DNA of 35,776 bases. It comes from Phycisphaeraceae bacterium. Lineage in GTDB: Bacteria > Planctomycetota > Phycisphaerae > Phycisphaerales > Zrk34. Position numbers and translations under genes: made by a program. Each line of letters opens with the position of its first letter. Position 1 is the stretch's first letter. The stretch spans positions 1 to 35,776 of the forward strand of contig JANQHK010000047.1 of assembly GCA_028282685.1 (NCBI GenBank), given 5' to 3'. Below are positions 1 to 35,776 of this stretch, piece after piece. The notes under the pieces were generated by a model. It made no database searches, was not told where the DNA came from, and was given only the letters and a program-made list of their open reading frames with translations.

Positions 1-301
1 TCGTCGCCCGATCGTAGTCGCGGCGGATTTCCCGCACGTTCACCGCCGCCGGATCGAGCGCATCGCCCGACAGCGCCCCGTCGGATTGGCAGGCATCCAG
101 CCATTCGCCAACGTTCGGATCGGTCGTTCGTTGATGGATCAGCCGCGACAATTCCGTGAGCTGCCGCGCACGAAACTCAACGCTGCCTTCACCGCCCGGC
201 ATGAACACTTCCTGGTCCCAAGACAGCAGCGCCGCGGTGGATCGCCACAACGCCGTCGTTTTCACGTGTTGCATCAGCGCTGCATAGGCATCCCGCGACA
301 T
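1..301 (-). CDS. Carboxypeptidase Taq family (M32) metallopeptidase, N-terminal part
   Basis: The open frame reads from an ATG at 301 down to the window edge: 100 codons and no stop, so the rest of the gene lies outside. The visible part matches the N-terminal helical region of M32 carboxypeptidases. It has the family pattern LLSWDQEVFMP (about residues 25-35) followed by R-A-R-Q-L-T-E-L-S-R-L-IH and a T-D-P turn. The HEXXH zinc site, expected near residue 260, is not in the window. These enzymes remove C-terminal residues from peptides in the cytoplasm. An AAAGGA Shine-Dalgarno-like stretch lies about 10 bases upstream of the ATG. The gene follows the strong hairpin at 370-399, which separates it from the PEP-CTERM gene. 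Identification rests on recalled family motifs. Confidence 0.8.
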   Translation of the reverse strand, partial: MSRDAYAALMQHVKTTALWRSTAALLSWDQEVFMPGGEGSVEFRARQLTELSRLIHQRTTDPNVGEWLDACQSDGALSGDALDPAAVNVREIRRDYDRAT

Positions 302-369
302 GGGCGACCCATCCTTTCAAGGGGCCGGACAGCATAAGTCATACAACGAGCTGCGCACAAGCAGCGCAA

Positions 370-399
370 CACAAAAGGCGACGTTCGTCGCCTTTTGTG
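370..399 (-). terminator. Hairpin terminator downstream of the PEP-CTERM gene
   Basis: Perfect 13-bp arms CACAAAAGGCGAC (370-382) and GTCGCCTTTTGTG (387-399) enclose a GTTC loop. The A/T-rich outer base pairs give a U-rich 3' side on both strands. It lies about 60 bases after the stop of the 459-1277 gene and before the M32 peptidase start, so it probably ends the first transcript. Confidence 0.75.
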
Positions 400-458
400 C
401 ATTTGCAAAATGGTGCTGGTGTGTCGTCAGGAAGGACCGGCAAGGAACCGGTCGGTAA

Positions 459-1277
459 TCATCGGCGGCACCGACGGCGGAACAGCAGGCCCATACCCAG
501 TAGCGACAACGTGGCCGGCTCGGGAACCTGGCTAAAGGTCTGGATGACATTGGAAATAACCGCACCGCCGCCGGGCAGGATATAATCGTTTTCGCTGATG
601 AGCGTGGTTTGACTATCGGTCAGCGGAATCGCCGCACCACCGGTCACAAAGAGGTCTTTGCGGACCCATATCTCCTTGACCGGTTCAAAGTAGGCATGAT
701 CCGTCGATTCAAACTCGCCGGCGCTCTCCACCACATCCAGCGAAGCCAGGATCGTATTGCCGGGGAACACCGTCGGGTGCTCGGTGGTCACGTCTTCGCC
801 GATCGCGGCAAAGCCGTCGCCGGCGGTAACCGAGCCGAACATCGCAAGGCCCACGTCCTCGAGGTACCATTCGGGGTACTCTTCCAGCACGCTGACCTTG
901 AACGTCAGCAGAACATCGTTGGTCTGACCGGGGCCGGCCGCCAGGCCGAGCTGAAAGTCCACGAAGTGATCGCCGACATCGTTCACACCGAGAATCATAT
1001 TCACGCTGTTGGGGTCCACCGCGATCGCGCCGCCCTGGGAGACCGAGCGGAACTCAAAGTCCGAGAACACCTTGTCGCCGACCACAATCTCCTCGCCGTT
1101 GGAAGGCGCAATGTAAAATTGGCCCTGTTGGCTGTAGGCCGTCTGGACCAGCGAACCCAGATTGGTGAAGACGTCCTGGGAACCGGAGACGACTGAGGCC
1201 GAAGCCGATGAAGCGGCCATCAGCGTAAAAGCAACAATTGCCACAGCGCCCATGCGCATCTGACGTAACTGGAACAT
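459..1277 (-). CDS. PEP-CTERM sorting domain protein
   Basis: A 272-residue exported protein. Residues 1-27 form a signal peptide: basic start, hydrophobic core AVAIVAFTLMAA, then the small-residue cleavage region SSASAS. The last 22 residues are a PEP-CTERM signal: VPEPATLSLLGMGLLF followed by an arginine-rich tail. In known systems an exosortase recognises this tail and the protein is anchored or released at the cell surface. The middle is acidic, probably beta-rich and of unknown function. It is paralogous to the next gene upstream: both share an F-S-D-F segment, G-G-A-(I/L)-x-V-D-P and a D-F-x-x-G stretch. A GAGAGAGG ribosome site lies 5 bases before the ATG, and a near-consensus promoter lies at 1381-1409. 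No exosortase gene is in the window. Confidence 0.85.
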   Translation of the reverse strand: MFQLRQMRMGAVAIVAFTLMAASSASASVVSGSQDVFTNLGSLVQTAYSQQGQFYIAPSNGEEIVVGDKVFSDFEFRSVSQGGAIAVDPNSVNMILGVNDVGDHFVDFQLGLAAGPGQTNDVLLTFKVSVLEEYPEWYLEDVGLAMFGSVTAGDGFAAIGEDVTTEHPTVFPGNTILASLDVVESAGEFESTDHAYFEPVKEIWVRKDLFVTGGAAIPLTDSQTTLISENDYILPGGGAVISNVIQTFSQVPEPATLSLLGMGLLFRRRCRR

Positions 1278-1380
1278 TGGACCCTCTCTCTCACTTAAAG
1301 ATAAAGTTCTCGTCTCATCCGCCCAACAAGCGCCCGCCTCCAGTGATTGTTATCGGAATCACCGCGATTTGGACTACATA

Positions 1381-1409
1381 ATTATGCCACACGGACAGCA
1401 CCCTGTCAA
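1381..1409 (-). promoter_or_regulatory. Sigma70-type promoter of the 459-1277 PEP-CTERM gene
   Basis: On the minus strand, TTGACA (1409-1404), 17 bases, then CATAAT (1386-1381). This gives 6/6 and 5/6 matches with optimal spacing. Start of transcription is expected near 1374, giving a leader of about 97 bases. Confidence 0.8.
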
Positions 1410-1438
1410 CGAAATTCCGGATTCTTAACATGATTACC

Positions 1439-1504
1439 ATAAAAAAGATAAGTGCATTCAGGAAATGCACTTGATAACAAAAAAAGCGGCCCGGAGGCCG
1501 CTTT
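1439..1504 (-). terminator. Two tandem terminators after the 1539-2366 gene
   Basis: The first hairpin has arms AAAGCGGCC (1483-1491) and GGCCGCTTT (1496-1504) with a CGGA loop. On the minus strand it is followed by a run of seven T (1485-1479). The second has perfect 9-bp arms AAGTGCATT (1450-1458) and AATGCACTT (1464-1472) and is followed on the minus strand by ATCTTTTTTAT. Both fit intrinsic termination of the second PEP-CTERM gene, just before the promoter of the first. Confidence 0.85.
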
Positions 1505-1538
1505 CTGGTTTGAAGTTGAATGGGTTTTACAGCCGAGA

Positions 1539-2366
1539 TCAGGCGCGACGCTTGCGGGAGCAGACCAGCAGACCGCCCAGCCCCAGCAGCGCCATCGAGG
1601 CCGGCTCGGGAATATCTCCGCCGCCAAAATCCTGGCTGAAGACCTGGATCATGTTCGAGATCGACGCCGTGCCGCCGCCGTCGCCGGAAACAAACAGGTC
1701 CTTGACCACCCACACTTCGGTGATGTCCGCCTCGGCAGCATTGGGGATGTCGTAGTGATCGAACAGGATGGCTTCCTCTTGCGTCTCGGCAACCTGGAGA
1801 TGGGTAATCAGATCGCCTTCTTCAGCAACGAACGGATGTTCTTTCAACACATCTTCGCCGATCAGCGCCGAACCCTTACCGGTGACGGCCGTGCCGAGCA
1901 TCTTCAGTCCGAAGTCCTTGAAGACGACTCGCAGTTCTTCTTCCTGATCCTGGACGTCCGGCTGGATGATCGTGATCTTGAAGACAAGCTTCATATCCGC
2001 CGTCTGCCCGGTGATGGCACCCATGCCGAACGTGAAGTCCAACACGTGATCGTTATTCAGAGGATTGACGCCCCCCTTGATCAGCACCGAATAGGGATCG
2101 ACCGGCAGCGCGCCGCCGGTTGCGGTGCTCACCAGCGAAAAGTCGGAAAACCGTTTGGTGCCGATCCCCTCGATACCCAAGACGTCGAAAAAGCCGCCGT
2201 TGGAATCGGCCTGGATGGCATTGGGCGTCGGGTCGTTGTCCGGTCCGACCAGCGTCCCGAGATTGACGTACTCAACATTCTGGAGAAACGCCGCACTGGC
2301 AAATTGGTTGAAAACCAGCCCGGCAACCACAGCACATACGATTCGGATCGTTCTTGATTGGAACAT
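1539..2366 (-). CDS. PEP-CTERM sorting domain protein (paralogue)
   Basis: 275 residues with a signal peptide (about residues 1-25, core IVCAVVAGLVF, end FASAA). The C-terminal PEP-CTERM signal is IPEPASMALLGLGGLLV followed by CSRKRRA. The central part aligns by eye with the 459-1277 protein: N-L-G-(S/T)-L-V, F-S-D-F, G-G-A-x-x-V-D-P, F-x-x-G-x-G, then an E-rich segment, so the pair looks like a tandem duplication. It has its own promoter (2439-2467) and terminators (1439-1504), so the two genes are separate transcripts. The function beyond surface sorting is unknown. It is probably a secreted surface or matrix component. Confidence 0.85.
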   Translation of the reverse strand: MFQSRTIRIVCAVVAGLVFNQFASAAFLQNVEYVNLGTLVGPDNDPTPNAIQADSNGGFFDVLGIEGIGTKRFSDFSLVSTATGGALPVDPYSVLIKGGVNPLNNDHVLDFTFGMGAITGQTADMKLVFKITIIQPDVQDQEEELRVVFKDFGLKMLGTAVTGKGSALIGEDVLKEHPFVAEEGDLITHLQVAETQEEAILFDHYDIPNAAEADITEVWVVKDLFVSGDGGGTASISNMIQVFSQDFGGGDIPEPASMALLGLGGLLVCSRKRRA

Positions 2367-2438
2367 GACTTCTCACTCTCTTCAGGATGGACCTGAGCTG
2401 CTCACTCTACCCGTTCTCTATCCCTCAACGATGTTGAG

Positions 2439-2467
2439 AATATAACCCGGCAATGAATTGCAGTCAA
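2439..2467 (-). promoter_or_regulatory. Sigma70-type promoter of the 1539-2366 PEP-CTERM gene
   Basis: On the minus strand, TTGACT (2467-2462), 17-base spacer, TATATT (2444-2439). Five of six bases match in each box. Transcription should start near 2431. The remainder of the 2367-2698 gap is AT-rich at 2460-2520 and must also hold the gyrA promoter, for which I see no strong consensus. Confidence 0.8.
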
Positions 2468-2698
2468 CAAAATTCGCTTAGTAATACTGTTTTTTTCCTG
2501 TTAAAACCGTTTTTTCGTTTTCCAGGGGATTCTGTCCGATTTGCGCGGGGGCAATATTATCCCGGGAAAAATACCACCCCGATATCGTCTTACCCATGGC
2601 CCGATGACGGACTCCGCCGCGCTCGCTGAAATCCGCCAATTGAATTAAAATACCGGTTTACCCGACGTGCGGCCTGTCGGCCCAAGAGTCCAAATGCC

Positions 2699-5302
2699 AT
2701 GCCCCAAGACCAGCCCAGCCCTGAAGAACAAGCCCAACCCGACGGTCCGCCCCAGACGACCGAGCGGATCATCGAGCACCCCATCGACCGCGAATTGCAG
2801 GACTCCTACCTGACCTACGCGATGAGCACGATCATGGATCGTGCCCTGCCGGACGTGCGCGACGGGCTCAAACCCAGCCAGCGCCGCATCCTGGTCGCAA
2901 TGAACGATCTGAACCTCGGCCCACGCACCAAACATCGCAAATGCGCCAAGATCGCCGGCGATACTTCCGGCAACTACCACCCGCACGGCGAAGGCGTGGT
3001 CTATCCCACACTCGTCGGCATGGCCCAACCGTGGCGCATGCGCCTGCCGCTGGTCGACCCGCAGGGCAACTTCGGTTCGATCGACGGCGACCCCCCCGCG
3101 GCAATGCGCTACACCGAAGCGCGCCTCTCCGCCGCGGCCGTCGCCATGCTCGACGATCTCAAACAGGAAACCGTCGACTTCCAGGACAACTACGATGCGA
3201 CGCGCCAGGAGCCGGTCGTCCTGCCGGCCCGTCTGCCCAACCTGTTAATCAACGGCGGCACGGGCATCGCCGTCGGCATGGCCACCAGCATCCCGCCGCA
3301 CAACGTCGGCGAAGTCTGCGACGCCATCGTCGCCACCATCGATAATCCCGACATCCCCTTGCAGGAGTTGATGGAAATCATCCCCGGACCGGACTTCCCG
3401 ACCGGCGGCATCATCTGCGGACGCAAGGGCATCATCGACGGTTATCTCCACGGCCGCGGGCGAATCACCCTGCGCGCCAAGGCCCATTTCGAGGACGGCC
3501 CCAGCGGCAAGGCGCTGATCGTCATCACCGAAATCCCCTACCAGATCCTCAAGAGCACGATCATCGAGCAGATCGTCAACGCGGTCCGCAACGAGAAGAT
3601 CAAGGACATCGCCGATGTGAACGACTACTCCGGCCGCGAGGGCATGCGGCTGGTGGTCGAATGCAAGAAGGGGGTCGATCCGGAAGTCGTGCTCAATCAG
3701 CTCTGGCGTTTCACCGGGCTGCAAAGCACGTTCAGCATCATGAACATCGCGCTGGTCAACCGCCAGCCGCGCACCATGGGCTTGGCCGAACTGATCGATC
3801 ACTTCATCGAGCACCGCAAGGACGTGATCCGCCGGCGGACTCGGTTCCTGCTTCGCCAGGCGCAACAGAAGGCGCACATCCGCGAGGGTCTGATCTTCGC
3901 CGTGTGCGATATCGACGAGGTGATCAAGCTGATCCGCACCTCGCAGACGCGCGACCAGGCGATCGAACGACTGATGGCGCGCGGGTTCCGCATTCCGCCC
4001 GATCATCCCCAGGCCTCCCAAATCCCCCAGCGTCTGATTGACCAGGCGGCCAATTCGCCCGAGGGCATGTTGCGATTGAGCAAAGCCCAGGCCGAGGCCA
4101 TCGGACGCATGCAATTGATTCAGCTGGTGGGACTGGAGATCGAAAAGCTCGTCGCGGAATACGCGCAGTTGCTCGAAGAGATCGAGGGATACGAGTTGAT
4201 TCTTTCGGACGACGGCCGCGTGCTCGACATCGTCCGCGAAGACACGCTCGAACTGAAATCGCAGTTCGACTCGCCGCGCCGCACCGAAATCTCCGGCGAG
4301 GTGACCGAACTGGACATGGCCGACCTCATCGAAGAGCACGAGGTGGTGGTGACGGTGTCGCACGCCGGCTACGTCAAGCGTCTGCCTGTGGATCACTTCC
4401 GCGCCCAGGGGCGCGGCGGGCGCGGCGTCATCGGCGCCAACACGCGCGACGAGGATTTCACCGAACAAATTTTTGTGGCCGGCACCCACGACGATCTGCT
4501 CTGTTTCACCAACCGGGGGCGCGTGTTCAAGATCAAGGTGTTCGAGATTCCCGAAGTGGCGCGCACGGGGCGCGGCCGGGCGTTCGTGAATCTGCTGAAC
4601 CTGCGCGAGCAAGAGAGCGTCTGCGCCACGCTGCCGATCCACGATTTCGAGAAGCATTCCGACTTCCTCGTGTTCGCCACGGCGCACGGGCTGGTCAAGC
4701 GCACGTCGCTGAAGCTCTACCGGAACGTGCGCCCCAGCGGTTTGATCGCCGTCGGTTTGAAAGAAGGCGATCGATTGATCGGCGTTCGACTGACCAGCGG
4801 CGATGATCACATCCTGCTTTGCACACGCAACGGCATGGCGATCCGGTTCGACGAGAACGACTGCCGCGCGATGGGCCGCACCGCCGCCGGCGTTAAAGGC
4901 ATCAACCTGGCCAAGGACGATCACGTTGTCGCCATGGTCAAGGCCGACGACACGCTCGACCTGTTGACCGTCTGCGAAAAGGGCTACGGCAAACGCACGA
5001 ACATGAACGAATACCTCGTACACAGCGAGGACGGCTCCACGCGCCCGCAGAGCCGCGGCGGCAAGGGACGCATCGACATCAAGACCACCACGCGCAACGG
5101 CAAGGTCGTCGCCGCCATCGCCGTCACCGCCCACGACCAGATGATGCTCATCACCGAGCAGGGCATGATCGTGCGATCTTCAGTGAACGAGGTGCGCCAG
5201 ACCGGCCGGGGCGCGCAGGGCGTGCGCGTGATCAATCTCAAAAGCGCAGACAAACTCATGTCGGTCGCAAAAATCGCCCCGGAAAACGGCGAGGAAGAAT
5301 AG
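2699..5302 (+). CDS. gyrA: DNA gyrase subunit A
   Basis: 867 residues, full length for GyrA. It is the cleavage and rejoining subunit of type IIA topoisomerase and works with GyrB. The N-terminal breakage domain starts near residue 34 ([20 protein letters not shown]). The catalytic tyrosine is Tyr138 in [10 protein letters not shown], equivalent to E. coli Tyr122. The C-terminal beta-pinwheel carries a GyrA-box-like QGRGGRG near residue 570, which favours GyrA over ParC, and another SRGGKGR further on. In the quinolone region the sequence is [11 protein letters not shown]. The positions equivalent to E. coli Ser83 and Asp87 are Gly99 and Pro103, the latter a very uncommon residue there. The start was chosen as the first ATG giving a short acidic/proline-rich leader. 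The gene stands alone, and its stop is followed at once by an 8-bp GTTAA repeat array. Confidence 0.95.
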
Positions 5303-5304
5303 TG

Positions 5305-5366
5305 GGTTAACTGGTTAATTCGTTAATTCGTTAATTCGTCCGTCATTCCCGCGCAGGCAGGAATCC
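5305..5366. repeat. GGTTAACT-type 8-bp array plus a GTCATTCCCGC repeat
   Basis: Directly after the gyrA stop are four 8-base units (GGTTAACT, GGTTAATT, CGTTAATT twice; 5305-5336). Next, at 5341-5366, comes an imperfect palindrome, GTCATTCCCGCGCAGGCAGG followed by AATCCA. This belongs to a class of short interspersed repeats found in many bacteria. The rest of the gap up to 5545 holds a hairpin (5443-5470) and no gene. Confidence 0.6.
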
Positions 5367-5442
5367 ATAGGTCCGTTTAGCGGCTGTCGCGCAGCGACGC
5401 CGCATTGAAAGCCATTGCGCGACGCGATTCATCGCCGGACGA

Positions 5443-5470
5443 CACATGTTGGCCCGCGGGGCAACATGTG
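5443..5470. terminator. Hairpin between convergent gyrA and CNNM genes
   Basis: Arms CACATGTTG (5443-5451) and CAACATGTG (5462-5470) are perfect 9-mers around a GC-rich centre. There is no T-run, so it is only a possible bidirectional transcription end or RNA stabiliser. Confidence 0.4.
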
Positions 5471-5545
5471 GAAACGGAAAACGCTTGTATGTGAAGCACA
5501 CTTTGCGACTTCGATGACTCAGTCGTCAAAGCGTGGCGCCCTACC

Positions 5546-6580
5546 TCAAGACTCAGGACTCACATCATGTCTCTGCCGGCGCTCGGCCAGGCGCAGGGCG
5601 ACTTTCTGCATATCGACCGCGGCGTCGGTTTCGTCCACGATCTCCATGCCCAGCATCGTTTCCACCAGGTCTTCCAGGGTAACGACGCCCTCGGTCCCGC
5701 CGTATTCGTTGACAACGGTCATGATCTGTTCGCCGCGCGGCAGGGCGAGGTCGAGGGCCTCGGCGACGGTGGCCTGTTCGGGAATCGCGCTGAGCGGCCG
5801 GACCAGTTCCCGCAAGGTGCGGTCGCCGGGGGCGCGCTGTAGATCGTAGCGGGTGACGTAGCCGGTCACTTCGTCGAGCGAGCCGGCGTGGATCGGAATG
5901 CGCGAGAAGCGCAGCGGGCCGTGTTCTTCGGTTGCCTGCTCGACGGTCATTTCCTGCGGCAGTGCAAAGACGACCGTGCGCGGTGTGAGCACCTGACGCA
6001 GCGTCACTTCCTGCAACGCCAGCACATTCCGCAGGATGGCGGACTCGCGTCGGCTGAGCACCCCGCCGCGCTCGCCCAGTTGCAGCGTGGCCAACAGTTC
6101 CGAGCGGCTGAGTGACGTCTGCGTGCGGCGGCTGCCGATCAGGCGGTTCATCCATTCCAGCGCGATCAGGATCGGCCAGCATCCGAACATCATCGCGCGC
6201 GTGGTCCAGGCGGTCACCGGAGCAAGTCGCTTGGCGTGCACCGCGCCGAGCGTCTTGGGAATGATCTCGCTGAGCACGAGGATCAACAGCGTCATGATGG
6301 CGCTGGCCAGGCCCACCAGGTGATCGCCGAGTTCCACGGCCACCTGCCATCCGACGCCGGCGGCGCCGATGGTGTGGGCGATGGTGTTGAGTGTGAGAAT
6401 GGCCGAGAGCGGCCGATCGATGTTCTCTTTCATCTGCCGCAGCAGCCGACCGGACGCCGAGTTCTTTTCGCACAGCAGTTGCACGTGCGCCGCCGGGATG
6501 CTGAGCAGCGAGGCCTCGAGCAGCGAACAGAGAAACGAGACGCCGATCGCCAGAACCGCAAAGAAGATGAGCAGTGTCAT
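5546..6580 (-). CDS. CNNM/HlyC-CorC family membrane protein with CBS domains
   Basis: 344 residues. The N-terminal half is a DUF21/CNNM membrane domain with about four hydrophobic segments (residues 1-20, 57-75, 85-105, 128-145) and the family stretch LSEIIPKTLGA. A pair of CBS domains follows (about 200-320), with R-I-P-I/Y-like and EYGGTEGVVTLEDLVE motifs. Relatives transport or sense divalent cations such as Mg2+ or Co2+. The C-terminal CorC/HlyC transporter-associated domain, usual in longer members, is absent: the protein ends about 25 residues after the second CBS. An AAGGAG site lies 5 bases before the ATG. It is convergent with gyrA and divergent from the STAS gene. Confidence 0.85.
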   Translation of the reverse strand: MTLLIFFAVLAIGVSFLCSLLEASLLSIPAAHVQLLCEKNSASGRLLRQMKENIDRPLSAILTLNTIAHTIGAAGVGWQVAVELGDHLVGLASAIMTLLILVLSEIIPKTLGAVHAKRLAPVTAWTTRAMMFGCWPILIALEWMNRLIGSRRTQTSLSRSELLATLQLGERGGVLSRRESAILRNVLALQEVTLRQVLTPRTVVFALPQEMTVEQATEEHGPLRFSRIPIHAGSLDEVTGYVTRYDLQRAPGDRTLRELVRPLSAIPEQATVAEALDLALPRGEQIMTVVNEYGGTEGVVTLEDLVETMLGMEIVDETDAAVDMQKVALRLAERRQRHDVSPES

Positions 6581-6813
6581 GAGGGCTCCTTGTTCGATAT
6601 CGCCTCAAAACGTTCTCGCAGGCCATATGATAGCGGGGTGTGGCGGACAGCGCAGTCGCCCATGCATGTGCCGGTCCATTGCCCTCCGGGAAGTTCGTGA
6701 TTCAACGCTGGGGGTGGCCGGATTGCCGCCTTGGGCGCTTCGCACATCACCAGACGCGGGAAGGGCGATGCGGTTACAATGATCTATTCGGACTGACGCG
6801 GCGAGGATTGAAC

Positions 6814-7146
6814 ATGTCCATCGAAACGTGGTCGGAAGAAATCTATCTGGCGAATCTGGAGACCGAGCCAAGTTTCAGCGAAGATTTGATCGCGCTGTAC
6901 GAGCGTGTCAGTGATCGTCCGCATCATGTCGTGCTCAACTGCGCGCGCATCGGACGGGTGAACTCGTCCAACATTGCGCAGTTGCTTCGGTTGCGGAAGA
7001 AGCTGCTCGAAATCCGCCGCAAGCTGCGCCTGTGCTGCGTGCCCGATGCGATCTGGTCGGTCATGCTGGTGACGGGACTGGACCAGGTGTTTGAGTTCGC
7101 CGAGGACGTGCCGACCGCCCTAGCGGGTTTGCAGATGGACGCGTAA
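6814..7146 (+). CDS. STAS-domain protein (anti-sigma-factor antagonist-like)
   Basis: 110 residues, a single STAS domain. VVLNCARIGRVNSSNIAQLL carries the buried strand, then the serine at the start of the first helix that anti-sigma kinases phosphorylate in SpoIIAA-like proteins. The central VNSSNIAQLLRLRKKL helix and the C-terminal FEFAEDVPTALAGL helix are typical. The frame is open further upstream, but I take the ATG at 6814 because a GAGGA ribosome site precedes it and the earlier part has no family resemblance. No partner kinase or sigma factor is adjacent, so the pathway is unknown. A TACAAT -10-like box lies at 6775-6780 without a good -35. Confidence 0.75.
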   Translation: MSIETWSEEIYLANLETEPSFSEDLIALYERVSDRPHHVVLNCARIGRVNSSNIAQLLRLRKKLLEIRRKLRLCCVPDAIWSVMLVTGLDQVFEFAEDVPTALAGLQMDA

Positions 7147-7624
7147 ACCGAGCAAATCGCAAAGATGCGAGCAGAGGGGTGGCTCATGGCACATCGGCAA
7201 CGTGGCGGCGGTGTACACCAACCCAAAGCACAAGCCCTGAGCAAACAGCATCCCAACACATCATCCGGAAATCTGTCATGTCACGATCTTCGCAGGGGGG
7301 ATGCTCCGCACATGCCTGTGCCTCTGCTACGCAGCCGGCCTAGTTCTTTTGTAGCCATTGACCGGCGGGCCAAACCCGGACCGTTGGCGGCGCGGGTGCT
7401 AATGACCGGTAGTTTTCGGGTTCTGTGTATCGTCGCCGTTGCGGGTCGCTATCTCAGATCGGTCAAACCGCCCCCCACAGCGCCCCTGTTCCATCCGCCG
7501 ACAAATGCCTGAAATCGCATTGAGACTCAACTCCGGGATCAGCACTTAACTGCCGAAAAGACATGGCTTAACGATTGAGAATGAATGTCAATTGAAAAAA
7601 ATGGACAAATAGATGGTTTAATGC
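7147..7624. other. Long intergenic stretch with no recognised gene
   Basis: About 480 bases before the hydrogenase promoter. A short open frame (7165-7512) has the composition of random GC-rich DNA and no family features. I see no tRNA, rRNA or known small RNA. The last 100 bases become AT-rich towards the promoter at 7625. Confidence 0.5.
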
Positions 7625-7653
7625 TTGCCAAGGGGACGAAAAGAAGATACAAA
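7625..7653 (+). promoter_or_regulatory. Promoter of the first hydrogenase operon
   Basis: TTGCCA (7625-7630), 17 bases, TACAAA (7648-7653): 5/6 and 4/6 matches to sigma70 boxes. Transcription is predicted near 7661, so the Rex operator at 7668-7685 lies just inside the transcript, a classic repressing position. Confidence 0.65.
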
Positions 7654-7667
7654 ATAGAGTAGCCATG

Positions 7668-7685
7668 CTGTGAAATAATTCACAG
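7668..7685. promoter_or_regulatory. Rex operator of the first hydrogenase operon
   Basis: CTGTGAA-ATAA-TTCACAG: perfect 7-bp inverted arms around 4 bases. It matches the Rex consensus TTGTGAA-N4-TTCACAA at all but the outermost bases. A rex gene is in this window, and a nearly identical site lies in front of it, so Rex (NADH-responsive) is the likely ligand. Confidence 0.85.
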
Positions 7686-7690
7686 AGTAA

Positions 7691-7746
7691 AGCCCGGCGG
7701 GCGATTCGGTGGTGTACGAATCTCGGGCGCCGGGTTTTTTACCACC
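7691..7746 (+). terminator. Terminator-like hairpin in the operon leader (possible attenuator)
   Basis: Between the promoter and the first gene. CCCGGCG (7693-7699) pairs with CGCCGGG (7728-7734), directly followed by six T (7735-7740). An inner stem GATTCG (7703-7708) with CGAATC (7717-7722) has an 8-base loop, GTGGTGTA. The loop bases GTGGT can pair with ACCAC at 7741-7745, just after the T-run, which would form a pseudoknot. The shape is that of an intrinsic terminator inside a leader. No known riboswitch class was recognised. Confidence 0.6.
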
Positions 7747-7778
7747 TTATCAACCCCGGTCCCACGAAAGGAGGCCGT

Positions 7779-8147
7779 ATGGCACGCATCCTGGTAGTTG
7801 ATGATGATCCCGATGTGGTCGAGGCCTGCAAGCTGGTGCTCGAAGCGCAGGATCACGAAGTGATGGAAGCCGGCGGCAAGGCCGACGGCCATCAACTCGC
7901 AACGGAACACAACCCGGACCTGATCGTACTGGACGTGATGATGGCCGAGCCGGACGACGGCATCGCGCTCGCCCAGCAACTGCGCCGCGAGGGCAAGAAC
8001 ATGCCGATCCTGATGCTCACCAGCGTCAGCAAGGTGACCGGCATGGACATCGGCCAGGACGATTCGGTGGTTCCGGTCCAGGCCTTCATCGAGAAGCCGG
8101 TCGAACCGGCCGACCTGGTCGCCCAGGTTGAACAACTGCTTACGTGA
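7779..8147 (+). CDS. Receiver-only response regulator
   Basis: 122 residues, a single receiver domain. The acidic triad is Asp8-Asp10, the phosphorylation site Asp52 (IVLDVMM), the conserved Thr81 (LMLTS) and Lys106 (FIEKP). There is no output domain, so it probably passes phosphate to, or acts on, another protein. Candidate kinases are the CRP-like/GAF kinase at 11935 in the same operon or the hydrogenase-like kinase at 21102. A strong AAAGGAGG site lies 4 bases from the ATG. It is the first gene after the Rex-controlled promoter and leader hairpin, 13 bases before hydC. It resembles the receiver at 20695-21102 in its insertion around the DVMMAEPDDG segment. Confidence 0.9.
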   Translation: MARILVVDDDPDVVEACKLVLEAQDHEVMEAGGKADGHQLATEHNPDLIVLDVMMAEPDDGIALAQQLRREGKNMPILMLTSVSKVTGMDIGQDDSVVPVQAFIEKPVEPADLVAQVEQLLT

Positions 8148-8160
8148 CAAGGAGTCGACG

Positions 8161-8679
8161 ATGGTGTTAATGACCGAACAGGAGCGCCTGCGCGTCGAGC
8201 TGGAGGAGATGATCAAGCAGTACGGCGGCGACCGCCCCGCCCTGCTGCCGCTGCTCCAGGCCGTGCAGAGGAAATACTACTACATCAGCGATTTCGCGAT
8301 GCAATGCATTGCCGATCTGCTGGACATCCACCCGGTCGAAGTGCACTCGGTGGTCTCGTTCTACAGCTTCCTGGACTTCAAGCCGAAGGGCCGGTTCGTG
8401 ATCCGCCTCTGCCGTACGCTCTGCTGCGAGATGGCCAACACCGAGCGCGTGGCGCGGCAACTGGAGAACGACCTGGGCATCGCGTTCGGCGAAACCACGC
8501 CGGACGGAAAATTCACCCTGGAGTTCGCCAACTGCATCGGCATGTGCGACCAGGGCCCGGCGATGCTGGTCAACGACCGCGTCTACACGCGCGTGACCCC
8601 CGAAATGGTGCACGAGATCATCGAAAGCTGTCGGCAGGTCTTCGGCCTGCACGCGACCCAGCCGACGGAGGGCCATTGA
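8161..8679 (+). CDS. hydC: [FeFe]-hydrogenase subunit HydC (NuoE-like, 2Fe-2S)
   Basis: 172 residues, thioredoxin-fold 2Fe-2S protein of the NuoE family. The cluster ligands are the cysteines in RLCRTLCCEM and CIGMCD, the usual two pairs. The helical N-terminus has the PLLQAVQRKYYYIS segment seen in NuoE. It carries electrons between the flavin subunit HydB and hydrogenase HydA. Start: the ATG at 8161 has AAGGAG 7 bases upstream; an in-frame earlier ATG at 8128 would lie within the response regulator gene and lacks a site. hydB follows after a single base, so the two are translationally coupled. Confidence 0.9.
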   Translation: MVLMTEQERLRVELEEMIKQYGGDRPALLPLLQAVQRKYYYISDFAMQCIADLLDIHPVEVHSVVSFYSFLDFKPKGRFVIRLCRTLCCEMANTERVARQLENDLGIAFGETTPDGKFTLEFANCIGMCDQGPAMLVNDRVYTRVTPEMVHEIIESCRQVFGLHATQPTEGH

Positions 8680-8680
8680 C

Positions 8681-9865
8681 ATGATTACCACCACCACTGC
8701 GAAACTGACTTTCGCCGAAATCGGCGCCGATGAAGGCCTGAAAAAGGCCATCGCCATGGATCGACCCACCCTGATCGGGCAGGTCAGCGAGTCGGGGCTG
8801 AAAGGTCGCGGCGGCGCCGGCTTCCCGACCGGCGTGAAATGGAACCTCTGCGCCGCGGCGCGCAGCACCAGCAAGTTCGTCGTCTGCAATGCCGACGAAG
8901 GCGAACCGGGCACGTTCAAGGATCGCGTGATCCTGACCGACTACCCGGACCTGGTCTTCGAGGGGATGACCATCTCCGCCCACGCCATCGGCGCCAAGAA
9001 AGGCCTGATGTACCTGCGCGGCGAGTACACCTACCTCCGCGAGCAACTCGAAGCCGTGCTCACCCGGCGTCGCAAGAACAACCTGCTCGGCGAAAAAATC
9101 TGCGGCAAGAAAGATTTCAACTTCGACATCGAAATTCGCATGGGCTGCGGCGCGTACGTCTGCGGCGAAGAGACCGCCCTGATCGAATCGCTCGAAGGCC
9201 ACCGCGGCGAACCCCGCAACCGGCCGCCCTTCCCGGTCGATACCGGATTCAACGGCTGCCCGACCGTGGTCAACAACGTCGAAACCCTGGCCTGGGTCTC
9301 CTGCATCATGGCCAAGGGTGCCGATTGGTTCAAACAGCACGGCACGGAAAAAAGCACCGGGCTCAAGCTCTTCAGTGTCTCGGGCGATTGCGATCGTCCC
9401 GGCGTGTACGAACTGCCCCTGGGCATCACCGTGGCCGACCTGATGAAAGAGGTCGGCGGTGAGAACGCCAAGGCCGTGCAGATCGGCGGCGCCAGCGGAC
9501 GGTGCGTACCGGCCAACGAGTTCGATCGTCAGATCGCCTACGAAGACATCTCCACGGGCGGCTCGGTGATCGTGTTCGGCCCGGGGCGCGACATGCTCGA
9601 CGTGGCGCGCAACTTCCTCGAGTTCATGGTCGAGGAAAGCTGCGGCCAATGCACCCCCTGCCGATACGGCAATCCCAAACTGCTGGAAGGCGTGGAAATG
9701 CTCCAGGACGGGCGCTGCTCGGCGGCGTACCTGCGCGAGCTGGTGGCGCTGGGCGACTCGATCCAGTTGTCCAGCAAATGCGGTCTGGGACAGTCTTCCG
9801 CCAACGCGTTTCTTTCGATCGTGGAGCACTTTAAGGACGAAATCATGGGTCGGGCGATCGCTTGA
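8681..9865 (+). CDS. hydB: [FeFe]-hydrogenase subunit HydB, short form (NuoF-like, NAD(H)/FMN)
   Basis: 394 residues. The FMN/NADH region has GLKGRGGAGFPTG (residues 39-51) and CNADEGEPGTF. CGAYVCGEETALIESLEG and NNVETLAWV follow. The single 4Fe-4S site is Cys321, Cys324, Cys327 (CGQCTPC) and Cys367. It oxidises NADH or reduces NAD+ and exchanges electrons with HydC and HydA. Unlike the second HydB of this window (664 residues), it lacks both the N-terminal 2Fe-2S thioredoxin-like domain and the C-terminal pair of 4Fe-4S motifs. It is therefore as short as a complex I NuoF. The ATG lies directly after the hydC stop. Confidence 0.92.
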   Translation: MITTTTAKLTFAEIGADEGLKKAIAMDRPTLIGQVSESGLKGRGGAGFPTGVKWNLCAAARSTSKFVVCNADEGEPGTFKDRVILTDYPDLVFEGMTISAHAIGAKKGLMYLRGEYTYLREQLEAVLTRRRKNNLLGEKICGKKDFNFDIEIRMGCGAYVCGEETALIESLEGHRGEPRNRPPFPVDTGFNGCPTVVNNVETLAWVSCIMAKGADWFKQHGTEKSTGLKLFSVSGDCDRPGVYELPLGITVADLMKEVGGENAKAVQIGGASGRCVPANEFDRQIAYEDISTGGSVIVFGPGRDMLDVARNFLEFMVEESCGQCTPCRYGNPKLLEGVEMLQDGRCSAAYLRELVALGDSIQLSSKCGLGQSSANAFLSIVEHFKDEIMGRAIA

Positions 9866-9896
9866 TGCCCGATCCGATTGATACAGGAGTTTGACC

Positions 9897-11822
9897 ATGG
9901 CCGACAAGCCAACCGTATCCGAATCGACCCACCGCGCACCGACCAGCCAGCGCGCCAGCAAGATCGAAGGCCCGGCCGGAGGCATCGGCGGGACGATCAG
10001 CATCGAGATCGACGGCGTTGAATCGAAAGTGCCCATCGGCACCACGATCCTCGAAGCCGCCCGCCAACTGGGCATTCGCATTCCCACGCTCTGCCATCAC
10101 GACGACCTGTGCATCGCCGGCGTCTGCCGCGTCTGTATCGTCGAGATCGAAGGGATGCGCACGCTCCAGGCGGCCTGCGCGTTTCCGATCAGCCAGCCGA
10201 TCAAGGTGCACACGCATTCGGCGAAGGTCCGCCGCGCCCGCCGTCACATCATTGACCTGCTTTTGGCCAACCACTACGGCGAATGCTACGCCTGCGGTCG
10301 CAACAACAACTGCGAGTTGCAGTCGCTGGCCAAGGAATACGGCGTGGACTTCTTCCGCTTCGGACATCCCGACCAGCCGATGTTCGATATCGACCGCTCC
10401 AGCCACTCGGTCGTGCGCGACATGAACAAGTGCGTCCTCTGCCGGCGCTGCGTGCGCACCTGCATCGATTTGCAGGAAGTGGGCGTACTGGAAGCGATCA
10501 ACCGCGGCGAAGAAACCACCATCGCCACCTACATGGACAAGCCGCTGGGCGAGGTCGTCTGCATCAACTGCGGTCAGTGCATCAACCGCTGCCCGACCGG
10601 CGCGCTGCGCGCCAACGATCCGACCGACGACGTCTGGACCGCCATCGACGATCCGACCAAGCACGTGGTCATCCAGACCGCCCCGAGCCCGCGCGCCGGT
10701 ATCGGCGAGTGCTTCGGTCTCGAACCGGGCCATGCCCTGACCTTCGAGATGAACACGGCCCTGCGCCGCTGCGGTTTCGATAAGGTGTTCGACACCAACT
10801 TCACCGCCGACCTGACCATCATCGAGGAAGGCACGGAACTGCTGATTCGCCTGTACAAGGCGCTGGTCGAAAAAGACGAATCGGTCGCCGTGCCGCAGTT
10901 CACCTCCTGCTCGCCGGGTTGGGTGAAGTACCTCGAGCATTTCTATCCCGAGTACATTCCCAACGTCAGCACGGCCAAGAGTCCGCAGCAGATGTTCGGC
11001 GCCGTCATCAAAACCTACTACGCCCAGAAGATGGGCCTCGATCCCAAGGACATCGTCACCGTCGCCCTGATGCCCTGCTCGGCCAAGAAGTTCGAGTGCA
11101 ACCGGCCCGAAATGGCCGACTCCGGATTCAAGGACGTCGACTTCGGCCTGACCACCCGCGAGCTGGGTAAGATGATCGCCGAAGCCGGCATCGACCTGCC
11201 CAAGATGCCCAAGAGCGACTTCGACGATCCGTTCGGCACCGCTACCGGGTCCGGCGTGATCTTCGGCGCGACCGGCGGCGTGATGGAAGCGGCCCTGCGC
11301 ACCGTGATCGAACTGGTCTGCGGCGTGAAGGTCGAATCGATCTTCGAGCATGCCGACATCATTCCCGTCCGCGGCTTTGAAGGCATCCGCTACATGGAAC
11401 TGCCGATCCAGGCCGTCGGCCCCGTGCCCGACCTGCTCAAGGGCCTCGTGGACAGTTGGGACTGGCTCAAGGGCGCGACGCTGAAGGTCGCCGTGGCGCA
11501 CGGCACCGCCAACGCCAAGAAGGTGATGGAAGACATCAAGGCCGGCGGCAAGCTGGCCGAGTGCCAATTCATCGAGTTCATGGGCTGCCCGGGCGGTTGC
11601 ATAGGCGGCGGCGGCCAGCCGATCCCGACCAGCCCGGAGATTCGCGCCGCGCGTGCCAAGGCGATTTACGCCGAGGACGCGGCCTACGAGATTCGCAAAA
11701 GTCACGAAAACCCCGCCGTGGTGGAACTGTACACCCAGTTCTTCACCGAGGGGCCGTGCGGTCACCTGTCGCACAAGTTGCTGCACACCGGGTACACCGC
11801 GCGGGGAAAATACATCGGGTGA
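9897..11822 (+). CDS. hydA: [FeFe]-hydrogenase catalytic subunit HydA (first copy)
   Basis: 641 residues, group A type with a full relay. 2Fe-2S: Cys66, 77, 80, 94. His-Cys3 4Fe-4S: His126, Cys130, 133, 139. Two 4Fe-4S: Cys179/182/185/189 and Cys222/225/228/232. H-cluster motifs: P1 TSCSPGW (336-342), P2 MPCSAKKFE (392-400), P3 FMGCPGGC followed by IGGGGQP (561-575). The C-terminal small-subunit-like region (about 580-641) is present. It interconverts protons and H2. The P1 residue that is usually Cys and relays protons is Ser339 here. The N-terminus has about 30 extra polar residues. An ATG at 9897 with CAGGAG 7 bases upstream was preferred to TTG at 9891. A terminator follows at 11852. Confidence 0.95.
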   Translation: MADKPTVSESTHRAPTSQRASKIEGPAGGIGGTISIEIDGVESKVPIGTTILEAARQLGIRIPTLCHHDDLCIAGVCRVCIVEIEGMRTLQAACAFPISQPIKVHTHSAKVRRARRHIIDLLLANHYGECYACGRNNNCELQSLAKEYGVDFFRFGHPDQPMFDIDRSSHSVVRDMNKCVLCRRCVRTCIDLQEVGVLEAINRGEETTIATYMDKPLGEVVCINCGQCINRCPTGALRANDPTDDVWTAIDDPTKHVVIQTAPSPRAGIGECFGLEPGHALTFEMNTALRRCGFDKVFDTNFTADLTIIEEGTELLIRLYKALVEKDESVAVPQFTSCSPGWVKYLEHFYPEYIPNVSTAKSPQQMFGAVIKTYYAQKMGLDPKDIVTVALMPCSAKKFECNRPEMADSGFKDVDFGLTTRELGKMIAEAGIDLPKMPKSDFDDPFGTATGSGVIFGATGGVMEAALRTVIELVCGVKVESIFEHADIIPVRGFEGIRYMELPIQAVGPVPDLLKGLVDSWDWLKGATLKVAVAHGTANAKKVMEDIKAGGKLAECQFIEFMGCPGGCIGGGGQPIPTSPEIRAARAKAIYAEDAAYEIRKSHENPAVVELYTQFFTEGPCGHLSHKLLHTGYTARGKYIG

Positions 11823-11851
11823 TGCACGCACCGCGATGATCGACAACCAAC

Positions 11852-11879
11852 AAACCGGGTCGTGTGGGCGGCCCGGTTT
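11852..11879 (+). terminator. Hairpin after hydA
   Basis: AAACCGGG (11852-11859) pairs with CCCGGTTT (11872-11879) around a 12-base loop, then TGTTTA. The T-run is weak, so it may be a partial terminator. A TATAAT box at 11884-11889 directly follows, with no clear -35. The kinase gene downstream may therefore be transcribed both by readthrough and on its own. Confidence 0.6.
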
Positions 11880-11934
11880 TGTTTATAATGGTCTCAAGGA
11901 GCACTGCGAATCATAAACGGGAACGGGGTGGCCG

Positions 11935-13668
11935 ATGGCCGTGTTGCCCAAACTTGAGCCGAGCTGGCTGAAGGAGATCGACTGCTTCGCCAATCTCGGT
12001 GGCAACGCGCTCGATCTGCTCGAACAGCAAATGCGTCCGGTCCGTTTCGAGGCGGACCAGACCATCTGCCGCAAGGGCGATCCGGCCGATTGGATGTTCG
12101 TCGTCGGCAGCGGTGAAGTGGCGGTGATCAAGCAGGCCGAAGACGAGCAACCGATCCTCGTGGCCGTGCTGCGAAGCGGTGAGTTTGGCGGGATGATGAG
12201 TCTGTTCGAGCGCCAGCCGCGCTCCGCCACGTTGCGGGCGCGCGGCAATGTGCTCTTGTGGGTGCTGGATCATCCGGCCTTCCAGCGCCTGATGGAAACC
12301 TGCTCCGATGTCTCGCGGGAGATGCTGGCCTTCATGAGTCGACGGATGCGCGAAGATACCCATCACCTGGCCCAGTCGCTGCAGTACGTCACGCTCAGCG
12401 GCCTGGAGGAGTTCTACCAGGCGTGCGACCCGCAGGAGCGCGTGATCCTTGATGAGGTGAACCATCGCGTGGCCGCGGCGCAGTCGCTGGGGGAAATCAT
12501 CGACTACCTGTTCGACGCCACCGGGCGCATCAGCCCGACCAACCGCGTGGCGCTGGCATTCGTGGAGGACGACGGCGGGCGCGTCGTCGCCCATTACGCA
12601 CGCGCCGATTACGAACCGCTGCGCCTCAAGCCCGGCTACGCGGAAGACTTGGCCGGTAGTTCCCTGCGCCACGTCATCGAATCCGGCACCCCGCGCGTCA
12701 TCAACGATCTTCAGAAATACCTGGACGAACACCCCCACAGCAACAGCACCAAGCTCGTCGTCGCCGAAGGACTTCGCTCCAGCATGACCTGTCCGTTGGC
12801 GGTGGAAGGGCGTCAGGTCGGTCTGCTGTTCCGCTCCTCACGCCAGCCCAACGCCTACAACGATCATCAGGTCAAACTCTGGCAGGCCGTGGCCGAGCGC
12901 ATCAGCCAGGCCGTCGAAAAGGCCTTTCGCATCGAGCAGCTCGATCAGGCCAACCGGGCCTACATGGAAATGCTCGGCTTCGTCAGTCACGAATTGAAAA
13001 ACCCCGTCGCTTCGATGATGACCGACGCGAAGCTCATCACGCAGGGCTACCTCGGCGCCGTGGACGACAAGCAGAAAGCCAAGCTCATGCGCCTGATCGG
13101 CAAGGGCGAGTACCTGCTGAACCTGGTGCGCGAGTACATGGACCTGGCGCGCATCGAGGGCGGGACGATGGCCGCAACGTTCGCAGACGAAGTGAACTTC
13201 CGCGATGAGGTGATCGATAAATCCATCGACCTGCTCGAACCGCAGCGCGCCGAAAAGAATACCGACATCGCGATCGAAGCCCCGGACGACCTGCCGCCCG
13301 TGCAATGCGATGTGGACCTGATGACCATCGTCATGACCAACCTGATCGGCAACGCCATCAAGTACGGCAACGAAGACGGGCAAGTCAAGATCACACTGAG
13401 CCACGAAGACGACAAGCTGAAAGTTTCGGTATGGAACACCGGCCCGGGATTCAGCAGTGAACAGCGCTCGCGGTTGTTTCGGCGGTTCAGTCGCATCGAC
13501 GACCCCGAACTGAAAAAGCGCAAGGGCACGGGCGTCGGGTTGTATTCCACCTGGCGCATCATCCAGTTGCACCACGGCCGCATCGACGCCCGCAGTGAAA
13601 AGGGCGCGTGGGCCGAGTTCTTCTTTGAAATTCCTCAACCCATTCCCGCGGAACCATCCGCCACGTAA
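11935..13668 (+). CDS. Histidine kinase with cyclic-nucleotide-binding and GAF domains
   Basis: 577 residues. A CRP/FNR-like cNMP-binding fold comes first (about 20-120; GDPADWMFVVGSGEVAV, SGEFGGMMSLFERQPRSATLRA). A helix links it to a GAF domain (about 185-330; RSSMTCPLAV, GLLFRSS). HisKA has His352 in FVSHELKNPVAS, and HATPase_c (about 450-570) has the N-box NLIGNAIKYGN, WNTGPGFS and GTGVGLYSTWRI. There is no membrane segment, helix-turn-helix or receiver. It is a cytoplasmic sensor kinase, perhaps for the receiver at 7779. What binds its CRP-like and GAF pockets is unknown; with hydrogenase neighbours, redox or nucleotide state is plausible. It lies between hydA and the TM1266-like gene. 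Confidence 0.88.
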   Translation: MAVLPKLEPSWLKEIDCFANLGGNALDLLEQQMRPVRFEADQTICRKGDPADWMFVVGSGEVAVIKQAEDEQPILVAVLRSGEFGGMMSLFERQPRSATLRARGNVLLWVLDHPAFQRLMETCSDVSREMLAFMSRRMREDTHHLAQSLQYVTLSGLEEFYQACDPQERVILDEVNHRVAAAQSLGEIIDYLFDATGRISPTNRVALAFVEDDGGRVVAHYARADYEPLRLKPGYAEDLAGSSLRHVIESGTPRVINDLQKYLDEHPHSNSTKLVVAEGLRSSMTCPLAVEGRQVGLLFRSSRQPNAYNDHQVKLWQAVAERISQAVEKAFRIEQLDQANRAYMEMLGFVSHELKNPVASMMTDAKLITQGYLGAVDDKQKAKLMRLIGKGEYLLNLVREYMDLARIEGGTMAATFADEVNFRDEVIDKSIDLLEPQRAEKNTDIAIEAPDDLPPVQCDVDLMTIVMTNLIGNAIKYGNEDGQVKITLSHEDDKLKVSVWNTGPGFSSEQRSRLFRRFSRIDDPELKKRKGTGVGLYSTWRIIQLHHGRIDARSEKGAWAEFFFEIPQPIPAEPSAT

Positions 13669-13678
13669 GGAGATTCCC

Positions 13679-13936
13679 ATGGCGAAGAAACGTATCCTCG
13701 GCGTCCAGGTGACCGATCGCATCCACAAGGCCGGCGGCGTGCAGGGACTGCTCACCGAGTACGGCTGCTTCATCAAAACGCGCATCGGCCTGCACGAAAC
13801 CAACGAAAACTACTGCGCGCCCAACGGCATCATGGTGCTCGAACTGTTCGGCGACGAGAAAACCTGCGATGAACTGCAGGAAAAGCTCGTCGGCATGGAA
13901 GGCGTCAACGTGCAGGAAATGGTTTTTGAGATGTGA
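13679..13936 (+). CDS. Iron-only hydrogenase system regulator (TM1266 family)
   Basis: 85 residues. It matches the small TM1266-type proteins found beside [FeFe]-hydrogenase and maturase genes: an ACT/NikR-C-like fold with RILGVQVTDR at the start and FIKTRIGLHE and an NGIMVLELFGD strand in the middle. The biochemical role is not established; the family name implies regulation, and no DNA-binding part is present. The ATG at 13679 has AAGGAG 6 bases upstream, overlapping the kinase stop codon. The frame extends upstream inside the kinase gene but has no start signal there. It is the last gene of the operon, before the 8-bp array and the terminator at 14031. Confidence 0.85.
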   Translation: MAKKRILGVQVTDRIHKAGGVQGLLTEYGCFIKTRIGLHETNENYCAPNGIMVLELFGDEKTCDELQEKLVGMEGVNVQEMVFEM

Positions 13937-13939
13937 GTC

Positions 13940-14019
13940 GGTTAACTGGTTAACTGGTTGATTGGTTAACTGGTTGATTGGTTAACTGGTTGATTGGTTA
14001 ACTGGTTGATTGGTTGAAT
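13940..14019. repeat. Array of ten 8-bp GGTTAACT/GGTTGATT units
   Basis: Two GGTTAACT units, then GGTTGATT alternating with GGTTAACT, ending in a variant GGTTGAAT: ten exact 8-base units with no spacers. It begins 3 bases after the TM1266-like stop. Similar units lie after gyrA, around aspA, and between groES and groEL. Confidence 0.9.
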
Positions 14020-14028
14020 GATCATCCC

Positions 14029-14055
14029 AAGCCCCGCCGTTCACGGTGGGGTTTT
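14029..14055 (+). terminator. Terminator of the first hydrogenase operon
   Basis: CCCCGCCG (14032-14039) pairs with CGGTGGGG (14044-14051; one G-T pair) around TTCA, then TTTT. Flanking AAG bases extend the stem into the T-run. A second hairpin (14059-14095, arms CTTGAA and TTCAAG plus CCATGG) overlaps the hydF stop and may serve the opposite strand. Confidence 0.8.
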
Positions 14056-14090
14056 CTACTTGAAATCCCATGGGTTCCACCCCATGGACT

Positions 14091-15335
14091 TCAAGGCCCA
14101 GGCCTCAGGTCTTTGTACACTTCCAGCGCCGCGGGAAACGGTTCCAGCGCGCGCTCGAAGATGCCCAGCGTGTATGCGATCGTCAGACCGTAGTTGGCCA
14201 CGGGGACCCCGGCCTGCCGGCAGCGCATCTGGCGCGTGAGCATCTGTCGACGGTTATGCACGCATCCGCCGCAATGCACGACCATCCGGTACGTGGACAA
14301 GTCGTCCGGAAAATCGTGGCCCTGGTAGTGGACAAAATCCAGCTCCCCGCCAACGTACTGCCGCAACCAGCGCGGGATTTTCACGCGACCGATGTCGTCG
14401 CCGATCGGGTGGTGCGTGCAGGCCTCACAGATCAGCACCTTGTCGCCGGGCTGGAGGTTTTCGATCGCCATGGCCCCGCGCACGAACTCGGCCAGGTCCC
14501 CCTTCGCCCGGGCGAACAGCACGCTGAAACCGGTCAACTTGATATCACGCGGCACATCGGCCGACACTTTCAAAAACGCCTGCGAATCGGTCACCACCAA
14601 TGCCGGCGGACGGTTCAGTCGCGCCAGCGCATCGCGCAGTTCACGTTCCTTGACCACCATGCAGTACGCATCGTGATCCAGCAGATCGCGGATCGTCTGC
14701 ACCTGCGGCAGAATCAGCCGCCCTTTCGGCGCTTCCATGTCGATCGGGACAACGAGTACGACCAACTCGCCCGGCGGCGCCAGATCGCCGATGATTGCCG
14801 GGGCCTTGATGAAATCTTCCGGTGCCGCTTTGATCAGCGCTTCGCGCAAATCGAGGATGCCCTTGCCATCCGTCGCCACGGTTTCGATCGCCACCACTTT
14901 TTTTGATTTCAGATCGTCAAGCACAGCCGTCTGCGGTTGCGCCACGTCGGCCTTGTTGAACACCACAATGGCCGGCGTATCCATTTGATGCAAACGATCG
15001 AGAATGCCCTGCTCGAACTCGGTCCATTCGCCGGCTTGCGCCACAATCACGCCGACGTCGGTGCGGTCGAACACGCGACGGGTCTTATCGATCCGCTGTT
15101 CGCCCAGCGCGCCCACATCGTCGATCCCCGCGGTGTCGATGAACAGCACCGGCCCGATCGGCAGCAACTCCATCGGCTTTTCCACCGGATCGGTCGTCGT
15201 CCCCGCCACATCGGAAACGATCGACACCTGCTGCTTCGTCAGCGCATTGAGCAGGGAACTCTTTCCCGCATTGCGCCGGCCGAACAGACCGATGTGAAGC
15301 CGATTGCCTTTGGGAGTCTTTTGCATACGACGCAT
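14091..15335 (-). CDS. hydF: [FeFe]-hydrogenase maturation GTPase HydF
   Basis: 414 residues. HydF is the scaffold on which the 2Fe subcluster is assembled before transfer to HydA. The N-terminal GTPase domain has G1 GRRNAGKSS (19-27), a G2-like AGTTTDP, G3 DTAG (67-70) and G4 NKAD (127-130). The C-terminal cluster site has Cys306-Thr-His308 and His354-Cys355-x2-Cys358, matching the family pattern CxH...HCxxC. An alternative ATG lies 9 bases downstream of the chosen start. It is the last gene of the minus-strand cluster, separated from aspA by an inverted CACAGAG repeat. Confidence 0.93.
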   Translation of the reverse strand: MRRMQKTPKGNRLHIGLFGRRNAGKSSLLNALTKQQVSIVSDVAGTTTDPVEKPMELLPIGPVLFIDTAGIDDVGALGEQRIDKTRRVFDRTDVGVIVAQAGEWTEFEQGILDRLHQMDTPAIVVFNKADVAQPQTAVLDDLKSKKVVAIETVATDGKGILDLREALIKAAPEDFIKAPAIIGDLAPPGELVVLVVPIDMEAPKGRLILPQVQTIRDLLDHDAYCMVVKERELRDALARLNRPPALVVTDSQAFLKVSADVPRDIKLTGFSVLFARAKGDLAEFVRGAMAIENLQPGDKVLICEACTHHPIGDDIGRVKIPRWLRQYVGGELDFVHYQGHDFPDDLSTYRMVVHCGGCVHNRRQMLTRQMRCRQAGVPVANYGLTIAYTLGIFERALEPFPAALEVYKDLRPGP

Positions 15336-15343
15336 TCCATTTG

Positions 15344-15405
15344 AACCACAGGGGCACAGAGGCGCAGAGTTGATTTTTCTTTTTCCGTCTCTGCGACTCT
15401 GCGGT
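15344..15405. repeat. Inverted CACAGAGG-type repeat between aspA and hydF
   Basis: The left arm begins AACCACAGGGGCACAGAGG and runs to 15369. The right arm, at 15387-15405, reads on the other strand AACCGCAGAGTCGCAGAGAC. They flank a T-rich centre and can form a hairpin. It belongs to a widespread class of ACCACAGAGGCACAGAG repeats. The right end touches the aspA stop codon. Confidence 0.65.
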
Positions 15406-16910
15406 TATTGACTGCCCAATCTTGTCACCGCATCCGGACTGATCATCTGATCGAACGTTTTTTCGTCCATCAGTTTCATTTCCAGCACGATTTCACGGAT
15501 GGTCTTTCCCTGCTTTTGTGCGGCGAGAGCGACCTCGGTCGCCTTCTCGTAACCGATCGCGTCGACCAGCGCGGTCACTGTGGCCGTGGCCCCGGCGACA
15601 TATGCCGCGCATCGTTGCTCATCGGCTTCGATTCCCTCCACGCAATGCCGGGCGAACAGATCGCAGGCGTTGATCATCAGATCGATCTCGCCTAACAAAC
15701 AGTCGGCGACGAGCGGGTAGAGATGATTCAACTCCAGGTTGCCGCCGCTGCACGCGTGGAAGATTGTCTGGTCGTATCCGCTGACCATCAGCGCCGCCTG
15801 CGCCACGGCTTCGGGAATCACGGGATTGATCTTGCCGGGCATGATCGACGAGCCGGCCTGGCGCTGCGGCAGCTTGATCTCGCCAAATCCCGCATCGGGC
15901 CCGCTGGAAAGCAGCCGCAGATCGTTGGCGATCTTCAGCAGGTTGCTGGCCAGTGCGCGAACGATGCCCGACACCTCCACCAGCGCATCGGTATTCTGCG
16001 TGGCTTCGAGCATGTTCTCGGCTCGAGCCAGGCCCAGGCCCGTGATATCGCGGAGGTGTTCGATGGCCTTGAAAATGAACTGGCGCGGCGCACCCAGTCC
16101 GGTGCCGATCGCCGTACCACCGAGGTTAACCACGCGCAACCGCTCCTCGCACTTGTACAGGCGCCAGCGATCGCGCGCCAGCGCCTCGGCGTACGCGCCC
16201 ATCTGTCGGCCGAGCGTGGTGAGCACCGCATCCTGCAATTGCGTCCGTCCCACGCGCACCACGTGGGCCAGTTCCTTCTCTTTGGCACTGAAGGCATCGT
16301 GCAGTTTGATGACGGTTTGTTCGAGCGCATGCAGTTGCACAATCGCCGCCACGCGCAACGCCGTCGGATAGGTGTCGTTGGTGGACTGGTGCAGGTTGAT
16401 GTCATCGAGCGGATGGACACAAGCCCCCTCTTCCTTCAAGGGAGAGGGCTGAGGTGAGGGAGGGTTTTCACCGCCTTGCGCACCCCTGGAATCATCCCCC
16501 TCACCCAACCTCTCCCCCACTTGGGGAAGAGGGGAGTAACTGCCCAAGGGCCGCCCCAGTATCCGCAGCGCGCGGTTGGCGATCACCTCGTTGACGTTCA
16601 TGTTCGTGGATGTACCCGCTCCACCCTGCAAGGCATCGATCGCGATGTGATCGTCCAGCATTCCCTCGGCCAACTCACCGCACGCCTGCGCGATTGCTGC
16701 GAATGTCGGCTCGTCCCATCGCCCCAGCTCGTGATTGGTTCGGGCGCAGGCCAGTTTGACCTGCCCGTAGGCGTGGATCAGTTCCCGACGAACCGGCCGC
16801 CGGGCCAGCGGAAAGTTTTCCATCGCGCGCGCGGTGTGGATGCCGTACAGGGTATCAGCCGGCACCTGCATTTCACCCAGCAGATCGTGCTCGATTCGGT
16901 AGTCAGGCAT
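15405..16910 (-). CDS. aspA: Aspartate ammonia-lyase carrying an in-frame repeat insert
   Basis: 501 residues; converts aspartate to fumarate and ammonium. Family marks: DTLYGIHTARAMENF near the start, GGAGTSTNMNVNEVIANRA (97-115), HQSTNDTYPTA (174-184) and the flexible-loop signature GSSIMPGKINPV, with catalytic serine. Usual length is about 465; the excess of about 38 residues is one block (about 126-165) beginning PLPQVGERLGEG and containing PSPQPSPLKEEG. It lies between RPLGSY and HPLDDIN. The insert is encoded by a palindromic repeat (16424-16535). Class II fumarase is an alternative, but the N-terminal pattern favours AspA. It sits between hydG and hydF, so it may supply ammonium for the azadithiolate ligand. 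Confidence 0.88.
   Translation of the reverse strand: MPDYRIEHDLLGEMQVPADTLYGIHTARAMENFPLARRPVRRELIHAYGQVKLACARTNHELGRWDEPTFAAIAQACGELAEGMLDDHIAIDALQGGAGTSTNMNVNEVIANRALRILGRPLGSYSPLPQVGERLGEGDDSRGAQGGENPPSPQPSPLKEEGACVHPLDDINLHQSTNDTYPTALRVAAIVQLHALEQTVIKLHDAFSAKEKELAHVVRVGRTQLQDAVLTTLGRQMGAYAEALARDRWRLYKCEERLRVVNLGGTAIGTGLGAPRQFIFKAIEHLRDITGLGLARAENMLEATQNTDALVEVSGIVRALASNLLKIANDLRLLSSGPDAGFGEIKLPQRQAGSSIMPGKINPVIPEAVAQAALMVSGYDQTIFHACSGGNLELNHLYPLVADCLLGEIDLMINACDLFARHCVEGIEADEQRCAAYVAGATATVTALVDAIGYEKATEVALAAQKQGKTIREIVLEMKLMDEKTFDQMISPDAVTRLGSQ
16424..16535 (-). repeat. Palindromic repeat inserted in frame in aspA
   Basis: About 112 bp. Each end is itself a hairpin (CCCTCTTCC/GGGAGAGGG type at one end, CCTCTCCCCC/GGGGAAGAGG type at the other), with CCCTCACC-like inner arms that pair across the element. 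On the coding strand it shares GGTTGGGTGAGGGGGATGAT and GGTGCGCAAG with the copy in the methyltransferase gene at 29982-30093. It adds an open reading block and leaves the AspA frame intact. Confidence 0.9.
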
Positions 16911-16911
16911 C

Positions 16912-17014
16912 AGTTACCAGTTCACGGTTAACAGTTACCAGTTTGTACCTGTCCAACGACATCCCATCAACTGGAAACGGGTAACCGGCAACTGGTAACT
17001 GGCAACCGTTAAAA
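16912..17014. repeat. Inverted GTTAACAGTTACC repeats between hydG and aspA
   Basis: The left half carries CAGTTACCAGTT twice around GGTTAACAG (16912-16946). The right half carries AACTGGTAACTGG and GGGTAACCGG (16970-17014). They are in opposite orientation and can form a long imperfect hairpin that fills this gene gap. The units resemble the 8-bp GGTTAACT family. Confidence 0.6.
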
Positions 17015-18451
17015 GTACAAGTCCCGCTCATCGGTGGTCCGGATCTGTTCCATCCGGCGGATCAGTTCTTCCTTGCGCTTGTTGTCGGGCATCTCGGCGA
17101 GCATTTTCCGGATGAGTTTTTCCCCGGCGGCGCGCGTGGCCGGCGATGCGTAATCGACCAGGTATTCCTGGAAAGTGCTCAGCGCATTGGGCGTGCACAA
17201 CCGCTCGATGAAGCCGGGGATGGCAAACTCCATGAACTCTTCGCCGGTTCGGCCGAGTCGGTAGCAGGCCGTGCAGAAGCTGGGAATGTATCCTTCGACG
17301 GCCAGTTGCTGGATCACCTCGTCGAGCGAGCGAATATCGCCCAGCTCGAACTGCTCTTTTTCGCTGTACTGCTGTTGGGCATCGCCGACCTCGGTGTATC
17401 CGCCGAGTTCGATGCGTGAGCCGGCGTCGATCTGCGAGACGCCGAATCCCATGATCTCGTTGCGCAGTTCGGCCGGCTCGCGCGCGGTGAGGATCATGCC
17501 GGTGTAGGGCACGCTCAGCCGCAGAATCGCCACGAGGCGTTTGAAGTCGTAATCGCTGACCATCCACTGCTCGTCGAGCTGCACGTTTGAGGCCGGTCGC
17601 AGGCGCGGGAAGCTGATGGTATGCGGCCCGCAGTTGAAGCGATCCATCAGGTAGCGTGCGTGCGTGACCAGCCCGAGCACCTCGAACCGCCAGTCGTACA
17701 GGCCGAACAGCGCGCCGATGCCGACGTCGTCGAGCCCGACCTCCCAGGCGCGGCTGAGCCCGTCGAGCCGCCAGAGGTAATCGCCCTTGCGGGTCCCAGC
17801 GGGATGCACGCTGGCGTACGTCTCGTGGTGGTACGTTTCGTGGAAGACCTGATACGTGCCGATGCCCGCTTCCTTGACGATCTTGTAGCCGTCCTGGTCG
17901 AGCGGAGCGGCGTTGATGTTCACGCGGCGAATCTCGCCCTTGCCCTTGCGCGTTTCGTAGACCATGCGCACGGTTTCGGCGATGAACTCGGCGCCGTACA
18001 TCGGGTGTTCACCGAACACCAGAATCAGCCGCTTGTGCCCCTTGTCTTCCAGAGCGTGAATCTGCTGCTGTACTTCGCCGGCATCAAGCGTACGCCGCAC
18101 GGCGTCTTTATTCGACCGACGAAAACCGCAGTACGAACAATCGTTGACACAATGGTTGCCGATGTACAGCGGCGCGAAGAGGACGATGCGATTGCCGTAG
18201 ACATCGCGTTTCAGTTGTCGGGCCGTGGCGAAGATTTCCTCGACCAGTTCCGGATCGTCGCAGTTGATCAGCACCGCGGATTCCTCGACGGTCAGCGGCT
18301 CCTTGGCGACGGACTTGGCCATCACCTCGCGCGCTTCGACGGGATCGGCGGGATCGGCGGGCTTGCCGATCAACCCCTGGATTTTGTCATCGTCGATGAA
18401 GTCGACGCAGTTTTTTGAGAGAGCGGATTTCATGTTGGGCAGGGTGCTCAT
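17009..18451 (-). CDS. hydG: [FeFe]-hydrogenase maturation radical SAM tyrosine lyase HydG
   Basis: 480 residues. HydG cleaves tyrosine with S-adenosylmethionine and makes the CO and cyanide ligands of the H-cluster as an iron synthon. The radical SAM cluster is Cys101-x3-Cys105-x2-Cys108 (CVNDCSYCGF). The second, auxiliary cluster site is Cys393-x2-Cys396 (CTACYRLGRTG) with Cys419, 22 residues later; this separates HydG from ThiH. The hydE stop overlaps the hydG start by 4 bases (ATGA), so they are coupled. The repeat-filled gap to aspA follows. Confidence 0.95.
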   Translation of the reverse strand: MSTLPNMKSALSKNCVDFIDDDKIQGLIGKPADPADPVEAREVMAKSVAKEPLTVEESAVLINCDDPELVEEIFATARQLKRDVYGNRIVLFAPLYIGNHCVNDCSYCGFRRSNKDAVRRTLDAGEVQQQIHALEDKGHKRLILVFGEHPMYGAEFIAETVRMVYETRKGKGEIRRVNINAAPLDQDGYKIVKEAGIGTYQVFHETYHHETYASVHPAGTRKGDYLWRLDGLSRAWEVGLDDVGIGALFGLYDWRFEVLGLVTHARYLMDRFNCGPHTISFPRLRPASNVQLDEQWMVSDYDFKRLVAILRLSVPYTGMILTAREPAELRNEIMGFGVSQIDAGSRIELGGYTEVGDAQQQYSEKEQFELGDIRSLDEVIQQLAVEGYIPSFCTACYRLGRTGEEFMEFAIPGFIERLCTPNALSTFQEYLVDYASPATRAAGEKLIRKMLAEMPDNKRKEELIRRMEQIRTTDERDLYF

Positions 18452-19545
18452 GAGTCACCTCCAATCGATTCGATGGCCGAATCGGCATCGCGGCGTTGCT
18501 GTGCGTTCGGCGAGTCGCCGCGCCCCTTGCCGACGGAACGGCCGATCATCGCCACACGCCCCGTGACGCAGAGCAGGCATTGGCCGGCCGAATCCTTGAT
18601 GCAGGCCTTGTCGGGATAGATTTCGTACGCGCCGCGGTGTTCGGTGGGCGAGAGGTTGGGCATGATGATGTTGGCGCCGCGCTGCAGGCCGAGCTCCCGG
18701 CCGGATTTCGTGTTCAGCGTCGCCAGCGCCGTGGTCGCGGGAATGTTCGTATCCGGACAGAGCAGACGCGTCAGCGCCAGCACCTTGTAGGTCATCAGTT
18801 CGGTCGCCGGGACCTGCAAATCTTCCGAGGCCATGTAGTGTTCCAGGTACTTGCCGAGCGGCGTGTCGGGGTGGGGGATATACGGCCCGACGCCGATCAT
18901 GTCCAGATCAAGCTCGGCGAAGGCGAGCAGATCGTCGGCCAGGTCGCTCCACGTCTGCCCCGGGATACCGATCATCACACCCGAGCCGACCTCAAAACCC
19001 AACCGACGCAACGTGCGCAGAATCTCCATCCGATCGCGCTTGGGCTGCCCGGGCGCGGGGGGATGAATCCGATCAAACAGTTTCGCGTTGGACGTTTCAA
19101 ATCGCAGCAGGTATCGATCGGCCCCGGCATCGCGCATGTGTTGCAGCGCATCATCCTCCCACTCGCCCACGCTGAGTGTGACGGCCATGTCCGTTTCACT
19201 CTTGATTCGGCGCACCAGGGCGCAGAGCCAGTCGAGATCGATTCCCGGATCTTCACCGGATTGCAGGACGACGGTGCCGTAGTTGAACGCGACGGCCTGG
19301 CCGACGCAGTCCATGATTTCGTCTTCGGTGAGCCGGTAGCGGGAGAGCTTGGCGTTGCCGGTGCGTAATCCGCAGTAGAGGCAGTTGCGCTGACAGATAT
19401 TGGAAAATTCGATCAGCCCGCGCAGATGCACTGCATCGCCGACGTGCTCGCGGCGCGTCTGGTCAGCCAAGGCCCACAATTCGTCCAAGCGCCGGGGGCG
19501 CTGCTCGGTGAGCCAGTCAAGGATTTGTTGCTTCGGCAAGGTCAT
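18448..19545 (-). CDS. hydE: [FeFe]-hydrogenase maturation radical SAM enzyme HydE
   Basis: 365 residues. The radical SAM motif is Cys51-x3-Cys55-x2-Cys58 (CQRNCLYCGLRTGN). Typical HydE segments follow: VLQSGEDPG, LRFETSNAKLFDRIHP, GSGVMIGIPGQTWSDLADDL, MIGVGPYIPHPDTPLG and NIIMPNLSPTEHR. HydE acts on the HydG product to build the diiron dithiolate precursor. The start at 19545 overlaps the preceding receiver-kinase gene by 29 bases, and no strong ribosome site is visible, so coupling is likely. The C-terminal 25 residues are polar and not conserved. Confidence 0.95.
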   Translation of the reverse strand: MTLPKQQILDWLTEQRPRRLDELWALADQTRREHVGDAVHLRGLIEFSNICQRNCLYCGLRTGNAKLSRYRLTEDEIMDCVGQAVAFNYGTVVLQSGEDPGIDLDWLCALVRRIKSETDMAVTLSVGEWEDDALQHMRDAGADRYLLRFETSNAKLFDRIHPPAPGQPKRDRMEILRTLRRLGFEVGSGVMIGIPGQTWSDLADDLLAFAELDLDMIGVGPYIPHPDTPLGKYLEHYMASEDLQVPATELMTYKVLALTRLLCPDTNIPATTALATLNTKSGRELGLQRGANIIMPNLSPTEHRGAYEIYPDKACIKDSAGQCLLCVTGRVAMIGRSVGKGRGDSPNAQQRRDADSAIESIGGDS

Positions 19546-20689
19546 CGGTGTTCTCGGCGGTCTGCTCGGAACGGCGCTGAAGCGTAACGGTGAAGGTGCT
19601 GCCGACCTCGGGCTCGCTTTCGACGCTCGCCGCCCCGTGGTACATCTCGGCGATGCGTTTGACGATCGACAACCCCAGGCCGCTGCCCAGAATGTTACGC
19701 GTCTTGGCGTTCTTGATTCTTACAAACTCCCGGAACAGTTTAGCCGCCTCATCCGGGCTCATCCCGATTCCGGTATCGGCAACTTGAATCGTGATTGAGT
19801 CCGAATCGCAGGACAATTCGATATCCACCCGCCCGCCATCGCGGTTGTACTTCACTGCATTGGAGACAAGGTTGTTCAGGATGATTTCCATCTCGGTGCG
19901 ATCGGCGTTGATCGCGGTCGGTCCGTCGGCGTGCAGAGCCACGGTGATCCGGCGTTCCTGTGCAGCCGGTTCGAGCGTCTCCATGGCCATCCGCGCCACC
20001 TCGGCCAAGTCGACCTCCACCAGTTCGCGCCGGCGCTGACCCGATTCGATGCGCGTCATGTCCAGCAGGTCGACGATCAGCTTGCGCATGTGATCGATGC
20101 GGATCAGCGAGCGGTCGATCATCTGTTTCGCGGTGGCCGGATCGGGCGCGGCGGCGGGATCGTTGAGAATCTGCAGGTATCCGGTGACGGCGTTGAGCGG
20201 ACTTTTCAACTCGTGACCGAGCACGCGGATAAACTCGAACCGCACCCGGCGTCTTTCCTCTTCCAACCGGCGCGCGTGGCGGACCAGCAGCAGGTGCGCC
20301 GCGGCCTTGCGCACCGCATCCTTCAACTCCGCGGGGGTGAACGGTTTGGGCAGGTAATCGAACGTGCCCATCTTGGTCGCATGCACGGCCGAATCGATCG
20401 TCGCGTACGCGGTGATCATCACCGTGAGCATGTCGGGCGTATCCTGCTCCAGCGCCTTGAGCAGTTCCATGCCGCTCATGCCCGGCAACTTCTGATCAAG
20501 TAACAACAGGTCCGGCGCCCGGTCACGGATTTTCCACAACGCCTGCTCGGCGGTTTGGGCCTGGTCGACTTCAAAGCAGACCGGCTCGCCGTGATCGGGC
20601 ACTTCGATGCGATGATCGCGCAGCGTGCGCGCCACACCGACACGCATGCCCATTTCGTCATCGCAGACCAGTACCCGAAGCGTCGTCAT
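19517..20689 (-). CDS. Receiver-histidine kinase hybrid (REC-HisKA-HATPase)
   Basis: 390 residues. An N-terminal receiver (about 4-125) has Asp10/Asp11, phospho-acceptor Asp65 (LLLLDQKLPGMSG), Thr93 (MITAYAT) and Lys115 (YLPKPFTPAEL), NtrC-like. A coiled linker leads to HisKA with His159 (LGHELKSPLNAVTGYL). HATPase_c has NNLVSNAVKYN, ADTGIGMS and GSGLGLSIVKRI. The order, receiver before kinase, suggests a relay protein whose kinase is tuned by phosphorylation. The ATG at 20689, 5 bases after the receiver gene stop and behind GAAGGA, was chosen; the frame is open further upstream but only inside that gene. It lies between the sensor kinase/receiver pair and the maturase genes. Confidence 0.88.
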   Translation of the reverse strand: MTTLRVLVCDDEMGMRVGVARTLRDHRIEVPDHGEPVCFEVDQAQTAEQALWKIRDRAPDLLLLDQKLPGMSGMELLKALEQDTPDMLTVMITAYATIDSAVHATKMGTFDYLPKPFTPAELKDAVRKAAAHLLLVRHARRLEEERRRVRFEFIRVLGHELKSPLNAVTGYLQILNDPAAAPDPATAKQMIDRSLIRIDHMRKLIVDLLDMTRIESGQRRRELVEVDLAEVARMAMETLEPAAQERRITVALHADGPTAINADRTEMEIILNNLVSNAVKYNRDGGRVDIELSCDSDSITIQVADTGIGMSPDEAAKLFREFVRIKNAKTRNILGSGLGLSIVKRIAEMYHGAASVESEPEVGSTFTVTLQRRSEQTAENTDDLAEATNP

Positions 20690-20694
20690 CGTTG

Positions 20695-21102
20695 TTAATC
20701 CTTCAGCAGCTTGCCCAGCGTGCCGGTGAGTTGCTCGGAGCGAACCGGCTTGGTCAGCCAGGCGTCGGCCTTCACCCACGAGCGCTCTTCGCGCGTGGAG
20801 GCGTCGAACTCGTGGCCCGTTTCGCTGGTCACGGCGGTCACCAGAATCACCGGCATGTCCGGACGATGCTTCTTCAGGTGATAACAGAGGGTGAATCCCG
20901 CATCGTGCTCTTCCATCATCAGGTCGACCACGGCGGCGTCGAACTCCTGACGTTGGGCCAGCTCCTGACCCTGCGCCGCGGATTCGGCGGTCGTCACCGT
21001 GTGGCCGGCGGATTCGAGCATCACCTTCTGCTGCAGCAGAAAATCCGGATCGTCATCGACGAGCAGGACGTGGCCGGTTTTGTGGGCAGTTTCAGCGGTC
21101 AC
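20695..21102 (-). CDS. Receiver-only response regulator
   Basis: 135 residues. Receiver with Asp16-Asp18, acceptor Asp60 (AAVVDLMMEE), Thr89 (ILVTAVTS) and Lys118 (WLTKPV). A short loop insertion lies around DASTREERSWVKAD. No output domain. The sensor kinase upstream ends at the same base where this gene begins (21102), a one-base overlap that implies coupling; the pair are presumably cognate. It is similar in layout to the receiver at 7779-8147. Confidence 0.88.
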   Translation of the reverse strand: MTAETAHKTGHVLLVDDDPDFLLQQKVMLESAGHTVTTAESAAQGQELAQRQEFDAAVVDLMMEEHDAGFTLCYHLKKHRPDMPVILVTAVTSETGHEFDASTREERSWVKADAWLTKPVRSEQLTGTLGKLLKD

Positions 21103-23111
21103 TAGACATCTCCTTCAATACGCGGCAGGGTGACAGCGAACGTGGCGCCGGTCGGTCCGACGCCGGGGTTGGTGTTGGTGGTCACGGCGATGTCGCCCCG
21201 GTGCATCTTCACGATGCCGTAGGTGACCGCCAGGCCCAGTCCCGTACCCTTGCCGATCTGCTTGGTGGTAAAAAACGGATCGAAAATCTTTCCCAGGATA
21301 TCCGACGGGATACCCGGGCCGGTATCCGACACCTCGATGCGAACAGCGGCGCCATCATCGCCGGTGCGCACGGTCAGGGTGCCGCCGGCTTCGGTCATCG
21401 CGGCGAACGCGTTGGTGAACAGGTTGGTCAGCACCTGGATGATCTGGTCGCGATCGATCTCGGCGATGGGATCGTCCAGATCGTGCCGAACCGAGACACA
21501 GACGTTATCCGGATGGCTGAGCATGCGCAAGGCGTGATCGACGGTTTCGCGCACGTCGGTCGGCTGGCGCACGACCTTGTTCTGCCGGGCGAAATCGAGC
21601 AGGCCGCCGACGATCTTCCGGCAGCGTCCGGCCTGGTCGACGACCATGCGCAGGTCCTCGCGCAGCTTTTCGTCCAACGATTCATCTTCGAGCAACAAAT
21701 GCGTGTACATCAGCACCACCGACAGCGGATTGTTCACCTCGTGGGCGATACCCGCGGCAAGTTGGCCCATGCTTGCCAATTTTTCGGACTGAATCAACTG
21801 CTCCCGTGTCTCGGCCAGTTCGCGGTTGGTGCTGGTCAACTCGGTCATCGTCGCCTTGATGCGCTCGATGGTGTTGGGCAGGCACATGTCGGTTTCGGCC
21901 AAGCCCTTGTGAATGGCGATGGCGTGTTCGAGGCAGGTATCGTACCCGCAGGCGCCGCAATTCAATTCATCCTCGGCGCGCTGTTTGCCCATGTCCTGGA
22001 GAATCCGCGTGATCTGCTCGCGGGAAGGCATCGCCAGACGCTGATCGTTGGCGACGAAACGCCGGTTCAAATCGAGGTCGGCCATGTCCGTCATCGCGGC
22101 GCGCCAGCGGTCGGCGTCGAGCGCCTCGGCCTGCTGACGGGCGTATTGGCTGACGCGGTTGCGCCGTGCGAAGTAACCGTCCTCGTTGGTCACGCCCGCG
22201 CCCATGATGCAGCCGTTGCAGCAGAGCACCTCGAGCAGACGGGAATCCAGATCCCCGTTTTCAAACGCCCTGATGGCCTGCGGGAAACTGGAGCGGCCCT
22301 CGGCGGTCACCACGTGGCCGGTCAGCAGGTCCTCCGCGACACCGGCCGTCTGCAACATGCCGCCGTTGATCGCGAACACGCGCCCCAAGCCGCCGTGCGG
22401 CGGATCGAAAGCCGAGGCCTGCACCGTCGACGGATCGACGCCCTCTTTCAGCAACATCACGCGCAGCTCGGCGAAGGTGATCGCGACGTCCACATCGTCG
22501 TTGAGCGAATTGCTGGCGGCTTCGGCCTTCTTGGCGATGCACGGTCCGATGAACACGATGCGCAGCCCATCGCCGTGCAGACGCTTCAGCGCCCGGGCCG
22601 TCGCCACCATCGGGCTGACCACCGGCGCCAGTTGATCGACCATTTCCGGATGGTACCGTTCGACGAAGCGGATGATGGCCGGGCAGGTGGTGGCGATGTA
22701 GCGCCGATCGGCCGAACCGTCGAGCAGCTTACGATAACGCCCGGCGACGAGATCGGCTCCGAAGGCCACTTCGTTGACGTAATCGAAACCCAACGTGCGG
22801 ATCATGCCGACCAGCGTGGCATGATCCATGCCGGCAAATTCCGCCGGGAAGCTGGGCGCGATGACCGCCGCCACGGGCGTCTGCCCGCCCAGAAGCATGC
22901 GCACCTGGTTGATATTCGTTAAAACCCGCTTGGCGTTCTGCGAGCAGACGCGCACGCAGTTCCCACAGCCGATGCACCGCTCATCGAGCACGTGCGCCTG
23001 ACCTTCCGCCACGCGAATCGCCTTCGCCGGGCACTCGCGAATGCACGTATAGCACACCCGGCAACGCTCGGAGATGGTCTTGACCAGCGGCATGTTCGGT
23101 GAAGGGGTCAT
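21102..23111 (-). CDS. Hydrogenase-like sensor histidine kinase
   Basis: 669 residues. Two 4Fe-4S ferredoxin motifs come first (Cys17/20/23/27; Cys46/49/52/56). A domain like the HydA C-terminal part follows (about 75-325): P1-like TTCPA (Cys143), P2-like GPCIAKKAE (Cys191) and P3-like [10 protein letters not shown] (Cys297, Cys301). So all four ligands of the H-cluster cubane are kept. Next is a CGxCGxxxC Fe-S domain (Cys385, 388, 393, 410), a coiled helix, HisKA (His457 in [11 protein letters not shown]) and HATPase_c ([25 protein letters not shown]). It is soluble, with no receiver. It probably senses H2 or redox state. The start at 23111 has AAAGGA 5 bases upstream; an open stretch before it is repeat sequence. 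Confidence 0.9.
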
Positions 23112-23126
23112 CGGATCCTTTCGCTT

Positions 23127-23232
23127 CCTCTCCCTTTCAGGGAGAGGGGTAGGGTGAGGGTGCAAACCCCAAACAACGTCGCGGCGGGGGAATCAACCCC
23201 CTCACCCAACCTCTCCCCCACCAGGGGGAGAG
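23127..23232 (-). repeat. Palindromic repeat, intergenic copy between hydA and the sensor kinase
   Basis: Same layout and orientation as the aspA and methyltransferase copies. CTCTCCCCC/GGGGGAGAGG and CCTCTCCCT/AGGGAGAGG hairpins lie at the ends, with GGTTGGGTGAGGGGG and CCCTCACCC inner arms. The central 30 bases differ from the two coding copies. It ends about 15 bases before the sensor kinase start, next to its ribosome site. Confidence 0.85.
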
Positions 23233-23240
23233 CAGTTCAT

Positions 23241-24962
23241 TCAACCGATTATCTCGCGCTTCTGGTAATGGGTGTGCAGCAGATCGTGGGATTTGTCGCC
23301 GAGCGGCTCGCCGAGGAACTCCTCGTAAAGACGCTGGACGGCACGGTTGCCGTGGCTGGTGCGCACGGTGTCTTCGCGGTCGATCTTGTAAAGCGCCCGC
23401 ATGCGCGCCTTGACGGCCTCGGGATTGGTGCGGAGCGGTTGACCGCCGCCGTTGATGCACCCGCCCGGGCAGGTCATCACTTCGATGAAGTGCAAATCAT
23501 CGCGTCCGTTGCGCACTTCTTCCAGAAGCTGCTTGGCGTTGGCCAGACCGCTGGCCACCGCAACGCCGACCTGCTGGCCGTTGATATCGAGCTTGGCCTG
23601 CTTTACGCCGTCCAGACCGCGCACCGCGGTGACTTTCAGGTCGGCCAGTTCTTCACCGGTGATCATCCAGTAGGCCGTGCGGACGGCCGCTTCCATCACG
23701 CCGCCGGTCGCCCCGAACAGCTTGCCCGCACTGGAGCGCTGGCCGAAGGGGTTGTCGGCGGTGTCGGGAGCCATGGCGGTGATGTCGACGCCGTACATCC
23801 GCAGCAGCCGCGCCAGCTCGCGCGTGGTCAGCACCGCATCCACATCCGGCAGACCGTCCTTGGCCATCTCCGGCCGCATCGCCTCAAACTTCTTCGCCGT
23901 GCACGGCATGATCGACACGCTGTACACGTTGGCCGGATCGATTCCCTCGCGCTCGGCGTAGAACCGCTTGATCACCGCGCCCAGCATCTGCTGCGGGCTC
24001 TTGCAGGTGGACAGGTTCTCCATGAAGTCCGGGTACATCTGCTCGACAAACTTGATCCAGCCGGGAGAACAACTGGTCATCATCGGCAGCTTGCCGCCGG
24101 TCGTGATGCGGTGCACCAGTTCGCTGGCTTCCTCCATAATGGTCAGGTCGGCACTGAAGGACGTGTCGAACACGCGGTCGAATCCGAGCGTGCGCATCGC
24201 GGCCGTCATCAGGCCCGCCACGTCCTTGCCCGGCTTGACGCCGAACTCCTCGGCCAGCGTCACCGAAATGCTCGGGGCGTGCTGGACGATGACGCATTTT
24301 TCCGGATCGTTCAGCGCATCGACCACTTCCTTGAGGTGGCTCTGCTCGCGCAACGAGCCGGTGGGGCAGACGGCCACGCACTGGCCGCAGTTCACGCAAT
24401 TGGAGGTGTTCAGGCCGGTGTTGAAGGCCGGGCCGATCTCCGTCGCCGCGCCGCGGCCGATGAAGTCGATCGCCGCCACGCCCTCCACTTCCTCGCAGAC
24501 GCGCACGCAGCGGCCGCAGAGAATGCACTTGTCCGGATCGCGCACGATCGAAGCGCTGGAGACGTCCAGATGCGCACGCCGGCTTTCGCCCACGTACCGC
24601 CGCTGACGCACGCCAAGTCCTTCGGCCAGGTCCTGCAGCTCGCAATTCTTGTTGCGCACGCAGTAGAGGCAGTCGTCCGGATGGCTGGACAGCAGCAGCT
24701 CCACCACCGTCTTGCGGGCACGGATGACGCGCGGGCTGTGCGTCTTCACCTTCATCCCCTCGCTCACCGGGCAGGCGCAACTGGGCGCCAACGTCCGCGC
24801 GCCTTCCACTTCCACCACGCACATCCGACACGCCCCGCTGGGCGCCAGGTCCTTGAGATGGCAGAGCGTCGGCACGTTGATGCCCTGCTCGCTCAGCACG
24901 TCGAGCAGCATGCGGCCTTCCTCGGCCTCGATCGTCCGGTTGTTCACTTCGATGGTCGCCAC
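23241..24962 (-). CDS. hydA: [FeFe]-hydrogenase catalytic subunit HydA (second copy)
   Basis: 573 residues, without the N-terminal extension of the first copy. 2Fe-2S: Cys34, 45, 48, 62. His94 with Cys98, 101, 107. 4Fe-4S pairs: Cys146/149/152/156 and Cys189/192/195/199. H-cluster motifs: P1 TSCSPGW (296-302), P2 MPCTAKKFE (352-360), P3 EVMTCPGGC followed by INGGGQP (494-509). As in the first copy, the fourth P1 residue is Ser (299) where most enzymes have the proton-relay Cys. With the HydC and HydB upstream it forms a complete trimer, probably electron-bifurcating (ferredoxin plus NADH to H2, or the reverse). Confidence 0.95.
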   Translation of the reverse strand: MATIEVNNRTIEAEEGRMLLDVLSEQGINVPTLCHLKDLAPSGACRMCVVEVEGARTLAPSCACPVSEGMKVKTHSPRVIRARKTVVELLLSSHPDDCLYCVRNKNCELQDLAEGLGVRQRRYVGESRRAHLDVSSASIVRDPDKCILCGRCVRVCEEVEGVAAIDFIGRGAATEIGPAFNTGLNTSNCVNCGQCVAVCPTGSLREQSHLKEVVDALNDPEKCVIVQHAPSISVTLAEEFGVKPGKDVAGLMTAAMRTLGFDRVFDTSFSADLTIMEEASELVHRITTGGKLPMMTSCSPGWIKFVEQMYPDFMENLSTCKSPQQMLGAVIKRFYAEREGIDPANVYSVSIMPCTAKKFEAMRPEMAKDGLPDVDAVLTTRELARLLRMYGVDITAMAPDTADNPFGQRSSAGKLFGATGGVMEAAVRTAYWMITGEELADLKVTAVRGLDGVKQAKLDINGQQVGVAVASGLANAKQLLEEVRNGRDDLHFIEVMTCPGGCINGGGQPLRTNPEAVKARMRALYKIDREDTVRTSHGNRAVQRLYEEFLGEPLGDKSHDLLHTHYQKREIIG

Positions 24963-25008
24963 GTTTCTATCCTCAAAAAGTCGTTGTGTCTTTCATTCGT
25001 TCAGCCGC

Positions 25009-25044
25009 GGGTTGAGCCCTGGGCGAAGCCGAAGGGCGCAACCC
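25009..25044. repeat. Palindrome between hydB and hydA of the second cluster
   Basis: GGGTTGAGCCC (25009-25019) faces GGGCGCAACCC (25034-25044) with one mismatch, around GGGCGAAGCCGAA. It fills most of the 94-base gap between the two subunit genes. There is no T-run, so it looks like a REP-type element or RNA stabiliser and not a terminator. Confidence 0.6.
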
Positions 25045-25056
25045 CGGATCGGTTTT

Positions 25057-27051
25057 CTAATCCACCGCGATCGCTTCGAATCGGCAGACGTTCAGGCACG
25101 TTCCGCAGCCGACGCACTTGTCCATATCGATGGTGTGCGGCGACTTGGGCGCGCCGAGGATCGCACCGCCGGGGCACGTCTTGGCGCACAGCGTGCAGCC
25201 CTTGCACAGTTCCTGATCGACGGTGTAGGTCAGCAGTTCCGGGCAGACGTGCGCCGGACAACGGCGCTCGTAAATGTGCGCCTCGTATTCATCGCGGAAC
25301 CAGCGCAGCGTGCTGAGCACGGGGTTCGGGGCGGTCTGGCCCAATCCGCAGAGGGACGTGTCCTTGATCACGTCGGCCAGGCGCTCGAGGTACATCACGC
25401 CCTTGAAGCGTTCCAGCGCCCCGTCGCCGTCTTCTTTCTTGCGGCCGCGCGTGATCCGCTCGAGGATTTCCAGCATCCGCCGCGTGCCCTCCCGGCAGGG
25501 AATGCACTTGCCGCAGCTTTCGCGCTGGATGAAGTCCATGAAGAACTTGGCCACATCCACCATGCACGTGGCTTCGTCCATCACGACCAGGCCGCCCGAG
25601 CCCATCATCGCGCCCACGGTCTTGAGCGATTCGTAATCGATCTCGATGTCCAGGTGTTGCGCGGGGATGCAGCCGCCGCTCGGCCCGCCGATCTGCACCG
25701 CCTTGTACGCCTTGGCGTCGGGAATGCCGCCGCCGATCGCGAACACGACTTCACGCAGCGGTGTGCCCATCGCCACTTCCACCAGCCCCGTGCGCACCAC
25801 CTTGCCCGACAGGGCGAAGACTTTCGTGCCCTTGCTGGTTTGGGTGCCCACGCCGCTGAACCATTCCGAGCCGTTGGCCACGATGCCCGGAATGTTGGCC
25901 ATCGTTTCGACGTTGTTGATGATGGTGGGCTTGTCGAACAGTCCCTTGATGGCGGGGAACGGCGGACGCGGACGCGGCATGCCGCGCCGGCCCTCGACGC
26001 TGTGGATCAACGCGGTTTCCTCGCCGCAGACAAATGCGCCCGCCCCCTGCTTGATCATGACCTTCAGTTCCACGCCGCTGCCAAGGATGTCCACCCCCAG
26101 CAGGCCCGCCGCCTCGGCCTGGGCAATCGCATCCTCCAGACGCCGGATCGCCAGCGGATACTCCGCACGGATGTACACATAACATTTGCTGGCGCCGATC
26201 GCGTAAGCGGAGATCGCCAGACCTTCGACCAGACGATGCGGATCGCCTTCAATCACCGCACGATCCATGAACGCGCCGGGATCGCCTTCGTCGGCGTTGC
26301 AGATCAGATACTTCTGGTCGGCCTCGGTGTTCAGCGCGAACTTCCACTTCTTGCCCGTCGGGAAGCCGCCGCCGCCGCGACCGCGCAGGCCGCTGGACTC
26401 GACCATGTCGCACACCTCTTCGCGCGTCATCTGCGTCAGCGCCTTGGCCAACGCCGCATACCCGCCGTGCGCCATGTATTCGTCGATGCGCGTCGGGTCC
26501 ATCACGCCGCAGTTCGCCAGAACCCAGCGCGTCTGCGGTGCGAAGAACGGATGCTCATCCAGGTACGGCACGTCCGCCCACGCCTCGGCGATTTCGCTGC
26601 GGAACTGACCCAGCGTCATCTCCGACGGAACCGTCCCGGCCTGAAGCACCGCATCCAGCAGGCCGGCCACGCGATCTTCGGTCACCTGCTTGAACGAAAC
26701 GCGGGGCCGATCGGGCAGTTGCACGTCCAGGATCGGTTCCACGGCACACAGGCCGATGCAGCCGACTTCCACGATCTGCGCATCGATGTTCCGTTGTTCC
26801 AGATAATCGCGGACGGCTTGAAGCGTCTTGCCCGCCCCGGCGCCCAGGCCGCATGTGCCCGTGCCGAGGTAGATCGTCGGCTGCTCAACGACCTCGCGCC
26901 GCAGTTTCGCCAGCAACTGTTGGTGCCGCTGCTGCGCTTCGCCTTCGCGCTCGACGGTCATCGCGTCAACCAGGTCGGCCACGGCCGCCGGATCCTGTCG
27001 CCACGTCTTCTGCCAATCCGTATTTCCGTTGTTGGGTTTGGACTCAGCCAT
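25057..27051 (-). CDS. hydB: [FeFe]-hydrogenase subunit HydB, long form
   Basis: 664 residues. An N-terminal helix-rich part leads to a 2Fe-2S thioredoxin-like domain (about 58-125; GTGTCGLGAGAG with Cys67, VGCIGLCAVEP with Cys98 and Cys102). The NuoF core has GLRGRGGGGFPTG, CNADEGDPGAF, CGEETALIHSVEG and CGKCIPCREG. The C-terminus has two 4Fe-4S motifs, CKGCTLCAKTCPGG and CVGCGTCLNVCRFEA. It binds FMN and NAD(H). This is the architecture of bifurcating HydB/HndC subunits, in contrast to the short HydB at 8681. The start overlaps the hydC stop by 8 bases. Confidence 0.95.
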   Translation of the reverse strand: MAESKPNNGNTDWQKTWRQDPAAVADLVDAMTVEREGEAQQRHQQLLAKLRREVVEQPTIYLGTGTCGLGAGAGKTLQAVRDYLEQRNIDAQIVEVGCIGLCAVEPILDVQLPDRPRVSFKQVTEDRVAGLLDAVLQAGTVPSEMTLGQFRSEIAEAWADVPYLDEHPFFAPQTRWVLANCGVMDPTRIDEYMAHGGYAALAKALTQMTREEVCDMVESSGLRGRGGGGFPTGKKWKFALNTEADQKYLICNADEGDPGAFMDRAVIEGDPHRLVEGLAISAYAIGASKCYVYIRAEYPLAIRRLEDAIAQAEAAGLLGVDILGSGVELKVMIKQGAGAFVCGEETALIHSVEGRRGMPRPRPPFPAIKGLFDKPTIINNVETMANIPGIVANGSEWFSGVGTQTSKGTKVFALSGKVVRTGLVEVAMGTPLREVVFAIGGGIPDAKAYKAVQIGGPSGGCIPAQHLDIEIDYESLKTVGAMMGSGGLVVMDEATCMVDVAKFFMDFIQRESCGKCIPCREGTRRMLEILERITRGRKKEDGDGALERFKGVMYLERLADVIKDTSLCGLGQTAPNPVLSTLRWFRDEYEAHIYERRCPAHVCPELLTYTVDQELCKGCTLCAKTCPGGAILGAPKSPHTIDMDKCVGCGTCLNVCRFEAIAVD

Positions 27052-27532
27052 CGGTGGTCACCTTCTTCTGGTACTGCTTGATGATTTTCTCGGCCTTGGC
27101 GGGCGAGACCTGTGCGTGAAAATTCTCTTCACAGCAGATCAGCGGGGCCAATCCGCAGGCCCCGATGCACGCCACCACCTCCAGCGAAAACCGTCCATCC
27201 CGCGTGGTCTGTCCGGGCTCGATCTTGAGCAGTCGCTGGATGGTTTCCAGCACACCGGCCGACCCTTTCACGTGGCAGGCCGTGCCCCGGCACACCTGGA
27301 TGTGGCACTGGCCCGGCGCGGAGAACCGGAACTGGTTGTAGAACGTCGCCACGCCGTACACCTTTGACGGCGCCAGGTTCAAATGCTCGCCGATGCGGAT
27401 CACCGCCTGCGGGCTGAGGTAGCCCTGGCGCTTCTGCACCTGCTGCAGTATGGGAATCAGGGCGTCGCGCCCCGCGGTGGGATAATCTTCCAGCACCGCA
27501 TTGACTTCTTGCAGTTTCACATTGCTGACCAT
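27044..27532 (-). CDS. hydC: [FeFe]-hydrogenase subunit HydC (NuoE-like, second copy)
   Basis: 162 residues. NuoE-family 2Fe-2S protein with PILQQVQKRQGYLS and VYGVATFYNQF. The ligand cysteines lie in CRGTAC and CIGAC. Its start codon overlaps the rex stop (TAATG), so translation is coupled to rex, and its end overlaps hydB. It links the flavin subunit to HydA. Confidence 0.92.
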   Translation of the reverse strand: MVSNVKLQEVNAVLEDYPTAGRDALIPILQQVQKRQGYLSPQAVIRIGEHLNLAPSKVYGVATFYNQFRFSAPGQCHIQVCRGTACHVKGSAGVLETIQRLLKIEPGQTTRDGRFSLEVVACIGACGLAPLICCEENFHAQVSPAKAEKIIKQYQKKVTTDG

Positions 27533-28176
27533 TACAGCTTCTCCAGAGATACGGCGTTCTGGCGGGCCATGTATGCGACCCGCTCCATGGATACCGTCAT
27601 GTCGATGTCCTCGACATACACATTCGCCGGCACGGACAACCGCACCGGGGCAAAGTTCAACAATCCGCGAATCCCCGTCTCGATCAGGTGCTCGGCAATC
27701 TCCTGCGCCGCATCAGCCGGCACCGCGATCACGCCGACCGTGACCGCTTCGCGCTGGATCTCGGCTTCCAGCGCATCCATCCCGTAGCAACGGCAGCCGT
27801 GGATCACCCGGCCGGTTTTTTCGGGATTGGCGTCGAACGCGGCGACGATGCGCAGCTTGGTGGACCGCCCGGCAAAGAAGGCCAGCAACGCCCGACCGAG
27901 GTTGCCCACGCCCACCAGGGCCACGTTCTGACCATCCGGGGCATCGAGAAACGCTTCGATGTCTTCCAACAGGCCGCTGACGGAGTAGCCCTTGGCGGGA
28001 TTACCGCTGGCGCCCAACACCATCAGATCGCGCCGGACCTGGGCGGCGGTCACTCGGGCCATGGACGCCAGATCGTGGCTGAACACAAAGCGGGCCCCCT
28101 CTTCAGCCAGCCGGCCAAGAAGTCGGCGGTACTGGCCCAGACGCCCGATCACCTTGTCAGATATGGCTTTATTCAT
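27532..28176 (-). CDS. rex: Redox-sensing transcriptional repressor Rex
   Basis: 214 residues, full length. An N-terminal winged helix (about 1-75) has the strongly conserved RVTAAQVRRDL and the wing G-N-P-A-K-G-Y-S-V. The Rossmann fold has GVGNLGRAL (89-97) for NAD(H), DANPEKTG, and a C-terminal domain-swap helix. Rex leaves DNA when NADH is high, which would switch on hydrogenases to dispose of reductant. Its own promoter carries a matching operator (28230-28247), and a second one lies before the other hydrogenase operon, so it likely controls itself and both clusters. It is first in the minus-strand cluster. Confidence 0.95.
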   Translation of the reverse strand: MNKAISDKVIGRLGQYRRLLGRLAEEGARFVFSHDLASMARVTAAQVRRDLMVLGASGNPAKGYSVSGLLEDIEAFLDAPDGQNVALVGVGNLGRALLAFFAGRSTKLRIVAAFDANPEKTGRVIHGCRCYGMDALEAEIQREAVTVGVIAVPADAAQEIAEHLIETGIRGLLNFAPVRLSVPANVYVEDIDMTVSMERVAYMARQNAVSLEKL

Positions 28177-28229
28177 GCCTGATCCTGACTTTTCGAAGAA
28201 AACCAGAACTCTTTGTGAACAACGTAACG

Positions 28230-28247
28230 CTGTGAATTATTTCACGG
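28230..28247. promoter_or_regulatory. Rex operator in front of rex
   Basis: CTGTGAA-TTAT-TTCACGG: one mismatch between arms, close to the Rex consensus. It spans the predicted transcription start (about 28246) of the minus-strand promoter. A half-site TTGTGAA occurs at 28213-28219, inside the leader. Confidence 0.85.
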
Positions 28248-28252
28248 AACAT

Positions 28253-28281
28253 ATAATTCCGTATTTTCGGGCGTTTGTCAA
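28253..28281 (-). promoter_or_regulatory. Promoter of rex and the minus-strand hydrogenase cluster
   Basis: On the minus strand TTGACA (28281-28276), 17 bases, AATTAT (28258-28253): 6/6 and 4/6 matches. The Rex operator follows immediately. Confidence 0.75.
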
Positions 28282-28592
28282 CGGTAAAGGGACAAATTCA
28301 TGAAAAAACCATATTTCCTTATTGCGTCTTTTTTTCAAAATCGACGGAATGGCGTAATTGGACTGAAAACAGCGATTCTCAGGCGTATAAGCTCATCCAT
28401 ACAGGTGTAGGAAATTTCCATATCCAGAACCTTTCCAAGTGTGGCTCGGCCCTCCCGGACGCGATGTTCAATCAGGGCGGACGGAGCGTACGCTCATCTG
28501 AAACAATGATGCCGCAGCGAAATTTCCACCCCACCGCCCCGATGGCGGGACCGGGGCGAACCCGATTGCCGAATCGGATAAAATAGGCTCGG
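28282..28592. other. Intergenic region between the rex promoter and lpxI
   Basis: 311 bases, AT-rich on the left (28290-28360), GC-richer on the right. A short open frame here (28275-28586) has no family resemblance. The lpxI promoter should lie in it; TAAAAT just before the ATG is the only box-like element, without a good -35. Confidence 0.4.
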
Positions 28593-29438
28593 ATGGATCC
28601 ACCGATCGGAATCATCGCAGGAGGCGGACGGCTGCCGATCGCCTCGGCCCAGGGCATTCATGCGACAGGCCGCCGGGTCGCCTGCGTGGGTTTGCGCGAT
28701 CAGTACGATGCCGATCTTCCCGAGTTCTGCGATCAATTCAAAACCGCCGGGCTGATTCAACTGGGCCGATGGATCAGTCTGCTGCGTAGCTGGGGCTGCT
28801 CGGAAGTGCTGATGATCGGCCGGGTCTCGAAGGTGCAGATGTACGCACCGTTCGTGGCGCTGCGGCATCGGCCGGACCTGCGCGCCGGAAGGATCTGGTT
28901 TCGCACGTTGCGCCATGACAAGCGCACCGACAAACTGTTGAACGCCGTGGCGGAGGAAATCGCCAACGAGGGCATCACCATGATCGATTCAACCACGTAC
29001 ATACCGGAGCTGCTGGCCGAGGCCGGCCCGATCACGACGAGCAAGCCGTCCGCCGGGCAATTGGCGGACATCGAGTTCGCCCTGCCGATCGTGCAGCGCA
29101 TGGGCGACTTGGACGTGGGCCAGGCCGTGGCCGTGCGCGACCGCGAGATCATCGCCGTCGAAGCGATCGAGGGCACGGACCGGATGATCGAGCGCGTCGG
29201 CAACCTCTGCCGCAAGGGCGGCTGGACGCTGGTCAAGATCGCCAAGCCCAACCAGGACATGCGATTCGATGTGCCGACCGTCGGACCGCTGACCATCGAA
29301 AAAATGGCGGCCAAGAGCGGGGGGTGCCTGGCCATCGAAGCGGGTAAGACGATCATCCTCGAAAAGCAGGCCACCATCGCCGCGGCGGACAAGGCCGGCA
29401 TCGCCATCGTGGGCCTGGAAGTGGAGCGGGAAAAGTAA
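28593..29438 (+). CDS. lpxI: UDP-2,3-diacylglucosamine pyrophosphatase LpxI
   Basis: 281 residues. LpxI (DUF1009) hydrolyses UDP-2,3-diacylglucosamine to lipid X in lipid A synthesis and replaces LpxH in some Gram-negative phyla. Seen: IGIIAGGGRLPIASAQ at the start, an MIGRVSK loop, TYIPELLAEAG, ADIEFALPIVQRMGDLDVGQ followed by AV, EAIEGTDRMIERVG, KIAKPNQDMRFDVPTVGP and ECL-like GCLAIEAGKTIILEK. It shows that the cell makes lipid A. It stands as a single gene between the rex promoter and a repeat-rich gap. Confidence 0.9.
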   Translation: MDPPIGIIAGGGRLPIASAQGIHATGRRVACVGLRDQYDADLPEFCDQFKTAGLIQLGRWISLLRSWGCSEVLMIGRVSKVQMYAPFVALRHRPDLRAGRIWFRTLRHDKRTDKLLNAVAEEIANEGITMIDSTTYIPELLAEAGPITTSKPSAGQLADIEFALPIVQRMGDLDVGQAVAVRDREIIAVEAIEGTDRMIERVGNLCRKGGWTLVKIAKPNQDMRFDVPTVGPLTIEKMAAKSGGCLAIEAGKTIILEKQATIAAADKAGIAIVGLEVEREK

Positions 29439-29635
29439 CCACAAAGGCACGAAAACACAAAGGGGAAGATGGGGTGATGTATAATTTTGTGATATGTGAT
29501 GCGTGATGTTTAGCGGGTGATCGCAGATCGCCAGGTTTAGCCACGATGCGTTTAACCGCGACGCGTTTAGCCGCGACCCGAAGGGGAGCGCGAGGAAAAA
29601 CCACCAAGGGCACCAAAAACACCAAGGCCGGAATG
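29438..29635. repeat. Mixed intergenic repeats between lpxI and the methyltransferase
   Basis: Three kinds in a row. First, ACCACAAAGGCACGAAAACA (29439-29463 region). Second, three 15-base units, TTTAGCCACGATGCG, TTTAACCGCGACGCG and TTTAGCCGCGACCCG (29536-29580), followed by AAGGGGAGCGCG. Third, ACCACCAAGGGCACCAAAAA followed by CACCAAGG (29600-29627). No gene is visible in 29439-29684. Confidence 0.7.
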
Positions 29636-29684
29636 GCCTGAAGGACCATTTAACGACGCGATTTACCGCGTTATACGTAATTCA

Positions 29685-30443
29685 GTGGAAGAACCGCAGA
29701 ACAATCCATACGTCTCGCGCGGGGGGTTGAAACTCGCCGCGGCGCTGGAGGCGTTCGGCCTCGATGTCGCCGGTTTCATCTGCGCGGACCTCGGCTGCAA
29801 CGTCGGCGGATTCACCGATTGCCTGCTGCAACGCGGCGCCGCGAAAGTCTTCGCCATCGACACCGGCTACGGCGAACTGGCCTGGACGCTGCGCAACGAC
29901 GAGCGCGTGGTCGTGATGGAGCGCACCAACGCGATGCACGTGGATGTTACAGAGGCATTGACCCAAACTGGGCTAACTTCGACCCCTCTCCCCCAGGTGG
30001 AGAAGAGGTTGGGTGAGGGGGATGATTCCAAGGGTGCGCAAGACGGTGAAAACTCACCCTCACCCCAGCCCTCTCCCTTAAAGGGAGAGGGGGTTGCCAA
30101 GCCGCAAGCGGTCGAGGGAATCGACCTGGCCGTGATTGACCTGGGCTGGACGCGGCAGAAGCACGCCATCCCCGCGGCGATGCACTGGCAACCCAAACAC
30201 ATCATCACGCTGATTAAGCCACACTACGAATGCGAGGAGAAGCTGCCCAAAGGCGCGATTCTCGACCCCGTGCAGGCCGAGTCAATTTTTCAGCGCGTGT
30301 TGCAGGAGATGGCGGGACTGTACGTGCGCGTAGTCAACACGATCGTCTCACCGATCCGCGGCGGCAAAGGCAAAGGTAAAACGGGCAACATCGAATACCT
30401 GGCGATGCTGATGCCGGACGGGACGAAGGGACAAGGGAACTGA
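29685..30443 (+). CDS. FtsJ/TlyA-like rRNA methyltransferase with an in-frame repeat insert
   Basis: 252 residues from a GTG at 29685. The TlyA pattern is clear: YVSRGGLKLAAALEAFGLDV, then the SAM-binding CADLGCNVGGFTDCLLQRGA, AIDTGYGELAWTLR, ERTNAMHV, DLAVIDLGWTRQKH and LIKPHYECEE. It lacks the N-terminal S4 RNA-binding domain of TlyA, or that part is not recognisable; the frame stays open upstream without a good start codon, so the start is uncertain. A block of about 40 residues (about 99-139; PLPQVEKRLGEGDD, PSPQPSPLKGEG) between the VTEAL helix and the GIDLAVIDL strand is encoded by the palindromic repeat at 29982-30093. The substrate is presumably rRNA. Confidence 0.78.
   Translation: MEEPQNNPYVSRGGLKLAAALEAFGLDVAGFICADLGCNVGGFTDCLLQRGAAKVFAIDTGYGELAWTLRNDERVVVMERTNAMHVDVTEALTQTGLTSTPLPQVEKRLGEGDDSKGAQDGENSPSPQPSPLKGEGVAKPQAVEGIDLAVIDLGWTRQKHAIPAAMHWQPKHIITLIKPHYECEEKLPKGAILDPVQAESIFQRVLQEMAGLYVRVVNTIVSPIRGGKGKGKTGNIEYLAMLMPDGTKGQGN
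29982..30093 (+). repeat. Palindromic repeat inserted in frame in the methyltransferase gene
   Basis: About 112 bp. CCCTCTCCC and GGGAGAGGG form a perfect hairpin at the 3' end (30069-30090 region), and CCTCTCCCCC with GGAGAAGAGG at the 5' end. The inner GGTTGGGTGAGGGGGATGAT matches the aspA copy exactly. It has the same orientation relative to the reading frame as in aspA. Confidence 0.9.
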
Positions 30444-30545
30444 GGGACAAAGGGGGCGGCGCGGTCGCTTCAGTGGCCATGTGAAAAACGCGATGCATTC
30501 ACATCGCGGTTGACACGGCATCACATCGATTCACGGAATCATCAA

Positions 30546-30836
30546 TCACAGCATTGGAAAGCGTGTGCTGTTGAGCAGGCGCTCGTACCAGCGTGCCTTG
30601 CGCAGGCGCGGATCGTTGGGTTCAAGCACGTGCGTCTTGCCGCGGCGGGTCTTGGCGACCAACCGGCCGTCCTCCAGCATGTCGCAGATGATCCAGAACT
30701 TGTCCACGCTGTAGCGATAGTACTCGCCCTTGGGCTCGGGATCGACATCCCTCGCCCGCGGACCGGGGTGAGTCGATTGCTTGGGCATCGAGAAGATAAC
30801 TCGATCCCCAACGTGATATTCTCGTCCGTGAGTCAT
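30546..30836 (-). CDS. Small protein of unknown function
   Basis: 96 residues, not recognised. It is basic and polar. The first part reads like an SH3-type or small beta-barrel domain (YHVGDRVIFSMPKQSTHPGP), then KGEYYRYSVDKFWIICDMLE and DGRLVAKTRRGKTHVLEPND, with a C-terminal WYERLLNSTRFP. No signal peptide or membrane segment. An own promoter at 30876-30904 and an AGG-type ribosome site support expression. The codon use is like the neighbours. It may be RNA- or DNA-associated, but this is only an impression from charge. Confidence 0.65.
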   Translation of the reverse strand: MTHGREYHVGDRVIFSMPKQSTHPGPRARDVDPEPKGEYYRYSVDKFWIICDMLEDGRLVAKTRRGKTHVLEPNDPRLRKARWYERLLNSTRFPML

Positions 30837-30875
30837 GTCTTACCTATGAACAATATCGGCTTCTACTGCTAATAT

Positions 30876-30904
30876 ATATTACAATATTAAGATTTCGTTA
30901 GCAA
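30876..30904 (-). promoter_or_regulatory. Promoter of the small unknown gene
   Basis: On the minus strand TTGCTA (30904-30899), 17 bases, TAATAT (30881-30876), in an AT-rich stretch. Four of six bases match in each box. Confidence 0.5.
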
Positions 30905-31012
30905 GCATAAGGCGATTTTTAAAAAAGAGATACGCTGTTTTCGGGCCGAGAATAGGGATATTTCGCTCCGAATTTCACTTCACATAAAGCCCGTTATCGC
31001 CCTGCCCGCGTC

Positions 31013-33685
31013 TCAGACGCCTGCCAGCTTCCGCAGGACCGTATGCAGAATTCCCCCGTTGCGGTAGTACTCGACCTCCACCGGCGTATCGATGCGGCAC
31101 CGCACTGCGAACGGTTTCGGGGCACCCCCCTGCGATGCCACCGCGGTCACCGGCACCTGCTGGCCCGGCTGAATACGGTCGTCGATGTGAATGTCGAACA
31201 CTTCGCGCCCGGTCAGCCCCAGCGACTCGGCGGTATCGCCTTCGCAAAACTGCAACGGCAACACACCCATGCCGATCAGGTTGGATCGATGGATGCGCTC
31301 GTAGCTCTGCGCAATCACGGCGCGCACGCCCAGCAGATACGTCCCCTTGGCGGCCCAGTCGCGCGAGCTGCCCATACCGTAATCCCTACCGGCGAGAACG
31401 ACCAGCGGAACGTTCTGTTCCTGGTAGTGGATCGCCGCGTTGTAAATCGGTTTGGTTTGGCCATCGAGCAGATCGGTGGTGTACCCGCCCTCGGTGCCGG
31501 GCGCCAGTTGATTGCGAATGCGGATGTTGCCGAACGTACCGCGCATCATCACTTCGTGATTGCCGCGGCGTGAACCGAAGCTGTTGAAATCCTTCGGATC
31601 GACGCCTTGCGCGGTCAGGTACAGTCCCGCCGGACTGTCGGCGCTGAACGCACCGGCGGGAGAAATGTGATCGGTCGTCACCGAATCACCCAACAGGCAC
31701 AACACCCGCGCGCCAACGATCGGTTCGATCGGCTGAGGCCGGGCGGGCATCGCATCAAAGAACGGCGGGCGGCGGATGTACGTTGACTGCTCCGGCCAGT
31801 CGTACATCGCACCACCGGCCACGTCGATCTTGCGCCACTGCTCATCGCCGGTGGTGACGTCGGCGTAACTGTCGGCGAACTGCTGCGGCTTGACCGCGCT
31901 TTGCACCGCATCGCGGACTTCCCGTTGCGTCGGCCAGATGTCTTTGAGGTAGATCGGCGCGCCGTCGGCATCGGCGCCGATCGGCTCGGTCGCCAGGTCG
32001 ATCTCGACCGTCCCGGCGATCGCATACGCAACGACCAACGGCGGGCTGGCCAGGTAATTGGCTTTCACGTGAGGATTGACGCGCCCCTCGAAGTTGCGAT
32101 TGCCCGAGAGCACGCTGGCCACCACCAGATCGTTTTCGGTCACTGCCGCAGCGCTGGGACCGGGCAGCGGCCCGGAGTTGCCGATGCACGTCGTGCAGCC
32201 GTAGCCCACCGTCTGGAAACCCAGCGCATCCAGCGATTCGTCCAGCCCCGCCTCGGCCAAATATTCGCTGACCACGCGCGAGCCCGGAGCCAGCGATGTT
32301 TTCACCCAGGGCTTGACGGCCAAACCGCGCTCCACCGCCTTGCGCGCCACCAACCCCGCCGCCAGCATCACCGACGGATTGGAAGTGTTGGTGCAACTGG
32401 TGATCGCGGCGATGACCACCGCGCCATCGGATATTTCGGGCTTCGGGCTTCGGGCTTCGGGTTTGCCCGCCGCATCGCCGCCCTTGCCGAAGGTGCTGCT
32501 TAAATCGTTCTGCCACCGGCTTTTCATCGCCGAGAGCGCAATTCGATCCTGCGGGCGCTTCGGTCCGGCCAGCGAAGGCGTCACCGTCGACAAGTCCAGT
32601 TCCAATGTGTCGGTGAAGACCGGCTCCGTCTCGCCGCTGCACCAAAGTCCCTGCGCCTTGCAGTACCGTTCCACCAGATCGATCACCTCATCGCTGCGCC
32701 CGGTCAATCGCAGGTAATCCAGCGTCACCTGATCGACGGGGAAGAACCCCATCGTCGCGCCGTATTCCGGGGCCATGTTGCTGATGGTGGCGCGGTCCGG
32801 CAGGTTCATCGACGCCATGCCGGGTCCGAAGAACTCCACGAACCGACCGACCACGCCGTGCGCCCGCAACATCTGGGTGACGGTGAGCACCAGGTCTGTT
32901 GCAGTCGCGCCTTCGGGCAGTTCGCCGGCCAGCTTGAATCCAACCACCTGCGGCGTGAGCATGTAAATCGGCTGGCCCAGCATCACGGCCTCGGCCTCGA
33001 TCCCACCGACGCCCCAGCCCACCACACCAAGACCGTTGATCATGGTGGTGTGGCTGTCGGTGCCGACCAGCGAATCGGGCAGCGCCACGCCGTCGTTGAT
33101 CAGCACGCCCTGCGCCAGGTATTCCAGGTTGACCTGGTGGATGATGCCCGTGCCCGGCGGAACCACACGGAAGTTATCGAACGCCTGCTGGCCCCACTTG
33201 AGAAACTCGTACCGCTCGCGGTTGCGCTCGAACTCGATCAGCAGGTTCAGCGCCAGCGCATCTTCGCGCGCGAAATGGTCCACCTGCACCGAGTGATCGA
33301 TCACCAGATCGCAGGGAACCAGCGGATTGATCTTCGCCGGATCGCCCCCGAGCTGCTTGCAGGCATGGCGCAGCGCGGCCAGATCCACCACCGCCGGAAC
33401 GCCCGTGAAATCCTGCAACACCACGCGCGCCGGCTTGAAGGGAATCTCTTCGCTGGGTTCGGCGGCGGCATCCCACCCCGCCAGCTTCGCCACGTGCTCT
33501 TCGCTGACGATGTACCCGTCCACGTTGCGCAGCAGCGATTCCAGCAGCACCTTGATCGAATAGGGCAGCCGGTCGACGTGGCCGACGCCCTGCCCGGCCA
33601 GTGCGTTCAGATCGTGGTAAGCCACTTTGCCGGCGGCGGTGGTGAGGGTTTTTCGAGAACCAAACGCGTTATTCTGGTTTGTCAT
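31013..33685 (-). CDS. acnA: Aconitate hydratase AcnA
   Basis: 890 residues; isomerises citrate and isocitrate in the TCA cycle with a 4Fe-4S cluster. The cluster cysteines lie in SCTNTSNPS and [11 protein letters not shown]. Other marks: [17 protein letters not shown]-type segment, [45 protein letters not shown]-like [17 protein letters not shown] and [16 protein letters not shown] (swivelling domain). Start: the ATG at 33685 has AAGGA 7 bases upstream; a TTG two codons earlier is less likely. Just before [12 protein letters not shown], residues [13 protein letters not shown] are encoded by four copies of a 7-base repeat (32435-32461). Confidence 0.95.
32435..32461. repeat. 7-bp tandem repeat inside acnA
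   Basis: Three full TTCGGGC units and a fourth partial one on the plus strand. As 7 is not a multiple of 3, each unit is read in a different frame, giving the peptide PEARSPKPE. Confidence 0.85.
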
Positions 33686-33710
33686 TTTCAATCCTTAAAC
33701 AGACTCCCAT

Positions 33711-33724
33711 GGTTGATTTCAACC
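33711..33724. promoter_or_regulatory. Palindrome upstream of acnA
   Basis: GGTTGA-TT-TCAACC, perfect 6-bp arms, 26 bases before the acnA ATG. It could be an operator or be by chance. Confidence 0.35.
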
Positions 33725-33764
33725 ACATTCGGCCAATCTTAGAGTCTATCATAGGGATGAGAAA

Positions 33765-34145
33765 TCAGAAGCCGCGACTGGACACATCGTACTTCAGAAT
33801 CGCCGCGTCGTGCGTGAGAATCGTCAGGCCTTCCAGTCGTGCCTGGGCGATCTGCATGCGATCAAACGGATCGGCGTGATGCAGCGGTAGTTCTGCGGCG
33901 GCCAGGGCGTGGGCGGCGTTGATGGGTAACACCTCAATATGTTCCTGCTCCAGCACCTCAAGCAGATTGGCCGGCATGTCCAGTCGGCCGATGGACTTCT
34001 TGATCGCCATTTCCCAAACCGCCGCGGCACTGAGATGCACCGCATGGCTCGGATCGGCGATCAAATCACGCACTTCCGTCGGCAGCCGATCCGGCTCGGC
34101 CAACCACCACAACAATACATGCGTATCCAACAGGTAACCGCTCAC
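33765..34145 (-). CDS. PIN-domain toxin (VapC-like)
   Basis: 126 residues. PIN-fold ribonuclease with the acidic residues Asp7 (LLDTHVLLWW), Glu45 (AAVWEMAIKK), Asp92/Asp95 (HADPFDRMQIAQA) and Asp113 (LTHDAAI). Such toxins cut tRNA or rRNA when released from the antitoxin. It overlaps the antitoxin stop by 4 bases. It ends 80 bases upstream of acnA in the same orientation. Confidence 0.9.
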   Translation of the reverse strand: MSGYLLDTHVLLWWLAEPDRLPTEVRDLIADPSHAVHLSAAAVWEMAIKKSIGRLDMPANLLEVLEQEHIEVLPINAAHALAAAELPLHHADPFDRMQIAQARLEGLTILTHDAAILKYDVSSRGF

Positions 34146-34384
34146 GGCCGTTCACCCCGAAAGGCCTGATCGATTTCCTCGGGTAGGGGCGCGTCGAAAT
34201 CATCGCCGATCCGGACCAGCCCCTTCCATTGACCGCCTTGGCGCGGCGAACCGGCGCCGTGAAATGGAACCAGCTTCGCCACGGGCTTGCCCGCCTTGGC
34301 GATGATAAACTGCTCGCCCTTGCGCACCCGCTCAATCATTTTCGAAAGGTGCGTCTTCGCTTGATGGATGTTGACCGGTTTCAT
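34142..34384 (-). CDS. Phd/YefM-type antitoxin
   Basis: 80 residues. NIHQAKTHLSKMIERVRKGEQFIIAKAGKPVAKLVP is the Phd/YefM DNA-binding fold; the acidic, proline-rich tail (DDFDAPLPEEIDQAF) would wrap the toxin. The ATG at 34384 has GAGG 8 bases upstream; a second ATG at 34390 is too close to that site. It forms an operon with the PIN toxin under the promoter and operator at 34413-34442. Confidence 0.88.
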   Translation of the reverse strand: MKPVNIHQAKTHLSKMIERVRKGEQFIIAKAGKPVAKLVPFHGAGSPRQGGQWKGLVRIGDDFDAPLPEEIDQAFRGERP

Positions 34385-34412
34385 AATCATTACCTCGAGC
34401 CATCTGACAAAC

Positions 34413-34442
34413 TAGTTTATTAAACTAAGTTTATCAAGTCAA
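34413..34442 (-). promoter_or_regulatory. Promoter and operator of the toxin-antitoxin pair
   Basis: On the minus strand TTGACT (34442-34437), 17 bases, TAAACT (34419-34414). A perfect 7-bp palindrome TAGTTTA-T-TAAACTA (34413-34427) covers the -10 box, so autorepression by the antitoxin-toxin complex is likely. Confidence 0.75.
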
Positions 34443-34649
34443 TATTCTGCCCCCTAGGCCCTGGGCCCTCAAATTCTGCCAGCTTGGCAGCCCCCAGCCC
34501 CGTCGTTTCCCCCCTTTGACAGCCCCCGGAAGTATTTAACTCCAAGTCACATTCACCAAGGCACTGATAAATAAGAATTTACGCCCAAATCACCTGCGAA
34601 GAACCCGGCCCCGATTTTGCCCCTGCGTCTGGGCACGGAGTTTTGTCCC

Positions 34650-35147
34650 ATGGTTGCCATGCGCGATCCCCAATCCGACCGGCTGAACATGCTGCTGTCC
34701 GACCGCGGCCAGCAGTGGGCCAGCCAACTGCCCTGCCTGCTCGAACCGCAGGGGGTGCGGACGCTCCGCGCCGATTCGGTGACCGCCTCGGTGAAGCTGA
34801 TTCACCGCGACCCGATCCACATCGCCGTGATCGACATGGCCCTACCGATGCAGGTCGGTCAGGCCGATCCCCAGTCCGCCGCGGCCCCCGGGGGCATTTG
34901 CCTCTTGAAAGAAATTCGACGCCTCGCCCAGCGGCCGCGCGCCATCGTGGCCGTGCGCGATCGCCGGTTCGATCCCCGCATCGACGATCCCATCCTGATC
35001 GAGGCCTTGAAACTGAACGTATTTTCCGTGCTCGATGAGCCGGTGGAAATTGAGCAGATCCTCGGCGTGCTGCGGCGCGCCCTGGAGCGACATTACCAGG
35101 GCCAATGGCCCGCTGAACCCCCGCGGACCCAAGGAGACGCACAATGA
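34650..35147 (+). CDS. Degenerate receiver-domain protein upstream of groES
   Basis: 165 residues. The fold pattern is that of a response regulator receiver: MLLSDRGQQW at strand 1, HIAVIDMALP with the acceptor-site Asp, a long loop, RAIVAVRDRR and VFSVLDEPVEIEQILGVLRR at the end. The conserved Lys is replaced (DEPV where receivers have KP), and the Thr/Ser site is lost, so phosphorylation is doubtful. No output domain. The ATG at 34650, preceded by GGAG, was chosen; 34659 is an alternative. Its stop overlaps the groES start (ATGA), which suggests a coupled role in chaperonin expression, or merely a shared transcript. Confidence 0.7.
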   Translation: MVAMRDPQSDRLNMLLSDRGQQWASQLPCLLEPQGVRTLRADSVTASVKLIHRDPIHIAVIDMALPMQVGQADPQSAAAPGGICLLKEIRRLAQRPRAIVAVRDRRFDPRIDDPILIEALKLNVFSVLDEPVEIEQILGVLRRALERHYQGQWPAEPPRTQGDAQ

Positions 35148-35434
35148 AGATTCAACCGCTCGGTGATCGCATCCTCGTCAAGCGACTCGAAGCCGAAACC
35201 CAGACCGCATCCGGCATCTACCTGCCCGATACCGCACAGGAAAAGCCCCAGCAGGCCAAGGTCATCGCCGTCGGCGCCGGAGCCGTCAACGAAAACACCG
35301 GCAAGCGCAACGAGCCGGCCGTCAAGAAAGGCGACACCGTGCTGCTGAACAAGTGGGGCGGCACCGAGGTCAAGCTCAACAACGAAGAGATGCTCATCAT
35401 CAACGCCGACGATGTCCTGGCCGTCATCGAGTAA
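35144..35434 (+). CDS. groES: Co-chaperonin GroES
   Basis: 96 residues. IQPLGDRILVKRLEAETQTA followed by SGIYLPDTAQEKPQ and KVIAVGAG is the Cpn10 pattern. The mobile loop lies about residues 17-33; KKGDTVLLNKWGGTEVKLN and ADDVLAVIE end the barrel. It caps GroEL in protein folding. No CIRCE element was found upstream, so HrcA control is not visible. Confidence 0.95.
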   Translation: MKIQPLGDRILVKRLEAETQTASGIYLPDTAQEKPQQAKVIAVGAGAVNENTGKRNEPAVKKGDTVLLNKWGGTEVKLNNEEMLIINADDVLAVIE

Positions 35435-35440
35435 TTTTCT

Positions 35441-35580
35441 GGTTAACTGGTTGACTAGTTAACTCGTAGACACGATCGCGTTTCACCGAGTTACAGCGCC
35501 AAAGAGAACTCCCATGAAACACAATCGGTTCCATGTGGCATTCAGACCAGTTAACCAAATAACCAGCTAACCAAGCAACG
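35441..35580. repeat. Inverted GGTTAACT repeats between groES and groEL
   Basis: Left: GGTTAACT, GGTTGACT, AGTTAACT (35441-35464). Right: AGTTAACC, AAATAACC, AGCTAACC, AAGCAACG (35549-35580), in inverse orientation. They can pair over about 24 bases with an 84-base loop, placing a long hairpin in the groES-groEL message. Confidence 0.75.
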
Positions 35581-35599
35581 AAATAAGGAGATATCCATC

Positions 35600-35776
<177 letters not shown>

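Follow-up and report, generated by a model that had tools for sequence, protein, structure and literature searches.

A sensor histidine kinase with an [FeFe]-hydrogenase-like input half and a contracted P3 motif in a planctomycete hydrogenase operon

Introduction

Can a protein that joins an [FeFe]-hydrogenase-like domain to a complete histidine kinase sense H2 or redox state for the hydrogenase operon in which it is encoded, and does its hydrogenase-like half still carry an H-cluster? This question is raised by a gene in contig JANQHK010000047.1 of a Phycisphaeraceae bacterium (assembly GCA_028282685.1), of which a stretch of 35,776 nucleotides, here called the window, was analysed. The original prediction regarded the product as a strong candidate for a direct H2 or redox sensor. 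The [NiFe] histidine kinase-linked regulatory hydrogenases of group 2b have an unrelated metal site and fold and consist of separate subunits rather than one chain. They likewise use a hydrogenase as the input of a two-component system (HydDB table). For [FeFe]-hydrogenases, a sensory role is still called "putative" in the sections of the cited literature considered here, and an output has not been demonstrated. The consulted part of HydDB lists group C1 as "histidine kinase-linked (putative)" (PMC5037454). A study of Hydrogenedentota, in the sections used here, describes group C1/C3 proteins (BfuT of sub-type V) with kinase domains beside HydABC; its authors hardly found the standard P1, P2 and P3 motifs in C1 and did not commit themselves on H2 sensing (PMC11406978).

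Results

Domains and cluster ligands of the sensor kinase

The sensor-kinase open reading frame is real, running on the minus strand from an ATG at 23111 to a stop at 21102 and encoding 669 residues. Its matches to the Fer4, H-domain, PF04060, HisKA and HATPase_c families were far above the Pfam cut-offs (Table 1), which confirms the predicted combination of an H-domain with a complete kinase. The latter has the phosphoacceptor H457 and the ATP-binding boxes DTGPGI and GTGLGL of a HisKA-type kinase. The ligands of the two N-terminal clusters (C17, C20, C23, C27 and C46, C49, C52, C56) are mostly invariant among the relatives. A CGxCGxxxC domain had also been predicted; it is present, but its full form is Cx2Cx4Cx16C over residues 385-410, with C385, C388, C393 and C410 as ligands. 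No PAS domain between this cluster and the kinase was detected in the Pfam search of the sensor protein.

Table 1 Features of the sensor kinase and its operon in the window
Feature	Position	Strand	Basis or remark
Rex-like NADH/NAD-responsive repressor, head of the cluster	27532..28176	-	PF06971 and PF02629
HydC, NuoE-like [2Fe-2S] subunit	27044..27532	-	
HydB, NuoF-like FMN/NADH subunit	25057..27051	-	
HydA, bifurcating/NADH-linked type	23241..24962	-	NCBIfam A6; P1 TSCSPGW
[FeFe]-hydrogenase-like sensor histidine kinase, whole gene, 669 aa (P0001)	21102..23111	-	
Two ferredoxin-type [4Fe-4S] motifs, residues 14-60	22932..23072	-	Pfam Fer4 families
H-domain (Fe_hyd_lg_C), residues 79-305	22197..22877	-	PF02906, E 1e-45; AlphaFold2 model
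P1 motif ATTCPAI, residues 140-146	22674..22694	-	C143 = C300 ligand; T142 = C299 position
P2 motif GPCIAKKAE, residues 189-197	22521..22547	-	G189 = M353; C191 = C355; K194 = K358; E197 = E361
P3 motif, contracted CxxC, residues 294-307	22191..22232	-	C298 = C499; C301 = C503; L296 = M497
C-terminal [4Fe-4S] motif Cx2Cx4Cx16C, residues 385-410	21882..21959	-	PF04060 and exact motif
Helical linker from last FeS cysteine to kinase, residues 411-447	21771..21881	-	AlphaFold2 helix 411-433
HisKA dimerisation/phosphoacceptor domain, H457 (HEVNNP)	21582..21770	-	Pfam
HATPase_c catalytic domain, residues 553-664, DTGPGI and GTGLGL boxes	21120..21455	-	Pfam
Single-domain response regulator (REC), likely phosphate acceptor	20695..21102	-	PF00072
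REC-HisKA-HATPase hybrid kinase	19517..20779	-	Conserved in the cassette
HydE maturase	18448..19545	-	TIGR03956 over cut-off
HydG maturase	17009..18451	-	TIGR03955 over cut-off
Fumarase/aspartase-type lyase	15405..16910	-	Also between HydG and HydF in L064, L065 and L072
HydF maturase	14091..15335	-	TIGR03918 over cut-off

The H-domain was aligned to CpI, which serves as the numbering reference (C299, C300, M353, C355, K358, E361, M497, C499 and C503). The sequence check found C143, C191, K194, E197 and C301 at the positions claimed in the original prediction, while two of its other assignments had to be revised. The P1 motif is not shortened to TTCPA, since ATTCPAI aligns with CpI TSCCPGW without a gap and T142 replaces C299. 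Neither is C297 the fourth cubane ligand: the invariant residue is C298 (98 of 98 kinase-type relatives), and the C297 position is variable (Cys in 45, Phe in 38, Ala in 12 and Ser in 3 of them). The four cubane cysteines are C143, C191, C298 and C301, the last two spaced CxxC.

As had been proposed as a check, the sensor half was modelled and set against hydrogenase structures, and the hydrogenase fold was borne out. AlphaFold2, run on residues 1-434 with 65 relatives, gave a pLDDT of 95.5 and a pTM of 0.92; VIA-align matched the model to CbA5H with Z 42.7 (344 residues, 2.2 Å) and to CpI with Z about 40 (model residues 4-355). In the model, a 23-residue helix begins directly after the last C-terminal cluster ligand and reaches the model end, towards HisKA. 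This arrangement, without an intervening PAS domain, suggests that a signal may run straight from the C-terminal cluster domain into the kinase coil.

Pocket residues and class membership

The residues scored here are those that we take, from the CpI structure, to line the diiron pocket. Positions C300, C355, K358, E361, S323, P324, C499 and C503 are invariant in the 98 kinase-type CxxC relatives, and S232 and P231 are kept in 95 and 96 of these 98, respectively. By contrast, the sensor differs from CpI at C299, M353 and M497 alike (Thr142, Gly189 and Leu296), and the proton-path positions E279, E282 and R286 are lost in its alignment. Twenty Bacteroidota sensors have Asp at the C299 position, the only C299 substitution with which prototypical enzymes are reported to stay active (PMC10055695). 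C299 is also lost in TmHydS and TamHydS, both of which can take up an H-cluster (PMC8163306, PMC10055695, PMC10407848). M353 is replaced by Gly in TmHydS and M497 by Leu in TamHydS (PMC8163306), although in CpI itself the M497L change makes it harder for the diiron unit to be inserted (PMC10055695).

These features place the protein among the known kinase-linked group C "sensory" [FeFe]-hydrogenases, to which it probably belongs. It has the group C (M2f-like) Cx2Cx4Cx16C motif after the H-domain (residues 385-410; definition in PMC8163306), C299 is not conserved (Thr142), and a signalling domain (HisKA and HATPase) is fused. Since no PAS domain was found, we do not claim it as a strict, PAS-bearing M2f protein. 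Membership of group D (M2e) was rejected, because a kinase output is present and Gly189 stands at M353 instead of Ser/Thr. So was that of a catalytic group A HydA: the motifs TSC[CS]PxW, MPCxxKxxE and CxxxC are absent, and the NCBIfam group A model scored below its cut-off.

The closest characterised systems share parts of this design. TmHydS (Thermotoga maritima, group C, M2f) has the same two N-terminal clusters, H-domain and C-terminal Cx2Cx4Cx16C motif, with C299 and M497 changed and Gly at M353; unlike the window protein, it carries PAS instead of a kinase, and PAS-only relatives (these, rather than TmHydS itself, were compared) keep CxxxC. TamHydS (Thermoanaerobacter mathranii, group D, M2e) resembles the window protein in cluster layout and in Leu at M497, and is likewise a proposed H2 sensor whose gene lies near a bifurcating hydrogenase, but has no fused output. 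Group D-like relatives, compared in place of TamHydS itself, have CxxxC and Ser/Thr at M353, against CxxC and Gly in the window protein. Sigma54 activators and PAS-kinases of Firmicutes (L143, L145, L146, L155 and L163) share the CxxC H-domain and the C-terminal FeS motif, but differ in a sigma54 AAA+ output or a PAS-like stretch before the kinase. The HydDB C1 and Hydrogenedentota proteins, as far as the consulted sections describe them, also combine an H-domain with a kinase, by linkage or fusion, beside a group A3 HydABC (PMC5037454, PMC11406978); Hydrogenedentota are represented in our comparison set by L071, L078 and L135.

A contracted P3 motif in the kinase branch

The P3 motif of the sensor is CxxC, one residue short of the CxxxC found in HydA, group D and PAS-type sensors; it thus lacks the spacing that is typical of, though not demanded by, the PF02906 profile. 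The contraction is common to the 98 kinase-type relatives, which come from many phyla. With output classes (kinase, sigma54, PAS-only, chemotaxis) assigned by simple sequence patterns, 91 of the 92 clear kinase fusions had CxxC, as did 16 of the 21 sigma54-type proteins, whereas CxxxC was present in all PAS-only (17/17) and chemotaxis-type (5/5) proteins and in all ten without an output domain. An origin of CxxC already within group D was considered and rejected, as all seven group D-type relatives have CxxxC. Among the characterised H-cluster types represented in the comparison set, CxxC has no precedent. Parsimony on a tree of 190 H-domains required a total of five P3-spacing changes and put CxxxC at the root; a single origin of the contraction is likely on this tree, whose support is uneven.

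Several relatives depart from the common pattern. The sole clear kinase fusion with CxxxC (LSCKGGC), from a WOR-3 MAG (L082), is possibly a reversion. In L141 the same sensor module is fused to a GGDEF-like domain, and in L137-L139 this module, with CxxxC, is fused to sigma54-type outputs. Five Bacteroidota loci (L081, L095, L097, L100 and L129) encode a second sensor-like protein, divergent from the same operon, at about 2.2-2.8 kb on the minus strand of the locus; these paralogues have a degenerate P3 (such as HFNIFYDEGC) in which the Cys of the C499 position is missing.

The operon and its conservation

The sensor gene is the fifth in a co-oriented minus-strand row that extends from the Rex-like gene to HydF (Table 1). 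Profile matches to HydA and to HydE, HydG and HydF support the earlier claim that it shares an operon with both hydrogenase and maturases. The genome (2.9 Mb, 98.5% complete) encodes three H-domain proteins, all within the window: HydA, a second HydA at 9891-11822 and the sensor kinase. The second HydA belongs to a plus-strand hydrogenase cluster (7779-13668) that comprises a REC protein, a NuoF-like protein, HydA2 and a cNMP-binding/GAF histidine kinase. Both HydA proteins of the window (23241-24962 and 9891-11822) have the P1 motif TSCSPGW, in which Ser takes the place of the C300 ligand; structure entry 7q4v, of A. woodii HydA1, shows the same.

The closest named relatives of the sensor include Planctomycetota and Phycisphaerae. 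The cassette NuoE-HydB-HydA-sensor-REC-REC/kinase is conserved: HydA is the next gene upstream of the sensor in 49 of the 59 loci with room for it, and the next gene downstream encodes a REC or REC-kinase protein in 61 of 66. We saw no DNA-binding response regulator among the cassette genes. Among 392 genomes of the phylum, HydG was found in 17 of the 20 that have the sensor and in 51 of the 372 that lack it (Fisher p 1.4e-11, uncorrected for genome relatedness), and the three sensor genomes without HydG are 76-90% complete. The conserved cassette, the kinase with its REC partners and this co-occurrence uphold the proposed signalling role tied to the hydrogenase operon. HydA upstream, REC downstream and the link to HydG indicate that the kinase very probably serves the NADH-linked hydrogenase, beside a Rex-like repressor that would read NADH.

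Across the wider set, HydF passed its cut-off in only 26 of the 50 genomes that have the sensor; the 24 without a full HydF match were re-examined, and HydG was found in 3 of them. We did not take these absences as proof against an H-cluster throughout the branch, because most sensor genomes without HydF/HydG are MAGs and several have a canonical HydA yet no maturases. Such a canonical group A HydA without HydE, HydF or HydG over cut-off occurs in Ignavibacteria MAGs (L110, L119, L120 and L128) and in L105 and L107, and may come from contigs that are missing or from a true lack of maturases.

A sensor lineage without maturases

Some genomes in which HydE, HydF, HydG and HydA were not found still encode a sensor that retains the four ligands, Lys and Glu; one of these is a complete Dehalococcoidales chromosome (CP070842.1). 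In this chromosome, the sensor is the only H-domain protein; neither HydE, HydF nor HydG was over its cut-off there, and HydA was likewise not found. The neighbours of this sensor encode NuoE/HydB-like diaphorase subunits. It keeps all four Cys ligands together with K358 and E361, but its pocket has drifted (A230S, P231S, Q325T and M497Y). Since the maturases are absent and these four positions have changed, we read this as a loss of the diiron unit in the Dehalococcoidales lineage. Judged from this comparison, the P2 lysine and glutamate are not diagnostic of a diiron site, as both are kept in a chromosome without HydE/F/G or HydA, and we rejected them as proof of a diiron unit. Next to the NuoE, HydB and sensor-kinase genes, L122 (CP070842.1, 15989-17011) and L124 (15997-17019) encode a protein with no H-domain, in which a response-regulator-like N-terminus is fused to a stretch resembling the N-terminal FeS region of HydA.

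Discussion

Taken together, the gene most probably encodes a redox or H2 sensor kinase for the hydrogenase operon (probability about 0.9). It would be a soluble histidine kinase whose input half descended from an [FeFe]-hydrogenase catalytic domain, and it would control the co-encoded NADH-linked HydABC hydrogenase together with its maturases. In the mechanism that we propose, HydE, HydF and HydG of the same operon would install an H-cluster in the H-domain, which would be reduced by H2, or by the electron pressure that H2, ferredoxin and NADH set, with electrons exchanged via the two N-terminal clusters. The C-terminal [4Fe-4S] domain, in which the last ligand, C410, stands immediately before the predicted signalling helix, would relay the changed state to H457 of the kinase, and from there phosphate would be transferred to REC domains. 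H2 does not reduce the C-terminal cluster of the group D protein TamHydS (PMC13104023), which counts against a simple redox relay through that cluster.

Whether the sensor carries a complete H-cluster appears to us evenly balanced. The original suggestion that it may bind one stays plausible, as most diiron-contacting side chains are retained; the argument originally offered, from Cys, Lys and Glu, is weak, because the Dehalococcoidales protein keeps all of them without maturases and the contracted P3 had been missed. In favour of a full cluster, the changes at C299, M353 and M497 each have a precedent in TmHydS or TamHydS and may thus be tolerated. Against it, the CxxC spacing would put both cubane-anchoring, diiron-bridging P3 cysteines one residue closer, and the Leu at M497 could act as in the hindered CpI variant, though TamHydS tolerates it. 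If the kinase does no more than regulate the hydrogenase, it would co-occur with maturases all the same. The protein may instead be a redox sensor with [4Fe-4S] clusters only, in which the contracted P3 holds the cubane, no diiron unit is bound and the redox state of ferredoxin/NADH is read. Eukaryotic Nar1/NARF have the same fold and [4Fe-4S] clusters with no diiron site, and so count for this possibility. CxxC being common to the whole kinase clade, and the retention of the sensor in a Dehalococcoidales chromosome without HydE/F/G or HydA, where unchanged K358 and E361 need no diiron partner, point the same way. However, most diiron-facing residues are near-invariant where maturases are present, the drift of the Dehalococcoidales pocket would be expected if other lineages hold a diiron unit, and HydG is tightly linked to the sensor in the window's phylum; we rate a [4Fe-4S]-only sensor as possible, though somewhat short of probable.

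The constant place of the gene beside HydA/HydB-type subunits in most loci, even where the HydA H-domain is lost, would also fit an H-domain that docks onto HydABC and reports its electron flow by contact, its own active site being irrelevant. This is unlikely, as docking by itself would not explain the invariant pocket residues. Still further from probable, and hardly credible from the sequence, is a hydrogenase still active in catalysis and joined to a kinase only by chance: the full cubane ligand set and the H-domain fold would allow it, but none of the C299, M353 and M497 positions keeps its residue, the E279, E282 and R286 proton-path positions are lost, and the characterised sensory types show low turnover (PMC10055695, PMC8163306). 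Within the preferred reading of a redox or H2 sensor kinase, we put forward tentatively, and with more doubt than belief, that the proteins of the kinase branch are H2-gated kinases whose H-cluster has an altered geometry, a variant without counterpart in the characterised enzymes, and that in at least one maturase-free lineage the protein is now a diiron-free redox sensor.

The fusion of a kinase to an H-domain was already known, and the novelty lies in the clade-wide CxxC variant. Neither the P3 contraction, with its near-restriction to the kinase/sigma54 branch, nor the maturase-free sensor lineage is described in the consulted sections of PMC5037454 and PMC11406978, and others may have reported them. 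With the output in the same chain and no PAS domain, a single soluble protein suffices for direct assays of whether H2 or redox state controls phosphorylation. The CxxC contraction and the maturase-free lineage provide ready controls for what an H-domain needs in order to bind a diiron unit, and the CxxxC kinase fusion of the WOR-3 MAG is a natural comparison for maturation. If a diiron unit is bound, the environment of the H-cluster in these kinases would be new; if none is, the proteins now classed as "H2 sensors" would be a large family that responds to something else.
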